This document shows positions 1 through 64,000 of a stretch of 64,000 bases of DNA, in pieces (within the stretch, counting starts at the first letter, position 1; every line of letters starts with the position of its first letter). Origin of the DNA: Alphaproteobacteria bacterium (GTDB lineage Bacteria; Pseudomonadota; Alphaproteobacteria; UBA6615); contig JAJFIX010000040.1 in assembly GCA_021774575.1 (NCBI GenBank), positions 1 through 64,000 of the forward strand, given 5' to 3'. The notes under the pieces were generated by a model. The model was not told where the DNA came from, ran no database searches, and saw nothing but the letters and a program-made list of their open reading frames with translations. The position numbers were made by a program, and so were the translations under genes.

Positions 1-401
1 TGCAGCCAGCGGATCGCCAGGTGATTGCGGATATCGACATGATTGCGCAGGGTGAGGTAATCGGTCCCCATCTCGCGCACCACCGGGGCGCAGGCCCGCA
101 GGAAATGGCGGGCATGGGCGGCCAGATCATGGCTGCCGACCATCCACGGGGTGCCCACCCCGGTCAGCAAGTTTCCCGGCGCCACACCGAATATGCACAC
201 CGGTTGTCCATCGGCTGTGCCGACCCGGGGGCCGGGGGTTGACCCGGCGCTGAGCGCCACCGACTGGGCGATCAGGTGGCCTGTGTCGCGAATACCGGTC
301 GCCGCATAGAGTTCGGCCCGGTCGGGCTCGCGCAGCCGGGCGGCGATGATCGCCACGTCGGCCGGGGTCGCCGGGACGATCTCGTAGCTAACGACCGACA
401 T
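1..401 (-). CDS. GNAT-like phage internal virion protein (T7 gp13/DUF2833-like), partial
   Basis: Reading frame with no stop from an ATG at 401 to the window edge, so 133 N-terminal residues are visible and the C terminus lies to the left. The start overlaps the end of the nozzle-like gene by 14 bases, typical of tightly packed phage genes. The visible part has an N-terminal beta-alpha unit (SVVSYEIVPATPADV), a GTPWMVGSHDL segment, and LRNHVDIRNHLAIRWL near the edge. This resembles the acetyltransferase-fold phage family that includes T7 gp13 (DUF2833), whose hallmark is a late N-x-(2,4)-RWL segment. Known members are thought to help assemble or eject internal core proteins; catalysis is unproven. 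The family call is from memory of motifs and the protein is incomplete. Confidence 0.72.
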   Translation of the reverse strand, partial: MSVVSYEIVPATPADVAIIAARLREPDRAELYAATGIRDTGHLIAQSVALSAGSTPGPRVGTADGQPVCIFGVAPGNLLTGVGTPWMVGSHDLAAHARHFLRACAPVVREMGTDYLTLRNHVDIRNHLAIRWL

Positions 402-3195
402 CGACCCGGGCAATCGCGCCGAGGATTTTGGCCGGCACCGGATCGGTTTGGCGAATGACCACGCCTTCATCGGCATCCCAGCCGGAATTGATATTGACCT
501 TGCGCAGGCCGGTGACCATTTCGACGGGGCGGTCCCAGGGTTCGGTCGAACGTCGCTCGACCGGGGAGAGGGTCGCATTCGGATCGTCGCCCCGGCGTCC
601 GACGAACAGGCCGCGATTGGCCTCCAGTCGCAGCCAGACCGTGTTCACCGATTTGGGCAGGCCCCAGGCCCCCTCCATCGATGGCGGCAGGGTTTCAAGC
701 TCGGCGGTATAGGCCAGGCCCGCGTGAATGCGGCTGGCCAATGTCCCGACGGTAATCTTGCCGTCGGTGACGGTTTGGGGTGGCATCACCTTGCCGTCGG
801 CCAGGATCGCCACGGTCTCGCCTTCGAGATGACCGAAGCCGTGGAGGGTATCGACAGGCAAGCGCACCACGCCACCGGGTAGGACCGGCACAAGTCCCGC
901 CCCATCAATCGACGCGCCGCCATTGCGGTCGCGCAGGGTAAAGCTTGTCAACGCCGCATCACCGACGACAAAGCGTTTACCGTTAAGCAGGGGTGTCGGG
1001 TCGGTTTCACCCGGCCCCACCCGGCCGCTGCGTATCGCGTCCAGATCGACGGGATCCCCGTCGATCATTCCATGGGGAATTTTTGTTTCCACCGTGACCA
1101 CGCCTGGGGTTCCGGTCACGGTCGCAATGTCGATTGGGTTATTATAGCTCAGGCCGCTATCGACGATGAAGGCGTCCTCGACGGCGGCAAAGCGGCGTTC
1201 GCGCAGGCGTTCGATATAGCGTCGCTCGGTGCCGTTGATCCGGCGCTTGATCACCGCATAGACAATATCTTCGCGGCCTTCGCGGATGGTGGCGATGCTT
1301 TCGACCGCGCCGTCCGTCGACGCCGTCGCCCAGGCAAAGACATTTTGTTCGCGCACAAATGTCAGGGTGGCCAGGTTGCCATTATCGAGCACCACCCAAA
1401 CTATCCGCGACGGGTTTTTTGCATAGGCCCAATCAACAATCCCCGCCCGTTCAAATATGTGGGGCGCCAGCTGGGTCAGGTCATTACCGGTAAAGCCGTT
1501 CGATTGCAGATCAAAACCGAGATCGCGCACCGTGTCCGTCCCCTCCTCGACATAGAGCACGACATTGCCGGTGAGAATCGGTGGGATGTGCGATGCTCCC
1601 TCAAAGGTCTGGGGTTTGCGATCGATCGAGGCCGGGGTGATCACCCCCTTATCGCCACTGATCCGCCAGACGCCACCACTAGTCAGGATCAGTAACTCGC
1701 CCAGGGAAACATAATGGCGGACCTCATTGACCGCGCGCGAGAAAATCGAGAACGTCACCGCGTCGTCATCCTTGGTCGGTTGGGAGACGCTGAAATTGCG
1801 GAAATCGGCGGACTGGGACATGAAGGTTTTTTGCGGCTCGTCGAAGCTATTGCCATAGACGGCGCGCTGTTCATGCAACCCAACGGCACCGGGGAACTTG
1901 CCCTGAGCGCGAAACGGGTTACGCGCCTTGGGTGGGGTATCGCCGAGCACGGTCAGGATATTGGCATCGGTATAGCTGGTTTTTTCCGTCGTGCCGATGA
2001 GCCCAAATATGCCGTTATCTTCGCGGTAAACCACATAATGGTCGACCGCCTCACCGGGCAGCAGCCCCGTCGGCGGGTTCCAGTTCAGGGTGATCGGATT
2101 GGCACTCTCCAGCGTTGCGTCAATCTCAGCGGCAAAACTGCGCGCCAGGTCACCGCCGATACCGGCCGGGTACCCGGTCCCGTCCTCCCCTTCCAGGTCA
2201 AAAATGTTGCTCGCAACATTAACATTGGCCGCACGAAACCGGCGGCCGTTAATCTGGGTCATGCCGGTGACATTTTCGATATGAACCTCTTCGCCTTCCC
2301 GCACCAGCAGAGGACCGGCACTGGTCACCCGTACCGGATCGGTGTTGGTAACGGTGGCGATGGTCGAGGGTATTTCAAGCCCCGGCAGGCTTTCCTCCAG
2401 GGTCTCCCCCTTAACCGCCGTCACCCGATAGCGAAACGTGTCGGTTCCGGCCAGGGCCTTTGCCGCCGTCACCCCGGTCGGAAAATCGATTGAGGGGGCG
2501 AACCGGCTCTCGGCATACTGCCAGACATGATGATCGGTCCGGGTCAGTGTCGCCGGTGGGTGGTCCTGGTGCACAAAAAACATGGTGTCGGCAGACTGAA
2601 CAAATTTGAGCAACGCCAGCTCGTCGGCCCGATAAGGTAGCGCCATGACAAACACCCGCGACACCGTTCCGCCGCCGCCATAAATCCCGAGCAAGGTTCC
2701 ATCCGCGCCAACCAGTTCGAAACTATTCAGTGTCACGTTAGCGATGGTAAAAAACCGGCTATTGAGCTCATCCATGCCGATCAGGTCGGCCACAAACACC
2801 TCATCCCCATCGCTATACCCATGCCCGGCTGCACTCACCAAAAGCGGGTCACCATTGCCCGCCCCGGTAACGGCAATGGCAGGTTCAAGCACGATCCCCC
2901 CATCCTTGAAAACTCGCATATACCGGTCCCCAAATTCGAGGATATAGGTTTGCAGCGTATTAAACTGAAACGGGATCAGTCGCACCCGCGCCCCGGAACC
3001 GGATGGCCCATCGGCCGCCGCCTTCACCTGCTTGACAAACCCAAAACCCGATCGGTTAAAAACCCCACCGTGAAAATCCACCAACATATTATGAATACGC
3101 CGCGCCCCACTGGCATATTTCGCTATATCCTCCCTCCCCTGTACCGAAGGCGCAATTTCCCCCGCCGCAAAGTTCGTCTGAAATATCTGTGTCAT
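388..3195 (-). CDS. phage tail nozzle-like protein (tail tubular protein B / FCCH-repeat type)
   Basis: 935 residues, preceded by GGAGAAGGT directly before ATG. The N terminus (TNFAAGEIAPSVQGRED, then HNMLVDFHGGVFNRSG) matches the start of nozzle or tail proteins of T7-like and BPP-1-like podoviruses: a gene-end tail component forming the DNA exit channel. Three related segments, near residues 118-170, about 288-345 and about 700-770, each follow the scheme HG-x-DGD-V-x-D-x-G-x-LN-R-F-x-V-x-SF-L, the small domain often labelled E1_FCCH in phage proteins. It lies directly downstream of the tubular A-like adaptor, as in T7 (gp11-gp12). The family is firm; the exact virion position is inferred. 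Confidence 0.82.
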   Translation of the reverse strand: MTQIFQTNFAAGEIAPSVQGREDIAKYASGARRIHNMLVDFHGGVFNRSGFGFVKQVKAAADGPSGSGARVRLIPFQFNTLQTYILEFGDRYMRVFKDGGIVLEPAIAVTGAGNGDPLLVSAAGHGYSDGDEVFVADLIGMDELNSRFFTIANVTLNSFELVGADGTLLGIYGGGGTVSRVFVMALPYRADELALLKFVQSADTMFFVHQDHPPATLTRTDHHVWQYAESRFAPSIDFPTGVTAAKALAGTDTFRYRVTAVKGETLEESLPGLEIPSTIATVTNTDPVRVTSAGPLLVREGEEVHIENVTGMTQINGRRFRAANVNVASNIFDLEGEDGTGYPAGIGGDLARSFAAEIDATLESANPITLNWNPPTGLLPGEAVDHYVVYREDNGIFGLIGTTEKTSYTDANILTVLGDTPPKARNPFRAQGKFPGAVGLHEQRAVYGNSFDEPQKTFMSQSADFRNFSVSQPTKDDDAVTFSIFSRAVNEVRHYVSLGELLILTSGGVWRISGDKGVITPASIDRKPQTFEGASHIPPILTGNVVLYVEEGTDTVRDLGFDLQSNGFTGNDLTQLAPHIFERAGIVDWAYAKNPSRIVWVVLDNGNLATLTFVREQNVFAWATASTDGAVESIATIREGREDIVYAVIKRRINGTERRYIERLRERRFAAVEDAFIVDSGLSYNNPIDIATVTGTPGVVTVETKIPHGMIDGDPVDLDAIRSGRVGPGETDPTPLLNGKRFVVGDAALTSFTLRDRNGGASIDGAGLVPVLPGGVVRLPVDTLHGFGHLEGETVAILADGKVMPPQTVTDGKITVGTLASRIHAGLAYTAELETLPPSMEGAWGLPKSVNTVWLRLEANRGLFVGRRGDDPNATLSPVERRSTEPWDRPVEMVTGLRKVNINSGWDADEGVVIRQTDPVPAKILGAIARVDVGR

Positions 3196-3220
3196 ACCTT
3201 CTCCTACCGATATTAGTTAT

Positions 3221-3276
3221 GGGGACACATTACTTATCTTTCTATAAGATTATGAATATATAAGTATTGTGTCCCC
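3221..3276. repeat. palindromic repeat with GGGGACACA ends
   Basis: Left arm GGGGACACATTACTTAT (3221-3237) and right arm at 3260-3276 are inverted repeats with 16 of 17 positions matching, around a 22-base AT-rich centre. It fills the 81-base gap between two co-directional phage tail genes and begins directly after the stop of the adaptor gene. The same arm occurs three times at 32.6 kb. I infer a small non-autonomous palindromic element, of the kind associated with IS200-like REP-associated tyrosine transposases; no such transposase is in the window. It could also act as a transcription attenuator between the two tail genes. Confidence 0.75.
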
Positions 3277-3879
3277 CTATTTATAGTCACCGACCCAGGG
3301 GGCGTCGGGTTGGGGTTGTTGGTCGCCTTCATTGGCGCTGGTGGCGCGTTCTATGTTGAGGAAGCTTTGGAAGAGTTGGAGTTGGTCGCCGGCGATTTCG
3401 CGTTTGCCAGTGAGTGGCATGGCGAGATAAGAGGCCAGGCGGTGGGAGAGGACGGTGACGAAACCGGGGTCGAAAATTTCTGTGTTGGTCACGTCTTTTA
3501 TGTAGATCAGCTCGGCTTGGGGCTGGTCGGTCAGCACCACCTTGATATCCTCGCCACCGGGACCACGGGAACCGGAAATCTCGTAGGGGGTTTTTGGACC
3601 GATCTTGCTGGGGCGGGCGATTTCCCAGGCGCGGATCAGCCGGTCAGGCAAGCGATAGCGCTTGGCCCAGTCGCTGGGGGGGCCCCCCATATCTTCGAGA
3701 AAAACGCGCTCGGTGGCGAAGTTCCACAGATGCTCGCGCAAAGTCGCCCGCCGCACCGGGTCATAGAAAAGGCGGCAGGTCGTGGCCTCCTTCCCCAGAT
3801 CGGTGTCGGGGTCGTTGATATTGGCGTCGGCATTTATATGGCCGAGCGCCATGTTCCAAATCGCCGCCTTGCTAGTCAT
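3277..3879 (-). CDS. phage tail adaptor (tail tubular protein A / T7 gp11-like)
   Basis: 200 residues. The N terminus TSKAAIWNMALGHI, then CRLFYDPVRRATLREHLWNFA (about residues 36-56), is the signature of the T7 gp11/tail tubular A family, which forms the ring joining the portal to the nozzle. The ATG overlaps the stop of the 59-aa gene upstream (ATGA), indicating translational coupling within the late operon. Length is close to the usual 190-210 residues. A palindromic repeat begins directly after its stop codon. Function is well supported by motif and gene order. Confidence 0.88.
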   Translation of the reverse strand: MTSKAAIWNMALGHINADANINDPDTDLGKEATTCRLFYDPVRRATLREHLWNFATERVFLEDMGGPPSDWAKRYRLPDRLIRAWEIARPSKIGPKTPYEISGSRGPGGEDIKVVLTDQPQAELIYIKDVTNTEIFDPGFVTVLSHRLASYLAMPLTGKREIAGDQLQLFQSFLNIERATSANEGDQQPQPDAPWVGDYK

Positions 3880-4055
3880 TTTTCGGAACTCTTGGTTTTT
3901 TTGATTTTGCCCGGTTTCGCCTTTTCCTCTACCGGGCTTTTCACCGGCACCATCCAGCTTGCCAAGGCGTCGACCCCCTCTTCGAACTCAAACCCACTGC
4001 CCTCCGGGCGGAACTCGTTGCCGTAGAATCCGTCGAAAATTGCCACTACACGCAT
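3876..4055 (-). CDS. small phage protein of unknown function (59 aa)
   Basis: ATG at 4055 with GAGGAGCAGGCA upstream; 59 codons ending in TGA that overlaps the adaptor ATG by four bases. The protein starts MRVVAIFDGFYGNEF, has an acidic middle, and ends in a lysine-rich, proline-containing tail (KPGKIKKTKSSEK). I do not recognise a family. Coupling to the adaptor, a good ribosome site and position between cement and tail genes argue that it is a real late gene, perhaps a head-completion accessory protein. Function is unknown. Confidence 0.72.
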   Translation of the reverse strand: MRVVAIFDGFYGNEFRPEGSGFEFEEGVDALASWMVPVKSPVEEKAKPGKIKKTKSSEK

Positions 4056-4083
4056 ATTGCCTGCTCCTCAAATCTTGGTGTGT

Positions 4084-4121
4084 GGGGACGACATTTTGCG
4101 CTATGCCGTCCCCCCTTTTTC
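4084..4121 (+). terminator. GGGGACG stem-loop with T run, between capsid cement and tail genes
   Basis: GGGGACGACAT (4084-4094) pairs with ATGCCGTCCCC (4103-4113) with one mismatch and an 8-base loop. On the plus strand it is followed by CCC and TTTTT, so it looks like an intrinsic terminator for transcription entering from the left. On the minus strand, the direction of the late genes, there is no U tract, so it would be at most a pause or processing site there. It could alternatively be a relic of a palindromic element. Confidence 0.5.
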
Positions 4122-4127
4122 AAACTC

Positions 4128-4526
4128 TTAAATCGTCGATTGGTGGCCGGCGACGGCGCCGGCAATCAACGAACCGGCCGTCGGCGCGGCGCCAACAACA
4201 GTGTAGACCAGGCGCATATAGCGCCCGTCGGTGCCCCTGGGCAGATAGTCGATCGGCAGCTCGGCGCCGACGGTCAAGTCGGTCACCGGCACGGGCCCGG
4301 TGGTCGCGACGGCACGCGAGCTGGCGAAAGTCTCGTTATCGTCGATCTCCAGGGTTGCCTCCAGGCTGGTCAAATTATTGAACGCCTCGGTCACCTGGAT
4401 CAGTAGGGCGACCGGGGTGCCCGACCCGATATCGCGGGCCGTGCCCAGGTCGATATCGTTCTGGGAAGGGCCCGAACCAGTGATTGCCTGGCGGTTGGAA
4501 AAGAGAGTTTCCTTGTCGATAAGCAT
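4128..4526 (-). CDS. capsid cement protein, Bbp16-like
   Basis: 132 residues beginning MLIDKETLFSNRQAITGSG and continuing with an IDLG motif and glycine-rich turns, which is the pattern of the Bbp16 capsid cement family of BPP-1. That protein decorates and stabilises the icosahedral head on the outside. It directly follows the major capsid gene (26-base gap) as in BPP-1. No catalytic role is expected. The call rests on the N-terminal pattern, size and gene order. Confidence 0.82.
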   Translation of the reverse strand: MLIDKETLFSNRQAITGSGPSQNDIDLGTARDIGSGTPVALLIQVTEAFNNLTSLEATLEIDDNETFASSRAVATTGPVPVTDLTVGAELPIDYLPRGTDGRYMRLVYTVVGAAPTAGSLIAGAVAGHQSTI

Positions 4527-4552
4527 GAATAATTTCTCCTATCTTTGGTTGT

Positions 4553-5539
4553 TTATATGACCCGGGCTTCGGTGTTCAGGATCTCGTCGACCTGGCGCAC
4601 CGGGATGCCGAGAAATTTGACAATTTCCTTGCCCTCGAAACTCTCGATGGAGAGATTGACATTGGCCTGGTCCTTGGCCCGCTTGTGCAGCGCCAGCTGA
4701 ACCGCCTCATTGCAATAGATCGCCTTCTTGCCCGGCCGCTTGCGCACCCGATAGAAACCGTCGATCATCAGATCCTCGATCGCCACCGTACCGGCCTGCA
4801 TTTCGCTGGCATCGATATTGGCAATCCGCGCCGTGCCCCGCCAATCACGCAGAACAAAACCGACGTCCCACTTATAGTGGGTGCGATAACCTTGATACTG
4901 GCCACCGGTCTGATCCTGCAGGGTCACTTCCCCCAAGTCGTTATGCTGGAAGCCGGCGAGTGTGCCTTTGGGATAGGTTAGAAACCCGGTCTGGTCGCCC
5001 CAGGTGACAAACCAGATCGAGGTATTATCGGTCCCCAGGCCACCGCCATCGATGATGTTGGAGCCCGACTGGGTCCGGTCGGCGCTGAGTTCGCTAAACC
5101 GCGGGGCGAGCCCCAAGAACCGTTCGGGATTGGCATTGGTGTTGCCGTAAAACAGCGTCTGAACCATATTCTGGTTCATCGCTTCGAGGAATGCCGCGTC
5201 TTCCGACAAGCGGAATTCGGCGGAGTTGCCATTGAGATCGGCCAAGGATTTATCGATCTCGGCATAGGCTTCGAGCATGCCTGTGCGGTCATCGACCTGC
5301 ATCGTTGTCGATTTCGATGTCGGCACGCCGTAATTGAGCATCCGCCAAGCAACCGACGGCAGGCCGGTTCGCACAGTGGTGCGGTGACCGGTCGGCAGAT
5401 TGCCTTCAATGGCAATGGCGTCGTCGAGCACCTCGTTGGTCTCGCTCATGATTTCGATGATCGCCGCGACCTTATGATCCGGGTCTTGGCGCTTCATCAA
5501 ATCGACGAGGGTGGGATATGTATTTCCGATAGTCGGCAT
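4553..5539 (-). CDS. phage major capsid protein (BPP-1 Bbp17-like)
   Basis: 328 residues, starting MPTIGNTYPTLVDLMKRQDP, with the AIEGNLPTGHRTTVRTGLP segment (about residues 42-60) characteristic of BPP-1-type major head proteins. These have the HK97 fold and build the T=7 shell. The gene sits between scaffold and cement genes, the standard order. Length agrees with the family (about 325-335). There is no N-terminal delta domain, consistent with a separate scaffold gene immediately upstream. Confidence 0.9.
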   Translation of the reverse strand: MPTIGNTYPTLVDLMKRQDPDHKVAAIIEIMSETNEVLDDAIAIEGNLPTGHRTTVRTGLPSVAWRMLNYGVPTSKSTTMQVDDRTGMLEAYAEIDKSLADLNGNSAEFRLSEDAAFLEAMNQNMVQTLFYGNTNANPERFLGLAPRFSELSADRTQSGSNIIDGGGLGTDNTSIWFVTWGDQTGFLTYPKGTLAGFQHNDLGEVTLQDQTGGQYQGYRTHYKWDVGFVLRDWRGTARIANIDASEMQAGTVAIEDLMIDGFYRVRKRPGKKAIYCNEAVQLALHKRAKDQANVNLSIESFEGKEIVKFLGIPVRQVDEILNTEARVI

Positions 5540-5572
5540 AGTCTTACTTCCTTTTTGCTAAAACGAACGCGG

Positions 5573-6307
5573 TCAGGTCGGCGTCTGGTCGGGGTAAATG
5601 CGCTGGGCGAGACTTTTCTCTCCACCGGCAAAACCCGATCCGGACGGGGCGACAAAGACCATGTCCTGGCTCATTGCTTTTCCAACGCGATAGGCGAATC
5701 GGATCAGTTCGGGATGGTTACCGAAGCCTTGATCGTTCAACACCTGTTTGAGGGCGGGAGTGCCGAAGCGTTCGATGGCGGTGGCGGCGACGCCGAGTTT
5801 TTGCTGCATTCCCGCGCCGCCTATTTCGCCATCGGAACGCACACCGGCGACCCATTCTGATTGTTGATCCACCCAGGTTTTCGAATGTTCCTCGGCCAGT
5901 CGCGCCGCCGCATTCGCCTGCAGATCGACCAGGCGCTGGGCCTGGCTCTGGTTGAGGCCGAATTCACGGGCGGTTTCCTGGAACTCACCGAGCAGGTTTT
6001 CATCCGCCTCGACCCCGTCGGGCAGAATGAAGGTCGCATAGACCATTGGCGCCGCCTGGCCATCCTCGGCCTCGGCATCTTCGCCACTGGAGTCGCCACT
6101 GGGGCCCGCCGGCGCTTTTTGGTCCGGTCCTTTTTGGGTCAAGTCCGGATCACTGAGCAGCGAGGCATCGCGATTGATGCCGGGGATCCCCTCACCTATT
6201 TCGGGCTGGTTGATTTCACCGATGTCTTGTGTCGGGCTCCCACTAATGGGGCCCCCATTTGCGGGGTCAGAAATGACGATTTTTTCAATGACGCTGTTAT
6301 CGGGCAT
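5573..6307 (-). CDS. phage head scaffolding protein
   Basis: 244 residues. The first 85 are acidic, low-complexity and rich in Gly, Pro, Asp and Glu; the rest is helical and charged, with a W-x5-W segment (TWVDQQSEWVAGV) and LNDQGFGNHPELIRFAYRVGK near residues 195-215. This layout is typical of scaffold proteins encoded directly upstream of the capsid gene in podoviruses; they direct procapsid assembly and leave before DNA packaging. The start overlaps the Bbp19-like gene by 11 bases. I see no serine protease motif, so it is probably a pure scaffold. Confidence 0.78.
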   Translation of the reverse strand: MPDNSVIEKIVISDPANGGPISGSPTQDIGEINQPEIGEGIPGINRDASLLSDPDLTQKGPDQKAPAGPSGDSSGEDAEAEDGQAAPMVYATFILPDGVEADENLLGEFQETAREFGLNQSQAQRLVDLQANAAARLAEEHSKTWVDQQSEWVAGVRSDGEIGGAGMQQKLGVAATAIERFGTPALKQVLNDQGFGNHPELIRFAYRVGKAMSQDMVFVAPSGSGFAGGEKSLAQRIYPDQTPT

Positions 6308-6590
6308 AAGCCTTATTCTCCTCGATCATGGTGATATAGGTTTGGGGGGCGGCCTCCATCACGTCGGCCAATACCGAAAGCCCCAGAGCGCGCTTGCCCT
6401 CCTTAAACGTCCCGGCGCTATTGCCGGTAAACGTCGTCTCGAACTGGTGCGCGCGCTCCAAAATTCCGTAGATCCAGCGGCGCCCATCCGGGGTCGAGAG
6501 GATCTTGGCCAGCTCGGCCATTTCCCCGGCATGGCGAACCCGGACATTCTGGCGTTGTTTTTTCGCCGCCTCGTTATCCCCCCCGGTCAT
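6297..6590 (-). CDS. Bbp19-like phage structural-cassette protein
   Basis: 97 residues with the core LAKILSTPDGRRWIYGILERAHQFETTF followed by TFKEGKRALGLSVLADV. This tryptophan-tyrosine-rich core is the mark of the Bbp19-like domain found between portal and scaffold genes in BPP-1-type phages. Its role is not established. It overlaps both neighbours by 4 and 11 bases (portal stop and scaffold start), so the three are translationally coupled. Confidence 0.8.
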   Translation of the reverse strand: MTGGDNEAAKKQRQNVRVRHAGEMAELAKILSTPDGRRWIYGILERAHQFETTFTGNSAGTFKEGKRALGLSVLADVMEAAPQTYITMIEENKAYAR

Positions 6591-8338
6591 GGCGCCACCG
6601 GCACGGGCGCGCCTGGCACCGGCGCGCCTTGCCCACCCTGCCCCGTCACCTGCGCTATGATATCGCCCGCGTTTTCGGTCAGGTTCTGAGCAACACCATC
6701 CGCCGCCGCCTGGCCGCTCGGACTGCCAATCACTGCGGGAATACTTTGCATCGCAACCTCGCTCCCAACTTGAACCGCAGCTGCGGCTTCCATGGCTTGC
6801 ATTTCTTTTTCCTCCTTGGCTTGGCGGTTAGCTTCGATCTCGCTGGCGGGCACGATCAGGGTTGCCGGGGCGCCGGCGGCGCTGGCAAATTCCTCGATCG
6901 ACTGTTCGACGTTGAATTTGTCGAGGGCCTGGGGATAGGCCCCAGCCAGCCCGCCGACAAAACCGGCGGTGCGCTCGATGGCACTGATACCAACGACTTG
7001 CTGGGCCTGGGCGATCAGCGAGACAAATTCGATCTCCAATTCGGTTCCCTCCAATTCCGGTGGCGGCGGTGGCAGCAGGCCGGCCTCGGCCATGGTGGCA
7101 AAACTATTATCGATCAGCGGCGCCAGCATGGCGTTGGTCGCGCGCTGGACCACCGGCCCTAATTGCAGCAACCGCTCTTCGTGTTTGCGGGCCACTTCCT
7201 CGGCGGTGATATCGCGCCGGTCAGAGGTGGCGAGCAGCAAGAAGAGATCGACATACATCGCCCGGTTGATCCGGGTTTCGACTTCGCGAATATCGACCAT
7301 CAATTCCGAGATACGCGGATCGACTTGATAGCTCGGGGTGAACGCCCCCTGGCTTTCATCGACATAGGTGATGTCGCCGGGCAAGACCGAGGCATATTTT
7401 CGCCGCAGGCTGGTCGGACCCTTCATCGGCGGGTCGGCCATTTTGACAATCGCCTTGGCTTTTTGTTTCTCCTCGGTTTGCAGAGCTTTGGCGTCGCCGA
7501 GGGCATCCATGCCGGGGCTGGCCCCATAGACATCCGGCGGTGTGACTTCCCAGCGAGTGGCGTAAACGGGGAAGCGGCGAAAGCCGCCGCGCTTTAGAAA
7601 TCCATTTTCCGACCCGTCGGCTTTTTCCCAATAGGCGGACATGAAGGGCATATTAGCGCTATCGGAGGCGCCCTCGTCTCCGGCAAAATTGGGCTCGATG
7701 GCGTGGACCACTTCGACCCAGGCATGGGCATTGCCCTTGTCCCAGAGATTGCGCACGCTGGGCGACACCGCATCCAGGCCGAAACTTTCGACCATATGGG
7801 CGACGGTCATCGGCACATCGCGGTAGAAGGCATTGACATTGCCCCTGGCCGAGGTGGCCAGATAATATTCGCCGACCGTCGAGCCATAGAACCGCGTCGT
7901 CTCGGAAAAATCATCGAGTTGCATCATCGCCGCCGTGCCAAACACACCGAGCTCGGCATAATAGGGCGGCAATAGATCATAGAAATTGGATTGGTTGAAC
8001 ATGCCGCGCATGGCCCGTTCAACCTCTTCGATCCACACGCGAACCGGACCGAAATCATTGAGATCCTTATCGGCCGCCGCCAGTTTAAACCAGGGCCGAG
8101 CCGGCGAGGTAATCGCCGACATCATTCCGGCGGCCAGTGTGCGGCGGGCAACAATCGCCGTATTGTTAATAATGTTACTGTTTTTCTTCTGCCCCTTATT
8201 GACGTTGGAAGCGAGAAAGCGCCCCCGGCGGGGATAAAAGAAATCCCCCAACTCGCGCCAATGGGGCACCCAACTGGCGCGCTCGCGCACCAATTCGGCG
8301 CGGCGGCGCACCAGCCGTTGTTTGGTCCCTTCGCTCAT
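6587..8338 (-). CDS. phage portal protein (head-tail connector)
   Basis: 583 residues. The N terminus contains RASWVPHWRELGDFFYPRRGRFL (about 20-42), then TLAAGMMSAITSPARPWFKL, both diagnostic for the podovirus head-to-tail connecting protein family (PF12236). Twelve copies form the portal ring through which terminase packages DNA. Later comes a VEQSIEEFASAAGAP segment, then an Ala/Gln-rich, probably flexible C terminus ending in a PVPGAPVPVAP repeat. Length is typical (520-600). It lies downstream of terminase and a small proline-rich gene. Confidence 0.92.
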   Translation of the reverse strand: MSEGTKQRLVRRRAELVRERASWVPHWRELGDFFYPRRGRFLASNVNKGQKKNSNIINNTAIVARRTLAAGMMSAITSPARPWFKLAAADKDLNDFGPVRVWIEEVERAMRGMFNQSNFYDLLPPYYAELGVFGTAAMMQLDDFSETTRFYGSTVGEYYLATSARGNVNAFYRDVPMTVAHMVESFGLDAVSPSVRNLWDKGNAHAWVEVVHAIEPNFAGDEGASDSANMPFMSAYWEKADGSENGFLKRGGFRRFPVYATRWEVTPPDVYGASPGMDALGDAKALQTEEKQKAKAIVKMADPPMKGPTSLRRKYASVLPGDITYVDESQGAFTPSYQVDPRISELMVDIREVETRINRAMYVDLFLLLATSDRRDITAEEVARKHEERLLQLGPVVQRATNAMLAPLIDNSFATMAEAGLLPPPPPELEGTELEIEFVSLIAQAQQVVGISAIERTAGFVGGLAGAYPQALDKFNVEQSIEEFASAAGAPATLIVPASEIEANRQAKEEKEMQAMEAAAAVQVGSEVAMQSIPAVIGSPSGQAAADGVAQNLTENAGDIIAQVTGQGGQGAPVPGAPVPVAP

Positions 8339-8341
8339 ATC

Positions 8342-8596
8342 TTATGATCCCCCGAGGAGCGACGTGCGCCGGGTGCGCGGGCGCAATGCGCCGCCGATCA
8401 AGGATCGACCGACATTGGCGTCGTCGGTCAGGCCTTGGCCGCCGGTGGCAAAGGTTGCCGAGCTACCAAATCGCGACCGGGCGGCATTGGCCACGCGGGT
8501 TGGCGAGCGCTGTATATCCGGGTCGCTGGGCGACGGCGGTTCAGGGATCGGCGGTGGTGGCGGCGGTGGCGGCGGTGGTTGTGAGCCAGTACACAT
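8342..8596 (-). CDS. proline-rich small phage protein between terminase and portal
   Basis: 84 residues, MCTGSQ followed by a run of ten prolines, and ending RTSLLGGS only three bases before the portal gene. Small proteins with an early Cys-Gly/Pro-rich stretch and a terminal LLG occur between large terminase and portal in related phages. The Cys at position 2 is not in a lipobox context. Function is unknown; position, spacing and conserved ends support a real gene. The DNA shows a tandem GGC/GGT tract (8540-8580) encoding the prolines on the other strand. Confidence 0.7.
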   Translation of the reverse strand: MCTGSQPPPPPPPPPPIPEPPSPSDPDIQRSPTRVANAARSRFGSSATFATGGQGLTDDANVGRSLIGGALRPRTRRTSLLGGS

Positions 8597-8612
8597 TATT
8601 GGTCTCCTTTAC

Positions 8613-10097
8613 TTATTGCGTCTGTTGATCGAGCGGATCGAAGTCGTGGGCCATCGTCCCCGGCATGGCATCGGGCCGATGCAGCCCAAACCGCGCCGAA
8701 ACGACGGGATGGGCAAAGGTCAAAACAAAGGCGTCGGCGGCGTCGGGAGAACGGCCGAGGCGCGTCTTAAAATCCTGCTTTTTTTCCAGCACGATCCGCG
8801 CCTCGCCGCCCCGCCCCCCGGCATAGGCGTAATCCATCGTCGTCAATTCTTCTTTCAGATCCCGGTCATCGGGAATGGCCCCGGTTTCGAGCCAGGTGCG
8901 GGCAATGCCATACATTTCGGCCCGTTTATTGAGATAGGCCCGGTCCCCCGGCGCCCCGCCGAAATTGACCTCAATGACATCGACGCCAAGATCGGTGCAG
9001 CGATCGACCACTCCGCCGCCAACCCCGCCCCCATCGATAAAGATCGCATCGGGATGAAGCTCATTGGCCAGCCGGGCAATCTCCCCGGCCAGATGCATGG
9101 TGCTGCGCCCGCGATAGGACAGAGGCTTAAGGCTTGCCGCGTCGCGGCCCCGGCGAAACCAGATCATGCTGGCATCATCGCCATAGCGCGCCACATCAAC
9201 CCCGAAGACCAGCGGGTCTTGGGGATAGGATTTGGGCTCGCGGGTTGCGGCGGCGTCGACCAAGTCGGTGCCGATAAATTGGGCGGCGCTCTGTTTGGGA
9301 AACGCGCCTTTGACCCGAGTCGTGACAAAATCGCTATCCTCGCCATAGGCCTCGATCCACTGGGCGATTTGGGCTTTGTTGGTAAACCGGACCTGGCGCG
9401 CATCGACCCGCCAGCAGAGCCAATATTTGCGATATTTGCGAAAACATTCGCGAAACCGGCCGACGGCGCGAGTGCCGTTGCCAAAGGCGCACCAGATGAT
9501 TTGAGTGTCGGCATCGGTCAGGGCGCCCTCGGCAACCTCCCAAATTTCATTGGCAATTGCCGAGGCCTCATCGAAAATCAACAGCAGCCGTTTGCCCGCA
9601 TTATGCAATCCGGCAAAGGCCTCTGAATTATGTTCGGACCAGGCGATCATATCGATCCGCCAGGTGCGCTCGTGGGCCGGGTCGGCGGAATAAATCGCCG
9701 TCGCCGTGCGGTGAAACCAATGTTTGATGATCGACCGGTTATGCCACTTGGCCAGCTCGACCCAGGTTTTGGTTTTAAGCTGGGTTTCGGTATTGGCAGT
9801 GACAATGCCCCGCGCATCTTCGAATGTCGCCAGGCTCCATAATATAAGCCAGGCAACCAGCGCCGATTTACCCACCCCATGACCCGAGCAAGCGGCAATA
9901 CGGATCGCTTGGTCGGCCGAGACCAGCCCGTCGCGGACTGCCTCCAAAACCTCCAACTGCCAGGCCTCGGGCCCCGGATGATTGGCCAAGTCCCCCTGGC
10001 CCCAGGCAAAAGCGAAGCGCACAAACCGCACCGGATCGGCGGCACACGCCGCCATTTCCGTGGTCAGTTCCCGCTCGGCGTCGGAGAGCCCGGACAT
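8613..10097 (-). CDS. terminase large subunit
   Basis: 494 residues. Walker A is SGHGVGKSAL (residues 71-80, K77) and Walker B LLLIFDEAS (171-179, D176/E177), giving the packaging ATPase. The C-terminal nuclease domain shows FGVDVARYGDDAS (acidic residues), IFIDGGGVGGGV and a late SPDAADAFVLT motif that complete the RNase H-like metal site. It starts immediately after the small membrane gene (TAA then ATG with no gap). It is full length for the family and appears intact. Confidence 0.93.
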   Translation of the reverse strand: MSGLSDAERELTTEMAACAADPVRFVRFAFAWGQGDLANHPGPEAWQLEVLEAVRDGLVSADQAIRIAACSGHGVGKSALVAWLILWSLATFEDARGIVTANTETQLKTKTWVELAKWHNRSIIKHWFHRTATAIYSADPAHERTWRIDMIAWSEHNSEAFAGLHNAGKRLLLIFDEASAIANEIWEVAEGALTDADTQIIWCAFGNGTRAVGRFRECFRKYRKYWLCWRVDARQVRFTNKAQIAQWIEAYGEDSDFVTTRVKGAFPKQSAAQFIGTDLVDAAATREPKSYPQDPLVFGVDVARYGDDASMIWFRRGRDAASLKPLSYRGRSTMHLAGEIARLANELHPDAIFIDGGGVGGGVVDRCTDLGVDVIEVNFGGAPGDRAYLNKRAEMYGIARTWLETGAIPDDRDLKEELTTMDYAYAGGRGGEARIVLEKKQDFKTRLGRSPDAADAFVLTFAHPVVSARFGLHRPDAMPGTMAHDFDPLDQQTQ

Positions 10098-10280
10098 TTA
10101 GGCGCCCCCCGCGATCATCGCTAACAACAAGGTCGTGCGAAACGAAACATAGACGGTGAGCAAAGTGATCGAAGCCACCATCAATAAAACCAGCAAGATC
10201 GCCCCGGCCAGGGCCAGCATCCCGACACCCCGCGCGCAGGCAAATATCCAGGCAAATAGCTCGGCCATAAATTTGCTCAT
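10098..10280 (-). CDS. small phage membrane protein (60 aa)
   Basis: 60 residues, almost all hydrophobic from residue 8: a segment around 15-45 (GMLALAGAILLVLLMVASIT) long enough to cross the membrane once or twice, and a second short hydrophobic end (TTLLLAMIAGGA). The start ATG overlaps the stop of the small-terminase-like gene, and its stop is flush with the terminase ATG, so it is embedded in the operon. Holin or holin-like function is possible from size and hydrophobicity, but its position between terminase genes is unusual for a holin, and no endolysin is in view. Confidence 0.65.
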   Translation of the reverse strand: MSKFMAELFAWIFACARGVGMLALAGAILLVLLMVASITLLTVYVSFRTTLLLAMIAGGA

Positions 10281-10792
10281 TCCGAATCTCCATCGGTTGG
10301 ATCCCCACTAGCGGGAGTTAGCCGCGCCCGTGCGTCGGCCAGCCGGTCGGCCAGCCCGCCATCCATATTGACTTCGGCCCGGTCCTTGAACCGGTCGGGA
10401 TTGCGGGCTTTGAGTAAAAAGATTGCGGCGCGGGTGTCGTAGCGGGTGACATATTCCCCGGTGTGGCGCCCCTGATGAAACCCAACCGGTTCCTTGGTGC
10501 CAAGGACACCCCGACGAAACAGCTCGTCTTCGATCACATCGGACCCGGCATCGATCGCTTCATCGGCGGCCTGACAAAATTCTTCGTCACGGGTCCGCTC
10601 GCGATAATAGGTCTGGCGCGAAATCCCCGTCGCCTTGGCCGCCGCACTCACCGACCAGCCCTGCGCCAGTTTTTCCAGCAAGCTGTCGCGCCGCCCCGGC
10701 GTCAGAAGTAAACGACGCCGGTTCGCCGGCGATTTGGCCAGGGTCCGGTTTGCCGGAGATTTAGCGGGGGGTTTTGAAACGGTTTCGATCAT
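10277..10792 (-). CDS. small terminase-like helix-turn-helix protein
   Basis: Start chosen at the ATG at 10792, which has AAGGA seven bases upstream; a longer frame to 10834 lacks a ribosome site. 171 residues: a basic N terminus with a repeated KSPANR motif, then a helix-turn-helix (WSVSAAAKATGISRQTYYRER) and a helical acidic region with RYDTRAAIFLLKARNPDRF. This is the pattern of terminase small subunits that bind the packaging site and recruit the large subunit. It is the first gene of the minus-strand late operon and is directly followed by the membrane protein and large terminase. Confidence 0.78.
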   Translation of the reverse strand: MIETVSKPPAKSPANRTLAKSPANRRRLLLTPGRRDSLLEKLAQGWSVSAAAKATGISRQTYYRERTRDEEFCQAADEAIDAGSDVIEDELFRRGVLGTKEPVGFHQGRHTGEYVTRYDTRAAIFLLKARNPDRFKDRAEVNMDGGLADRLADARARLTPASGDPTDGDSE

Positions 10793-10922
10793 AAAGAATT
10801 CCTTGATGGTCCAACATCGGGTTGGACCGAACAAATTGAATTGAACGCAGACTACACTATTGTTGTTATTATATCAACAACTTTCACAGGAAATGGCGTA
10901 GATTTTTCCACCGCGCTCACTC

Positions 10923-10970
10923 GTGACGCACAAAATGGCGCATTCTAACCATTTTATGCGATATCGTCAC
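10923..10970. promoter_or_regulatory. imperfect palindrome, candidate operator or packaging/origin site
   Basis: GTGACGCACAAAATGG (10923-10938) and, inverted, CCATTTTATGCG followed by CGTCAC (10949-10970). Both half-sites read CCATTTTrTGCG..CGTCAC outward, with an extra ATAT in the right copy. Placed 130 bases upstream of the small terminase start and about 380 upstream of the primase, it suits a repressor operator, a terminase binding site or an origin iteron. This is inference from symmetry and position only. Confidence 0.45.
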
Positions 10971-11067
10971 ACGCACAAAAATACAGAAAGCCAAAAAATA
11001 GAGTGCCATCGACGAATAATCATCGCCACCCAGTAGGCGTTATATATCCGTGCCGCCGTCGCCAACG

Positions 11068-11116
11068 AAAGCTCTACATATTTTTTTCTATATAAAACAA
11101 ATTGTTATAGAGCTTT
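11068..11116 (+). other. 9-bp inverted repeat with long AT loop
   Basis: AAAGCTCTA (11068-11076) pairs perfectly with TAGAGCTTT (11108-11116), followed by TTC; the 31-base loop is AT-rich. It is weak as an intrinsic terminator because of the large loop. It lies between the control palindrome and the primase start and might be a leader structure of that transcript or an origin hairpin. Confidence 0.35.
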
Positions 11117-11353
11117 TTCGGTGTTACCTGCTGGTCACGGATTGACCACGAGGCGGCCACAGGCCGGAACATACCCCATTTCACTGATTGCGAAATTATT
11201 AACGTTGCGTTTTTCTCATCGAGGTGCTTTAATCTCCCCACGCCCCTGCTGGCGATACTGAAGAGCGAATAATCTGCCATTTCCAATCAATATCCCGGCC
11301 GGGACCGGCCGCCCTGCTCTGTGACCAACCCTTGTGAGTGGCCATAAATCGAC

Positions 11354-14104
11354 ATGACCAATCAGCCGAAAATCGATACCGCCGCCCTGCTCGACGCCCA
11401 TCCCATCGCCGAGATTGTCCGGGCGCGAACAGCCCTGGCCAAGGACGGGGCGGAGTTTAAGGGGCGCTGCCCCTTTCACGATGACCGAACATCGTCTTTC
11501 TATGTCGTACGGGATAAAGGGTTTTACCATTGCTTTGGCTGCGGCGCCCACGGGGACGGCATAGATTTCATCATGACCCATGACGGGGTGGGATTTCGCG
11601 CCGCCTGCGACTTGCTCGGCGGTGGTGATTTTCAACCGCGCCGAACTCGTTCAATCCCAGCCCTCCAGCTACCGCCCACCGGGCAAATAATTGCCGGAAA
11701 ACCGACACCGCCAGTCGCCAATCCCAAACGGGCCGACGACCGCGACCGGGCGACGTCGATCTATACTCCGGCGGCGGTCTATGATTATCGCGATATGGAT
11801 GGCGCTCTTTTGGGCCATGTGCTGCGGATTGAATTGGCGGCCAACAGCAAGGCACCGCGTGCCAAGGCCCGTAAATGGACGCCGACCATACGCTGGATGG
11901 CCACCGATCCGGATCGACCACCGGGCTGGACCCTGGCCGGGTTCGACAAACCACGCCCGCTCTACGGTCTCGACCGGCTAGCTGCCCAGCCCAATGCGCC
12001 GGTGCTGGTGGTCGAGGGCGAAAAGGCCGCCGATGCCGGGGCAACCATCCTGCCCGATTGGGTCACGATCGCCTGGCCCGGCGGCGCCCATGCGGCAAAA
12101 CACGCCAACTGGCACCCCCTGGCCGGGCGGACCGTGACCATCATGCCCGACGCCGATCCGCTCGGCGCAACAGCAGCGGCGGTCATCGCCCAAACCCTCA
12201 CCCAGATCGGCGCCCAGTCGGTCACCGCCTTAGCAATCGACCCGACCAAACCAAAAGGCTGGGACCTCGCCGACGCCGTCGCCGAAGCCTGCCCCCCCCA
12301 CCGCCTCCTCAACTGGTTCACGCCGCGGGCGGCCGGGTTACACATGACCGGGCCGGGCGTGGACGGGTCGCGGGAGGCCCCGCCACAAGAAGCCGAGCCA
12401 CGTGGGGCCCAGGCCGACGAAAGCTTTACTGCGCTTGGTCACGGCGCTGGGTCGCGCTATTTTTATTTGTGTCACGGGTCCCAGCAGATCGTCGAACTGG
12501 CGGCGGCGGGCCATACGAAAAATGCGTTGCTGGAACTTGCGCTCCTCTCCTATTGGCGGGCCATATGTGGGAACAAGCGGCTCATGGGTGCATGGCCGCT
12601 TGTCAGGCCAGGGGGGGTTTTTCGCCGCGTAATATTCGTGGCCGGGGGGGCCTGGTTAGATGAGGCATTAGACGCGGACACGCCCGGCGCGGGTCGGGCG
12701 GTGCTGCATCACGGACCGGCCATTCTGGTCGATGGGTACGACCGGGGGCTCGACGCCGCTACGGGAAAATATATCTATGAACGCGCGCCCTCCATCGGTC
12801 TGGGAGCGGCCAAAATATTGACCTCAAAAGATCCCAAATTTCAACAACCGGATGCGACTGCACTGGCCGATATCGCGGCCCACCTTTCCTGGGAAAATCC
12901 GTTGAGCGGCGCCTTGCTCGCCGGGTTTTTCATTGTTGCGCCGGTGTGCGGGCTACTCGATTGGCGGCCTCATCTGTGGTTGACCGGCCCGTCGGGCAGC
13001 GGCAAAACAACGGTGGTCGAAGATATCGCCAAGCGGGTGATCGGGCCAATCGGCCTCAATTTTGAAGGCTTTACCAGCGAAGCGGCAATCCGCCAGACCC
13101 TGGGTCGGGACGCTCGCCCGGTGATTTTGGATGAAGCCGAGAGGGAAAACGAAAAAAGTGCTGCCGAAATGCGACGGGTATTAAATTTGGCCCGGGTCCC
13201 TTCATCGGGGGGCGAGATCGCCAAGGGCGGCGCCGGTGGCCGCCCGACCAGCTACTGCGCGCGATCATGCTTTTTCTTTGCCTCGATCAATCCGCCGATC
13301 GAGCATTGCGCCGATGCCAGCCGGATCACCACCTTGGCGCTAAAGCTCCGGGCCACCGCCAGCCCGGCGGCAGTGGCCGCGGCCGAAGCCCACTATGCCG
13401 CCTTGGCGGCGATGATCGCCAACCGATTGACGCCGGGATATGCCGCGGCAATGCTGATCCGCACCCTCGATCACGTCGAGGTCTTGCGGGCCAATATCGC
13501 CACCATCACTCGGGTTGCCGCCGGATATCATCTTTGCCGCAAAGCCGAGACTATCACCCAAGCCGCGGCCAAAACCTGGATCGCCGCCCAGGACTGGACT
13601 CGCCACACCGCCCTCACCGCGCCCAAAGACGAGCAGCGGTTGCTCGATAAACCGCTCACTCATCGGGCCCGCATTCAAACCAGCCAGGGTCCGCGCGACA
13701 TTCCACTGGGTGTCCTGATCGCCTACGCCGCCGGCCGGGGCGAAGCCGCCGAAATCCCCAAAGACGTCGCCGCGCGAGAGCTCCGCCGCACCGGCATTCT
13801 GGTTCAAGACCCTAGCGACGAACACCATCATGACGGCGAGACCGTTGCCTTCTGCAACGGCGCCGATCAGCTCAAACAAACCCTCACAGGAACCCCCTGG
13901 GCGGCAACCTATGGCGACCAGCTCCGCCATCTCTACAGGGCCAAACTGACCAACCCCAAACGCTTCGCGCCGGGCATCAGAGGCCGCGCCTCGGCCCTGC
14001 CGATAAGCGCCGTGATCGAATCCGCAATTACCGTAATTACATATGCATGGGCGGAAGGCACCCGGCAGGGCAAGCTTATACAGATAGAATTAGTGGATTA
14101 TTAA
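11354..14104 (+). CDS. phage/mobile-element DNA primase-helicase (CHC2 zinc finger, TOPRIM, P-loop)
   Basis: 916 residues. An N-terminal CHC2-type zinc finger has ligands C39, H42, C60 and C63 (RCPFH...HCFGC). A TOPRIM-like domain follows with VVEGEK (E221) and the acidic pair in MPDAD (D266, D268). The C-terminal half has a P-loop GPSGSGKTT (545-553, K551) and Walker B-like VILDEAE (D593, E594), then SSGGEIAKGG and an arginine-bearing segment resembling superfamily 3/DnaB-like helicases of integrated elements. It would prime and unwind prophage DNA. It is transcribed away from the late genes, and it directly abuts a host-type pilin gene, so it probably marks the right end of the prophage. 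The frame appears intact. Confidence 0.85.
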   Translation: MTNQPKIDTAALLDAHPIAEIVRARTALAKDGAEFKGRCPFHDDRTSSFYVVRDKGFYHCFGCGAHGDGIDFIMTHDGVGFRAACDLLGGGDFQPRRTRSIPALQLPPTGQIIAGKPTPPVANPKRADDRDRATSIYTPAAVYDYRDMDGALLGHVLRIELAANSKAPRAKARKWTPTIRWMATDPDRPPGWTLAGFDKPRPLYGLDRLAAQPNAPVLVVEGEKAADAGATILPDWVTIAWPGGAHAAKHANWHPLAGRTVTIMPDADPLGATAAAVIAQTLTQIGAQSVTALAIDPTKPKGWDLADAVAEACPPHRLLNWFTPRAAGLHMTGPGVDGSREAPPQEAEPRGAQADESFTALGHGAGSRYFYLCHGSQQIVELAAAGHTKNALLELALLSYWRAICGNKRLMGAWPLVRPGGVFRRVIFVAGGAWLDEALDADTPGAGRAVLHHGPAILVDGYDRGLDAATGKYIYERAPSIGLGAAKILTSKDPKFQQPDATALADIAAHLSWENPLSGALLAGFFIVAPVCGLLDWRPHLWLTGPSGSGKTTVVEDIAKRVIGPIGLNFEGFTSEAAIRQTLGRDARPVILDEAERENEKSAAEMRRVLNLARVPSSGGEIAKGGAGGRPTSYCARSCFFFASINPPIEHCADASRITTLALKLRATASPAAVAAAEAHYAALAAMIANRLTPGYAAAMLIRTLDHVEVLRANIATITRVAAGYHLCRKAETITQAAAKTWIAAQDWTRHTALTAPKDEQRLLDKPLTHRARIQTSQGPRDIPLGVLIAYAAGRGEAAEIPKDVAARELRRTGILVQDPSDEHHHDGETVAFCNGADQLKQTLTGTPWAATYGDQLRHLYRAKLTNPKRFAPGIRGRASALPISAVIESAITVITYAWAEGTRQGKLIQIELVDY

Positions 14105-14171
14105 CTTTTTTCATCAAATATCTGGTCACCATAGTTAATATTTAACCAACCCTTTCGCAGGAACAATTAAT

Positions 14172-14456
14172 ATGACCAGTTTAATCCGTGAACTTTTAGC
14201 GGACGAATCCGGCGCCACAGCCATCGAATATGGCCTAATCGCCGCCCTGGTGTCCGTCGCCGCCATCGGCGCGCTGACCGCCCTGGGCGGATCGCTGCGT
14301 GGTATTTTCGGCGCAGCGTCAGCCTCCGTTGACGCCGCCGTCAAAACAGCAGCCGAGACGTCCGGCGGTTTGCCCAGCGGCGGCGAACAGGACACTGGTT
14401 CCGGTGGCGGCTTTTATGGGCTTGGACCCGATGGCAATATAATTCACATCGACTAG
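14172..14456 (+). CDS. Flp/Fap-family type IVb pilin
   Basis: 94 residues. A short basic leader ends ...DESG, followed by ATAIEYGLIAALVSVAAIGAL, the classic Flp prepilin processing site (cleavage after G, with Glu at mature position 5) and hydrophobic assembly helix. Pilins of this class are matured by a TadV peptidase and assembled by the Tad secretion system at the cell surface. The tail after the helix (residues 60-94) is glycine-rich and longer than in typical Flp (about 55-65 aa). No tad genes are in the window, so it is an orphan pilin. It lies 67 bases after the phage primase. Confidence 0.88.
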   Translation: MTSLIRELLADESGATAIEYGLIAALVSVAAIGALTALGGSLRGIFGAASASVDAAVKTAAETSGGLPSGGEQDTGSGGGFYGLGPDGNIIHID

Positions 14457-14512
14457 CCGCTCCCTCCATCGTGGGGCACCGTAATTAGGTTATAGCCCGA
14501 CGGCACCAGTAC

Positions 14513-15867
14513 CTAGGGTGCGGCGGCGACGTTGACTTTGACGATGATTGGCCGTTGTTCTTCGTCGGTGATAAGCAGGACATATTCGCCGGCTTTGGGG
14601 ACATCTTCGTCTGCTTTTACGGTGAAGGTGCCTTGGCCGGAGTCTCGGGTTTCGAGGGTCAGGCCGGTGGTCACCGGGCTGATAAACTGTCCGGCATAGG
14701 GGGCATTTCCACCATTTATGTCAAATTCGGCGGTGAGCTTGGCCTCAACACCGAGTTCAATGGGATTGGGCCCACGCCGAGCACCATTTGTTGGGCCGGG
14801 TCGCCAGCGGCAATCAACGGGCATTTCACCAAATCGGTGGAGGACTGATCCACCGCAATATCGGCGATCATGTCGACGAGGTCGATCGACAGGCGGTTCA
14901 GCTCCCCAGCTGCAGTTTCCGCCGCAGCGACTCGTCTCGAATCGTCTGATACATCGGCGTCAGATGTCCCGTCGTTTTTCTCACGGGCATCGGCCACCAC
15001 GGTCCCAGCAGATAAGGTGTAGAGGTCCGGGCGTGGGGAAATCCGGCCCGCCGACGTGCGGATACTCCGGGCCAATTATTCCGTCAATCCAATCAGGTCG
15101 ACATCGATCTGATGTAGCCACCGATTGACCGTATTCTCGATTTCGCCGACTGTCGTCCAAACCCGGTCCCCGGCCACACCGATATCTGTTTGGGCCAATG
15201 TGGCGTCGCTCAACGCCGTTTCGGCCTGGGTCGCAGCTAACTCAATTGTCGCAATTTTCGGCCTCAGACCGGCGTCGGAAATGCCGGAAAGTCCGTCATA
15301 CTCTGACTTAAAGAATTCGAGTTTTCTGCGTAATTCGCCGAGCTTGGTCGCCAGGGCGCCCGGAAGATCTTCTATCCCGACAAATTTCTGCGCTTCTTCG
15401 CGGGCGCAATTTAGCGCCAACTCCCCGGCTATGAAAATCGGGATCCGCGCCGCCGGCGCCACCAATTGGGTGGCACTGAACGCAGTGCCGCCGACCAACC
15501 CCGCCGCCAGGCTAAGACTGTCTGGATCACCGGTCACCCCGCTCGCCGCCGCTGTGACCGAGGAAATAAGGGCGACAATCGACGAGCCATTTCGCACCCG
15601 GCTATCGCGGTTTCGTCGCTCGGTATAGAGCGCGTGCAAAGCCTCCAGACGCAGCATTCCCTGCTCGGTCGTCGCCGTGATCGGTGTGATCTGTCGATCA
15701 AACATCGCGGTAAAGCGACCACGGTCCGGATGCTCGGGCACTTCGTTGACGCTAACGAATGATGTGCAGCCCGCCAGCGCGCTCGCCGTGACAAAAATGG
15801 CGACCCCTAGACGGACAGGCACCCTACGAAGCCGATCTTTATTCGCACAAACACTCGCACAAGCCAT
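14513..15867 (-). pseudogene. lipoprotein gene interrupted by a stop codon and a frameshift
   Basis: Codons from 15867 encode a signal peptide with a lipobox (SALAGC) and a 263-residue helical, partly coiled-coil protein that ends at a TAA at 15076-15078. The same frame continues without another stop for 119 codons (LARSIRTSAGRI...), and near 14755-14775 the sense moves to another frame, where a beta-rich C-terminal domain (KLTAEFDINGG...IIVKVNVAAAP) ends at 14513. Read through both lesions the product would be about 450 residues. I do not recognise the family. It may be a decayed gene, or two real genes plus a sequencing error at the shift. It lies between the two Flp pilins. Confidence 0.62.
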
Positions 15868-16196
15868 GCAACATCACCCAACTCATTGCAATCATAAAAC
15901 GCTATACACCAGGGTGCTTCGCTTTACTTGTGCAACCAACGGTCAAACACCGTGCCCGCGTGAGATTTCGTCCGAGACGGCTTCATCGGCGGTTTTCTTG
16001 GCATAGGCCACCACCCACAGCGTTAATTAGCTGAGTTCTCGACCGTTAACCTTTATTAACAGACAGCAATACATGCATTTTGAATATTAATACTTATTAA
16101 CGCATTATTACTATTATGTTGACAAAGTATGAAGACAAAAATATCTTGATCTCTCACTCAGTACTTATCCGGACATTCAATTTGCGGGAGGTACGC

Positions 16197-16382
16197 ATGG
16201 GCACTTTTCTGGAACGTTTGTTTCTCGATTTATCGACCGATAACCGTGGTACGACTGCGGTTGAATATGGGCTGATTATCGCCATGGTTTCCTTGGTGGT
16301 GATCGTTCCTCTAGCAGCGATCGGCGGCGACCTCGTCGCGGTATACGATCTTCTGTCTTCGGCGATGACTATCGAGGGTTAG
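16197..16382 (+). CDS. Flp-family type IVb pilin (second copy)
   Basis: 61 residues from the ATG at 16197, which has GGGAGG six bases upstream. Leader ...TDNRG then TTAVEYGLIIAMVSLVVIVPL: Flp prepilin cleavage after G with conserved Glu5 and a hydrophobic helix. Size is standard for Flp. It is a divergent paralogue of the pilin at 14172 rather than a recent duplicate. The upstream 150 bases are AT-rich and contain a likely promoter. No assembly genes are nearby. Confidence 0.88.
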   Translation: MGTFLERLFLDLSTDNRGTTAVEYGLIIAMVSLVVIVPLAAIGGDLVAVYDLLSSAMTIEG

Positions 16383-16398
16383 CCACTCGTGAGATGCA

Positions 16399-16794
16399 CT
16401 AGTGGCTGAGAAAGAGATAGATCAGCCAGACGGCGGCGACGACTGTCACTGCGCCGGTGCCAAAACCACCTAAGAATCGCGTTAGTTTCATCGGTGTTTC
16501 GGCATTGATACCGATCGGATGAACCAGCCTGACCAAGGTCAGGCCCAGACCCAGCACGTGAATACCGATATCGGGTCCACCGTTCATTTCCAACAGACCA
16601 ATCAGCAACAGCGCCAGCGGCACCACCTCGGCGAAATTCCCATGACGGCGGATCGCCAGGTCGAGACCGGCATCGCCACCATCATGCAATGAAATCCCCG
16701 ACTTGCCCCGCCGGGCGCTGACATTGGCCGTCAGGATGAAAAAATATAGCCCAAGGATGCCGGCGTATAACCCGGTAATGAGGGGGGCGTTCAT
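16399..16794 (-). CDS. MAPEG-family membrane protein
   Basis: 131 residues with four hydrophobic segments. The signature AIRRHGNFAEVVPLALLLIGLLE (about 48-70) is the R-x-HGN-x-E-x-P core of MAPEG proteins, which in eukaryotes bind glutathione and in bacteria are mostly uncharacterised integral inner-membrane proteins. Length is typical. It is convergent with the second pilin (17 bases between stops). Confidence 0.88.
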   Translation of the reverse strand: MNAPLITGLYAGILGLYFFILTANVSARRGKSGISLHDGGDAGLDLAIRRHGNFAEVVPLALLLIGLLEMNGGPDIGIHVLGLGLTLVRLVHPIGINAETPMKLTRFLGGFGTGAVTVVAAVWLIYLFLSH

Positions 16795-16868
16795 CGTGAT
16801 CTCCCATTTTTGACAAAGCTTGACCTTCGTCCTAGCCGGTGGAGCGCATTCTTGTCAAAACGCCTGGG

Positions 16869-17075
16869 TCAAAACGCCCCCGCCGCCCGGATATAGAGTT
16901 CGGCCACCTGGCGCTCATCCAAACCCGAGAGGATTGCGGTGCGGCGGATTTGATCGGTCGCGGTCAGATAGATCTCGGCGGCGGCAATTTCTGCGCCCGT
17001 ATTTTCGGTTTGCGATGTTTTTTTCGAGGTCCGATCGAGCTCCGTCCGATCAATGATACCCTTGGATCCGCGCAT
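16869..17075 (-). CDS. small protein of unknown function, divergent from HTH regulator
   Basis: 68 residues from the ATG at 17075, which has GGGAGG eight bases upstream; a longer frame has no ribosome site. The protein is polar at the N terminus (Ser/Thr/Arg-rich) and ends in ATDQIRRTAILSGLDERQVAELYIRAAGAF, a helical segment that may form a small DNA- or protein-binding motif. I do not recognise it. It is divergent from the AT-hook regulator starting at 17204 and could share its control region. Confidence 0.5.
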   Translation of the reverse strand: MRGSKGIIDRTELDRTSKKTSQTENTGAEIAAAEIYLTATDQIRRTAILSGLDERQVAELYIRAAGAF

Positions 17076-17203
17076 ATTTCTGCCTCCCGTAAGTCCCAAA
17101 GTGCCGCCGTTGCACCGCAACGGCGCTTCTGATAGTTTCGTTGTTATATTCTCAAACTCCACCTCCAATTCGGTTCTTTTCCGGCAAACAAGGAACATTC
17201 ATT

Positions 17204-18025
17204 ATGGCCAAGGCCGTCCGGGCAAAAGCAAGAAAACCAGCCACCAAGTCCGCTGCCAAGAAGGCACCCGCCAAAGCAGCAGTTAAATCAAAAGTTTTGG
17301 CTAAGCGGCCTCCGGGCCGACCGAAGGGCAGCACGCGCCCGCCCAAGGTTTCCCCCGGCACAGCAATCGACAAGGACTGGTTTGTCGGTCGGTTGAAGGA
17401 TGTCGGCAAATCGATGCGGGCCCTGGCCCGGTTTTTGGAAGTTGAGGCGAGCACGGTTTCGCTGATGTTTTCGGGCCGACGCAAAATGCGCCTCGACGAA
17501 GCCGAAGCCATCGCCCGGTTTCTCGATGTCACCGTCGAGACGGTGCTGCGCCATGCCGGCATACGCAGCCTGACCAGCGAAGAAAGCGGCGAAGCGCGGC
17601 TGGTTCCCGTGACCGGACGGATCGACGGGCGCGGCCGCGTCGTGCTGAAAAAACGTTTCACTACACCAGACGGGGCGGCGGGTGGGACCGGTGGAGTTGA
17701 AACAGTGACCGGCCCTGCCGGATTGCCCGCCGGGGCGGTCGCCCTGGTCGGCCGGTTCCAGGGCAAGGCCGCAGATCAAGCCAATAGCCAAGCTGGTGGC
17801 GAATTGGCGTTGCTCGATAACGCCTATTTTTTCTACGTGCCGTCGAAAAAATTCAGCCCCGGCGCCGTTGGCCGATTGTCGATCGTGCAGGTCGGCGGGC
17901 GCACTGTATTGCGCCGGGTTATCCAGTCCGACGACCCCGACCAGTTCGAGCTGACCGGTTTCGGCGCACCCTCCCCGGCCGCAGAACTTGATGCCGCCAC
18001 TCCAATTCTGTGGATCCGCGCCTGA
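17204..18025 (+). CDS. transcriptional regulator with histone-H1-like tail, AT-hook and HTH
   Basis: 273 residues from the ATG at 17204 (AAGGA nine bases upstream). Residues 1-45 are Lys/Ala/Pro-rich like histone H1 tails and contain an AT-hook (RPPGRPKGS). Residues about 57-105 form a Cro/XRE-like helix-turn-helix (MRALARFLEVEASTVSLMFSG). The C-terminal half (about 125-273) is beta-rich and resembles the regulatory half of phage-type repressors, but I see no LexA-like Ser-Lys dyad with confidence. It probably binds AT-rich DNA and represses a small regulon. It could be a stray phage-type repressor. Confidence 0.75.
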   Translation: MAKAVRAKARKPATKSAAKKAPAKAAVKSKVLAKRPPGRPKGSTRPPKVSPGTAIDKDWFVGRLKDVGKSMRALARFLEVEASTVSLMFSGRRKMRLDEAEAIARFLDVTVETVLRHAGIRSLTSEESGEARLVPVTGRIDGRGRVVLKKRFTTPDGAAGGTGGVETVTGPAGLPAGAVALVGRFQGKAADQANSQAGGELALLDNAYFFYVPSKKFSPGAVGRLSIVQVGGRTVLRRVIQSDDPDQFELTGFGAPSPAAELDAATPILWIRA

Positions 18026-18074
18026 GCTTATACCCCCTGGCATCATCGCTCACACCCCTCTCGTCGAAAATGAG

Positions 18075-18100
18075 GGCCGCGCGACAATAGCAGCGCGGCC
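18075..18100 (+). terminator. GC-rich hairpin after the HTH regulator
   Basis: GGCCGCGC (18075-18082) pairs perfectly with GCGCGGCC (18093-18100) over a 10-base loop, 50 bases after the regulator stop. There is no U run after it, so it is a weak intrinsic terminator candidate. Confidence 0.4.
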
Positions 18101-18271
18101 AAACACTATCTTATGTCGTCGAGAAGAAGTTCAATACAACTGAAAAGAATGAGCCAGCACAAACTTAGCTAGATACGCCCGTCGCACCGTCTCGGTTCTA
18201 TTGGGTAAAACGGCCCGCATAATCGTATAGCTGCCAGCCTCATTTATTTGGCCCTTCGACCTGTGTCTTTC

Positions 18272-18538
18272 TTACTCGGCAGTGTAGCCGCCGTCGAGCA
18301 GGTACATACCGCCAGGGCAATAAGAGGCCTCGTCGGCGGCGAGGAAGAGAACAAGGTTTGCCACCTCCTCGTTGGTTCCATAGCGCTTCATCGGTGTCAT
18401 TTGCTCAATCCCGGCTTTCATCTCATCTGAGTTACCGGGGGCAAGCTGGGCGTGAACCTCGTCCATCATTCGATAATCTATCGGGCCGAGGCCGGTTGCG
18501 CCGGTGATCAAGGCAACTTTCCCGTCCAACCTTGGCAT
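18272..18538 (-). pseudogene. short-chain dehydrogenase with large internal deletion
   Basis: 88 codons joining the extreme N terminus of an SDR (LDGKVALITGATGLG, the TGxxxGxG cofactor motif) directly to an SDR C terminus (PMKRYGTNEEVANLVLFLAADEAS...GGMYLLDGGYTAE). About 150 residues are missing, including the catalytic Ser-Tyr-x3-Lys. The frame is kept, so a short stable product is conceivable, but it cannot be an active dehydrogenase. Confidence 0.8.
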
Positions 18539-18577
18539 GGCACATGCTCCGTTTTGTCCTGTTTTAAGAGTGTGGGG

Positions 18578-18760
18578 TTAAACGAATTCGTCAGACAAAC
18601 GTAAACCAGAGACACAATCAGAGCCGCAATGACCGGATGAATTTGTCGGGGGCATCGTTGATCGCCATGTTGCGCTCTTGGGTGGCGCGCTCTGTAAGTT
18701 CGGCAAATTAATGACGTCGTTTTCGTCAGTGCGGATCTGGCTATCGTTAATATGGATCAT
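18578..18760 (-). pseudogene. possible gene remnant upstream of the deleted SDR
   Basis: A frame starting MIHINDSQIRTDENDVINL (ATG at 18760) reads sensibly for about 20 codons and then becomes low-complexity; in the next frame the same DNA gives FAELTERATQERNMAINDA then a stop at about 18618. This pattern suggests a frameshifted short gene or the 5' scrap of one. I do not recognise a family. Confidence 0.3.
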
Positions 18761-18985
18761 TTTACTCTTCCTCGGTTTGGAGAGGCGCCACTTAAACTCT
18801 GCGGAAACCCTGAAGAACACCCAAAACCCTAAGGAAACCTCATGTTTTTAGACCTAGCTTCGATTTGGCACCGGTCATAGCAGCGGCGACAGAGGTGATC
18901 GGCGCTTTAAATGGACAAACACATTACGAGGCACTCGGAGAAAAGCGATAAACCCGAAATCGGATGTCGCGCGCTTACCCACAGG

Positions 18986-20083
18986 TTACAACCGAGGAGC
19001 AAGCCGCGCTTTTAATTTCAGGATGGGGCGTTCAACATACCTATGTGACGCAGCGGCCGCAATAATGCTGAGGGCGATAGCAAGTAAGACCTCTATTCGC
19101 CTGTCTATCGAAAGGCCGTTGCCGACAACATAGTAAATTGGAATGTGATAGACATACAGACCATATGAAATTCTTCCAATCCAATTTAAGCTAGAAATAT
19201 TAAGCACTCTCGAGATTAATTTTGCACCACCTTGTGACAGAGTCATCACAAGGAATGCTGTCAAGGCAGCTACCAAAGTGAAGAGAATTTTGTCATGAAA
19301 AACGGGTATCAAGGCCAAAAACAGCACAACGATTGCGGCGGCTATCGCTGTGACCGTTATGAAAACCGAGTTCCAATCAATGTTCCTCAAATACCCTTGG
19401 CGCGCAGCGAAGGCAACAAGCGCACCCCAAATCAAACTGTCCATCCGTAAATCAGTGCGAAAAAATGCCGCTGTTTGAAATACGACATCGTCAGGCGACA
19501 TAAGACGCATAGTAGGAGGGTAGAAAAGCCCAACGGCGAAAAGAATAATAAAAAAGAAAGTCGGTTTTCGCCTTGCAAGAATAAACAAAACTGCAGCGGG
19601 CCAGACAAAATAAAATTGCACTTCGACCGAAAGGGACCAAAGATGGCCATTCCACCATGTAGTGAAAAAGCCCAACATATCGTGGTAGGTTTCCCATACC
19701 CGAGCCCAATTCGCGAAGTAAAAGAAGACAGATAACGAACTTGTTAAAGATCTCATTTTTGTTTCAAGTGCAAAAAATAAGTCCACCGAAAGAGCGAATA
19801 CGATCACGCAAAACAAAACGGGAAAAAGACGGAGGGTCCGGCGAATATAGAAGCCCTTCAGATCTATTGACCCATGGTCATCATAGTCATTGAAAAGAAT
19901 GCTGCTAATCAAGAACCCGCTCAAAACAAAAAATATGTCGACGCCTATTCTGCCGCCCGGCAGTAGCCCCGGAGCCGCATGTGTAGCCAGAACCATCAGA
20001 ACGGCAATTCCGCGCAAGCCATCGAATGCATAAAAATATTGAGCTGCCGGGTCGAAATACGCTCTCTTCGGTATGGTTGTCAT
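18986..20083 (-). CDS. acyltransferase 3 family membrane protein (OafA/YrhL-like)
   Basis: 365 residues with about ten hydrophobic segments. The N-terminal FDGLRGIAVLMVLATHA (about 20-36) and GVDIFFVLSGFLIS (about 46-60) are the conserved motifs of acyltransferase 3 proteins that O-acetylate or O-acylate lipopolysaccharide, exopolysaccharide or peptidoglycan from the inner membrane. Length fits the single-domain class. It lies immediately next to a disrupted AbiEii toxin and its DNA is more AT-rich than surrounding genes, suggesting horizontal acquisition. Confidence 0.9.
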   Translation of the reverse strand: MTTIPKRAYFDPAAQYFYAFDGLRGIAVLMVLATHAAPGLLPGGRIGVDIFFVLSGFLISSILFNDYDDHGSIDLKGFYIRRTLRLFPVLFCVIVFALSVDLFFALETKMRSLTSSLSVFFYFANWARVWETYHDMLGFFTTWWNGHLWSLSVEVQFYFVWPAAVLFILARRKPTFFFIILFAVGLFYPPTMRLMSPDDVVFQTAAFFRTDLRMDSLIWGALVAFAARQGYLRNIDWNSVFITVTAIAAAIVVLFLALIPVFHDKILFTLVAALTAFLVMTLSQGGAKLISRVLNISSLNWIGRISYGLYVYHIPIYYVVGNGLSIDRRIEVLLAIALSIIAAAASHRYVERPILKLKARLAPRL

Positions 20084-20166
20084 AAAATCTGCATTCAGAA
20101 AAACCTATAGGCATGCTCATTTGCACTAAGCCTGATGGCGACCCATTTCGACTGATAGGAGGAAAC

Positions 20167-20355
20167 TTACTGTCGGCCCATGGGTGTAAGCAGGCATTCA
20201 ATATGAGGGTAGGACAGACAATGCATATCACGAGTTATAAACTTATTGGGAGGACCAATGCCACCCTTCAGCGCAAAGCAGGTATCCTCGGCGACAAAGG
20301 GGAGTACCTGCACGAGCAAGGCGACCTGATGTCGATATTGTTCACTGGCCGCCAT
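20167..20355 (-). pseudogene. abiEii: AbiEii nucleotidyltransferase toxin remnant
   Basis: An ATG at 20355 overlaps the antitoxin stop, as in intact AbiE operons. The first 35 codons (AASEQYRHQVALLVQ, then DTCFALKGG) match the start of AbiEii toxins, where the GG is the nucleotidyltransferase GS/GG motif. After the GG the frame diverges (IGPPNKFITRDMHCLSYPH), although RDM and LS echo the usual sequence before the catalytic D-x-D. The D-x-D itself is absent and a stop follows. The remaining 200+ residues are gone, cut off near the acyltransferase gene. The toxin is therefore dead. Confidence 0.75.
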
Positions 20356-21202
20356 CAAGATCCGCCGGCACCGTTATCAGATATTTCGTATCAAGCTTGC
20401 CGCCACGCGCAATCATGCGCTTGCCGTTCCCGAGATCGATGCGGCTCTGGTCAATTTGGCGCAGCCAGCGAAAATTGTGACGCTCTGCATACCACAAGAA
20501 CAGCCGCTTAACTTTGACGTTATGGCACTCTTCGAGAAGTTTTTGCAGCCGACGAGGGCTCAACGTGCGTAGCCCGTCGAAGATCTTGTCGACCTGTTCG
20601 AAGGTTTCCCTTTCGGGTATTTCATTTAGCATTTCTAGAATTGCGCGTTCTGGCATCGACAAAGCGAGAGACCAATCCCATTGGCCCCAACTGATAGGCC
20701 GAAAGCAATTTCTGTGTATCGGATCGGTAATTGTGATCGATTGATCTTTGACGTTCGACAGGATGCTGGCGAGGCCAGGGGAATTTGGCTCTTTCCCAAA
20801 AAGCTTTCTCTCGCGGTGAAATACGAACCGGATATCGAGGTCGAGCTTTGCAACCCAGCTTGGCAGTGGCGTCTCACCGTATAGGTGAACCTCGCGTCCG
20901 CCTCGCGTGGAAATATAATGCGAAAAACCCTGCAAATCGAGAGCCGTGCGACCCCCGACCAAGACAGAGACATCCAAATGATTCTGCATTTGCAGAGAGA
21001 TCACAACCTGCTGCCACAGGAGTTTGCCACCCGGGCGCCGATAAACACCCCTAGCTGGACGTTCAAGCCAGCCGCTGGTCAAATAACGGTTGCGCAAGGC
21101 GCTGGAGTAACCTTTGCTCTCCAGCCAACCCGTATCAACCACCAAGCCTTCCGGCAGAAGATGGTGAAGTTGGTTTAATTTATTCCGTTTTTCAAAACTC
21201 AT
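20342..21202 (-). CDS. abiEi: AbiEi-family type IV antitoxin
   Basis: 286 residues from the ATG at 21202 (an ATG at 21232 in frame is also possible). The N-terminal winged-helix (LPEGLVVDTGWLESKGYS, then SGWLERPARGVYRRPGG) is typical of AbiEi antitoxins, which bind their own promoter and neutralise the nucleotidyltransferase toxin AbiEii in abortive phage infection. The middle includes VLVGGRTALDLQGFSHY. The gene seems intact while its partner is broken. AT-rich composition (about 21.2 kb) fits a transferred module. Confidence 0.85.
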   Translation of the reverse strand: MSFEKRNKLNQLHHLLPEGLVVDTGWLESKGYSSALRNRYLTSGWLERPARGVYRRPGGKLLWQQVVISLQMQNHLDVSVLVGGRTALDLQGFSHYISTRGGREVHLYGETPLPSWVAKLDLDIRFVFHRERKLFGKEPNSPGLASILSNVKDQSITITDPIHRNCFRPISWGQWDWSLALSMPERAILEMLNEIPERETFEQVDKIFDGLRTLSPRRLQKLLEECHNVKVKRLFLWYAERHNFRWLRQIDQSRIDLGNGKRMIARGGKLDTKYLITVPADLDGGQ

Positions 21203-21812
21203 AGTTAAGAAATTAGCATATTTACAAACCATCTAATAGTTTAGATAGACAGTGATTTCGTAACCCTAAGTATGAATGTCAAAGAAAACGCAAACCACAC
21301 CAAGAACACAGCGATCCGATCAACCGGCCCACGGTTCACTACAGCAAATATCCAGAGGAAAGAAGAAAACCAGTATCGAGTACCCAAAGTCGTCAAGACA
21401 GAGCACCCATTAGGTAATATAATACGCGGAACCGGAATGGTGCCCAAGGACAGGTCACCCAAATAATTGGAAATCAAGCGCCCGCGGCGCGGTGGGACAA
21501 TTCAGATTTTCCATATTGTTCTGATGTTTTCTTTCTTAGTGTCCCGCCGAGTGAAACTGAGACGGCGGCGTGGTTATTGCCGCGTCGGCCCAAAATCGAG
21601 CGACCACAATAACTTCTTTTTTAGCGCACAGTCGTCCTGGTTCGCCCCGTGAAGCGTTCCGAACTAGCCCTCTTCCCGCGACGAAGAGCCCGCCTAATCT
21701 TGGGACCGATCGGACTCTGAATGCGCCGGGGGCGTCCGAAAAAGGCGGATAGGACATCCTGGCAAAAGGTCCGCAAACCGGCGCTCTCAAATACGCAATC
21801 CCGGCCTCCCGC
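21203..21812. other. AT-rich intergenic region, no convincing gene
   Basis: About 610 bases upstream of abiEi. A 78-codon minus frame (21241-21477) encodes a hydrophobic peptide (SSFLWIFAVVNRGPVDRIAVF) but has no ribosome site and no family match, so I treat it as doubtful. The rest is non-coding or decayed. Confidence 0.4.
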
Positions 21813-22334
21813 TCAGCAATATTCGTCTCGCATCGCGTCCTGCAGATAGGCACGGCGATCGGCGCTGCCGTTTAGGACATTCCGGATCCATGATTGCTGC
21901 TCGAACCAGATAATCGCCGTCTCGTACACGCAAGCCCGCACAGGGCTTGTCGACCGCTCGAATGTGAGCGGCGTGCCGATATCGGATCGAGACAGGAACT
22001 GGCACCAGACATCGCCATGCGTCCACCATTGGAAGAGCAGCCAATTGGCCATTACGCCTGCGTGGAGAATTGTAAATCCGGTCTTGTAGAATTCTCCTTC
22101 CTCTTTGGTGAGCGGAAGCAATGTCGAAACATGTTCCCGTGCGGCTGCGATAAGGTCGCTTTGAAGCAACGGCTCGCCACCCAACGGCTCGCGATGTTGG
22201 ACCCCATAGGCTTTGATCGCCCATTCATTGATGCGCCAGTGGTCGACAAAGCCCATGCGCCGGGGCCGGTAGGTCGGGAAGTCATTTTCCCGGACGGCTG
22301 ACGGCCACTCATCGAATTGGTCAGGCATATTCAA
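21813..22334 (-). CDS. conserved hypothetical protein (173 aa)
   Basis: 173 residues, soluble, with aromatic-rich segments (HAGVMANWLLFQWWTHGDVWCQF) and a C-terminal helix (ACVYETAIIWFEQQSWIRNVL). It starts with ATG at 22334, with a purine-rich GGGAATGGGAAATT stretch upstream. The pattern of conserved Trp and His in a compact all-helical protein resembles a widespread uncharacterised proteobacterial family, but I cannot name it. It is adjacent to the TetR-DoxX locus but separated by 230 bases. Confidence 0.6.
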   Translation of the reverse strand: MNMPDQFDEWPSAVRENDFPTYRPRRMGFVDHWRINEWAIKAYGVQHREPLGGEPLLQSDLIAAAREHVSTLLPLTKEEGEFYKTGFTILHAGVMANWLLFQWWTHGDVWCQFLSRSDIGTPLTFERSTSPVRACVYETAIIWFEQQSWIRNVLNGSADRRAYLQDAMRDEYC

Positions 22335-22566
22335 TTTCCCATTCCCTGCTGGAGAAGTTCATTTTAAACCGTCGCTCCAGTCGTCCGCTCCTAGGACAAC
22401 AGCTCGTAGACAAACCTCACCACCTTATTCTGGTGGTATCGCTGGGGCTTGTATTGCCATACGTCGCTAGTCCCCGGTCCGGCGTCAGCAGCAATTTGGA
22501 AAAGACCTGTGGGTCCCGCGATTGGGCCAACTCTCCTTAAGCCCACACGACGCGCGCGGCGGGCCC

Positions 22567-23145
22567 TTAGTTTTGACCCTCCTCCCCGATCCCGTGTTCG
22601 ATCAGAACCGCGGCAGCGGCCTTGGCGTCCGCCGCAACGCCTTTGGGACCGAGGATATGCGCCGCAACGATGGCACCCTCCTTCAGCAATGTGAGGCGTC
22701 TTGCCAACGTCCCCGGAGATTTGGCGCCGGCCCTAATGGCCAGGCCTTCGAAATGCGCGGTGATCAGCCGCTTATGCTCAGCGGCGGTTGCATGCAACGG
22801 GTGCTCTCGATCCTGATATTCCGACGCCGCCTTGATGAACATGCAACCTTGAAACCCGTCCTCTTCGAACCACTCCGCAAGGGCGTCAAACGCTACCAGT
22901 AGCCTTTCTTTGGGCGTGTCGCCCAGCTCTTCCATGCGCCGATAGAGCCAATTGCGGAATTGCTCGTCGCGCAACCTCAATACCGCATGGATCAAATCGT
23001 CTTTGGTTCGAAAATGCTTATAGATGGCCGTTTTCGACACGCCCGTCTCGGCTGCGATCTTGTCCATGCCTGTCGCGTGAAATCCGTCGCGGTAAAACAC
23101 CGTTAGGGCTCGCTGAACAAGCTGATCTCTTTTTGATGCGCTCAT
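22567..23145 (-). CDS. TetR-family transcriptional regulator
   Basis: 192 residues. The N-terminal helix-turn-helix (ATGMDKIAAETGVSKTAIYKHFRTKDDL, about 24-51) is canonical TetR; the rest is helical, with GCMFIKAASEY in the ligand-binding part. It is divergent from the DoxX gene, and the 234-base space between them holds repeated ACCGATCMGT sites. It probably represses itself and the DoxX-DUF1348 unit in response to a small hydrophobic or electrophilic ligand. Confidence 0.9.
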   Translation of the reverse strand: MSASKRDQLVQRALTVFYRDGFHATGMDKIAAETGVSKTAIYKHFRTKDDLIHAVLRLRDEQFRNWLYRRMEELGDTPKERLLVAFDALAEWFEEDGFQGCMFIKAASEYQDREHPLHATAAEHKRLITAHFEGLAIRAGAKSPGTLARRLTLLKEGAIVAAHILGPKGVAADAKAAAAVLIEHGIGEEGQN

Positions 23146-23162
23146 TTCGCCTCATTACATTA

Positions 23163-23324
23163 ACCGATCCGTACGTGACATCCTGTCTTCCGGAAAGCAA
23201 GGTGAAATTTTTTCTCGCTTAAATTCATCTAGTTAGGGCGAAATCATAAGAAAGTCGTCTGCGGCCAGGTGATTCACCCTTGACTTATGAAAACCGATCA
23301 GTAAATGTACCTTGACCGATCAGT
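23163..23324. promoter_or_regulatory. repeated ACCGATC(A/C)GT operator sites with overlapping DoxX promoter
   Basis: ACCGATCCGT at 23163-23172, ACCGATCAGT at 23293-23302 and again at 23315-23324. The last two are 22 bases apart, two turns of the helix. A plausible promoter, TTGACT (23280-23285) and TAAATG (23302-23307) spaced 16 bases, has the second site between its two boxes. The site is near-palindromic, as expected for a TetR dimer. Together they fit repression of DoxX by the divergent TetR protein. Confidence 0.6.
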
Positions 23325-23379
23325 TAACGACCTTCGCGCCGAGTTTATTTCGGGGAGCGGCACAGTCAAGGAGAAAATT

Positions 23380-23853
23380 ATGAGAAACAACGACTATCTC
23401 GCCAGCCACGCGCATTGGATTCTGCGGCTTGGCCTTGTGAGTGTGTTCTTCTTCCACGGGACCCTGAAGTTCCTGGACCTGCAGGGATTCGCAGAGATGT
23501 TGCCAATCTCCTACACGAAAGTCGTGTTGGTGGCGCTTGCGCAAATCGGCGGCAGCGCTTTGCTCGTCGCCGGTGGTTTCAGGAGTGATTTCTGGTCCGA
23601 CCTCGCAACGCGTGTCGGCGCCTTTTTGAATATTCCGACAATGATCGGCGCAATCGTGCTGGTCCATTGGGGACGTTGGAACTTCGTGCCGACAGAAGCG
23701 CATCCGCTTGGCGGTATGGAATTCCAGATCTTCCTGTCGTTGGTCATGATTTATCTGATCGTGACCGGTAACCGGTCCATCGGGGCAATTGGTACCGGTG
23801 CGGATCAGCCGGCTTCGACAGTCACATATCAGCGTCTGTCAGCGAACCTCTAA
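23380..23853 (+). CDS. DoxX-family membrane protein
   Basis: 157 residues from the ATG at 23380 (AAGGAG eight bases upstream); a longer frame overlaps the operator. Four hydrophobic segments, with LRLGLVSVFFFHGTLKFLDLQGF near the N terminus and ALLVAGGF in the second helix, are typical of DoxX/SURF4-like small membrane proteins, often induced by oxidative or electrophile stress. It is followed by DUF1348 and further small genes in the same direction. Confidence 0.86.
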   Translation: MRNNDYLASHAHWILRLGLVSVFFFHGTLKFLDLQGFAEMLPISYTKVVLVALAQIGGSALLVAGGFRSDFWSDLATRVGAFLNIPTMIGAIVLVHWGRWNFVPTEAHPLGGMEFQIFLSLVMIYLIVTGNRSIGAIGTGADQPASTVTYQRLSANL

Positions 23854-23949
23854 GCAAGTCCAACCCACCGACCCCCGTGACGGTCCAGTCGCCACACCTC
23901 CCGGCGGCTGGACCGCAGCGGAGGCAAAACAATCGATAGAGCAGAGCAA

Positions 23950-24369
23950 ATGACCCAGAATCTGAAACCACCCTTCACCGAAGAAACCGCCCGCGCCAAG
24001 GTCAAGGCTGCCGAGAAAGCCTGGAACACGTGCGATCCCGACGTCGTTGCCAAGGCGTATACCCCGCAGTCCGACTGGCGCAACCGAGACGAGTTCTTCA
24101 CTGGTCGCGATGCAATCACGGCATTTCTCAAACGCAAATGGTCTGTCGAGGCCAGCTACGCGCTCAACAAGGAATTGTGGGCTTACACGAACAACCGCAT
24201 CTCCGTGCGCTTCGAATATGAATGGCAACACGCCCACACTGGCCAGTGGTATCGCACCCACGGCAATGAGCATTGGGAGTTTGACACCGACGGCCTAATG
24301 CGCCGGCGCGACATGAGCGCCAACGATATTCCGATTAACCCCGAAGACCGGCACCTCACCAAAACCTGA
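23950..24369 (+). CDS. DUF1348 / NTF2-like protein
   Basis: 139 residues. The sequence PFTEETARAKVKAAEKAWNTCDP, then TPQSDWRNRDEFFTGRD and EYEWQHAHTGQWYRTHGNEHWEFD, is the DUF1348 branch of the SnoaL/NTF2-like cone fold. Such proteins bind small molecules in a central cavity; no enzyme activity is assigned. It follows DoxX in the same direction and may be part of a stress-response unit controlled by the TetR protein. Its C-terminal 35 residues are echoed in the next gene. Confidence 0.88.
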   Translation: MTQNLKPPFTEETARAKVKAAEKAWNTCDPDVVAKAYTPQSDWRNRDEFFTGRDAITAFLKRKWSVEASYALNKELWAYTNNRISVRFEYEWQHAHTGQWYRTHGNEHWEFDTDGLMRRRDMSANDIPINPEDRHLTKT

Positions 24370-24398
24370 TCCGTTCGCCGGAATAAAGGAGAGACGAC

Positions 24399-24803
24399 AT
24401 GACAAACGCAACCGACCGCCCAACCAAGAACCTCGTCGGATTTGGATTCAATGGTGTCGCCGTTCTGGTTGCCAGAACGATCTACGCGCGAATCGAGCGA
24501 GCGGTCGCTGCCGCTCGATGCAGGAGTCAAAATAAGGCAGGCATGCTCGAACTCACTGCTCTAGACGACCGGTTGCTCCGAGACATAGGCATCGACCGCA
24601 ACGAAATCCCGTGGCTTTTCGACGGACCCTGCGACGACCGAAGTGGAGTGCCATCGCGCCCTCGGCGCCAACGACATTCCGATTACCGCACCCAAGGCAA
24701 CGAGCACTGGGAGTTCGACGCCGACGGTCTGATGCGTCGCCGCGATATGAATGCGAATGACGTCCCCATCAACCCGCAAGATCGCTGCATCGAAGTGGGC
24801 TGA
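24399..24803 (+). CDS. chimeric small protein: DUF1127 head fused to a DUF1348 tail
   Basis: 134 residues with AAAGGAG upstream. Residues about 20-70 contain LTALDDRLLRDIGIDRNEI, the DUF1127 (YjiS-like) signature of small arginine-rich regulatory proteins. From about residue 95 the sequence is YRTQGNEHWEFDADGLMRRRD..., nearly the same as the end of the preceding DUF1348 protein. DNA of the tail differs in many third positions, so it comes from a diverged second copy. A further scrap (CGCCAACGACATTCCGATTA, 24670-24689) lies in another frame just before it. The fused protein may be non-functional beyond the DUF1127 part. Confidence 0.7.
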   Translation: MTNATDRPTKNLVGFGFNGVAVLVARTIYARIERAVAAARCRSQNKAGMLELTALDDRLLRDIGIDRNEIPWLFDGPCDDRSGVPSRPRRQRHSDYRTQGNEHWEFDADGLMRRRDMNANDVPINPQDRCIEVG

Positions 24804-24835
24804 CCCAAATTTTGTTTGGAAAGGAGAACAGAAAG

Positions 24836-25036
24836 ATGACCCAATCGACGCCAAGCAGCAGGCTGGCCCCCACATTACTCGTAGGGCACGCCCTTATCTA
24901 CGCTATAATCATCATCGGTCTCTCGTTCGTTATTGGCGAAGAACCGCAGTATTTTGCGAAGTTGATCCCCACTCTGCTCCTCCCCCTGTTTGCAATCTCC
25001 AGTGGCTTCATCGGCGCGGCGATCCGACGTCAATGA
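24836..25036 (+). CDS. small membrane protein, two predicted transmembrane helices
   Basis: 66 residues from the ATG at 24836, which has AAAGGAGAA nine bases upstream. Two hydrophobic segments (LLVGHALIYAIIIIGLSFVI and LLPLFAISSGFIGAAI) with a short polar loop. No family recognised. It is the last gene of the DoxX direction and sits just before decayed transposase DNA. Confidence 0.6.
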   Translation: MTQSTPSSRLAPTLLVGHALIYAIIIIGLSFVIGEEPQYFAKLIPTLLLPLFAISSGFIGAAIRRQ

Positions 25037-25253
25037 GGGGTAGTCATAGGAACCGGTTTCTCGCCTGGTGCTCTCCCGGCGCGAAGAGGCCTCGCGGAGT
25101 AGCACGACGGTTGATCCAACGGGAATGCGTCATCCGACTGTGAGCCGGTGGGGGCAATAGAGTTACAATTGCCGCAATATTCAAGGCGCGAATATCGCAA
25201 GCCGGAGATCAAGGAGAAATGAGATGATCAGGACCAATGAATGACGGTACCCC

Positions 25254-25643
25254 GGGTTGGTCGAATAGCTGCGAGCCCTGGAATGTTGAACCACCAATTC
25301 GGTCGTCTCCGCGCTCATCAAACAGGCGAAAAAACTACCGGCTGAACTGTATAAATCCCTGACTTGGGACCGTGGCAAGGAATTCGCGGATCATCGCCGG
25401 TTTAGCTTGGCGACCGATATCGATGTCTACTTCTGCTATCCTCAAAGTCCTTGGCAACGCGGATCCAATGAGAACACGAATGGCCTGCTCAAACAGTACT
25501 TCCCCAAGGGAACTGACTTGCCGGTATACTCGCGAGCGCACCTCAACAGGGTGGCACGCCAGCAAAACGGACGGCCGCGCAAGCCGTTGCAGTTCGAAAC
25601 GCCGGCGGAGAGATTTAACGCTTGTGCTGCATCGACCGATTGA
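25254..25643 (+). pseudogene. IS30-family transposase C-terminal remnant
   Basis: Translation in one frame gives VVSALIKQAKK, then LTWDRGKEFADHRRF and YFCYPQSPWQRGSNENTNGLLKQYFPKGTD, the DDE-domain end of IS30 transposases, including the catalytic D of WDRGKE and E of SNENTNG. Stops at the 5' side (25270-25290) and loss of the N-terminal HTH half show that it is a fragment. No terminal inverted repeats were identified. Confidence 0.85.
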
Positions 25644-25893
25644 GACGGCACGGTCTAACCGGACACGAAAACCGACAAAGCAGGCAAGTCCTACGAATGT
25701 TTGCTTGTGTGTCCCAACCAGCCACACCTGAACTCTCTCCCAAGCAAGCGGCCCGGGGCCCGGCCCAACGAATAGGCTGTGACTTTGGCAGTTGCGCCGA
25801 GCATTGGGATTACAACGAAAATTCGCTGGTAGTTTCCCACGTCGGCCCGATCGACATTATAAGTATTCGAAAATAAACGATAAGAATTGGGAA

Positions 25894-25969
25894 TGGTGCC
25901 CAGGGACAGATTTGAACTGCCGACACAGGGATTTTCAGTCCCCTGCTCTACCAACTGAGCTACCTGGGC
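25894..25969 (-). tRNA. tRNA-Phe (GAA)
   Basis: 76 nucleotides on the minus strand. It has a GCCCAGG acceptor stem, GTAGCTCAGTTGGTAGAGC D arm, anticodon stem-loop with GAA (plus-strand 25934-25936), a TTCAAAT T loop, and an encoded CCA end. All helices pair well. It lies downstream of yacG in the housekeeping block. Confidence 0.97.
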
Positions 25970-26084
25970 TTACCGATGGTGAGCGCGGATATAAAGAAAA
26001 AATGAGGCCGTGTCCAGGGTCCATTCAGTGCAATTTTTGCTAACCGGCAATTAACCCAGATTGCGGTCGGGAAATCGGGTCAAA

Positions 26085-26312
26085 TCAGCCCTGTTCTAGC
26101 AAGTTTTCGGTGTCTCTCCCGGCTGGGTCTTCCGTCGTATCCACTAGCGTATCCTCGGCCACTTCTTCGCTCGGAATGCGATAGCCGCCGGAAAGCCAGC
26201 GGTGCAAATCGACATCGGCGCAGCGGGCCGAGCAGAAGGGGCGGTATTTTGTCTGTTGAGGTTTTTGACAGATGACGCATTTTGGGGTGCGGGTTGGTTT
26301 TTTGGGGGTCAT
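26085..26312 (-). CDS. yacG: DNA gyrase inhibitor YacG-like zinc protein
   Basis: 75 residues from the ATG at 26312, which has GGAGG seven bases upstream; an ATG at 26318 would be too close to that site. The four cysteines in CVICQ...FCSARC (C-x2-C and C-x3-C) bind zinc, followed by VDLHRWLSGGYRIP, the YacG signature. In E. coli the protein binds GyrB and blocks DNA binding. It follows the RNase G-like gene, as in many alphaproteobacteria. Confidence 0.93.
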   Translation of the reverse strand: MTPKKPTRTPKCVICQKPQQTKYRPFCSARCADVDLHRWLSGGYRIPSEEVAEDTLVDTTEDPAGRDTENLLEQG

Positions 26313-26337
26313 ATCCATGCCTCCGGTCGCATAATTG

Positions 26338-27852
26338 TCAGCCGCACCGAAAGGCACCGGGGGCCAGGTCGGCATCGGTTTCGAGAATCAAGGCTTGGCC
26401 GAGCTGGGCGCCGACCGCGTCGGCGGCAAAGGCCAGGCGCCCGCCCGGGCTGAGCAAAGCGGCCATCGCCGGACCGGCGTGCAATACCGGCACGTCTGCC
26501 CGGCCCATGCCCGCGGCGACTAAATCCCGCAGGGCGGCGTAACAAGCGGCCTCGGCGCTGGGGTCGAGGTTGGTAACCGGTTGGGGCTGGGCCAACAAAT
26601 TCGCGGCCAGGCTCGGCTTGCGGCGGGCCCGGGTGAGTTCGAGATGGCCCAAGGGCGACAGGCCCAAGACAGTAACCCCGGCCGGATCATGGGCGGTACT
26701 CGCCGCCATTGATGCGACCACCCGGTCGCGATCCGCCGCCCGGTGCATTTTCAAAAAATCGATGACGATCGCACCGGCCAGGCCGCGCAAGCGGATTTGC
26801 CGGGCGATTTCGGGGATCGCGGCCAGGTTGGTATCGACGGCCTGTCGCCCGGCCTTGCCCAAGGCGGCGCTGGAGTTTACATCAATCGCGCACAGGGTCT
26901 CGCCGGGTTCGAAAATCAGCCGTGCCCCGGATTGGGCGCCGAATTGAACAACCGTCTCGCGACCGAGCGCTGCCTCGATTTCCCCATCGACATCAAATTC
27001 GGCAAAGGGCCGGGTGCCTAACCGCGCCTGTTCAAGACTGGCCAAAAGGTCGGGGGCAAACACCGTGCACCAATCTCGGGCGAGCTTGAGCAACCCCGGA
27101 TCCCCGACGATAATCCGTGGGCGGGGATCGCCCGCTGATCGACCGGCGGCAAAATCCGCCAAAAACCGAACGATCGGGTCTGCCGGTGGCACGATGCAGC
27201 CAACCCCATTATGGGATTTGGCAGCCGCCTGAATCTCGGCCCAGCGCTGGCGCGCCACGGCCAGGCCCGCCCCTATCGCCTCCCCGAGCGCACCCGGTTC
27301 GAAATCGAGTCCGGGGAGCCGAACACCTTCTTCGTCGGTTAAGAGATCACCCAGGTCGGTCGTTGACCGATTGGCGCCAATAAAAAAACCTGGGCGGGTC
27401 GGTAAATAGTCAAAGCCCGGCGCGGGCACGGTGATGGCAGTGCTGAGCTGGGGACCTTTGACCTCATCGCCCGCCCCCCCTGCGCGTACCGTCTGGCCGC
27501 CGGTGATCTGGACCAGGATCATCGCCCCTTCATGGACCGTTTGGCCAATGCGCAAGTTTTTACGCGGGCTTTTGCCTCCGGCCCCGGCGTCGCGGGCGCG
27601 CAAAAATCCGTCTTTTTCCCAACCGCCACCAATTTCGACAAAGGCCGCATTCATGCCCGGATCGATGCGCCGCACCCGACCCTGATAGATTGCCCCCCGG
27701 CAGTCGGGGGTGGCCGCGCGGAAATGATCGACATCCCAGACCCGACCGGCCGAAAGGCGGGCGCCGCGCACCTCCCCCGGCCCCGCCTCGATCAACAAAG
27801 TGTCGATTAAGCCTGGGTCGGCCCGTCCAACCTTTGAAGTTGCTGCAGTCAT
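26338..27852 (-). CDS. rng: ribonuclease E/G family protein (short, RNase G-like)
   Basis: 504 residues. An S1-like N-terminal domain (GAIYQGRVRRIDPGMNAAFVEIG, about 53-75) precedes the RNase H-like/DNase I-like catalytic part with CAIDVNSSA and AIVIDFLKM, whose aspartates bind the catalytic metal. It cuts single-stranded RNA during RNA maturation and decay. The usual zinc-link cysteine pair (CPxC) after the ARRKPSL segment is missing, which distinguishes it from E. coli RNase E and G; this short form is found next to maf and yacG in alphaproteobacteria. The stop of maf overlaps its start codon. Confidence 0.9.
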   Translation of the reverse strand: MTAATSKVGRADPGLIDTLLIEAGPGEVRGARLSAGRVWDVDHFRAATPDCRGAIYQGRVRRIDPGMNAAFVEIGGGWEKDGFLRARDAGAGGKSPRKNLRIGQTVHEGAMILVQITGGQTVRAGGAGDEVKGPQLSTAITVPAPGFDYLPTRPGFFIGANRSTTDLGDLLTDEEGVRLPGLDFEPGALGEAIGAGLAVARQRWAEIQAAAKSHNGVGCIVPPADPIVRFLADFAAGRSAGDPRPRIIVGDPGLLKLARDWCTVFAPDLLASLEQARLGTRPFAEFDVDGEIEAALGRETVVQFGAQSGARLIFEPGETLCAIDVNSSAALGKAGRQAVDTNLAAIPEIARQIRLRGLAGAIVIDFLKMHRAADRDRVVASMAASTAHDPAGVTVLGLSPLGHLELTRARRKPSLAANLLAQPQPVTNLDPSAEAACYAALRDLVAAGMGRADVPVLHAGPAMAALLSPGGRLAFAADAVGAQLGQALILETDADLAPGAFRCG

Positions 27853-28454
27853 CAGCCCGGATACCCTAAACCGCCAAGCATCGCCGCCGCGTCACTCAGG
27901 CTGAGCCCGACGACATTACTATAGGACCCCGAGATCGCCGGCACGAACGCCGCCGCCATCCCTTGAATGCCATAGCCGCCGGCCTTGCCCAGCCATTCCT
28001 CCGACGCCGCATAGCGCGCGACTTCCTGGTCGCTCAATCGTTTGAACCGAACCGATGTGGTGATCGCGCGCACCGTGCTTTGCCGATCTGTACTTTGGCC
28101 ACCCGTACTTTGACCACCTGGCGCAATCACGCAAATACCTCCATGCACGTTATGCCGCCGCCCTGAAAGCAGGCGCAAATAGGCGGTTGCTTGCTCGATA
28201 TCAGTGGGCTTGCCTAGAATGCGCCGCCCCAGCCCGACAACAGTGTCGGCGGCCAGCACAAAATCATCGGGAAAGTTGGCCGCAACATGGCGGGCCTTGG
28301 CCCTCGCCAGACGGCGCACCAGGGCCCCGGGGGTTTCCCTGGGGGCGGCTGTTTCGTCGATATCGGCGGGTTCAATATGATCGGGGGCCAGTCCGATCTG
28401 GGTCAGTAGCTCAAACCGGCGCGGCGACGCCGAAGCTAAAATGAGACGCGGCAA
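27852..28454 (-). CDS. maf: Maf-family nucleotide pyrophosphatase
   Basis: 200 residues. SASPRRFELL (residues 7-16), the ETPGALVRRLARAKA segment, LAADTVV (catalytic Asp) and GKAGGYGIQG are the Maf signatures. These enzymes hydrolyse non-canonical or ordinary (d)NTPs such as dTTP/UTP. An unusual short repeat GGQSTGGQSTDRQST sits at about residues 113-127 in a surface loop. It is followed at once by rng. Confidence 0.93.
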   Translation of the reverse strand: MPRLILASASPRRFELLTQIGLAPDHIEPADIDETAAPRETPGALVRRLARAKARHVAANFPDDFVLAADTVVGLGRRILGKPTDIEQATAYLRLLSGRRHNVHGGICVIAPGGQSTGGQSTDRQSTVRAITTSVRFKRLSDQEVARYAASEEWLGKAGGYGIQGMAAAFVPAISGSYSNVVGLSLSDAAAMLGGLGYPG

Positions 28455-28463
28455 GAGTGGACC

Positions 28464-28682
28464 CTACTTAAAGCGGAAGGTAATCCGGCCCTTGGACAGA
28501 TCATAGGGGGTCATTTCGACATTCACCTGATCACCGGCAAGCACCCGGATCCGATTTTTGCGCATCTTACCCGATGTATGGGCCAGCACTTCGTGTTCGT
28601 TTTCCAACTTCACGCGAAACATCGCATTGGGCAGGATTTCGGTCACGACGCCAGGAAATTCAAGCAACTCTTCTTTCGCCAT
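28464..28682 (-). CDS. infA: translation initiation factor IF-1
   Basis: 72 residues from the ATG at 28682 (AAAGGAAG upstream). The sequence [21 protein letters not shown] to [12 protein letters not shown] covers the complete S1-like OB fold of IF-1, which binds the ribosomal A site during initiation. It is the first gene of the infA-maf-rng-yacG block. Confidence 0.98.
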
Positions 28683-29046
28683 GCGGCTTCCTTTGTTCTT
28701 TGCCCGATATATGTACCGAACGGAATTTCGGCAAGCAACCGGACACGAGCGGGCGGACAATAGAGGTCGACCCCAAGGTTCGTCAAATGCCCCTTGATAA
28801 ATTAACCACTCATTATGCGACATATTCGCCCAAATAATGGCAAAACGATGACGTGGCCCCCAAAATTGTACAACCCTTTCGCGGCTCGTATTTTCGCAGC
28901 CAAGCCTTTCGCGAAATGGCGGCTTTTGCTATTCTGGCTATTCGGCGGCTTGATCAGGTAAATCGCCCAAGACGTTCGTCGCGCGGATGTACCCCCAGAT
29001 ATATATTCCTAACGTTTCGTATTCCTATCAGGAAGGGGACCCGACG
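28683..29046. other. divergent intergenic region between infA and the hybrid kinase
   Basis: 364 bases with no plausible gene. It must contain the infA promoter (minus) and the kinase promoter (plus), but I see no clear consensus boxes or operator repeats. Confidence 0.5.
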
Positions 29047-31398
29047 ATGATTTGGCATTCGGTATGGCAAATGACACTGGTCGATTTGGCCATCGATTTG
29101 GCGATCATTTTTGTTGTGCTGTATGCCAGCTTCACCATTTTGACCCTTCGGTACCAATTTCCCGACCGGCAATTGCGCCGGGCCTATCTGAGCATTTTGG
29201 CAGGACTGACCATCGCGGCCCTATTTTATACCGCAGACGTGCTGATCATGCATCTGATGGCCTGGCTGATACCGGCGTCCGGCGCCATGGCGACCTTGGA
29301 AAATTTGCACCTCAATTTGAGCTGGCCCGCCGCCTTAAGCAGTATCGGCTTGATCGCCATGGGGTTGGCCGCTGCTGCCCGGCGCCACGTCGTCTTGCAG
29401 GATGCGCTCAAGAACTCGATGACCGCCCATAGCCGGAGCGAGGCACGCTATCAGACCGTCGCCGAAACCCAGCTGGAGATGCTCTGCCGCTGGCGGGCTG
29501 ACGGCACCCGCACCTTCGTCAATGACGCTTACGTGCGATTTTTCGGTAAACCGAGAAACCAGCTGCTCGGTACTGTCGCCCTGGGCTTTGTTCTCGAAGA
29601 CGACATCACCAAGGTCGACCGGCTAATCAATTCCCTCACTCCATCGGAACCGACGATCCTGATCGAAAATCGGGTGTTGCGGGCCGATGGCGAGGTCGCA
29701 TGGCTGCGCACCAGCATGACGGCGCTTTACGACGATGACGGCACCGTCATCGAATATCAGGCCGCCTCCCATGACATAACTGACGTATTGCGCACGCAAG
29801 ATGAGCTAAAAGACAGCGAAGAACGGTTTCGCATCGCCCTGGAAAACGCCGTCGTCGGGTCGATCGTCATCGACGCAAATGGGATCATCGAGGCGTTCAA
29901 TATCGCAGCGGAAAAAATGTTTGGCTTTTCTGCCGCCGAGGTGATTGGGCGCAATGTCTCGATGCTGATGCCGGCGACCGATGCGGCGGCCCATGACAGC
30001 TATATTAAAAATTTCCAGACAAGCGGGGTTAAAAAGATCATCGGTAAGGGCCGTGAAATGGTCGGGCGGCGCAAGTCCGGCGAGGAATTTCCCATGCATT
30101 TGGGGGTGGGCGAAATGATCTCCCAAGAAAAGCAAAGGTTTATTGGCTCGATCACCGACATGACAGACGTAAAAGAGCTCGAACGCCAACTCCGCCAGGC
30201 CCACAGAATGGAAGCCGTCGGCCAGTTAACCGGCGGTATCGCCCATGATTTCAACAATTTACTGGCGGTGATGATCGGTAATAGCGAATTGCTCGAAGAC
30301 CGGGTGGCCGGAGACGAGATCGCGTTAAAACGGGTCAACGCAATCAAAAATTCAGTCGGCCGGGCCGCGTCGTTGACCAACCGGCTGCTGTCATTTTCCC
30401 GCCAGCAACCATTGTTGCCCGTTGTCACCAATGTGACTGAGCTGGCCGACGGCTTGTCGGAATTGCTGCAGCGCACCCTGGGCGAGACGATCGATCTTCG
30501 GATCGCGCCCTCAGCTGGGCACGCGGCAGGACACGCAGCTAGCTCATGGCCGGCGACCATCGACCCGCACCAGTTTGAAAACGCCCTGATCAATCTGGCG
30601 ATCAACGCCCGCGACGCCATGCAAGAGGGCGGCACGCTCCATATAGAAACCAGCAATATCACCCTAGACACCACATTTGCGGATGCCGAATTTGCCCGGG
30701 GCCACGAAGACGTCGCGCCGGGCGATTATATCTGCGTCGCGGTGACCGATACCGGCACCGGCATGTCGCGCGAAACCCGCGAGCGGGTGTTTGAACCGTT
30801 TTTCACCACCAAGGGCGTCGGCGAGGGCAGCGGCCTAGGGCTCAGCATGGTCTATGGGTTTGCCAAGCAGTCAAATGGCCATGTGACGATCGATAGCCGG
30901 ATCGGCTCCGGCACCGTGGTCAAACTTTATCTGCCCCGGTCCCAGCCACCCCAGCCCGAAAAGGGCGTTGCCGACGAGGGTGGGGAGACCAACATGCCGG
31001 ACCTAGATTTGGCGCTGACCCCGAGCGGGTCGGAACATATTCTGGTGGTCGAAGACGATCTTAATGTGCGCGACGTCCCAGCCGTGATTTTCCGCGATCA
31101 CGGCTACCAAACCGTCGAAGTCGCCGACGGGCCAGCGGCGCTGAACGCGCTCCAATCCGACCAAAGCTTCGACCTGCTCTTTACCGACATCGTGCTGCCT
31201 GGGGGCATGACCGGATTTGATATCGCCAAGGCGGCCCGCCGCCTGCAGCCGCAGATAAAAATCATCTATACCACCGGCCACGCCCGGGACCCGGCCGGCA
31301 GCAAAGAAGACTGGAAGCCCGACGCGCCGTTGATCGCCAAGCCCTATCGCCGCACTGACTTGCTGGAAAAAATACGCGCCGTATTGGATGAGAGTTAA
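29047..31398 (+). CDS. hybrid sensor histidine kinase (membrane, PAS-PAS-HK-REC)
   Basis: 783 residues from the ATG at 29047, which has AAGGGGAC ten bases upstream. Two or three membrane helices come first (up to about residue 110), then two PAS domains (first beginning YQTVAETQLEMLCRW, second ERFRIALENAVVGSI), then the HK core with GIAHDFNNLL (phosphorylated H400) and HATPase motifs DTGTGM and GSGLGLSMVYG. The C-terminal receiver has VVEDD and the phosphoacceptor D714 in LLFTDIVLP. It probably senses a redox or small-molecule cue through PAS. It is paralogous to the kinase at 61.2-64 kb. No response regulator gene is adjacent. Confidence 0.92.
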   Translation: MIWHSVWQMTLVDLAIDLAIIFVVLYASFTILTLRYQFPDRQLRRAYLSILAGLTIAALFYTADVLIMHLMAWLIPASGAMATLENLHLNLSWPAALSSIGLIAMGLAAAARRHVVLQDALKNSMTAHSRSEARYQTVAETQLEMLCRWRADGTRTFVNDAYVRFFGKPRNQLLGTVALGFVLEDDITKVDRLINSLTPSEPTILIENRVLRADGEVAWLRTSMTALYDDDGTVIEYQAASHDITDVLRTQDELKDSEERFRIALENAVVGSIVIDANGIIEAFNIAAEKMFGFSAAEVIGRNVSMLMPATDAAAHDSYIKNFQTSGVKKIIGKGREMVGRRKSGEEFPMHLGVGEMISQEKQRFIGSITDMTDVKELERQLRQAHRMEAVGQLTGGIAHDFNNLLAVMIGNSELLEDRVAGDEIALKRVNAIKNSVGRAASLTNRLLSFSRQQPLLPVVTNVTELADGLSELLQRTLGETIDLRIAPSAGHAAGHAASSWPATIDPHQFENALINLAINARDAMQEGGTLHIETSNITLDTTFADAEFARGHEDVAPGDYICVAVTDTGTGMSRETRERVFEPFFTTKGVGEGSGLGLSMVYGFAKQSNGHVTIDSRIGSGTVVKLYLPRSQPPQPEKGVADEGGETNMPDLDLALTPSGSEHILVVEDDLNVRDVPAVIFRDHGYQTVEVADGPAALNALQSDQSFDLLFTDIVLPGGMTGFDIAKAARRLQPQIKIIYTTGHARDPAGSKEDWKPDAPLIAKPYRRTDLLEKIRAVLDES

Positions 31399-31495
31399 GC
31401 CGGAATTGACCAGGCGGCCAATCTAGCGATATAATTCTATTTGGCAGGTCGCATAGCGGGCCCGAACGGGTCCGGCATCTATGAAAAGACATTAA

Positions 31496-32296
31496 ATGGA
31501 CCTTCAATCGGACCATATCTCTGGCAATTCGTTTCTCGACGAAGGCCATCAGAGCCTGATGCACCTGATCAACACCCTTGCCGACGATGTGCGCCTCGGT
31601 GTCGAGAAAAACCAACAGAGCTGGCAAGACATTCAGGCCCGCGCCACCCATTATATCAAAGCTTTGGAGGAACATTTTCAGCATGAAGAGCTGATTTTGA
31701 AAGGCGCCGATTTTGAGCTCGTGGTCGAACATATTAAGAAACACCGGGACACGATCGACTATTTGCACCGCCTCGCCGCCCAAACCTTCACCAAACAATC
31801 AGCACTGTATTTCGTCGCCAGTGCGCGCTCGCGGGTGTTTGCCCATGAGTTGTTGGAAGATCAGGATTATTGGTCGCTGTTTGAAGACCAAGAAACGGCG
31901 GGAGAGCCGCTCATCTTCTGGTCGCCCAGGATCGAGACCGGGAAAGCGGAGGTCGACACCCATCATCGGGCCCTGGTCAATTTCATCAATCGACTACATG
32001 CCAGAGCTACGGTTGACGCAGACCCCACCGCCTTGGCAAACGAACTCGAAGGCCTGTACGCCTACGCGGAATTCCATTTCACCCAAGAACAGGCAGCTTT
32101 CGAGCACCACCTATCGCCGGAGAAAAAGGCCCTGCACGCAGCCGACCACCAGCATCTCCTGGCCGACCTGCGCACAGTCATCGGCGAAACCAGCGCCGGC
32201 ACCTACAGCGCCGCGGGCGTCGGCGGCTACCTCAAATACTGGTTCCTCAATCACCTAATGGCCTTCGATAAGCCGGCATTTGAGGGTGATGGCTGA
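31496..32296 (+). CDS. double-domain bacteriohemerythrin
   Basis: 266 residues containing two hemerythrin-like four-helix bundles. The first has H18, H52, H60, H63-E64, H79 and H83; the second, from about residue 145 (ETGKAEVDTHHRALVNFIN), has a matching set in THHRAL, EFHFTQEQ and ADHQHL. These residues would hold a di-iron oxygen-binding centre. Tandem hemerythrins are uncommon. It lies 97 bases after the hybrid kinase and may report oxygen or NO to it, but that is inference from position. Confidence 0.88.
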   Translation: MDLQSDHISGNSFLDEGHQSLMHLINTLADDVRLGVEKNQQSWQDIQARATHYIKALEEHFQHEELILKGADFELVVEHIKKHRDTIDYLHRLAAQTFTKQSALYFVASARSRVFAHELLEDQDYWSLFEDQETAGEPLIFWSPRIETGKAEVDTHHRALVNFINRLHARATVDADPTALANELEGLYAYAEFHFTQEQAAFEHHLSPEKKALHAADHQHLLADLRTVIGETSAGTYSAAGVGGYLKYWFLNHLMAFDKPAFEGDG

Positions 32297-32606
32297 GGTT
32301 GAGTGGGGTAACTGAAGCGCCACCCCAACGGACGAAATCACCTAAAATCCACGCATCGGAGGGCTCCGTTACTGGCGCTTGTGCGCGTGCAAAATTTTGA
32401 CGGCCGATCGTTGAGTGACGCGCCGCCACACGGATGAAGGATAGATCGTCACCGTGTCGAGCCTAGGGTCGTCGCCATAGCGGTTCGTGCACGCCGTTGC
32501 CGTCCCCCCCCCTGAATATCCCGGCACCGCCGGCTTACATTCGGCGTGTCCGCATCCCCAGGATGAGTCCTCGGCGCGCGCCCTGGAGGCGCCCGGTCAA
32601 TATTCG
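32297..32606. other. intergenic region, nothing recognised
   Basis: 310 bases after the hemerythrin gene without a coding frame of good quality, RNA-like structure or clear signals. The palindromic repeat begins at its right end. Confidence 0.4.
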
Positions 32607-32710
32607 TATCGTGTATATGGGGACACATTACTTATCTATTTATCGTGTATATGGGGACACATTACTTATCTATTTATAATATTATAGGTAGATAAGTAAT
32701 GTGTCCCCAT
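32607..32710. repeat. tandem plus inverted GGGGACACA palindromic repeat
   Basis: A 34-base unit (beginning TATCGTGTATATGGGGACAC) is present twice in perfect tandem (32607-32640, 32641-32674). An inverted arm at 32689-32710 pairs perfectly over 22 bases with 32651-32672. The core GGGGACACATTACTTAT equals the left arm of the repeat at 3221. The arrangement, one arm duplicated, suggests a slip or rolling-circle-like event. It probably belongs to the class of REP-like or MITE-like elements moved by IS200-type transposases. Confidence 0.8.
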
Positions 32711-32734
32711 AATTAAAGCCCGGTTCGTCATCGG

Positions 32735-33310
32735 TCAGTTCTGGCGCGCACAGCGGCCGGCGGGCGGGGTTTCGCCTGGGGCGATGTCGGCGAGCTGGGT
32801 GATGATGGACTGACCATCCAATATTTCGACCCGGGCTCCGGCGCTGCAAGAATAAGCCGTTCTGGTGTCGGATCCATCGGTTGATGCGAGAGCGAAAGAC
32901 GGGCCCACTCGGACCTCGCCGCCACCGAAGCGAAGGCGGCGTATCACGCTACCGTCGCCGGCGATCAATCGTCTGAGGTCGCCTTCGATAATCCATAATT
33001 CGGCGTCGCCGATAATGAACCGCCCCGACAGTAACTGCCAGCCATCGGCGGAGCGATTACCCGTGGGGGCGGCGGTCAGAGGTCCGCGCAATGGCACTCC
33101 GACAACCGACGGCGCCACCGCCGTTCCAGGGCCAATCAATGGCCGTGAAGATCCGCCGACTATGCTCGGCGGGGCGATAGTTTGGGCGAATACTGGTTTT
33201 GCGGGAAGGATCACGACAAACAATGAAACAACAAGTAGATGAATGCAGGCCAGACATATCCCCATACTCAGCCAAGCTAGATCCAATTTACCCAAGTTAC
33301 GTGCGGTCAT
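32735..33310 (-). CDS. secreted protein of unknown function
   Basis: 191 residues from the ATG at 33310 (GGGAGG five bases upstream). An N-terminal signal peptide (hydrophobic ACIHLLVVSLFVVILPAKPVFA) precedes a Pro/Gly-rich linker and a beta-rich domain (SGRFIIGDAELWIIEGDLRRL, then RVEILDGQSIITQL). Cysteines in CSAG and GRCARQN could pair. No family recognised; likely periplasmic or surface-exposed. Confidence 0.6.
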   Translation of the reverse strand: MTARNLGKLDLAWLSMGICLACIHLLVVSLFVVILPAKPVFAQTIAPPSIVGGSSRPLIGPGTAVAPSVVGVPLRGPLTAAPTGNRSADGWQLLSGRFIIGDAELWIIEGDLRRLIAGDGSVIRRLRFGGGEVRVGPSFALASTDGSDTRTAYSCSAGARVEILDGQSIITQLADIAPGETPPAGRCARQN

Positions 33311-33538
33311 TGAAACCTCCCTACACATGTATTCTGCGAAATATGTGCAAACAGTAGCTTCAATAACCTGCCAGGGCAATCAAGACGGACTATTATCTGG
33401 AGGGCAAATAGTCGCCGAGATTTCGCTGGATGACAGGTGGGATGGGTCATAAAATCTCGATGGCCCCCAGCGATTTTCAAGCCCCACTATTCGGCCCGAC
33501 GCCACCGTTGCCAAAATGCAGAGCCTTACCACCCAGCC

Positions 33539-34483
33539 CTATCCGACAGCCAGTCGAGTCACCTCATATTCAGTGACCGCCTCGCTTTCGCCCAAGGTGA
33601 ACGCAGCGATGGTGCACACCGTGCGTCGGTCGGGAAAATGGTAGACGGCGCAAACGCTGCTCAGGTTGCGCCCCGGATCCGGCCCGGGCCCACAGCCCGA
33701 ATGGCCGAGCCCCAGCCCCGCCGGTTTGCCGTCCACCGCCATTTCGCCACCCATCAGGCCGAGCCCATATCCGGTCGATTGCCAGGGGCGCCCGGCTAGG
33801 ACACCGCCCAGGCGATGACGCCGACATAAGGTCGCCAGCAAGTCCGGCGCCAGGAGGTCCCCTGCCATCAGCCCATGTAAAAACCGCACCGCATCGGCTG
33901 CGCTGGCGATGAGCAGCCCGTGATAAACCCATCCGGGATGGTAGCGAACCTGATTGCCCCAGACCGTGCAATCGAGATCGCCGGGCACCTGCGCCAGGCG
34001 AACCGAGCTGATCCCAAGCGGGTCAAAGACCAGCTCCTTCATCGCCACATCGACCGGTGCGTCAAACGCCTGCTCAACGATCCGGCGGACCATAAGATAA
34101 CCGATATTGGAATAGTTCCAGCCCTGCCCCGGCGCAAAATCGAGCCGCCCGACCTGGGCCCGATCGAGCAACTCGTCCACCGGCCACGGCGCATCGCCTT
34201 GCGCCACCGCTTGCTGATAGGCGTCTAGCCCCCCGTAGTCGGGCACCCCGGCCCGATGCTGCAGCAATTGACGCAAACTATAGGGCGCATCTTCTACAGG
34301 GTCATCGAGGCTTAGCCGCCCCCGCCCAACAAGCTGCAGGGCACACGTGGCCAGCACCGTCTTGGCCACGCTCCACCATGGAAACAACAGCTCGGAATCC
34401 CCGGGGCTTTCGCCAGCAGTCAGACCTGTGGTCAGGCGACCGTCGGCGTCCATTCCGACCGTATAAATTTTTGCTTCGGCCAT
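33539..34483 (-). CDS. serine beta-lactamase-like hydrolase
   Basis: 314 residues without a signal peptide. The nucleophile motif S-x-x-K is in WWSVAKTVL (about residues 37-45) and the Y-x-N motif in WNYSNIGYLMVRRI (about 122-135). LRQLLQHRAGVPDYGG is the usual LxxLLxHxSG segment. This is the class C beta-lactamase/esterase/DD-peptidase-like family; with no leader it is more likely a cytoplasmic esterase or amidase. The C-terminal HSGCGPGPDPG could hold the third catalytic motif (HxG). Confidence 0.85.
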   Translation of the reverse strand: MAEAKIYTVGMDADGRLTTGLTAGESPGDSELLFPWWSVAKTVLATCALQLVGRGRLSLDDPVEDAPYSLRQLLQHRAGVPDYGGLDAYQQAVAQGDAPWPVDELLDRAQVGRLDFAPGQGWNYSNIGYLMVRRIVEQAFDAPVDVAMKELVFDPLGISSVRLAQVPGDLDCTVWGNQVRYHPGWVYHGLLIASAADAVRFLHGLMAGDLLAPDLLATLCRRHRLGGVLAGRPWQSTGYGLGLMGGEMAVDGKPAGLGLGHSGCGPGPDPGRNLSSVCAVYHFPDRRTVCTIAAFTLGESEAVTEYEVTRLAVG

Positions 34484-35001
34484 AGCATTCGAGGCTCCAG
34501 ATCACTCGGGGCAAATGTCAAACTTCGGCAATGAAGACTAGCACGGAAAGCCCGTCAGATTGTCCCATGGGTTCGCCTGTCGGTAGGCTGGCCACTATTA
34601 TGACAATCCAGAGCAAAAGCTCGCCATCGCTCACCGCACCAAGATCGGAGGGTGGGAATTGACCCGGGCGTTACTTTGGCACCTATCCGGCAGCGCTTGC
34701 CGCTAGTGGCACCATCAGCGCGGCCAGGACAAAAACTTTCCATTTTTTGAGGTGGCGATTCTTTACTTGCCGGGCACCGACTAATTGAAACCTCAACATA
34801 GCTCTGCCCTCCTCTGGTCGGGGCACGTTACCGATATAGTCTCTACCCTGCGCCCCGACCGGTCATTGAGCCAGATCAATAATCAACGTGAATGCCTATT
34901 CACCCCGCATGGCCTTGCCCAACTCGGACATTGCCGATTACTCTCGCCCTCCAACGGTAAGTGCAAACCAGTAGATTCCAAATAACTACGGGACACCGCC
35001 A
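34484..35001. other. intergenic region between hydrolase and cytochrome b561
   Basis: 518 bases with no gene. It includes the FNR-like box at 34866-34879 and therefore probably the cytochrome promoter; the remainder shows nothing I can support. Confidence 0.45.
34866..34879 (+). promoter_or_regulatory. FNR/CRP-type box upstream of cytochrome b561
   Basis: TTGAGCCAGATCAA matches the TTGAT-N4-ATCAA consensus of FNR/FixK-type regulators at nine of ten positions. It is 123 bases upstream of the cytochrome b561 start, a distance compatible with activation or repression. Binding is inferred from sequence only. Confidence 0.55.
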
Positions 35002-35640
35002 ATGACCGAGCGTACGAATGCGGACTTACCCACGGCCCCATCCGACGACGGTAAAACGATCCGCGTTTGGGATCTGTTTATCCGGGTGTTTCATTGGAGC
35101 CTGGTGCTCGCCTTTTTCACCGCCTATTTGGTCGAAGATGAAATTTTGGCGCTGCATGTCTGGGCCGGATATTTGATCGGCGGGTTGCTGGTGTTGCGCC
35201 TGGTCTGGGGGTTTGCCGGGCCGCGCCACGCGCGGTTTGCCGATTTCATCTATCGGCCGACCAAGATATTTGCCTATCTCGGCGCCCTCGCCCGGTTCAA
35301 GTCGGAGCGCTATCTCGGCCACAGCCCCGCCGGTGGGGCGATGGTTTTTGTGCTACTGGCCGGGCTCACCGTCATTACCTGGAGCGGCCTCGAACTCTAT
35401 GCGGTTGAAGAACATGGCGGGCCCCTGGCTACGGTTCAATCGGTCAGCCTGAACGGGGTCATGGGATTTACCAGCGAACATGATAGCGAAGAATTCTGGG
35501 AAGAGCTGCACGAGATTATGGCAAATATTATTCTCGGGATGATTTTCCTGCATGTACTCGGGGTCGTCTGGACCAGCCTCGCCCACAAAGAAAACCTCCC
35601 CCGGTCAATGGTCACCGGCCGCAAGCGGCGCAACCGCTAG
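35002..35640 (+). CDS. cytochrome b561-type membrane protein
   Basis: 212 residues. IRVWDLFIRVFHWSLVLAFF (about 20-40), LHVWAGYLIGGLLVLRLVWG and HEIMANIILGMIFLHVLGVV hold the conserved heme-ligand histidines of the b561/Ni-Fe hydrogenase cytochrome b family. Four membrane helices are expected. It would pass electrons between quinol and an extracytoplasmic acceptor. Its stop overlaps the convergent EamA gene by 36 bases. Confidence 0.88.
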   Translation: MTERTNADLPTAPSDDGKTIRVWDLFIRVFHWSLVLAFFTAYLVEDEILALHVWAGYLIGGLLVLRLVWGFAGPRHARFADFIYRPTKIFAYLGALARFKSERYLGHSPAGGAMVFVLLAGLTVITWSGLELYAVEEHGGPLATVQSVSLNGVMGFTSEHDSEEFWEELHEIMANIILGMIFLHVLGVVWTSLAHKENLPRSMVTGRKRRNR

Positions 35641-36501
35641 GCGGCGCTTTGCCCGAGCGACGAGCATTTCCCGGTGGGCGATATAGGTTGCGGCGGCGAC
35701 GATAATGCCGGCGCCAAGCACGACGAACGGGTCAAGCCCGTCGCCGAAAACAACCAGCCCCAGGATCACCGCAAACACCAGCTGGACGAAATTTGCCGGT
35801 TGGGTGACGGTGATCGGCGCCACCTTAAAGGCCCGGGTCAGCGCATATTGTCCGGCCGTGGCAAAGACGGCGACCAGCCCCAGCCAGGCCAGCTCGGCGA
35901 CCGTCGGCGGGCGCCACTGATAGATCGCGCCGGGCAGCAAGACCAGGGTGGAGAACACCGCCAGCAAGGCAACAATCATTGCCGGGTCTTCATCATCGGT
36001 CAGTTTTTTTGCCAGCAGGAATGAAGTGGCAAACAGCGGCGTCGCCGTCATTTGGGCGATTTGCCCGAGCGAGATTTCGGCAAAGCCGGGGCGCACGATC
36101 ACCAACATCCCGAAAAACCCGACCAGCACCGCCAGGATCCGCCGCAGATGCAGCGTCTCGCCGAGAAACAGTGCGGCGCCCAGGGTGATCAAAATCGGCG
36201 ACGTATAGCCGATTGCCGTCACATCGGCGATCGGGATATGGGCCATCGCATAAAACCACAGGACAAAGCCAAGACTTTGCGCCACCCCCCGCACCGCCGA
36301 AAGCCGCAGCAAGCTAGCGCTCGGCCGCCGGCGCAACAGCCCGCGCAAGGTCGGCAACAGCAAAAGCACACCGAACCCATAGCGAATAAAGGCCCCCTCC
36401 ATCGGCGGCAAACCGGGTCCGAGGAAATGTACGATACCACCAACGCAGACGAAGAAAAACCCCGCGACAATCGTCCAACCAATGCCAACGAGATTACTCA
36501 A
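35605..36501 (-). CDS. EamA/DMT-family transporter
   Basis: 298 residues in ten hydrophobic segments with two EamA repeats (first near VGGIVHFLGPGLPPMEGAFIRYG, second near MIVALLAVFSTLVLL). These carry metabolites or amino acids across the inner membrane. The initiation codon seems to be TTG at 36501; no ATG is available upstream in frame, and the next ATG (residue 34) would remove the first helix. The 3' end is convergent with the cytochrome gene and overlaps by 36 bases. Confidence 0.86.
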   Translation of the reverse strand: MSNLVGIGWTIVAGFFFVCVGGIVHFLGPGLPPMEGAFIRYGFGVLLLLPTLRGLLRRRPSASLLRLSAVRGVAQSLGFVLWFYAMAHIPIADVTAIGYTSPILITLGAALFLGETLHLRRILAVLVGFFGMLVIVRPGFAEISLGQIAQMTATPLFATSFLLAKKLTDDEDPAMIVALLAVFSTLVLLPGAIYQWRPPTVAELAWLGLVAVFATAGQYALTRAFKVAPITVTQPANFVQLVFAVILGLVVFGDGLDPFVVLGAGIIVAAATYIAHREMLVARAKRRLAVAPLAAGDH

Positions 36502-36664
36502 CTCCGCATACAGCGGCGCGAAAGGCGGGCACTTAATAGAGGTGGTCTCATGTTACTCGCGGTCTCATGGTATCTCCAACGGCGTATTTCAAATCTTGCC
36601 GTCAGTGTGGCGCACCGCACGGGCGCGAGTCCACAGCCCGCTAGCGGGCCCATCCCCAAAATGC

Positions 36665-36695
36665 AAAACCGCGCCCCTCATATGCTGGGGCGCGG
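36665..36695 (-). terminator. intrinsic terminator of the small secreted-protein gene
   Basis: GGGGCGCGG and its complement (CCGCGCCCC at 36669-36677 and GGGGCGCGG at 36687-36695) form a perfect 9-bp stem over a 9-base loop. On the minus strand the stem is followed by TTTT (36665-36668). It lies 39 bases after the stop of the gene at 36734-37015, so it should end that transcript and protect the EamA gene from read-through. Confidence 0.8.
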
Positions 36696-36733
36696 CTAGT
36701 GCGGGGTCGCTTTACGCGCTCTCTGTCGAGAGA

Positions 36734-37015
36734 TTAGTCCGGCACATAGGCGTCGCAAAATTCCTTCAGAGCCTGGCTGATTTCCGGGTTGGTTCCCAGT
36801 TCGGCATCAACAATCATTTGCCGAGCCTGACCAACGCTATACCCCTCAATCCCGGCAAAAAAGTTCGCCGCTTCACCGGGCGAGCAGCCGGGGTTTTGTG
36901 CCTTTTCGCTTCTATTGTCGTTTCCCTGGCCATTGGTATTCGGCCCCGCCATCGCACTACCGGCGATGCCAAAGGATAATAGAATTGCTGCAGAAACCAT
37001 AAGTGTCGTTTTCAT
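36734..37015 (-). CDS. small secreted protein of unknown function
   Basis: 93 residues from the ATG at 37015 (GGGAGAG seven bases upstream). A clear signal peptide ends SAMA-GPN; the mature part is polar and has a helical segment (CSPGEAANFFAGIEGYSVGQARQMI) with two cysteines that may pair. No family recognised. A terminator follows. Confidence 0.7.
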   Translation of the reverse strand: MKTTLMVSAAILLSFGIAGSAMAGPNTNGQGNDNRSEKAQNPGCSPGEAANFFAGIEGYSVGQARQMIVDAELGTNPEISQALKEFCDAYVPD

Positions 37016-37262
37016 CTTCGTCTCTCCCTTTTCTTCATATGAGTTCGGCAAGCGCCAATATAGCGATCACGCCAATTTCGGCGAGCCGAACACTCAATAT
37101 TGGGCAAAAGAAAATACAGTTAACAACGATGATAGAAAGGACAGAGCGCGATGAGGCACCACAAACCCAAAGAAGTCAATAAAGTCTGGCTAATGCTTTC
37201 TGAACAGTTTTGCCATCATACTATTACAAAAAAAACACTTAAAACAGGTGCAATCGCCGCGA

Positions 37263-37718
37263 TCACTTCAACCGCAAGAGTGCATCATGCAACGCCGACA
37301 GAAACCGGGACCGGTCGGTCTTGGAGAACGGCGGCGGGCCGCCGGTCGTCTCGCCGCTGCCGCGCAGCTCTTCCATGATGGCGCGGGTGGCGACGGCGAC
37401 GCCGATTGTGTCGGCGGTGAATGGTTTGCCATTGGGCGCAATGACCATCGCCTCGGATTTCAGGCACCGTTCGGCCAGCAATATATCGGCGGTGACGACC
37501 ACCGACCTCGGGTCCACCGCCGCGGCGATATAGTCGTCGGCGGCATCGGGCAAAGCCTCGACCATCACCCGCTCGACCAGGGCATTGCCCGGCAGGCGCA
37601 TATAGCTATTTGCCACCACGATCACCGGAACGGCGTGGCGAAAGGCAACCCGATAGACCTCTTCTTTCACCGGGCAGGCATCGGCGTCGACGAATATGCG
37701 TGGCGCGTTGACTGTCAT
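37263..37718 (-). CDS. YaiI/YqxD (DUF188) family protein
   Basis: 151 residues. IFVDADACPVKEEVYRVA (8-25), RSVVVTADILLAERCL and GGPPPFSKTDRSRFLSALH are the DUF188 signatures of a PIN-like fold. The acidic cluster (DADACP, TADILLAE) resembles the metal site of PIN nucleases, but the biochemical role is not established. Length is standard. A single transcription unit. Confidence 0.92.
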   Translation of the reverse strand: MTVNAPRIFVDADACPVKEEVYRVAFRHAVPVIVVANSYMRLPGNALVERVMVEALPDAADDYIAAAVDPRSVVVTADILLAERCLKSEAMVIAPNGKPFTADTIGVAVATRAIMEELRGSGETTGGPPPFSKTDRSRFLSALHDALLRLK

Positions 37719-37782
37719 CTTAGTTCAATCTGGTGTCTTTACGTGAAGGCGCTTTCGGGTCTAACATCTTTGCCTCGGCTTC

Positions 37783-37867
37783 ACTTGCATTCTTTTCCAG
37801 CAATTTTAGTGCATGCAACGCGCGGGGGTCCTCTCCGTGCTGAACTTCTCGAAAAAGGGGATGTGCC
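37783..37867 (+). promoter_or_regulatory. conserved upstream block shared with the convergent paralogue
   Basis: This leader is nearly the same as the region upstream of the paralogous gene on the other strand (39048-39135): both have CATTCTTTTCCAGCA, a GTGCAT(G/A)CAA element, GCGGGGGTC and a GGATGTGCC before the ATG. The similarity extends beyond the coding start, so it probably contains a shared promoter and operator or a structured 5' leader. Its function is unknown. Confidence 0.6.
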
Positions 37868-38425
37868 ATGCTGTCGATTAACGCCCAACCCGTCTTTCAA
37901 AAATTTGTGCTCATACTGGTCGTTGCTGGTCTCGGACTCTGGGCTCAAGGGCCCACAGCCAAAACTATAAGTGCCAAAACCGCCCCGCCGACCTTGCTGG
38001 AAATGGCCCAGGCGGGGCCGTCGCTGGACGTTTTTGATTTTGCCTTGCTGACTGGGTCGGTTCCCGGCTTTACCGCCGCCGTCGATGCAGCGCTTGGGTC
38101 CGCCGCGACCGAGGGCGCCCAAGACCGGTTCCTAACCGATTTGGCCAACTTGATCGCCGGCCTCACTCGCCAGGGCGCAACGCCCCAGGGAACATTGGAC
38201 TGCAATCATATGAGTTTGCTGATGACGGCGCTGGCGAACCGGGCCGGGTCCGTCCAAACCGCGAGCGCCATCTCCGCCCTGTCGGCCAGTGTCGCGACGG
38301 CGCTGCCTTGCGAAAGTGAGCCCGTGCCAGCACCGCCCGAAGAGTGTTTCGGTAGTATTGAGCTGCCGTTGACCGGCCAAGTCGCCATCCTTTTGGCTGG
38401 CTCAATTAGCTCCTGCCTCTTTTAA
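37868..38425 (+). CDS. secreted protein of unknown family, paralogue A of a convergent pair
   Basis: 185 residues starting MLSINAQPVFQKFVLI; the first 35 residues form a signal or anchor segment. A core DAALGSAATEGAQDRFLTDLANLIAGLTRQGATPQGTLDC is almost the same as in the paralogue on the opposite strand. The C-terminal part has CESEP and ends SISSCLF, so cysteines may pair. No known domain recognised. The pair is arranged tail to tail with a palindromic terminator between. Confidence 0.72.
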   Translation: MLSINAQPVFQKFVLILVVAGLGLWAQGPTAKTISAKTAPPTLLEMAQAGPSLDVFDFALLTGSVPGFTAAVDAALGSAATEGAQDRFLTDLANLIAGLTRQGATPQGTLDCNHMSLLMTALANRAGSVQTASAISALSASVATALPCESEPVPAPPEECFGSIELPLTGQVAILLAGSISSCLF

Positions 38426-38430
38426 AGTTA

Positions 38431-38461
38431 AGCGAAAGCGCCTTTAAAAGGCGCTTTCGCT
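38431..38461. terminator. perfect palindromic bidirectional terminator
   Basis: AGCGAAAGCGCC followed by TTTAAAA and GGCGCTTTCGCT gives a long, essentially perfect stem between the two convergent paralogues. It should terminate transcription from both sides. The downstream U run is short, but the stem is strong and symmetrical. Confidence 0.8.
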
Positions 38462-38462
38462 C

Positions 38463-39047
38463 CTAGGTTAAGCAAGATTGATTACTGGCCACCAAAAAGA
38501 AAGCAATCCGGCTGCCGGAAGAGAAGTTTGTAGCTGCGGAACAGGGTTCGGATTCGGGTTCGGGTTCGGGATCCGACGGCTCATTACCGCAAGGGGCGGC
38601 GGTCGCCACGCTGGCCGCCAGGGCGGAGATGGCGCTCGCCGTTTGAGCTCCATTGGCCCGGTTGACCAATAGGGTCATCAGCAATGTCATGTGATGACAG
38701 TCCAATGTGCCCTGGGGCGTTGCGCCCTGGCGAGCGAGTCCGGCGATCAAATTAGCCAGCTTGGTCAGGAATAAATCCTGCGCCGCAGCGGTCGCGCCGC
38801 TGCCGAGAGCGGCGTCAACGGCGCTGGTATAACCCGAGGCCGGGCCATTCAGCAGGGCAAGGTCAAACGGGGCAAGAGACGGCCCAGCCTGCGCCATTTC
38901 CACCAACCCCAGTGGGAGGGCTTCAGCACCGATGGTTTTGACACCGATGGCTTTGGCAGTGGGCGCTTGGGCCCAGAACGCAACGCCGGCAAGGACCATT
39001 ATGAATATAAATTTCTGAAAGAAGCGGCGGGAATTAATCGACAGCAT
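38463..39047 (-). CDS. secreted protein of unknown family, paralogue B of a convergent pair
   Basis: 194 residues from the ATG at 39047 (AAGGATGTGCC upstream). N terminus MLSINSRRFFQKFIFIMVLAG, signal region, then DAALGSGATAAAQDLFLTKLANLIAGLARQGATPQG, matching paralogue A. Its C terminus has a run of Pro-Glu-Ser dipeptides (EPEPESEPC) absent from A. About 50-60% of residues agree over the common region by eye. Convergent arrangement and shared upstream DNA indicate an inverted duplication. Confidence 0.72.
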   Translation of the reverse strand: MLSINSRRFFQKFIFIMVLAGVAFWAQAPTAKAIGVKTIGAEALPLGLVEMAQAGPSLAPFDLALLNGPASGYTSAVDAALGSGATAAAQDLFLTKLANLIAGLARQGATPQGTLDCHHMTLLMTLLVNRANGAQTASAISALAASVATAAPCGNEPSDPEPEPESEPCSAATNFSSGSRIAFFLVASNQSCLT

Positions 39048-39300
39048 GGCACATCCTTCTTTTGCAAGAAACAGGACGCAGGGACGACCCCCGCAACTTG
39101 TATGCACTGGAAAAATTGCTGCAAAATGCTGGAAAAGAATGTAAGTGAAGCCGTGGCAAAAACAGTAAACCCGAACCCGTCGCCGCGTAAAGGCACCGGG
39201 TTGGGTTTAACGGGTTGAGGTCACCCCATGGGGTCAGGTGAGCGAGAACAGCTTACCTATAGTCGTCCGCATATAGTCTTCGACACCACCTGCCCGACGC

Positions 39301-39957
39301 TCAAAAACCCAGCTTGCCGGGGGTGGGGGCGCCGTCGAGCCAGGCCGCCCCTTCGGTATAGAGCCGCTCGACCTCGGGGCCGGTCATCACCGGCAGGCCG
39401 GTCTTTTTTACTTCATAGCCGATTTGCGTCTGCAGATAGGCCAGATGGCGATAGCCTTGGGGGAACTGGGCGAGCAGGTCCTGATCCAGGGTCAGGGTCG
39501 CACCGCTTTTCACCGGGTCCATCCGGTCTTTTTCGTAAATCCCCTGGCGCCGGACAAAACCCCAGCGCTCAGCGCCGGTAGAGTCCGCCCGCTTTTCGAG
39601 AAAATCATAAAACCGGCCGGTCGCGGTGACATCGACCTCGATGTCATGCACCGTGGCCCGTTGGCTGATGGTCATTTTAGTTTGGGCGATGGCGCGGGCG
39701 CCGACAATATCGCTCATATGCCCCAGATTGGCGTGAATGATCGAGACCCCGGCTTCAAACCCGGCCCGCCGTTTGGCGGTAAAATCCTGCCCGCTGGCTT
39801 GAAACCAGGTCGCGGCCATGAACCCGTCATCGTGCCAGGTATCAAGAAATTCATCCCATAGTCCGGAATCGCTGGTGATGATCCAACGGTCGATTAGCTC
39901 CCGGATGGCAATCTTGTCTTCCATATCCGAACTGGGCCCAGCAGCCAATTCACCCAT
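39301..39957 (-). CDS. SnoaL/NTF2-like protein
   Basis: 218 residues from the ATG at 39957 (GGAG six bases upstream). IAIRELIDRWIITSDSGLWDEFLDTWHDDGFM (about 14-45) is the typical start of SnoaL-like cone-fold proteins, with the aspartates near the pocket opening; a second half continues to WGFVRRQGIYEKDR and TLTLDQDLL. It is longer than simple SnoaL domains (about 140), with a helical extension. No enzyme activity can be assigned. Confidence 0.78.
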   Translation of the reverse strand: MGELAAGPSSDMEDKIAIRELIDRWIITSDSGLWDEFLDTWHDDGFMAATWFQASGQDFTAKRRAGFEAGVSIIHANLGHMSDIVGARAIAQTKMTISQRATVHDIEVDVTATGRFYDFLEKRADSTGAERWGFVRRQGIYEKDRMDPVKSGATLTLDQDLLAQFPQGYRHLAYLQTQIGYEVKKTGLPVMTGPEVERLYTEGAAWLDGAPTPGKLGF

Positions 39958-40021
39958 ATCATTCTCCATATATTGAACGCATTATATTGAACGCATTGCC
40001 CCAGGCTCAGGAGGTACTCCG

Positions 40022-40723
40022 ATGCCCCGACCATTTACCGCTACATTGGCCGCAATTGGTGTCCCTATCGGGTTTTTTGCCGCCGGTATCGGTGCGACCC
40101 TTGGCGGGTTACAGATTTATGATCATATGACCGCGCCGGATCTAGACCCAACAGCCCCAATTCCAAGCTTTAGCGAAACAATTTTCCTCACCACCCCAAT
40201 GAACAAGGATTTTATCGAATTTTTGCAAGATAACGACGAGAGTATCGTATTCATCCATTCGACAATAAATAGCGATTTCTGGTTCCAGGTTCACGACTAT
40301 GTCGACGCCAGCTGCACCCAAGATGGCGATCCAAGATTATCGAACACGGCGCCGCTGACCAACCAGCGCCTATACCTACCCGTCGCCGTCGATTTCGACC
40401 GACCGGCGTCGGAGCATCTACCCGGCGCCGAGTCCCTGCGCAACATTTCCATCACCACAGATAACGCCACCCAAGAAAATGTGTTTGGTGATTTCATCGA
40501 AGAGTATGAGATCACCGGATTTACCTGCCAGTTCTATTCGATATATCTCGAAAGCGACCAGCACCTCTCCCCGTCTTATGGGGGAACCGGCTTGGTCAGC
40601 TATTATCTCGAAGGATTTTTCTCCGTCCGGGCAGAGCAATTTGGCGGCCCGGAAATCTCCTATCGTTTGCGCGAAATCCCCGCCGACCCCGAGCAAATCC
40701 ACCGGGCCAAGGCGGGGCGGTAA
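40022..40723 (+). CDS. membrane-anchored protein of unknown function
   Basis: 233 residues with a single N-terminal hydrophobic helix (LAAIGVPIGFFAAGIGATLGG) acting as a signal anchor, followed by a polar, presumably periplasmic beta-rich domain with two cysteines (SCTQDG and FTCQFY). AGGAG occurs before the ATG. No domain recognised. It is convergent with the OGT-like gene (22 bases apart). Confidence 0.65.
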   Translation: MPRPFTATLAAIGVPIGFFAAGIGATLGGLQIYDHMTAPDLDPTAPIPSFSETIFLTTPMNKDFIEFLQDNDESIVFIHSTINSDFWFQVHDYVDASCTQDGDPRLSNTAPLTNQRLYLPVAVDFDRPASEHLPGAESLRNISITTDNATQENVFGDFIEEYEITGFTCQFYSIYLESDQHLSPSYGGTGLVSYYLEGFFSVRAEQFGGPEISYRLREIPADPEQIHRAKAGR

Positions 40724-40744
40724 TTCCGGTCGTGATCCCCCCAA

Positions 40745-42529
40745 CTAATGGGCAATGACTAAGTTTTTCGGCGGCAAGCCCCGGTCATGCCGGTCCACCA
40801 TCATAGAATAGGCCGCCTCAATATTTCTGGTATATTGATCCGTGTTGAACAGGGGGTGTATCTTTCTATTTTCCACCAATTTTTGTTTGATGCCGCTCAA
40901 TTTTGCCGGATTTGTCGCCAATTCAATTGCCAAATTCTCATAATCTTCGGGGCACCCGGTTACCAGCTCCGGCAACCCGACAGCTTTCAACAGACTCCCA
41001 GCAACGCGCGAAGCGAAGGCCTCCCCAGAAAATGTTAGAACCGGGGTTCCGGCCCATAATGATTCGCAACTCGTCGTATGCGCGTTATAGTTGAATGTAT
41101 CCAGAAACAGATCGGCACATCTATAAGCCGCGATATAGTCCTCATGACGCTCGATGCGTTTTGAGAAGATCAAACGTTCGGGCTGCACACCGGCCCGGGT
41201 CGCTTCACTTCGCAGATTTTCATGTGTTGTCTCGTTGCCGCCACGCAACCAAAGAACACTGCCTTCAATTTGCCCCAGCAAGCGCATCCAGATCGCGAAA
41301 ACTTGCGGTGTAATCTTGTGCGCGTTGTTTAGGCAGCAGAAAACAAAACCATTTTCGGGCAGCCCCAAATCCGCGCGATCCGGCGCAATTGCCGCAACTT
41401 TTTGTTTGTCATCAAAAGGTAAGAAACTAGCCGGTAGGTAGACGATATTCTCGACGTAATTATTGGAAAATTCCGCTGGAATTGTGTGCTCGTCAGCCAC
41501 GATATATTCATAAAACTCGGCGCCCATAGTCCCTGGAAATCCGAGAAAATTTACCTGGATAGGAGCCGGGTGAAAGGCGAAGATCTCAGTCCTGCCCCCC
41601 CTTGTGTGACCCGCTAGGTCAACGGCAATATCAATCCTACTTTCTCTTAGGTAATTACTGACTTCAAGGTCACTCATCTTCTCGGCCTCGACAATATTGT
41701 CAAAAGCATTGAATAGCCGCGTACCGATATCTGTCTCATGCCGCGAGGTAAGTGACACGCCGGTGATTTCGAAGCGACTCCTATCGTGGGCCTCGAAAAG
41801 CCCGACAGCAAGATGGCCAACCGGGTGATCACCGAAATCGGGAGAAATATAGGCGATCCTTATTTTCTCTCGGCCAAGTATTTCGATAGAAAATTCCCGG
41901 ACGCCGGTCCCACAACACTTGTCGTCAATCCAGGTCTGAGCGCATTTTAACTGGGTCTTTGTCGACCCGGCGACGGCAACCATTGTAAGCGGGTTGCAGA
42001 GTTTTTCTCCAGATAAAACATCGCGAACTAAGCGCGCGGCGAGAAGGTCATAATCATTCCATTGGCAGAGTTCGAGTTTTGCCCGAAGCATTTTGCTCAT
42101 TACGTTTTTATGAGTCGGATGTACCCGTAGGATGCGCTCATAGTCAGCGAGCTCATTATTGAAATCTTTACGATACCACCAAACGACAGCTCGATTGATG
42201 AGGGCATCGACATAATTTGGATCAAGCGAAATGGCGCGATCCAGGCTGGTCAGAGCTTCGCCGATTTGCCCCAATTTGATCAGCACCGCGCCGCGATTAT
42301 TTAGTGTATTGGCATCGTTGGGTGCAATTTCGAGAATGGTGTCGAAAGTTGCAAGTGACAATTCGGCGTTTGCAAGGCGCATTTGACATACGCCGAGAAT
42401 ATTCAGAGCCGTTAGATCATTTGCCTGAACAGCAAGACGTTGTTGGCATAACGCCATGGCGTCAACATTTTTATCTTGCTCAATCAGCACCTTTGCCAAG
42501 TTATTCATGACGCTTGGACGTCCCGGCAT
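40745..42529 (-). CDS. TPR-containing O-GlcNAc transferase-like glycosyltransferase (GT41)
   Basis: 594 residues from the ATG at 42529. N-terminal tetratricopeptide repeats (about 1-150, such as AEAL-type helices in LGQIGEALTSLDRAISLDPNYVDALINRA) precede a GT41/SPINDLY-like catalytic region: IRIAYISPDFGDHPVGH (H is the conserved catalytic region), AVDLAGHTRGGRTEIFAFHPAPIQVNFLGFPGTMG, and LFLDTFNYNAHTTSCESLWAGTPVLTF. It is expected to transfer a sugar to Ser/Thr of proteins. Coding-like TPR sequence continues upstream to 42649 without ATG, GTG or TTG; CTG at 42649 with GAGGTG upstream may be the true start. Confidence 0.9.
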   Translation of the reverse strand: MPGRPSVMNNLAKVLIEQDKNVDAMALCQQRLAVQANDLTALNILGVCQMRLANAELSLATFDTILEIAPNDANTLNNRGAVLIKLGQIGEALTSLDRAISLDPNYVDALINRAVVWWYRKDFNNELADYERILRVHPTHKNVMSKMLRAKLELCQWNDYDLLAARLVRDVLSGEKLCNPLTMVAVAGSTKTQLKCAQTWIDDKCCGTGVREFSIEILGREKIRIAYISPDFGDHPVGHLAVGLFEAHDRSRFEITGVSLTSRHETDIGTRLFNAFDNIVEAEKMSDLEVSNYLRESRIDIAVDLAGHTRGGRTEIFAFHPAPIQVNFLGFPGTMGAEFYEYIVADEHTIPAEFSNNYVENIVYLPASFLPFDDKQKVAAIAPDRADLGLPENGFVFCCLNNAHKITPQVFAIWMRLLGQIEGSVLWLRGGNETTHENLRSEATRAGVQPERLIFSKRIERHEDYIAAYRCADLFLDTFNYNAHTTSCESLWAGTPVLTFSGEAFASRVAGSLLKAVGLPELVTGCPEDYENLAIELATNPAKLSGIKQKLVENRKIHPLFNTDQYTRNIEAAYSMMVDRHDRGLPPKNLVIAH

Positions 42530-42740
42530 GGCCGCCAGAGCTTGTTTATAAAGCTGCTCAGCCTCGGTCCAGTTGCATTGTTCTTGCTGTGTCAGGGCAC
42601 CAAAGAAAAGCTTTTTGGCTCGTTCGGACTCTAAGGCTGTGTTTGCCAGCTTGCTACACCTCTAAATTTCGGAGTATTCCCCAGGATAGTAGCTACGACC
42701 GGAGAAAGATGCAAGATTCAGACTGCGCTATGGGCTAGAC

Positions 42741-43112
42741 CTAGAGCTTAATCATCACCACTCGAACAGGGTCGGTTGAGGTGACGCTGGTGGCGTGCCC
42801 CTTGCCGGTGGTGTCGGTCATCAACAAGGCGTCACCAACGCCGATATCGCAGCTCGCGCCGGAACTCGCCGTGACCCGAATACTGCCCGCCAGGCAAAAC
42901 AACATATGACGGCCAGGCGTCGGGTGTGGCGTCTCACCGCCCCAGTCAACGGGCAGGTCGAGAACGGTATAGCCCGTTGCCGCCTGTTCGGCCGATACGC
43001 TAATCGGCGCCGCCGGTGGCGCAAAATCACGCAGCTCCTGATCCAACTCATACGCATCGAGATAGCTTTCGCCGGTCGCGTCGCAATAGAGCCTGTTGAT
43101 TTTCACCGCCAT
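42741..43112 (-). CDS. cupin-domain protein
   Basis: 123 residues of beta-barrel character with PTPGRHMLFCLAGSIRVTASSG (conserved G, H of the cupin motif 1) and GVGDALLMTDTTGKGHATSV in motif 2. Metal-ligand histidines are partially retained (H in PHPTPGRH, H in GKGHAT). It is divergent from the PhyH-like gene, separated by 67 bases. Small cupins bind small molecules or metals; a specific role is not clear. Confidence 0.75.
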   Translation of the reverse strand: MAVKINRLYCDATGESYLDAYELDQELRDFAPPAAPISVSAEQAATGYTVLDLPVDWGGETPHPTPGRHMLFCLAGSIRVTASSGASCDIGVGDALLMTDTTGKGHATSVTSTDPVRVVMIKL

Positions 43113-43179
43113 TCCCCAATACTAGTATTTGCTCCTTTATAAACGCATTTTTCCCTGATGTTTCCACTAAAGGTCCGAA

Positions 43180-44370
43180 TTGATGGCACCTGGTTCAGAC
43201 GAAAAGCCCGCCGCCGGCGAGTGGTATGCCGCCGCTGAGTGTCGGGTCGAAGATCTCGACGCCCTGGTTTCCCGGCAATCGGATGTCGGCATGTATTCTT
43301 ATGCCGCGCGGGTGGTCGATAATATTGTCTGTTATGACGCCGATGATGTGCGGGGATTGCTCGCCGACCCACTGCACGAAAAGGCGCTGCTCGGTGAATG
43401 GGCCGATGTGCTACTCAATCGGAACGGGGTGCTGATGCTGGCCGGGGCTTATGACGATACCCGACCAATAGACGCCGCATCGCGCGTGTTTGAGCAGATT
43501 ATCGGCGATGAGCGCGACGGGGCCAATGGCGCCGACCATTTTGCCGCCGCCGGGGCAAATGACCGGGTATGGAATGCCCAGGAAAAATTGTGCCTGCGGG
43601 CGCCGGAGATTTTTGCCCAATATTTTGCCAATGACCTGATTGCCGCCGTTTGCCGGGCCTGGCTCGGCCCCAATTATCAGCTCACCAGTCAGGTCAATTT
43701 GGTGCGGCCCGGCGGCGGCGCGCAATCGGCGCATCGCGATTACCATTTGGGTTTTCAGACCGACGATGAGGCGGCAAAATATCCCGCCCACATACATCAA
43801 CTGTCGCCGCTACTCACCTTGCAGGGGGCGGTCGCCCATTGCGACATGCCGGTCGAAAGCGGGCCAACGCAAGTGCTGCCTTATTCCCAGCTCTACCGGC
43901 CCGGCTATCTGGCCTGGCGGCGAGCCGATTTTCGCGCCTATTTTGACGCTCACCGGGTCCAGCTGGCGTTAAAAAAGGGCGACGCCCTGTTCTTTAATCC
44001 GGCGCTGTTTCATGCCGCGGGGGCCAATCGAACCACCAACATCGCGCGCATGGCCAATCTTTTACAAGTTTCCTCGGCTTTTGGCCGGGCGATGGAAACC
44101 GTCGACCGGCGGGCCATGTCGAATGCGCTATTTCCCGTCATTTGCGCCCAGCTTGCAGCCGGAGACCTCTCTCCGGTCGGGGCCACCTGTGCCATTGCCG
44201 CCTGCGCCGAGGGCTATTCCTTTCCCACAAACCTTGACCGGGACCCGCCGACAGACGGCCTGGCACCGCAAAGCGCGCAAGCGCTTTTCCATCAAGGGGT
44301 CGACGAAAATTGGCCGGAAACCGACTTCGCGGACAGGCTCGACGCGCTTTATGCACGTCGGGGCGGGTAA
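43180..44370 (+). CDS. phytanoyl-CoA dioxygenase-family (PhyH) protein
   Basis: 396 residues. QSAHRDYHLGFQ gives the iron-binding H185 and D187 of the Fe(II)/2-oxoglutarate oxygenase fold, and FFNPALFHAAGANRTTN gives the second ligand H278 and the 2-oxoglutarate-binding R284. The sequence RPGGGAQSAHRD supports this. It would hydroxylate a small organic substrate; neighbours do not indicate which. The family usually has about 250-320 residues, so this one has extra N-terminal and C-terminal segments. Confidence 0.88.
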   Translation: MMAPGSDEKPAAGEWYAAAECRVEDLDALVSRQSDVGMYSYAARVVDNIVCYDADDVRGLLADPLHEKALLGEWADVLLNRNGVLMLAGAYDDTRPIDAASRVFEQIIGDERDGANGADHFAAAGANDRVWNAQEKLCLRAPEIFAQYFANDLIAAVCRAWLGPNYQLTSQVNLVRPGGGAQSAHRDYHLGFQTDDEAAKYPAHIHQLSPLLTLQGAVAHCDMPVESGPTQVLPYSQLYRPGYLAWRRADFRAYFDAHRVQLALKKGDALFFNPALFHAAGANRTTNIARMANLLQVSSAFGRAMETVDRRAMSNALFPVICAQLAAGDLSPVGATCAIAACAEGYSFPTNLDRDPPTDGLAPQSAQALFHQGVDENWPETDFADRLDALYARRGG

Positions 44371-44484
44371 TGGCCGGCCAATCTATTTCATCACGCCATT
44401 TCATCAGCCATGATTATGCGTGACGAAAATTTGGCACCTTCCGAGCGTTGGGTGTAGGATAAGCTGCATTCAGGAGGATCAGAC

Positions 44485-45381
44485 ATGTACCGCGCCACAC
44501 TAAAAATATGCGTTAAATCTGCTGCCGCTATGATTGGCCTTGCCGCCATCAGCGCCCCTGCGGCCGGCTTCGACGAAGCCGAAGTCACGCAGTTATTGAC
44601 CACCAAGCTGTGTGAGAGCTGCGACCTTCAGGCCGCCGATTTGCGCGGCGAGGATCTGACCGACGCCGATTTACGCTTTGCCGATTTGCGCTCCACCTTA
44701 ATGACATCAGCCGATCTTTCCGGCGCTGATCTGACAAATTCCGATCTCGGTGTGGCTGCGCTGGCCAATGCGACCCTGGAAGGCGCCGTGCTGCGGGGCG
44801 CCAACCTGACACGCGCGGATCTGACCAATGCCGACTTGACCGGCGTCGATTTGCGCGACGCCATTTTGGCCGGGGCGCGGCTGCGGCGGGCCCATTTGAC
44901 CGACGCGAATTTGACCGTGGTCGATTTAACCAGCGCCGATTTAGCCAACGCCAACTTAGCCGGCGCCAACCTGACCGTCGCCGACCTGACCGATGCCGAT
45001 CTGACCAGCGCCGATTTGACCGACACCACCATGATCGGCGCCGACCTCACCGGATCGGATTTAGAAGGCGCAAGCCTGGTCGACGCCGACCTCACCGGAG
45101 CCGACCTCACCAGCGTCGACTTGACCAATGCCAACTTAGAAAATGCCAGCCTGACCGTCGCCGACCTGACCGACGCCAATTTAACCAGCGCCGACCTGAC
45201 CGACACCAACCTGACCGGCGCCAACCTCACCGGCGCCAACCTGACCGATGCCAATCTGGACGGCACCGACCTCACCGGCGCCAACATGCGCGGCGTCGAC
45301 CTAACCCGCGCCAAACTCGAAACCGCCATCCTCTGCCGCACCAGAATGCCCGACGGGCAGGTGGAGTTTAGCGGCTGTTAG
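44485..45381 (+). CDS. secreted pentapeptide-repeat protein
   Basis: 298 residues. A signal peptide (AAAMIGLAAISAPAAG) is followed by about 45 tandem pentapeptides of the form A(D/N)LT(D/S/G), from residue 50 to 275, forming a right-handed quadrilateral beta helix. Two cysteines in CESC and CRTR...FSGC cap the helix. Such proteins mimic DNA or act as scaffolds; with a leader this one is periplasmic or surface-exposed. A diverged copy of its 3' end lies at 49242. The KAP NTPase gene follows on the other strand, convergent. Confidence 0.92.
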   Translation: MYRATLKICVKSAAAMIGLAAISAPAAGFDEAEVTQLLTTKLCESCDLQAADLRGEDLTDADLRFADLRSTLMTSADLSGADLTNSDLGVAALANATLEGAVLRGANLTRADLTNADLTGVDLRDAILAGARLRRAHLTDANLTVVDLTSADLANANLAGANLTVADLTDADLTSADLTDTTMIGADLTGSDLEGASLVDADLTGADLTSVDLTNANLENASLTVADLTDANLTSADLTDTNLTGANLTGANLTDANLDGTDLTGANMRGVDLTRAKLETAILCRTRMPDGQVEFSGC

Positions 45382-45486
45382 CCGGGGGGAATCAATTGCG
45401 GTTCTAAATATGCAATTGGTGAATCCTATCGTCACTGACGAAGATGTTGGTGGTCCTCAGACGGAGGCCGGTCTCGACCGATGAGG

Positions 45487-47766
45487 TTATTTGTCTTTCC
45501 CGATACTCGCCGCCGCCAACAATTCCTTTGCCAACGCAATTTGTGCTGGATCCCTGCCACTATCCTCAGACATCCCTTTTAGCCGCGCCAAGGCCTCGTC
45601 AAAATCCATAAAATTCTTTAGGTCACGGCGGTTTAGCGGGTAATACGTCTTGTCAGATTTCGTCCACCCGCGGCAAGCAGATAGAAATTTCAAAAATTTG
45701 TTATCGGTAACCATCTGCTCCTTGGCCCACTGCCAGACAAGGGCCGTATCCCCAGCTATCTGCCACCCCTTCATAAGCGACACTAACTCCGGTGCATCAA
45801 TTATTTTATCCCGGTCTGTTGTCTCAAATCTATTCAGCAATAGCCTTGTTGCCGTTTGAAGTTGCTGGTCCGAAAACATCGAACTCCCTTCGGAAAAAGT
45901 TCCGGGTTCAAATCGGTCAGGAGTTAATATTTGCCCAGGAAGAAGATGAGCCATTAGCCAGCCAATGGCTGCGCCATTGGAAAAAACATTTTCAATAACT
46001 TTCGTGCGATCAAATTCGTCCTGCCTGGCAGCCAATTCTACAAACAGGTCGCCGCTGGCTCTCCATGACGCCCTTCGGCTCAACTTATCGCTATTCACCT
46101 TACGTTGACAGCCATCCATGCAATTTGCCAACCCATATAATATTGACGGTATTGCATTATTCGGCAATTCTGCCTTGTCCATAAATTCCAATCGATCCAG
46201 CAACACGTCAAATTTTGTACCGCCCTGCGGTCTCTCCTGTTCAATAAGACGCCGAATGTCGTCTTCGATATTTTCGCCAGCCCCTGCCCGCGAAATAAAA
46301 CTATGAACTTCACTGTCTTCAAGAGCTCCTGCCAGTTTAGTGAACGCAAAATAATATCGACTATGCTGATTGCTGCCAAGACGACGGTCTTTTACGAATG
46401 ATTGAGTGACCATACTTAGATTATTGAAAAGCCGTGTATTTGGGTGAATGCCTGGGCCAGTGTTGATTCCCGGGACGAAAATCCGCAACGTCGAAATAGA
46501 TCTCGCATGGGCGATGTTCTCCATATCGACGTAGTCGTTCAGTTCTTCCGCTGCGGCTACCTGGTCCGCCTCACTGATAAATGCACCGTCTTCAACTGCG
46601 GCACATTCGGCGAGGTAAGTTTCAATCCAGGAATAAAAGCCCTCATCCCGTAATTTCACCATTTGCAACCAGACCAGATCCGGAAAATCGACTTTGTCGG
46701 AAATCGGTGGCCAATAAAGTCGAATTGCATTCAATGCCCGCACAACGTCACGCGGCGTTTTTAGCAGCCCGCCTTCCATGTGACAGACCAATGCCAACCT
46801 ATCCAGTGTGCCCTCGGGTAATCTGCTGGCTGAGAGAGAGTTATATAACGCCAAGCATTCGTCCCTAAACCAGCGGCGTAAATCATATGCCTCGGGTTGA
46901 GGAACGTGAAAACTCACTTGAATAATTTTCTCCAGGAACGAAGTGCCGTCGTCGATATGGAGGGCTTGTTCCAGGCTCTTCGCCAAATTTTTTCGATCAA
47001 AACAAAGGACATAGATAACGTTTGGAAAGTTCGCAACGGCCCTAATGAGCCGCACAATTTCGACAGCCTCCCGGGGTTCCAAGCGATCCAGATCATCGAC
47101 AATCACGACAACGCGTCGGCTGAGATTGCCAAGACCGTCGGATAGTTCTTTTTTAAGCAGCGACAGAGTCTTGGTCTGATCCAGTGCGTCAGTCGCGTTT
47201 CCGGCCGCATCTAAAACATGCGCCGCTATAGCACTAAAGGGAACCCCAAGTTTATCAGCAAGCTGGGCAGCGGTTGCCGCGCCCCGTGACAGATTCGATG
47301 CATATCCGAGAAGTTTCTTCGCGACTTTAGCCGTCCCATCCTTGAGGGCTTCTGCCTGGCTCTTCCCCGGCGCTTCAATTGCCGCGGCAGCAGATGCCAG
47401 GTCGGACATCAGTTCCCCCAGCATCCCATCCCTGTCACCGACCAGCCAAGGCTCAAACCACACAATTTCCGGTGATTGATCGTCGCCCCTGCCAAGTGCA
47501 TCCGCCAACAGGTTAACCAAACTTGATTTACCCGAGCCCCATTCCCCCTCAATTGACACGACCAACCCCTTCTTGTCAGTCGCCTGCTTTAAAAGAGAAT
47601 CCGCCAGCTCATCGGCCACCGATTGAAAGCCCAAAAGATCCTTCTTGTATCCCGGGGCAATCGGATGATCCGGGTCGAGTTCAGGAAGGTCATCTGTACC
47701 AGCCGACCCTGGTGAACCATTACCTGGCTCACTTGACGGGCCTTGAGGCCCAGCGTCATTTGCCAT
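45487..47766 (-). CDS. KAP-family P-loop NTPase
   Basis: 759 residues from the ATG at 47766 (AAGGG eight bases upstream). Walker A GEWGSGKSS (74-82, K80) and Walker B VVVIVDDLDRL (219-229, D224/D225) surround an Ala-rich helical insert (about 130-200) that may touch the membrane, the KAP hallmark. The C-terminal half (about 280-759) is helical with several Trp and charged stretches and no recognised domain. KAP NTPases occur in phage exclusion and membrane organisation. The pentapeptide-repeat gene is convergent with it. Confidence 0.85.
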   Translation of the reverse strand: MANDAGPQGPSSEPGNGSPGSAGTDDLPELDPDHPIAPGYKKDLLGFQSVADELADSLLKQATDKKGLVVSIEGEWGSGKSSLVNLLADALGRGDDQSPEIVWFEPWLVGDRDGMLGELMSDLASAAAAIEAPGKSQAEALKDGTAKVAKKLLGYASNLSRGAATAAQLADKLGVPFSAIAAHVLDAAGNATDALDQTKTLSLLKKELSDGLGNLSRRVVVIVDDLDRLEPREAVEIVRLIRAVANFPNVIYVLCFDRKNLAKSLEQALHIDDGTSFLEKIIQVSFHVPQPEAYDLRRWFRDECLALYNSLSASRLPEGTLDRLALVCHMEGGLLKTPRDVVRALNAIRLYWPPISDKVDFPDLVWLQMVKLRDEGFYSWIETYLAECAAVEDGAFISEADQVAAAEELNDYVDMENIAHARSISTLRIFVPGINTGPGIHPNTRLFNNLSMVTQSFVKDRRLGSNQHSRYYFAFTKLAGALEDSEVHSFISRAGAGENIEDDIRRLIEQERPQGGTKFDVLLDRLEFMDKAELPNNAIPSILYGLANCMDGCQRKVNSDKLSRRASWRASGDLFVELAARQDEFDRTKVIENVFSNGAAIGWLMAHLLPGQILTPDRFEPGTFSEGSSMFSDQQLQTATRLLLNRFETTDRDKIIDAPELVSLMKGWQIAGDTALVWQWAKEQMVTDNKFLKFLSACRGWTKSDKTYYPLNRRDLKNFMDFDEALARLKGMSEDSGRDPAQIALAKELLAAASIGKDK

Positions 47767-48056
47767 CCACAATTCCCTTCATACGGCGATTTCATTGCCA
47801 TACCGGCGCCCACCCAGACCTATTTATGAGGGAGGATTCTTCACGTTATGCACCTTATTGAACAGGACTGTAAACTCGAATAGTGTCGACAAATCGACTG
47901 CCACGGTTCCTCGGCCGAATGGAGAAAGGTCTCGGGGGTAAACGCCGTCTACCCGGCACGTCGGACACCTTCTACCAAAGCCGATACGCACCGTGAAAAT
48001 TCGGGCTCATATTATTATTTCGATGCGATTCTTCGGGGCTGATCCGGGGCGCAGGC

Positions 48057-49175
48057 TTAATCGGGCATGAAATTTATGCGGGCGGTGGCCATGATCGGGA
48101 TCGACAAGTCGGTGCTCCAATCGTTGAGACCCTGGGCACCCCCCGACAGGGCAGAATCGTCGGCCGTTAGGCTGCCGTTATAGTGAAGCCCGGTTTCCAA
48201 CCCAACCGAGAGACGATCATTGACGTCGTAGAGTAAGCCGGCGCCAAGTCCCAATTGAAACGTTGTGCTCTGGTTGTAATAGCTGGAATCTGCATTATCG
48301 TCGTTGCCCAGATCGACACCGTTGAGCTCTAAAGCCAGGTCGATCGCGCTAACGAATTTAACCCCTACAGAAGCCGAGACAAAAGGCGTCAGCCGCTTTT
48401 CGGGGTTGATGAAGCGGCGAACACCGGTCCCCAGATAGAAAGAATGATAGTCGGAAAATTGACCTCGGATTTCGTCGTTTCGGTCGACCATGTTGATGAC
48501 ACCGCCGTTCGAGACATCAGCCGGGCCACTAAACGAGAACGCGTCAAAAGACATGCTTTGAGCAAATGCATAGGAAATGCCGCCATAGATTTCGGTATTG
48601 CGTGAGAGGCCCAAGCCAAATTCACCACCAATGGAAATCTTTGGATAAAATACGTCGCCGAAATTTTGGCTTTGGGAGTCAATACGGGTGCCTGCTAGCG
48701 GGCTGATCGTGGTTTCACCGATACGAATAGTTTCGCTGAACTGATACTCCTCAAAGGCCATGCCATATATGGAAAAACCAGTTCCAACATAGGGCGAGAA
48801 GGAGAACTGCCCCCGGGAGGGCCGCTGCCGTACCGGCTCCAAATCGTTCCCATAATAAACGCCGTAAGCGAATGAGCCTGCCTCACGAAAGAAACCTGTA
48901 CCCTCCGGTTCCGGGACAGGGGCGCCATAATAACCACTTCTCGGATCCTCGCTGTCGCGTCGCTGCTGCTCGATGGACCGCGAATCAGCCCCCGTATAAT
49001 TAGGTAATCTGTTTAAGGAATCGATGAATTCTTGGCGTTGGTCCTGGGGCAAATCGGACATGTCAATGGTAACGGTGTCTTTAATAAAATGGCGACCCTC
49101 ATCTTGGGCAAGTACCGGTTGTGCCACGACGAATGATAAACACAGCAATGCACACGAGAAAGAAAAGCTCTTCAC
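48057..49175 (-). CDS. outer-membrane beta-barrel protein
   Basis: 372 residues. An N-terminal signal peptide (LLCLSFVVAQPVLA) precedes a charged stretch and a barrel with many alternating beta strands (PYVGTGFSIYGMAF, YPKISIGGEFGLGL, YHSFYLGTGVRRF, FQLGLGAGLLYDV). It ends MATARINFMPD, near the terminal aromatic pattern of barrel proteins. No family assigned; possibly an OmpA-like porin or a surface adhesin. Confidence 0.72.
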   Translation of the reverse strand: MKSFSFSCALLCLSFVVAQPVLAQDEGRHFIKDTVTIDMSDLPQDQRQEFIDSLNRLPNYTGADSRSIEQQRRDSEDPRSGYYGAPVPEPEGTGFFREAGSFAYGVYYGNDLEPVRQRPSRGQFSFSPYVGTGFSIYGMAFEEYQFSETIRIGETTISPLAGTRIDSQSQNFGDVFYPKISIGGEFGLGLSRNTEIYGGISYAFAQSMSFDAFSFSGPADVSNGGVINMVDRNDEIRGQFSDYHSFYLGTGVRRFINPEKRLTPFVSASVGVKFVSAIDLALELNGVDLGNDDNADSSYYNQSTTFQLGLGAGLLYDVNDRLSVGLETGLHYNGSLTADDSALSGGAQGLNDWSTDLSIPIMATARINFMPD

Positions 49176-49241
49176 GGGCCACCTCCAGGTTGAATATTCC
49201 AGGAGCTATTCTTTCGCACTATGCTTTGATTCGACGCAATA

Positions 49242-49346
49242 GGCGCCAAAATGCGCGGCATCGACCTAACCTGGGCCAAACTCGAAACCGCCATACTCTG
49301 GCGCACCAGACTGCCCGGCGGGCAGGTGGTGATTAGGGGCCGTTAG
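49242..49346 (+). pseudogene. displaced 3' fragment of the pentapeptide-repeat gene
   Basis: About 105 bases, from GGCGCCAAAATGCGCGGCAT to TTAGGGGCCGTTAG, match 45277-45381 at roughly 85% of positions. Translated it reads GAKMRGIDLTWAKLETAI and then LWRTRLPGGQVV before a stop; both capping cysteines are lost. There is no ATG-led upstream part. It is a partial tandem-like copy of the parent in the same orientation, 3.9 kb away. Confidence 0.85.
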
Positions 49347-49366
49347 AGGGGGGGGCGGGCCACCAG

Positions 49367-50005
49367 TCACAGCTCCCCCACCGAATGGGGGTCGATGGCG
49401 TAAGGATATGTGGTGGTCAAAAATCCATCTTGGGATTGGACCCGGGCAATCCACGCCGTGACGTTTTTATAATCGGCCAGTGGTAGGTTGGCCTCGTCGG
49501 CTAAATGCACATAGGCAAAGACCGCCATGTCGGCCACCGTATAATCGGTGCCGCCGAGAAATGGGTTGCGGCCCAGCTCGGCGTCGAGGATCGCTAGCGA
49601 CTTTAACGAGAGGTCGCGTTTGGCGGCGATCAAATCGGGCGCTCGCGCCTTGTCTTTGCCGGTTTGCACCCAGTGGCGCAGCGTGGCGATGCCGCCTTGC
49701 ACGATCTCGGCTTCAAACAACAGCCATTGCAGGACTTTGGCCCGTGCTTGGGGGGTGGCGGGAAGATAGGCCGTGCCCTCGGCCAGAAAGGTGAGGATCG
49801 CGTTGGATTCGGCTAGGGTAAGACCATCGTCCAAGGCGATTGCCGGGACGGTGCCCGTCGGGCTGATCGCGCAGAACGCCGCCGTCCGGCCCTCGCCTTC
49901 AAAGATACTGACCAGCTTTATTTGAGCGGTTTGGCCCAAATGGTTCAGCAACAATCGCACCTTGTAGCAATTTTGGGACGGCAGATAATCATAGAGTGTA
50001 AGCAT
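49367..50005 (-). CDS. glutathione S-transferase
   Basis: 212 residues. YDYLPSQNCYKVRLLLNHLG (about 4-23) and SPTGTVPAIALDDGLTLAESNAILTFLAEG cover the thioredoxin-like GSH site with the cis-Pro (TVPAI) and ES motif; a helical C-terminal domain ends FAYVHLADEANLPL. It conjugates glutathione or reduces peroxides in the cytoplasm; a substrate cannot be assigned. Confidence 0.9.
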   Translation of the reverse strand: MLTLYDYLPSQNCYKVRLLLNHLGQTAQIKLVSIFEGEGRTAAFCAISPTGTVPAIALDDGLTLAESNAILTFLAEGTAYLPATPQARAKVLQWLLFEAEIVQGGIATLRHWVQTGKDKARAPDLIAAKRDLSLKSLAILDAELGRNPFLGGTDYTVADMAVFAYVHLADEANLPLADYKNVTAWIARVQSQDGFLTTTYPYAIDPHSVGEL

Positions 50006-50239
50006 GAGACGAAATCCTTCGCGCGGGTGAAATGAGCGGGCGATAATATCAGCCCCCCATTTGCCCGCATTCCGTTTCTTGCGATTGGGTCATTTTTATC
50101 CCCAACTACCTTTGTCCAGCCTGTTAATAACCGCGCCCTCACCCGGCTCCATCATGCTAGGGTCGGGGCGGCAGGATTATATCGTTTCGGTCGTATCGTT
50201 TCTTTGATTAAGCAGTGGTTTAACAGTGGAAGGAAGATC

Positions 50240-50578
50240 ATGATTACCGCGCGACATCTTGGCCCGCTTCTCCTCGCCGCTCTGTTCGGTGGGGCCACCT
50301 GGACCCTGGCAACTCCAGCCAAGGCCGATCATTGTTATCACATCTCCAGCGGGATGATTTATTGCTACGACACCCTGCCCGCCAGCGTCACCCATCACGC
50401 TTGGCCGAGCAGCGATATCCCGCCACTGTCCCAGGGTCAGGCATGGGAATGCAATCTGATGTCCCATCCGCGAACCATTTGCGTGTCCTTTGACCCGGCA
50501 TCGGAACCGCCGGTCATCCCAAAATATTTGGCCGATGACGAGAAATTTGGAACCGAGAACGATCCGCCAGAAAGTTAA
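50240..50578 (+). CDS. small secreted protein of unknown function
   Basis: 112 residues from the ATG at 50240 (GGAAG upstream). A signal peptide ends around ATPAKADHC; the mature part has four cysteines (HC, YC, EC, IC), probably two disulfides, and a polar C terminus. No family recognised. Confidence 0.65.
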   Translation: MITARHLGPLLLAALFGGATWTLATPAKADHCYHISSGMIYCYDTLPASVTHHAWPSSDIPPLSQGQAWECNLMSHPRTICVSFDPASEPPVIPKYLADDEKFGTENDPPES

Positions 50579-50662
50579 CGGAAAAGCCAATAGAGAGCCG
50601 GTAACATCGGTCAAGATTTTAAAAGGCAGGTGGGGTTTTGAAAGGCCGGACCGGATAATGAT

Positions 50663-51211
50663 ATGAGCGCAATCAAACTCACCTTTTTGGGCAGTCTATT
50701 CATTTTGGCAACGGGCGTCGGGCTGGTCTTTGTGCTGGCGACCTATATTTTGCCCGACAATTTGCCAGAGGGCCAGCCACAGACCCAAGTCGACGCCCCG
50801 GCAGAGCAAGTCGCAACCGCCTCGGTCCAATCGGCAAACACCGGCTGGTCGACGCAAATCAATGTTTCCCGCGACGGGCATTTTTATGTCGACGCCATGG
50901 TTTCGAGCACGCCGATCCGGTTTCTGATCGATACCGGTGCCTCTATGGTCGCCTTATCCCAAGAAGATGCGCGCCGGATGCATCTGCGCGTCGATGACGC
51001 CAGCTACACCCATAGCGTCATGACGGCGGGGGGAATGCGCCGTGCGGCCAAGGTCGATCTGGCCAATATAAGGATCGACGATAACTGGTTCTATAATGTC
51101 GAGGCGACAATCATCGACGGCAATGACGATGTCTCGATCCTCGGCATGAGCTTTTTGCGCCAATTGGAAAATTTTCAATTTAGCGACCGGGTGCTGACGC
51201 TTTTCTGGTAG
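50663..51211 (+). CDS. retropepsin-like aspartic protease (TIGR02281 type), membrane-anchored
   Basis: 182 residues. One N-terminal membrane helix (TFLGSLFILATGVGLVFVLAT), then a retropepsin-like domain with IRFLIDTGASMVALSQ (catalytic D) and GMSFLRQLENFQF. The DTGA motif is that of clan AA proteases common in alphaproteobacteria; these act as homodimers in the periplasm. Only one D-T-G is present per chain, as expected. Confidence 0.9.
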   Translation: MSAIKLTFLGSLFILATGVGLVFVLATYILPDNLPEGQPQTQVDAPAEQVATASVQSANTGWSTQINVSRDGHFYVDAMVSSTPIRFLIDTGASMVALSQEDARRMHLRVDDASYTHSVMTAGGMRRAAKVDLANIRIDDNWFYNVEATIIDGNDDVSILGMSFLRQLENFQFSDRVLTLFW

Positions 51212-51247
51212 GATCGGCAAAACTAAAATCATTAATAGGAGCCACCC

Positions 51248-51562
51248 ATGCCCGACTTTGTCATCGCCTATCACGGCGGCACAAAACCCGAAACCCAAGA
51301 GGCCGGCGCCGCAGCAATGGAGAGATGGAAAGTCTGGGTCGCCGATCTCGGCGATGCGGTGGTCAATCCGGGCACGCCCTTGGGCCCATCGAAGTCCGTC
51401 ACCACCGACGGCGTATCCGACGGTGGTGGCCCCACTGCACTGACCGGGTTTTCAATCGTCACCGCCGCCGATATGGACGCGGCCCTGGTGATCGCCAATA
51501 AATGCCCGTTCCTCGAAATGGGTACGATTGAGGTCGCCCAAATAATGACCTTCGACAGTTAG
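51248..51562 (+). CDS. YCII-related protein
   Basis: 104 residues beginning MPDFVIAYHGGTKPET; the motif WVADLGDAVVNPGTPLGPS and VTAADMDAALVIANKCPFL correspond to the YCII/DGPF-like ferredoxin-fold family, small proteins of unknown catalytic role. AGGAG lies before the ATG. It follows the protease gene by 36 bases and may be cotranscribed. Confidence 0.82.
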   Translation: MPDFVIAYHGGTKPETQEAGAAAMERWKVWVADLGDAVVNPGTPLGPSKSVTTDGVSDGGGPTALTGFSIVTAADMDAALVIANKCPFLEMGTIEVAQIMTFDS

Positions 51563-51564
51563 GG

Positions 51565-51600
51565 ACCAGTCCCCAAAGGACCAGTTCCTAGTCCCCAAGC
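51565..51600. repeat. short GGACCAGT-type repeat
   Basis: GGACCAGTCCCCAAA is followed at once by a diverged copy GGACCAGTTCCTAGTCCCC. Each contains a small palindrome (GGGACCAGTCCC). It overlaps the gap between the convergent ends of the YCII gene and the 68-aa gene, and may act as a weak terminator or be a REP-like relic. Confidence 0.4.
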
Positions 51601-51794
51601 ATAGTTAGGGCAGCCCGCCGCTCGCCGGGTTTCAGCCGCAAGAACGCCTTGCGCGCTTTGGCAATATCTTGGTCGGTTCCGCTTTCCGCCGCCGATTTTA
51701 GAATGATCGTCGTCGGATCGTCGGCACCGCAAATGAAAGCCAGCGCATTGGCCAGACGCCCCATAGCCTCGCGGTCAATTTTTAACTCGTCCAT
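51588..51794 (-). CDS. small protein of unknown function (68 aa)
   Basis: 68 residues, all-helical: MDELKIDREAMGRLANALAFI and ARKAFLRLKPGERRAALTMLGD. The ATG at 51794 lies 34 bases after the GST-like stop (51828), with TGAGGACGC upstream. No family recognised; possibly a small regulatory or adaptor protein cotranscribed with the GST-like gene. Confidence 0.55.
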   Translation of the reverse strand: MDELKIDREAMGRLANALAFICGADDPTTIILKSAAESGTDQDIAKARKAFLRLKPGERRAALTMLGD

Positions 51795-51827
51795 TTAACG
51801 CGTCCTCATAAGAAAATTCAGCCAAAT

Positions 51828-52670
51828 CTATTTTTCGGCCAGCACACCAAAATTTCGCACATGATACCCCGCCTTGCCCCGTTGGCGGGCAAATCGGGTG
51901 AGCATGATCCGGGCCGGGCGCGGTTCCCAGTCGAGGATCCCCGCATCGTATGAAGGCAGTTGTTTGACCCGCCCATGCCAGGCGGCCAAATTGGGATAGC
52001 GCTCCATCGGCCAATCCATCAGCTCAAAACGATGGACATTCGGCATCCAGGCGATATCGGCCAAGCTCAGCCCATCCCCAACCAGCCAGTTGCGATCACC
52101 CAGCGCCGCATCGACAAGGGCAAACCCCGCATCGGTTCGATTAACGCAGTCGGTGACCATCTCGGCGGGCAGATAATCGGCCCCGTGATAGGCCCGAATA
52201 AACCCGACCAGCACATCGTTTTTCACGTCCGCTTCAAAAGTCGCCAGATCCTGGTCGGAAATTTTACGCGCCGCGCGAAACAGAAATTCATGAGAGAGGA
52301 CCTTCAGGTCATATTGCGCCTCTTCCGCCGCAACCAACCAACTCATCATCGCCGCAACGCCTTCGGCATGACTGGGGCGCAGGGTCGGTGTGGGAAAAAC
52401 CGTATCGAGATAATCGATAATATCGACGGACTCGGTCCGCAGCACCCCGTCATGCACCAACACCGGTACCAGGCCCTTTGGATTAATGGCGAGAAATTCC
52501 GGCGCCAAATTATCGCCGTGCAGCAGTTCCAATTGATGGCTTTCCCATTCCTGGTCTTTTTCCGCCAGCACCGTGCGCACCCGCTGGGAACAGCTGGATA
52601 AATCATCGTGCCACAAATGGATACCGGTAAGCCCTGTTATCGTAGGATCGTTGTTTTCGACAATCGGCAC
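51828..52670 (-). CDS. glutathione S-transferase-family protein
   Basis: 280 residues. IHLWHDDLSSCSQRVRTVLAEK (about 17-38) and NPKGLVPVLVHDGVLRTESVDIIDYLD hold the GSH-binding thioredoxin fold with a Ser-Cys pair in place of the usual Tyr/Ser and the cis-Pro (LVPVLV) and ES motif. A long helical C-terminal domain follows, larger than in the 212-residue GST nearby. Activity cannot be assigned. Confidence 0.82.
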   Translation of the reverse strand: MPIVENNDPTITGLTGIHLWHDDLSSCSQRVRTVLAEKDQEWESHQLELLHGDNLAPEFLAINPKGLVPVLVHDGVLRTESVDIIDYLDTVFPTPTLRPSHAEGVAAMMSWLVAAEEAQYDLKVLSHEFLFRAARKISDQDLATFEADVKNDVLVGFIRAYHGADYLPAEMVTDCVNRTDAGFALVDAALGDRNWLVGDGLSLADIAWMPNVHRFELMDWPMERYPNLAAWHGRVKQLPSYDAGILDWEPRPARIMLTRFARQRGKAGYHVRNFGVLAEK

Positions 52671-52855
52671 TCTATGGTCCCCCGTTTTTCTCCGAAAGCT
52701 TTCCCGGCAGTAGCGCCATAGTAACAGACTAAGCTCGGTTTACGAGGGCTTGTCTGGGTCTTTCTTTTAGCGACTGGAAGGGGCCAAACATGTGGACATT
52801 TTAGCGGACATAATTTCATTCGCACTTGACACATATATATGATATTATTGACTTT

Positions 52856-54091
52856 ATGGACAATGATAAGTCGGACATAATGACAGACAAATATGAGGTC
52901 GAGGATCGTCAGGAATCCGTCACAGAAATGGAACCCCTGCTGATACCCGAGGGGGGCAAATTGCGTGGGGAGCTGGCCGACCTTGCACTGGAGCTGACCG
53001 CCCAATCAACCGGCCTGCGCCGGAGCCTGCCCGATGGTGTGGTTAAGGCGCTATCGGAACTCGTGCGATCGATGAATTGCTATTACTCAAACTTGATTGA
53101 AGGTCACGATACCCATCCAATTGATATCGAACGCGCGCTGAATGAAGATTACAGCAAGGATGCAAAAAAGCGCGACCTGCAACGAGAAGCCCGCGCGCAT
53201 ATCGTGGTACAGAAATGGATTGATGAGGGCGGTCTTAAGGGTAAAGCAACATCGCAGAAAGCCATCCTAGGTATTCACCAGCGCTTTTATGAGCTACTAC
53301 CCGAAGATCTCCTTTGGGCAGAAAACCCCGGTACAAAAGAGCGAATAAGGGTAATAGCCGGCAAACTACGGCAAGCCGATGTCAAAGTTGGTAGACATAT
53401 TTCAATTAGCCCTGGTTCGCTGCCGCGCTTTATGCGCCGCTTTGAAGACGTTTACGCCAATTCGGGAAAGGTCGATGCAATCATTGCTTCGGCCACCGCA
53501 CACCATCGCTTGTTATGGATGCATCCGTTTCTTGATGGCAATGGGCGTGTTGCCCGGCTGATGTCGTATGCCATGCTGCGTGATGCGCTAGATAAGGGTG
53601 GCATCTGGTCCATTGCGCGCGGCCTTGCGCGAAACAAAACAGATTATTTGGACCACTTGGGCGCGGCTGATCTGCCGCGCCGCAATGACCTAGATGGCAG
53701 AGGCAATCTCAGCGAAGATACACTGGCCGAATTTGCCAAGTTTTTTCTAAAAACCTGCATTGACCAAGTCGCGTTCATGGAAAACTTAGTTCAGCCGGAA
53801 AAACTGCGCGACCGCATCATGATATGGGCGCAAGAAGAAATCAGGGCCGATGCGCTACCGCAAAAATCCGGAATTATCCTCGAAGCCGTGCTGTACCGCG
53901 GTGAACTTCCACGCAGCCAGGTCGCCAACATTCTCAACAACACGGATCGCAATGCGCGCCGTATCACAAAGGCATTACTGGAACGTGGTGTCCTGACGTC
54001 GGACGGTCCGCGCGCGCCACTGCGCCTGACCTTCCCTGCCGTTCTCGCCTCACGATGGATGCCGGGGCTGTATCCGGAGTTATCTGGTTGA
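52856..54091 (+). CDS. Fic-domain adenylyltransferase (class II)
   Basis: 411 residues from the ATG at 52856 (TTG at 52826 or ATG at 52880 possible). The core motif HPFLDGNGRVAR starts at H223, the catalytic histidine for nucleotidyl transfer (usually AMP). An N-terminal inhibitory helix is visible as SNLIEG near residue 70, the (S/T)xxxE(G/N) motif that blocks the active site in class II Fic proteins. The C-terminal part carries a winged-helix-like domain (LPRSQVANILNNTDRNARRITKAL). It probably regulates a target protein by AMPylation. Part of it is copied at 55.9 kb. Confidence 0.93.
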   Translation: MDNDKSDIMTDKYEVEDRQESVTEMEPLLIPEGGKLRGELADLALELTAQSTGLRRSLPDGVVKALSELVRSMNCYYSNLIEGHDTHPIDIERALNEDYSKDAKKRDLQREARAHIVVQKWIDEGGLKGKATSQKAILGIHQRFYELLPEDLLWAENPGTKERIRVIAGKLRQADVKVGRHISISPGSLPRFMRRFEDVYANSGKVDAIIASATAHHRLLWMHPFLDGNGRVARLMSYAMLRDALDKGGIWSIARGLARNKTDYLDHLGAADLPRRNDLDGRGNLSEDTLAEFAKFFLKTCIDQVAFMENLVQPEKLRDRIMIWAQEEIRADALPQKSGIILEAVLYRGELPRSQVANILNNTDRNARRITKALLERGVLTSDGPRAPLRLTFPAVLASRWMPGLYPELSG

Positions 54092-54117
54092 TGGAAGCAG
54101 ACGCCGCGTGTCCGCCC

Positions 54118-55059
54118 TCACCCACCCGCCAGCCGGTCCAAGGATAATTCGGGAAATTTCTTCCAGGCTTTTGGCACCTCACCTTCGATCACGCCGCGCC
54201 AGGCCTGAAAGCGCTGCCACAGAATGTCGGTCACGGCGCGGATGCGCGCCGTGGTGCGCAAATCGGGGTGGGTGAGGATCCAGATGTCGTAGCCTTTCTC
54301 GGCGACCGAACGAGGGTGGCGTTCAAGCAACGGGTCGGTGTCGCCCATGAAACAAGGCAGGCGTGCCAGGCCGAGCCCGGCGCGCGCCGCCTCGTGCATC
54401 GCCAGCGCGGAGTTGAATGAGGCTTGAGTGCGGGCATCGGGAAAGATGTCGCGAAACCATTTGGCATTGGTGAGTGTATCGGCCGATTTTTGATAGGTAT
54501 AGACCAGCGCCGGGGTGCCCCCGTTGGCGGGAGCCAGGTAGCGGTCTTTGCGCCGGTAGAGATGATATACGGTCGCGGCGGCCCGGCGCCCGACCAGCGA
54601 TTGGTGCGGCGCATTGGTATAGCGCACCGCGACATCGGCCTCCCGGCGCAGCAGATCCGAGACGATATCCGACGCGGCAAGCTGCAAATCAATTTCCGGG
54701 TGGTGGGTGAGCACCCGGCGGATCAACGCCATGCCGATGGTATTGAGCACTGAATCCGAAATGGTCAGACGCACTGTGCCGCTGAGCGCCATATCCTCAC
54801 CGGCGATGCTGGCCTCAATACCGGCAAACTCATCGGCCACTCGCTCGGCAGCCTGGAGAATTTTCTCACCCGCCGTAGTTAACTTGAAGCCTGCCGGTGA
54901 TTTATCGAACAGTCGCGAGCCGAGCCGCTGCTCCAGGGATGCAATACGCCGCGCCACCGTCGTGTGATTGACCTTCATCGCTTCACCGGCTTGTTTTGCC
55001 GTGCCTTGGGTGGCGACGCTCAAAAAGAACCGCAAATCGTCCCAGTTCAGTGCTTGCAT
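54118..55059 (-). CDS. LysR-family transcriptional regulator
   Basis: 313 residues. The N-terminal winged HTH (LNWDDLRFFLSVATQGTAKQAGEAMKVNHTTVARRIASLEQRLGSRLF) is typical of the LysR subfamily that regulates a divergent gene, with a periplasmic-binding-like effector domain after. The divergently transcribed 56-aa gene and DUF427 gene across the 165-base gap are the likely targets. Confidence 0.92.
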   Translation of the reverse strand: MQALNWDDLRFFLSVATQGTAKQAGEAMKVNHTTVARRIASLEQRLGSRLFDKSPAGFKLTTAGEKILQAAERVADEFAGIEASIAGEDMALSGTVRLTISDSVLNTIGMALIRRVLTHHPEIDLQLAASDIVSDLLRREADVAVRYTNAPHQSLVGRRAAATVYHLYRRKDRYLAPANGGTPALVYTYQKSADTLTNAKWFRDIFPDARTQASFNSALAMHEAARAGLGLARLPCFMGDTDPLLERHPRSVAEKGYDIWILTHPDLRTTARIRAVTDILWQRFQAWRGVIEGEVPKAWKKFPELSLDRLAGG

Positions 55060-55104
55060 ATCATTTTCTTTTCAGTGGCTTTCATTCATTCATGATCATT
55101 CGAC

Positions 55105-55135
55105 CCAAATTATATATGCATATTAATGCGCATCG
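55105..55135. promoter_or_regulatory. AT-rich palindromic region in the LysR divergent promoter
   Basis: TATATATGCATATTAATGCG and following CAT form an imperfect inverted repeat (ATGCAT and ATGCGCAT) centred in the gap between LysR and the 56-aa gene, a likely LysR-binding site. Not supported by more than symmetry and position. Confidence 0.35.
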
Positions 55136-55224
55136 AAAGCGATTTATTGAGAATTGATATATATCTTTGCGTAATCTAACTATGACGCCACCGAACATGA
55201 AATCTTTCCAGAGGAGGCAGGCAG

Positions 55225-55395
55225 ATGCGTAAACAACCCGCCACGAGAAAGACCCCAGTCAAACGGCAGGACAAACCACAGAACAATATGACTGCGGCGC
55301 TGGCCAGAGTGATCAATGCTGGCGACCGCCTGCGCCTATTTGATAGTATCGGTCGATTTATAAGCAGCGGATTTCTGCCGCGCCGCAGCCTGTAA
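55225..55395 (+). CDS. small basic protein of unknown function (56 aa)
   Basis: ATG at 55225 with a strong GAGGAGGC seven bases upstream. 56 residues: a Lys/Arg-rich start (RKQPATRKTPVKRQDKP) and a helical C-terminal half (LARVINAGDRLRLFDSIGRF). It ends before DUF427 by 60 bases, so the two are probably cotranscribed under LysR control. No family recognised. Confidence 0.6.
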   Translation: MRKQPATRKTPVKRQDKPQNNMTAALARVINAGDRLRLFDSIGRFISSGFLPRRSL

Positions 55396-55454
55396 GGGCT
55401 AGGACCGAGGCCAACACGAGATGAGCGGAATTCCAATATGCAAAAGGGAAACGT

Positions 55455-55850
55455 ATGATGACCGATCAAACTAGTTTGGCCCCTGCACCAGTCACCGGGG
55501 CCATCCGCAACCCGTCCGACCCGAACCACTTCATGGTCGTGCAAAAAGTTGAAAAGCCGCTGCGTATCTGGCACGGCGAGACCCTATTGGCGGAAACAAC
55601 CACGGCGCTTCGATTGATCGAGGTCGGCAAAAGAATTCCCGAACCCCGCTACTATGTCGCCATGGCGGACCTGAAAGCAGAGCTCAGCCCGACAGAGAAA
55701 ACCACCCATTGTCCGCTCAAAGGCGATGCCAGCTATCTCGCCTTAAATGGCCAAGAACTTGCCTGGACATATGAGACCTTCGACTTCGCCGACATTTTAT
55801 CAGGTCATGTGTCTTTTTGGGGCCCCGACATTCGAACCGCCGAAGGGTAA
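55455..55850 (+). CDS. DUF427-family protein
   Basis: 131 residues. VVQKVEKPLRIWHGETLLAETTTAL, RIPEPRYYVAMADL and KTTHCPLKGDASYLAL match the DUF427 domain, a small beta-rich fold of unknown role. The C-terminal portion has WTYETFDFADILSGHVSFW. It may be cotranscribed with the 56-aa gene. Start at ATG 55455 or the ATG three bases later. Confidence 0.86.
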   Translation: MMTDQTSLAPAPVTGAIRNPSDPNHFMVVQKVEKPLRIWHGETLLAETTTALRLIEVGKRIPEPRYYVAMADLKAELSPTEKTTHCPLKGDASYLALNGQELAWTYETFDFADILSGHVSFWGPDIRTAEG

Positions 55851-55899
55851 TCCCACTTTGGACCGAGCGGCGAGCACCGAATATCACGGCAGAGTTTTT

Positions 55900-56110
55900 A
55901 ATCGGCCGGAAGAAAAACTTGTTGCGGACTCGCCCCTATATCGATCTGCCGCGCCGCAATGATCTTGATGGCAGAGGCAATCTCAGCAAAGAGACGCTAG
56001 CCGACTTTGCGATGTTCTTTCTAAATAATTGCATCGACCAAATCGCGTTCATGGAAAACTTAGTCCAGCCGGAAACACTGCGCGACCCCACCATAATATG
56101 GTGGCCGTAT
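55900..56110 (+). pseudogene. mosaic remnant: HD-gene start joined to an internal Fic segment
   Basis: From about 55905 the sequence resembles the 5' end of the HD gene (CGGACTC-CCCCT-TATCGATC, translated EEKLVADSPLYRS compared with EGKVVTDSPLYRS). At about 55946 it switches to a Fic-like segment (DLPRRNDLDGRGNLS...CIDQIAFMENLVQPE), closely matching the Fic gene at 53664-53830. The two parts are in different frames, joined at CGATCTGCC. No intact gene can be made from it. Confidence 0.8.
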
Positions 56111-56169
56111 CTTATTTTTCGCGATTTGCCTAAATTGGGTAAACCCTAGTACGAAAACGGGAGATATTC

Positions 56170-56571
56170 ATGATCCAAGAATTTCGCGATTTTGCCATGC
56201 GGGGAAACGTCGTTGATCTGGCGGTTGGTTTCATTTTGGGTGGCGCGTTCAGTACCATCGTCAAGTCGGCGGTTAACGATGTAATCATGCCGCCGGTCGG
56301 ATTAATGCTTGGCGGCGTCGATTTTGCAGAAATGAGGATTATACTTGAAGAAGCGAATGAAGCTGAGGGCATCGCCGAGGTCGCAATAAGCTACGGCCTG
56401 TTCATCAACAGCCTCATCAGCTTCGTCATTGTGGCCTGGGTTTTGTTCATCCTTATTAGAGCAATGAACAACGCCAAGAAAAAACAGGAAGAAACTGCGG
56501 CAGAACCGGCTGCACCACCCAAGCAAGAGGTCCTGCTGGAAGAAATTCGCGACCTGCTGGCCAAAAGCTGA
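56170..56571 (+). CDS. mscL: large-conductance mechanosensitive channel MscL
   Basis: 133 residues. FRDFAMRGNVVDLAVGFILGGAF (about 5-27) and NDVIMPPVGLMLGGVDF are the MscL pore-helix sequences; the second helix is NSLISFVIVAWVLFILIRAMN and the C terminus ends in the typical EEIRDLLAKS helix bundle. It opens as a pentamer under osmotic downshock. Length is normal. Confidence 0.95.
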   Translation: MIQEFRDFAMRGNVVDLAVGFILGGAFSTIVKSAVNDVIMPPVGLMLGGVDFAEMRIILEEANEAEGIAEVAISYGLFINSLISFVIVAWVLFILIRAMNNAKKKQEETAAEPAAPPKQEVLLEEIRDLLAKS

Positions 56572-56709
56572 GTACGGGCGGCACCTGAAAACCAAAGACA
56601 AGCAACCAAGTCCCGCTTTGGGCAGGGCGGGAAAACGACTATCGTTGTAACGTCATTGTTGTAATGTCATTGGGCGGGCAATCAGGTGCCACCTCTCAAG
56701 GAGCCGATT

Positions 56710-57465
56710 TTGGCTAGTATAGTAGACGAATACGAAGCGGCCGAGCAGGCGGCGATCATCCGGCTGGAAGGCAAGGTTGTTACGGACTCTCCCCTCTATC
56801 GATCCGGCCCGACCGATCCGCGTGACCCGCCGCCCTGGTATGACGAGCTTTCCCGCGATCCGCCGGTGCAGATCCTCGCCGGCGACGATCCACGGCTCCC
56901 GGCGATGCCTGCCAAGCCGACTTTGATCGATTATTTCACCTATCGTTTTGGGCCATCGCAGCATCTTCTGCAAAGTGCGCGACTGGCCAAAATTAATGGT
57001 TGCAGCGAGAAAATCGTTCTGGCCTGTTTGCTGCATGATATTTCGGTGTTTGGCCTGCTTGTGCCCGAACATGGTTATTGGGGGGCGCAACTGATCGCGC
57101 CTTATGTCGATGAAGAGGTGAGCTGGGCGGTGCGCTATCACCAAGCATTGCGTTTTTTCCCCGACCCCGAGGTCGGCTATGAATACCCCCAAGCCTATAT
57201 CAACTGGTTTGGCCCAGACTATCAGGTCGACGACTATATTCGTCGTGATTACGACATTGCGCGAAATCACCAATGGTATATGTCGGCGCGCCATATCACG
57301 ATCAACGACCTCTACGCCTTCGATACCGATATCATCGTTCCCATTGACGATTTCGTCGATCTGATCGGCCGCCATTTTCGCCAGCCGGAAGAAGGGCTGG
57401 GCCTCGACAATAGCCCGGCCGCCCATATGTGGCGCACGATCATGCGTCCGACAAAATTCCTTTGA
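56710..57465 (+). CDS. HD-domain protein, possible metal-dependent phosphohydrolase
   Basis: 251 residues, apparently starting at TTG 56710 with AAGGAG six bases upstream; an in-frame ATG at 56686 lacks a ribosome site. The motif VLACLLHDISVFGLL has the HD pair, with further histidines in VPEHGYWGAQL and VRYHQALRFF. These fit a phosphohydrolase, but the substrate is not evident. The N-terminal segment is partly copied at 55.9 kb. Confidence 0.78.
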   Translation: MASIVDEYEAAEQAAIIRLEGKVVTDSPLYRSGPTDPRDPPPWYDELSRDPPVQILAGDDPRLPAMPAKPTLIDYFTYRFGPSQHLLQSARLAKINGCSEKIVLACLLHDISVFGLLVPEHGYWGAQLIAPYVDEEVSWAVRYHQALRFFPDPEVGYEYPQAYINWFGPDYQVDDYIRRDYDIARNHQWYMSARHITINDLYAFDTDIIVPIDDFVDLIGRHFRQPEEGLGLDNSPAAHMWRTIMRPTKFL

Positions 57466-57637
57466 GCCAAATGATTGGAGCCAAAATATATTTTTAGCGG
57501 CGCCATTTCCGAACACGTCACCTACTTTACGCCGCTCCGCGCTTGACCGGATCTGTCCAAAAAAACCGAAATCACATAAAAATATGAGATATCTGGGATG
57601 GAAGGGCCTGACGGGCATAATAAATACGGAGGGTAAG

Positions 57638-59266
57638 TTACTCCGACCCGTTTTGCTGAAGCGTTGCAAGTTCGGCGCTAATCCTCTGAATGACACCGGC
57701 CCAATCATCGGGACTATCTTGGCGAAATAATCGCATCGTCGGATACCACGGGCTGTCAATTCGATCCATCAACCAGCGCCAATCACTTACGGCCGACAAC
57801 ATGGTCCAGATGGGGCAACCCATCCCCCCGACCAAATGACATACGGACGTATCTGTGGAAATCACCAGATCAAGGTGCGAAATCGCCAAAGCAGTGTCGG
57901 AATAATCCCTAAAGTTTGTCGAAAGATCGACAATCTCACTGCCAAAAATGGACGTTGCCATTCCAGTATGACCCACCTGAAGACTATCCACCTGAAGACT
58001 ATATAGTGAAATTCCTGAGATATCTTTTAGAGGCAGTAAGTTTCTGGGGTCCATCGACCGTTTATAATCTTCCGTATATGACGGGTTTCCGGCCCAAACA
58101 ATCCCAACACGAAACCCCTTATCGGCAGATATCGTTTTTGCCCATTCCTCATCTTCGGTCCGACCCGCTTTAAAGTAAGGTATTTGGGCAGGAATTGTTT
58201 TGAGTGACGTCCCCAATATTCGCGGCAAATCCATTAAAGTAGCATGAAAATCAAATTTTTCAGGTGTAATCCCTGAACGAATAATGGTAACCGGCCAATC
58301 GAGCCTTGAAACAAGCCGTTCCAGCGATTTTGGCACTTCGAGAAATACCTCTGCCGCAATTTCGGCCACCATCGGCACAAATCTTAGAAATTGCAGGGTG
58401 TCGCCTATTCCTTGTTCGGGATAAACGAGCAAGGATTTCCCTGTTAAATCTTCTCCCGACCAAATCGGGTTATGGTAACTAACACGCCGGCTAGGCGAAT
58501 AATCAAGGCGCCAGCGCCAATCATATTCGCGCCATCCCTCGTCAAAATCTCCGACGGAAAGCAACGCTTGGCCCCTTGCGTAATGCGCTCTGGCAAATTC
58601 ACTATCAAGGGACAGTGCTTGATCGAATTCAGATAATGCTTCCTCATACCTGCTTTGCGCCTTAAATGCGTACCCAAGATCGACATGAATTTCCGCACTA
58701 TCCGGCCACCGTAGGAGCACGCTCTCAAGTCCTTCAATGGCTTTGTCGGTTTGCCCCATTTTTAGTCGCTGACGCGCCAATTTCATGTGGAATGAAAGCG
58801 TCTCAGGTGCAATTAACAATGCCTCATTAATGACCTCAATCGCCTTTCCATATTCCCCCAATTCATCGAAAACACTGCCGAGGCTCGACAATGCTGAAAT
58901 ATTGTTTGGCTCAAGCTTTAGGGCAGCTCTTAGGTCCAAAATAGCCTGATCAAACTTGCGTTCGCGACGCAATAAATTTCCCCTGGCCGCAAGCGCCTCG
59001 GGAAATTTTGGCCGCCCCTGCAACGCCCGATCCAAATATTTCGACGAAATATCCAGCTCATTATTTTGAATTGAAATCACACCAAGATTGCATAATGCAT
59101 CGACATGATACGGGTCTATTTTGATCACTCGTTCGTACATCTCTTGCGCCATAGAAATCCGCTTTGCCATATGGTGCGCAAGACCTGTGGCGAATAAATC
59201 CTGCCCCGAAACCGGCGCTCTCCCCCGCGCCTTTTTCTTTTCCGCTCGCCGTTCTTTTCTACCCAT
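57638..59266 (-). CDS. TPR protein with GT9/ADP-heptose-like glycosyltransferase domain
   Basis: 542 residues from the ATG at 59266; a longer frame overlaps the tRNA. A basic start (GRKERRAEKKKARGR), then TPR repeats (about 30-270, such as PYHVDALCNLGVISIQNNELD), then a GT9-like region with LLVYPEQGIGDTLQFLRFVP, FRVGIVWAGNPSYTEDYKRSM and DLVISTDTSVCHLVGGMG. It probably modifies proteins or a surface polymer. A small tandem duplication of CCACCTGAAGACTAT (about 57969-57998) repeats residues SLQVD. Confidence 0.87.
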   Translation of the reverse strand: MGRKERRAEKKKARGRAPVSGQDLFATGLAHHMAKRISMAQEMYERVIKIDPYHVDALCNLGVISIQNNELDISSKYLDRALQGRPKFPEALAARGNLLRRERKFDQAILDLRAALKLEPNNISALSSLGSVFDELGEYGKAIEVINEALLIAPETLSFHMKLARQRLKMGQTDKAIEGLESVLLRWPDSAEIHVDLGYAFKAQSRYEEALSEFDQALSLDSEFARAHYARGQALLSVGDFDEGWREYDWRWRLDYSPSRRVSYHNPIWSGEDLTGKSLLVYPEQGIGDTLQFLRFVPMVAEIAAEVFLEVPKSLERLVSRLDWPVTIIRSGITPEKFDFHATLMDLPRILGTSLKTIPAQIPYFKAGRTEDEEWAKTISADKGFRVGIVWAGNPSYTEDYKRSMDPRNLLPLKDISGISLYSLQVDSLQVGHTGMATSIFGSEIVDLSTNFRDYSDTALAISHLDLVISTDTSVCHLVGGMGCPIWTMLSAVSDWRWLMDRIDSPWYPTMRLFRQDSPDDWAGVIQRISAELATLQQNGSE

Positions 59267-59432
59267 AGCTGAAAAGCCCACCACAAAATCGTTGAATTGA
59301 TTCGGTTGATACGCGTGGTACGTCCAGCAACAGAAATAACCTGCCCCCGGAAAACCGAGACTCTGGGCCGGAGGTCTCTCCCCGGAGGTCTCTCCACTGT
59401 ATAATGCATTGTTATTAAACAATAAAATAAGA

Positions 59433-59507
59433 TGGCTGGGGCGGCAGGGATCGAACCTGCGCATGACGGGATCAAAACCCGTTGCCTTACCACTTGGCTA
59501 CGCCCCA
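59433..59507 (-). tRNA. tRNA-Gln (TTG)
   Basis: 75 nucleotides on the minus strand. TGGGGCG acceptor stem, a D arm with AGCCAAGTGGTAAGGC, the anticodon TTG in loop TTTTGAT (plus-strand CAA at 59473-59475), a TTCGATC T loop and an encoded CCA end. All stems pair well. It lies upstream of the TPR-GT9 gene on the same strand. Confidence 0.97.
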
Positions 59508-59668
59508 ATTTAGCGCAGAAATAACAGCGCCTAAACTGGCCGGGACCATACTGGCCGTTGGCGCGCTTGGCAACAGCTGGCGATTTTTCTTTCGAAATTT
59601 GGCCATTTGGCCCTATAGTGGCCTCGTTAACCTGGCAAAAACTGGCATTTTAGTGAGAATTCGGCGAT

Positions 59669-61141
59669 ATGGCCGACAAAATTGAGAGGCGGCCCCCCGC
59701 CTCAATCAGTGATGATGCGTCCGGCATGCAAGAACTGCCGCGCCCGCCCGTGTCCAATCCGGTGGCCGCGTTGGCGGAGCTGGTGGCGCGCATTGACGCG
59801 GGCGAGACGTCCCTAGCGGCCGAAGCCGATACGCTTCGCGGGCTGCTGGTTGCGGTTGCCCATGCGCGTAGCTCCAGTGGCAGATCCAGTGGCAGATCCA
59901 GTGGCGCGGTGATTGTTGGCAGCCCAAGCAAGCCACCGAAAACGGTCCCGACGGATCTCCCCCAGGACACCTCTCAGGACTCCCCTCAGAACTCTAGAGA
60001 CGATATATTCGGCCGCATTGCGGCCGGTCGGTCGGACATTTTAAAACTTCGCAATTCAGCCCGCCTTGGCACTGATGCCGGTAGCGAGGCGCGGACAGGT
60101 TACGACGCGCAAAGGCAATCTAGAACCACCAACAGGGATGAATGGCTGAAGCAGGCGACGTTGAGCGTCGGCTTGGTGGCGATCATAGCGGCGATCCCCG
60201 CTGGTCTGGCCTTATTGCAGCTCACCATGACAGACACCGGGTCAACCACCGTCACCCGGCAATTGGCGTTGGCCAGCCCGACTGCTGATCGCACCCCGAT
60301 ATCGACGAGCCCCTCCACAGGATCAGAGACAGGGTCACAGGTTGGATCTCAGGCAAGATCACCGGCTGAACCAATTTCATCGGTGGTCGCGTCTACGCCC
60401 GAGGCAGAAAAGACGCTCCAGGCATCGACCCCAGGCTTTCCCGAAATTGTTGCCCTGCCTGCCGTCCCAGGGGTTGCTCCGGGTGCTAACCCCGGCGCCA
60501 CCACACCCCCCGAAACAAACTCCAGCAGCCAAGCTGCTGCCCTCCAACCCGCTGCACCGGCGCCGGTACAGGCGGACCTAGACGACGAAATGGCCGAGCT
60601 CGCGACCCGAGCCCAAGCTGGCGATCTGCGGGCCCAATATGATTTTGGACTGCATTATCTGCGCGGTGACCGGGTTGATGAAAGCCAAGAGCAGGCCGCG
60701 GCCTGGCTGGCTCAGGCGGCGAATGGCGGGCTGGCAGCGGCCCAGTATAATCTTGCGGTGCTCTATAATCAGGGCCAAGGCGTGCCCCAAGATCACGCCA
60801 CAGCCCTGGAATGGTTCGAGCAGGCCGCCGATCAAGGCCATCCCAAGGCACAATATGCGCTGGGCGTCGCCCGGTCCCAGGGCCAGACCCTGCCCCAAGA
60901 TCATCTACGGGCCGCTGAATGGTTTGCCATGGCCGCCGATCAAGGGCTGGGTGAGGCCATGTATGCCCTCGCCCTCTATGCCGAACAGGGGCTTGGCCAG
61001 GCGGTCGATCTCGAAACGGCCCTTTCCTGGTACCGTCTCGCCGACGAATATGGGGTCGCCGATGCCGGGCCAATTGCCGAAGAAATCGCCCAGCATCTCG
61101 ATGCATTAGGCCGGCAATCGGAAATTGCCCGCGGCCGTTAG
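59669..61141 (+). CDS. Sel1-repeat membrane protein
   Basis: 490 residues. A charged cytosolic N terminus, one hydrophobic helix near residues 165-190 (LSVGLVAIIAAIPAGLALL), a Ser/Thr/Pro-rich linker (190-310), then four Sel1 repeats (AQYDFGLHYLRGDRV, AQYNLAVLYNQGQGVPQD, AQYALGVARSQGQTLPQD, AMYALALYAEQGLG). Sel1 repeats mediate protein-protein contact; the protein may be an envelope scaffold. A short tandem (GGCAGATCCAGT, 59880-59905) repeats in the coding region. Confidence 0.85.
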   Translation: MADKIERRPPASISDDASGMQELPRPPVSNPVAALAELVARIDAGETSLAAEADTLRGLLVAVAHARSSSGRSSGRSSGAVIVGSPSKPPKTVPTDLPQDTSQDSPQNSRDDIFGRIAAGRSDILKLRNSARLGTDAGSEARTGYDAQRQSRTTNRDEWLKQATLSVGLVAIIAAIPAGLALLQLTMTDTGSTTVTRQLALASPTADRTPISTSPSTGSETGSQVGSQARSPAEPISSVVASTPEAEKTLQASTPGFPEIVALPAVPGVAPGANPGATTPPETNSSSQAAALQPAAPAPVQADLDDEMAELATRAQAGDLRAQYDFGLHYLRGDRVDESQEQAAAWLAQAANGGLAAAQYNLAVLYNQGQGVPQDHATALEWFEQAADQGHPKAQYALGVARSQGQTLPQDHLRAAEWFAMAADQGLGEAMYALALYAEQGLGQAVDLETALSWYRLADEYGVADAGPIAEEIAQHLDALGRQSEIARGR

Positions 61142-61164
61142 CGGCCGCAAACAAAGAGGCCGCT
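61140..61164. terminator. bidirectional terminator overlapping both stop codons
   Basis: AGCGGCC (61140-61146) pairs with GGCCGCT (61158-61164) over an 11-base loop, lying between the convergent Sel1 gene (TAG at 61139-61141) and the kinase (TAG at 61163-61165). Each arm includes part of a stop codon. It should end transcripts from both directions. The U tract on either side is weak, so efficiency is uncertain. Confidence 0.6.
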
Positions 61165-64000
61165 AGCGGCCCATTGTTTCGCTGATCTTTTCGACCAATT
61201 CGGCTATTCGATATGGTTTGCGGATCAATATCGCGTCCGCAGCCACCCGCCCTCTATCGACGACGTCGCTTTCGGCATAGCCGGTGGCGAAGATGATCTT
61301 AATGCCCGGCTGTATTTTTTTGGCCTCGTCGGCAATATCGATGCCGCTCAGCCCATCGGGCAAGACGATATCGGTAAAGAGCAAATCAAATCTCCGTTGG
61401 TCTTTCAACTGGCCGCCCTCTAGTAAGCTGAGGGCCTCGGTGCCGGTTGCCGCCTCATGCACCTCATAGCCCTGGTCACGCAGGACACTGACCGGTATTT
61501 CGCGCAGCTCTTCGTTATCTTCGACCACCAGGATCCTCTCGGGCCTACTGTTGGCCCCATCACCAGATCCATTGCTGTCCTTTGATCGTTGTTTTTTTGC
61601 TGTCGGTGTCAGGTCGAGGTTTTCTGATCGGGGCAGATAGAGAGTAAAGGTCGAGCCCTTGCCGATCTCGCTATCGATGGTGATATGGCCTTTCGATTGT
61701 TTAACGAAACCATAGACCATGGACAGGCCTAGTCCGCTGCCCGCGCCGACATCTTTGGTGGTGAAAAACGGTTCGAATATTTTTGCCACCACCGTCGGCG
61801 CCATTCCGGTACCGGTGTCGGTGACGCTGATCTTTACATAGTCCCCTTGGGTAAATTTTTCATCTGCCTCGCCAAAATCAGCCTCCAACCCGGCGTCCAA
61901 AACCGTATTGCCCGCAGTGATAGCCAGCACCCCGCCCCCGGGCATCGCGTGGCGCGCATTGACCGCCATATTGACCAGCGCATGTTCGAGCTGCGATGAA
62001 TCGACCAGGGCAAGCCAAAGATCGGCCGCGGGGTCGATCCGCAAATTGACCGTCTCGCCGAGAGAGCGGCGCAGCATATCTTCTAAACCAAACAGCAAAT
62101 CATCAATTTTCGTGGCACCGGGCACCAAGGTTTGTTTGCGCGAAAAGGCGAGCATCCGCTCGGTCAAGGTCGCACCCCGCTCAACGGCGCGGATGATCGC
62201 TGCAATATTGCGCCGAGATTTTTCGTCGTCGCCGACTTTATCCTGCAAAATCTCGGCATTGCCGATCATCACGCTTAAAAGATTGTTGAAGTCGTGGGCG
62301 ATGCCGCTGGTTAACTGGCCAACGACCTCCATTTTCTGTGACTGGCGCAGCTGGCTTTCGCGTTGTTTTTCTTCGGTCACATCATGGCGAAAAACCAATG
62401 TTCCCCCGCCGTCGATTTTGTAGACCGTCACCTGAACGATATGCCCGTTCCTCATTTTTTGTTCGAAGTTAAAATTGCCCTCTTGAAATTTCTTGATCAA
62501 ATTTTCGACTTGCAGCTCAACAACATGGGGCGGCAATTCCTCGTTGATCAATTCGATATTTGCGCGAATAAGACTGCCAGCCTTTGTTCCAGGCACCAAA
62601 AGACCGGCAAATGCTGAAAATTCCGACCGCAACACCGAATTGCATAAAACCAGCCGGTCATCCCTGTCATAAAGCACCACACCGTCGGCGATGCTTTCGA
62701 TCGTATCGGCGAGCAACTGGGCGCTGATCTTTTTCTCCGTAATATCTTCCTTGACTGCAACGAATTTTTCCACTGAACCATCGGCGCCTTTGATCGCCGA
62801 AATTAAAGCCGATTCCCAGTAAAGGGTTCCGTCTTTGCGCTTGTTTTGAAATTCGCCGCGCCATTCTTGGCCCGACAAAATGGTTTTCCAAAGATCCTCA
62901 TATTCGTCTTTGGATTTATTGCCCGATTGCAGAAACCGTGGGTTCCGACCGATAGTTTCGGCCGCCAAATATCCAGTCATCGTCTCGAATTTTGGATTTA
63001 CATATTCGATATTTCCGTCGGTATCGGCAATCATCACGGCAGCCGGGTTATGTTCGACGGCGCGCGATAATATCCGTGATTTCGCTGCGGCCTGTTTGCC
63101 CGCGGTGATATCGACAACACTGACCGGTATGCTGGCAAATCCGTCCTCGGTCTCGGGGATCTTAAAAGAAATGATGGCGGCAAAGTCTCTTCCATCGAGA
63201 TCCCGGAAATCTACTTCCGACCGGAAATACGTCTCTTGATCCCAATTTGCACATAATTGGTCGGTGAAGATTTCATAGAAATTCGGCCCGATTAAGTCGT
63301 TGATCCGGGAAATAAATTCATCTTTATCGGTGACCCGGAATAGCTTCAACGTTGCGGCGTTAACCTGAAGAATTTTGATCGAGGTCGCCATATCTAGGGC
63401 CGCGCCCTCGGTCACGCTGAGGTATCGCCGCAGATCACGGACGCCCTTGGCCCGCAGCGCCTCGAACGCGCGATAGATTTCCGACATGTCTTGGTTCCAA
63501 ATAGAGATCTCTGAATTTTCAAAGAGCCGCCGGTAATTCGCCTCGCTCATTTCTAGCGCGTGACGACTTTCATCCCTGGCGGTCACGCTTTCGCTAATGT
63601 TTTTGATCAGCCGGTTGCCGGTTTCCACCACCCGGCGCAGCTCGTTATCGGGATAGTTGGCTGGATCGGGTCGAAATCCTGTACCGGGATTACCCGGATC
63701 AATCCGGGAAAAATCGTCGGCCATGCGCATCAATGGAGTGGCCAGCATCCGACGCGAAAGCAACAGCAGGGCGAGGGTCAGCAAAATTGCGGTGACCAAG
63801 GTTCCCAACATATTGCCCAAGGCGCGCTCGGCAAAAAGCAGAAGACCGTGATCCGGTGACACGGCGACCCGCAACGTGCCAACTTGGCGCCCACTCGCAT
63901 CGCCTTCAAACAGATCAATTTTAATTTCCACGAGTTCGGAGGTAATCATGCGAAAAGGCCATGGCGGACGCGAAGTAACTCGTTCTCCTTGGTCGCGCTG
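61163..64000 (-). CDS. hybrid sensor histidine kinase (membrane, multi-PAS, HK, REC), partial at right edge
   Basis: At least 945 codons; the frame continues through the right edge at 64000, so the N terminus is outside the window. The visible part starts in a likely periplasmic sensor region (VGTLRVAVSPDHGLLLF), has a membrane helix (GTLVTAILLTLALLLLSRR) with a HAMP-like linker, three PAS-type regions, the kinase core with GIAHDFNNLL (phospho-His) and GSGLGLSMVYG, and a C-terminal receiver with VVEDN and LLFTDIVLP (phosphoacceptor Asp). Its core is clearly paralogous to the kinase at 29.0-31.4 kb. The ATG at 63949 is only an internal in-frame candidate. Confidence 0.92.
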   Translation of the reverse strand, partial: QRDQGERVTSRPPWPFRMITSELVEIKIDLFEGDASGRQVGTLRVAVSPDHGLLLFAERALGNMLGTLVTAILLTLALLLLSRRMLATPLMRMADDFSRIDPGNPGTGFRPDPANYPDNELRRVVETGNRLIKNISESVTARDESRHALEMSEANYRRLFENSEISIWNQDMSEIYRAFEALRAKGVRDLRRYLSVTEGAALDMATSIKILQVNAATLKLFRVTDKDEFISRINDLIGPNFYEIFTDQLCANWDQETYFRSEVDFRDLDGRDFAAIISFKIPETEDGFASIPVSVVDITAGKQAAAKSRILSRAVEHNPAAVMIADTDGNIEYVNPKFETMTGYLAAETIGRNPRFLQSGNKSKDEYEDLWKTILSGQEWRGEFQNKRKDGTLYWESALISAIKGADGSVEKFVAVKEDITEKKISAQLLADTIESIADGVVLYDRDDRLVLCNSVLRSEFSAFAGLLVPGTKAGSLIRANIELINEELPPHVVELQVENLIKKFQEGNFNFEQKMRNGHIVQVTVYKIDGGGTLVFRHDVTEEKQRESQLRQSQKMEVVGQLTSGIAHDFNNLLSVMIGNAEILQDKVGDDEKSRRNIAAIIRAVERGATLTERMLAFSRKQTLVPGATKIDDLLFGLEDMLRRSLGETVNLRIDPAADLWLALVDSSQLEHALVNMAVNARHAMPGGGVLAITAGNTVLDAGLEADFGEADEKFTQGDYVKISVTDTGTGMAPTVVAKIFEPFFTTKDVGAGSGLGLSMVYGFVKQSKGHITIDSEIGKGSTFTLYLPRSENLDLTPTAKKQRSKDSNGSGDGANSRPERILVVEDNEELREIPVSVLRDQGYEVHEAATGTEALSLLEGGQLKDQRRFDLLFTDIVLPDGLSGIDIADEAKKIQPGIKIIFATGYAESDVVDRGRVAADAILIRKPYRIAELVEKISETMGR

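What the first reader, a model, noticed from the sequence alone, without database searches (positions are those of the whole stretch)
1..14104. BPP-1-like podovirus prophage in an alphaproteobacterium, truncated by the window edge
The gene order small terminase, tiny membrane protein, large terminase, proline-rich protein, portal, Bbp19, scaffold, capsid, cement, 59-aa protein, tubular A, nozzle, GNAT-like protein matches Bordetella phage BPP-1-type virion cassettes, but the CHC2-TOPRIM-helicase replication gene is divergent. The left side, where BPP-1 carries tail fibre and diversity-generating retroelement genes, is outside the window. The cassette looks largely intact, so this may be a functional or recently functional prophage of an undescribed genus.
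Basis: partly seen in the sequence, partly recalled or inferred. Interest (0 to 1): 0.8.

Follow-up and report, generated by a model that had tools for sequence, protein, structure and literature searches.

The report
Phage shell with scattered injected effectors
The left end of this bacterial contig carries the packaging, head and short-tail genes of an epsilon15-type phage, and the same genome holds a scattered family of proteins, predicted to resemble phage ejection proteins, whose exchanged C-terminal ends are likely toxins that such a phage particle would inject.

Summary
The gene order is real: window 1-10834 (minus strand) encodes gp13 (cut), nozzle, tubular A, cement, GP7 capsid, scaffold, Bbp19, portal, TerL and TerS. 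The left edge is a contig end, so the left flank cannot be read. Virion proteins are closest to Uetakevirus (MCP 58%, portal 47%); no phage DNA matches by megablast, and the phage has its own long branch. On the right, one CHC2 primase-helicase is followed by Flp pilin genes, with no integrase seen. No DGR was found: the only reverse transcriptase is a type II-A retron's. The contig end shares 141 bp with contig C4, where a gp13 remnant lies near a new protein family: 13 segments on 8 contigs, a conserved N-domain and about five C-terminal types; one type has the same kind of membrane protein beside both copies. Its low-confidence N-domain model best matches a podoviral SLT ejection-type protein (E 1.6e-5; a shorter control model matched nothing). 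I read it as a likely polymorphic effector family on an ejection-protein chassis. Toxicity and delivery by the window's phage are untested.

The parts
1..141 (.). 141 bp identical to the first 141 bp of contig C4 of the same genome: assembly fork where the contig ends
1..401 (-). gp13-like internal virion protein (GNAT-like), 3' end cut by the contig end; start at 401 inferred, listed frame 3-578
   Evidence: phrog_308 4.6e-27; eps15 gp13 38%
388..3195 (-). tail nozzle (tubular B) with E1_FCCH insert, 935 aa
   Evidence: phrog_376 5.6e-189, PF16190 1.2e-13
3277..3879 (-). tail tubular protein A
   Evidence: phrog_394 1e-42
3876..4055 (-). 59 aa frame, unidentified
   Evidence: no PHROG match; no match in 160 related loci
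4128..4526 (-). cement protein (Bbp16/gp8 type)
   Evidence: phrog_427 6.4e-25; eps15 gp8 47%
4553..5539 (-). major capsid protein GP7 family
   Evidence: PF20911 1.9e-133; 58% to Salmonella phage 65FD
5573..6307 (-). scaffold/protease (Bbp18/gp6 type)
   Evidence: phrog_458 1.5e-46
6297..6590 (-). Bbp19-like protein
   Evidence: PF25181 4.7e-7
6587..8338 (-). portal (head-to-tail connector), the only one found in the genome bin
   Evidence: PF12236 1.8e-159; 1 match in G000
8342..8596 (-). proline-rich 84 aa phage protein
   Evidence: phrog_831 7e-8
8613..10097 (-). large terminase
   Evidence: phrog_5902/phrog_2; 48.6% to Purivirus UFJF_PfDIW6
10098..10280 (-). 60 aa frame, hydrophobic by reading, unidentified
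   Evidence: no PHROG match
10277..10834 (-). small terminase
   Evidence: phrog_4044 3.2e-21
11354..14104 (+). divergent CHC2 primase-helicase
   Evidence: PF01807, phrog_35358; 33% to Bordetella phage PY223
14172..14456 (+). Flp/Fap pilin: first host-type gene, taken as the right limit of the phage part
   Evidence: PF04964 2.8e-15

Best explanation
The first 10.8 kb of the window is the packaging, head and tail module of an epsilon15-type short-tailed phage cut by a contig end, and the same genome carries a dispersed family of proteins with one conserved N-domain, predicted to be of the phage ejection-protein class, and exchanged C-termini that likely act as injected effectors. Shown: an open virion cassette whose portal is found once in the bin; one primase-helicase gene and then Flp pilin genes on the right; a 141-bp identity that ties the broken gp13 gene to contig C4, where a gp13 remnant lies 0.7 kb from the gene that follows an effector gene of this family; a family junction after the motif RNDG; and neighbour genes that go with one C-terminal type. 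Inferred: the cassette would assemble particles (TerS/TerL packing DNA through the portal into the GP7 shell, tubular A and nozzle forming the tail). Family members with a lipase-like or HExxH C-terminus would be carried in the head and ejected with the DNA into the target cell, while the adjacent membrane or secreted proteins would protect the producer. The lack of an integrase on the readable side suggests a partly degraded or domesticated prophage.
For: Cassette. Own lineage. Right limit. Fork with C4. Effector family: 13 segments on 8 contigs, none in 23 other genomes of the family, none in phage or plasmid records; in the protein database 4 hits among the 7,994 scored candidates, which appear to be this genome's own. 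Modularity: 56-98% identity in the 52 aa up to RNDG in all 15 pairs; in the next 300 residues over 60% in 2 of 15 pairs. One C-terminus is Lipase_3 over cut-off. The two proteins of one type (C5, C15) both abut the same kind of membrane protein; five tandem paralogs lie beside a lipase-type gene on C16. N-domain model in BFVD: 9 hits at E 0.001 or better, the best an SLT protein of a podovirus (E 1.6e-5, prob 1.00); of 11 informatively named targets among the 50 listed, 10 are peptidoglycan hydrolases or internal virion proteins of phages and 1 a tape measure. PDB best 0.13; helical control model best 0.12 in BFVD.
Against: The N-domain model is poor (mean pLDDT 40). Of the 9 significant fold hits only the best has an informative name. 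The control was shorter (263 vs 761 aa) and made from one sequence, so it had less power, and 6 of its 50 listed targets also occur in the N-domain list, at E 0.4-1.4. Profile comparison with the gp15/transglycosylase family is not significant (hhalign prob under 5%; hmmsearch best 0.0078 over 8 sequences). No toxicity, immunity or packaging was tested. The N-terminal copies on C42, C40, C28 and C5 lie beside host genes, not phage genes. G024, the relative I tested, has a single ejection protein of its kind. Two family copies carry a stop at about residue 209 and a third an internal stop. The C5_712 and P0003 types may be distantly related (40.8% over 260 aa including the N-domain), and 3 of the 15 post-junction comparisons rest on fewer than 25 aligned residues. 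The bin may mix strains (C5 and C28 ends 86% alike), so C4 need not be in the same chromosome as the window.
Confidence: 0.5

Rival explanations
1. Ordinary, partly degraded epsilon15-type prophage; the dispersed family is only the debris of older prophages of the same kind, with C-termini that vary as ejection proteins usually do.
For: Ejection proteins are mosaic and can swap a hydrolase domain (passages of PMC8954989). G024's ejection protein found no relative but itself among 7,987 scored candidates. Several copies are truncated or carry stops.
Against: One portal found in the bin against 13 family segments. N-domains stay alike while C-termini change at one site. N-terminal copies sit beside host genes with no phage gene recognised in the stretches listed. 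Same-type neighbours and tandem paralogs.
Confidence: 0.35
2. A complete, inducible temperate phage whose lysogeny and lysis genes lie left of the contig end.
For: Open frames and several overlapping gene ends in the cassette. The integrase can lie on the tail side in this group (UFJF map). A repressor-like HTH protein lies at 17141-18025 (phrog_4 1.5e-5).
Against: In BPP-1 and JessA the early region lies on the TerS side, where only one gene is left here. Of 6 integrase-family hits in the bin, those I looked at (C8, C31, C33, two on C43) are not beside genes of this phage type; the C43 pair lies among a few genes that may be phage-like by reading, and the C42 hit was not looked at.
Confidence: 0.2
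3. C4 and the window are strain variants in a mixed bin, so the effector family belongs to another population.
For: Fork typical of a k=141 assembly; C5 and C28 ends 86% alike, with the same neighbour by reading.
Against: The tool lists the bin as 96.9% complete and 0.5% contaminated. A full-length family gene lies on C42 (488 kb) and an N-terminus at the end of C40 (305 kb).
Confidence: 0.25

Closest known systems
Uetakevirus (epsilon15, Tyrion, Salmonella 65FD)
   Same: Same virion gene order; MCP 45-58%, portal 45-47%
   Different: No DNA match by megablast; no match to epsilon15 gp9/gp10; divergent CHC2 primase next to TerS; not in the Uetakevirus clade
Bordetella phage BPP-1 (Rauchvirus) and Caulobacter JessA (Rauchvirus in the record, Jessavirus proposed in PMC11053796)
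   Same: Same cassette and a primase near TerS; MCP 52%
   Different: Portal 40-41%; no Brt, Avd or Mtd found; BPP-1 and JessA form their own clade (98)
Pseudomonas phage UFJF_PfDIW6 (Purivirus)
   Same: Best TerL among phage records, 48.6%
   Different: Portal 40%, MCP 48.5%, other early genes
Prophages of Tistlia consotensis and Sneathiellales PL23a_bin.86
   Same: Portals 52% and 48%, same gene order incl. gp13
   Different: No CHC2 match within the held flank; ejection protein single copy in the latter
MuF polymorphic toxins of temperate phages (PMC5576092, passages seen)
   Same: Phage head-associated N-domain, variable C-terminus, small downstream gene, proposed injection with the DNA
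   Different: No MuF domain among Pfam hits of the family; N-domain predicted to be of the podoviral ejection-protein class; genes dispersed and mostly outside the phage module

Membership tests
epsilon15/BPP-1-type podoviral structural module | PF12236 portal, GP7 capsid, cement, Bbp19, tubular A and nozzle in fixed order | tested here: met
epsilon15/BPP-1-type podoviral structural module | short-tailed virion | not testable with these tools
   needs microscopy
Rauchvirus (BPP-1 genus) | groups with BPP-1 on virion proteins | tested here: not met
   portal+MCP tree of 20 taxa: BPP-1+JessA 98, window outside
Rauchvirus (BPP-1 genus) | DGR with Brt, Avd, Mtd | tested here: inconclusive
   one RT in the bin and it is retron type; brt/avd/mtd no hit in the own DNA held, 852 kb at the last count, or in 160 related loci with flanks of at most 10 kb; the left half itself is not readable
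Uetakevirus | DNA similarity at genus level | tested here: not met
   no megablast match for 1-14200
functional temperate prophage | integrase, repressor, att sites around the module | tested here: inconclusive
   no integrase seen on the right; weak repressor-like HTH protein beyond the Flp genes; no 16-, 18- or 22-mer of the right junction shared with other held contigs; left unreadable
MuF polymorphic toxins | MuF N-domain | tested here: not met
   Pfam scan of four family proteins, no MuF hit
polymorphic toxins in general | conserved N-domain with exchanged C-termini | tested here: met
polymorphic toxins in general | cognate immunity gene beside the toxin | tested here: inconclusive
   same neighbour family for the C5/C15 type, five tandem paralogs beside a C16 lipase-type gene; no function tested
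polymorphic toxins in general | toxic C-terminus | not testable with these tools
   only Lipase_3 and an HEAFH motif by reading
podoviral ejection (internal virion) protein class, for the N-domain | fold and sequence of gp15-type proteins | tested here: inconclusive
   fold match E 1.6e-5 with controls but model pLDDT 40 and no significant profile match

The most novel reading that the evidence does not exclude
This alphaproteobacterium keeps one epsilon15-type phage particle module as a delivery machine and has spread a set of effector genes over its chromosome, each built on the phage's ejection-protein N-domain with its own toxin and immunity partner: a podovirus-based counterpart of MuF toxins or of effector sets of contractile injection systems, loaded in trans.
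Probability: 0.25. Interest if true: 0.85.

Novelty: new variant of a known kind. Interest (0 to 1): 0.55.

Why it matters
The prophage itself adds one more deep lineage to a phage group that is widespread in Pseudomonadota. If the effector reading holds, short-tailed phages, not only MuF phages and contractile systems, would serve as chassis for polymorphic toxins. The ejection protein, whose enzyme domain already varies between phages, would be the exchange site, and induced particles would make this directly testable. My searches listed no paper that joins podoviral ejection proteins and polymorphic toxins (listings only, open-licence library only).

Tried and rejected
DGR in the missing left half: the genome-wide RVT_1 search gave one RT, which is PADLOC RT_II-A with an NDT_II-A partner, so a retron; no support for a DGR. 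Left half on another readable contig: tblastn of BPP-1, epsilon15, UFJF and JessA frames against the own DNA held (contig ends, small contigs, 852 kb with some overlap) found of the virion module only C4 (gp13) and C23 (a tail-fibre N-terminus), plus an isolated hit of a UFJF frame on C2, a pentapeptide repeat in the window and a lytic-transglycosylase-like stretch near C34's right end. C23 may belong to this or another prophage; not decided. C21 CHC2 hit: by reading it is the host DnaG. Homology of the N-domain to gp15 by profile: not significant. Protein-database search with G024's ejection protein: only itself. Viral-contig scan with C42's protein: no relative. Right-junction k-mers: none shared. 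G024's small toxin-like genes after its ejection protein were seen but not followed.

Known gaps: 8 of 46 contigs of the bin read as N, so genome-wide searches may not have seen them. The tree has no supported sister for the window (nearby supports 50-61). Family counts: 13 segments in 10 places; at least 8 loci if the bin is pure (5 with their own N-terminus, 3 internal). C-terminal types: about five among six readable C-termini.
Full report
Observation. On the minus strand from TerS to the contig end lie TerS, a 60 aa frame, TerL, a proline-rich phrog_831 protein, portal, Bbp19, scaffold/protease, GP7 major capsid protein, cement, a 59 aa frame, tubular A, nozzle and a gp13-like protein that is cut at base 1. 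The order is that of epsilon15, BPP-1, UFJF_PfDIW6, Ab31, Tyrion and AF, apart from small extra genes. Divergently, a 916 aa CHC2 primase-helicase ends at 14104. A Flp pilin gene begins at 14172 and another at 16116, then a MAPEG protein follows.

Placement. Among 50,697 phage records, the best matches are MCP 58% (Salmonella phages 65FD and 66FD; 65FD is Uetakevirus), portal 47% (Tyrion, Uetakevirus), TerL 48.6% (Purivirus) and nozzle 38-41%; there is no DNA match by megablast for 1-14200. Epsilon15 itself is closer than BPP-1 for portal, cement, tubular A and TerL, and BPP-1 closer for MCP, Bbp19 and scaffold. A portal+MCP tree of 20 taxa puts the window on a branch of 0.60 outside Uetakevirus, Purivirus and the BPP-1/JessA clade (98), with weak support for any sister (50-61). 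In GTDB species genomes, 212 of 336 pattern-matching stretches encode a relative of the portal; the best are Tistlia consotensis (51%) and an alphaproteobacterial MAG (50%). Of the 80 loci kept, 58 match TerL, 60 the MCP and 57 the nozzle within the held flank (at most 10 kb), but only 2 the CHC2 protein (0 of 80 viral loci). The primase partner is therefore not a fixed part of the module. BPP-1-related phages of an alphaproteobacterium are already in print: Caulobacter phages JessA, SR18 and RW (passages of PMC11053796 seen).

Integrity. The cassette is open throughout. On the right there is no early region of the kind that BPP-1 and JessA have on that side. Frames of BPP-1, epsilon15, UFJF and JessA of 90 aa or more matched, in the window beyond the cassette, only a pentapeptide-repeat protein near 44.6-45.4 kb. 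Against this, an HTH protein at 17141-18025 has weak matches to phage repressor families (phrog_4 1.5e-5). No 16-, 18- or 22-mer around 14040-14200 recurs in the held contigs. I therefore think the prophage is incomplete or domesticated, but its left half is unread.

The contig end. The first 141 bp of the window equal the first 141 bp of contig C4 (6,638 bp) in the same direction. C4 then keeps 55 bp at 91% of the gp13 gene at an 84-bp offset and turns into other sequence. A scan of contig ends showed the same 141-bp sharing at many contig joins, so this looks like a k=141 assembly fork. The sequence left of the window would be shared by two continuations, either two copies or two strains. 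The shared left node is not in the readable bin.

DGR. The only RVT_1 hit in the bin is a type II-A retron RT beside its NDT effector on C19. BPP-1 Brt, Avd and Mtd have no match in the own DNA held or in 160 related loci. Contig C23 carries a 1,564 aa tail fibre whose N-terminus resembles the epsilon15 gp20 and UFJF tail spikes, followed by two LamG-like proteins, one with a PF13385 hit, not a C-type lectin cassette. Whether C23 belongs to the window's phage is not known.

The effector family. On C4, reading towards the gp13 remnant, come the C-terminus of a large protein weakly matching a phage internal virion family (phrog_6651, 8.5e-4), a 131 aa frame, a 787 aa protein ending in a Lipase_3 domain (24.0 bits, cut-off 22) and a 402 aa protein with a hydrophobic start. 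The N-terminal part of the 787 aa protein is shared by 13 segments on 8 contigs (C42, C4, C5, C23, C28, C40, C8, C15) and by none of the 23 other genomes of the family. Six C-termini can be read and fall into about five types. In the 52 residues up to RNDG all 15 pairs are 56-98% identical. Over the next 300 residues only C5_864/C15 (67%) and C4/C5_864 (61%, a shared middle module) exceed 60%, with C4/C15 at 50%; three of the comparisons rest on fewer than 25 aligned residues. One type carries an HEAFH motif by my reading. C5_864 and C15_594, of the same type, each end 1-2 bp from a convergent membrane protein of one family (34-57% identical; C5 has two copies in tandem). A lipase-type gene on C16 without a visible N-domain lies 22 bp from a tandem array of five paralogs (the other four 74-88% identical to the nearest), and C36 pairs two short lipase remnants with a relative (72%). 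Copies with an N-terminus on C42, C40, C28 and C5 sit beside host genes that I read as preA, nadA and queF (names from reading, no call).

What the N-domain is. Its start resembles the start of gp15-type transglycosylase ejection proteins. Profile tests are only suggestive: hhalign aligns the same region in register, with E-values of 0.0026-0.016 but probability under 5%, and hmmsearch reaches 0.0078. An AlphaFold model from four sequences is helical over 108-365 with mean pLDDT 40. Against viral models it gives 9 hits at E 0.001 or better; only the best has an informative name, an SLT-domain protein of Podoviridae sp. ctXBg1 (1.6e-5, prob 1.00). Among the 50 listed, 11 targets have informative names: 8 peptidoglycan-hydrolase proteins (SLT, LT, lysozyme, NlpC/P60, GH108), 2 internal virion proteins and 1 tape measure. 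Against 350,542 PDB chains nothing is better than 0.13. A helical host protein from the window, modelled from one sequence with pLDDT 44, finds nothing better than 0.12 in the viral library, although 6 of its 50 listed targets are also in the N-domain list. The control is shorter than the query, so it is not a perfect match. I take the N-domain as likely of the ejection-protein class.

Mechanism. From the review PMC8954989 (passages seen): ejection proteins form a channel for the genome, and a peptidoglycan-hydrolase domain can swap between them; that they leave the head before the DNA is recalled. For MuF toxins, loading into the head and delivery with the DNA was hypothesised (PMC5576092, passages seen). 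By analogy, family members would be carried by epsilon15-type particles. A single portal against many family loci fits loading in trans, but no call shows it. The main rival is prophage debris with ordinary ejection-protein mosaicism.

Verdict. The given finding is a genuine new lineage of a known phage group, of modest interest by itself. The dispersed family with ejection-like N-domain, exchanged C-termini and partner genes raises the interest.

Noticed in passing
L011 (G000:C19) 1809-3714: Type II-A retron pair: NDT effector (PADLOC 3e-60) and RT (3e-117).
   Followed up: yes
L043 (G000:C33) 1-7157; also C3, C7: Tyrosine integrase at 50-1024, integron type by reading, followed by about ten ~100-bp repeats 79-93% alike between small genes (attC-like by reading). 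C3 and C7 frames share stretches of the same kind by reading. Possibly foreign contigs in the bin.
   Followed up: no
L041, L052, L053, L055, L056, L057: Repeat like GGAAGAAACGGGGACACGTTACTT beside several family cassettes, some of which start at about residue 97-109; looks like a REP/IS200-type element (recalled).
   Followed up: partly
L115 (G000:C16 right end) 5204-10038: Five tandem paralogs (~300 aa, secreted by reading) beside a lipase-type gene.
   Followed up: partly
L021+L022 (G024:C40) 48409-51068: After the ejection protein, small toxin-like and lipoprotein-like genes (by reading) in a Sneathiellales prophage.
   Followed up: no
window 17141-18025: HTH protein with a lysine/alanine-rich start and weak matches to phage repressor families, 3 kb right of the primase gene.
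   Followed up: partly
window 20342-21232: AbiEi antitoxin (7e-94); I recognised no AbiEii toxin gene beside it in the ORF list.
   Followed up: no
window 18272-18538: Short-chain dehydrogenase remnant: N-terminal motif by reading, joined to the last 52 profile positions.
   Followed up: no
L054 (C23) and L052 (C5): Two family copies share a stop codon at about residue 209 where others have a glutamine.
   Followed up: no
G000:C5 right end vs C28 left end: 86% identical stretches including the same neighbour gene (by reading): duplication or a sibling strain in the bin.
   Followed up: no
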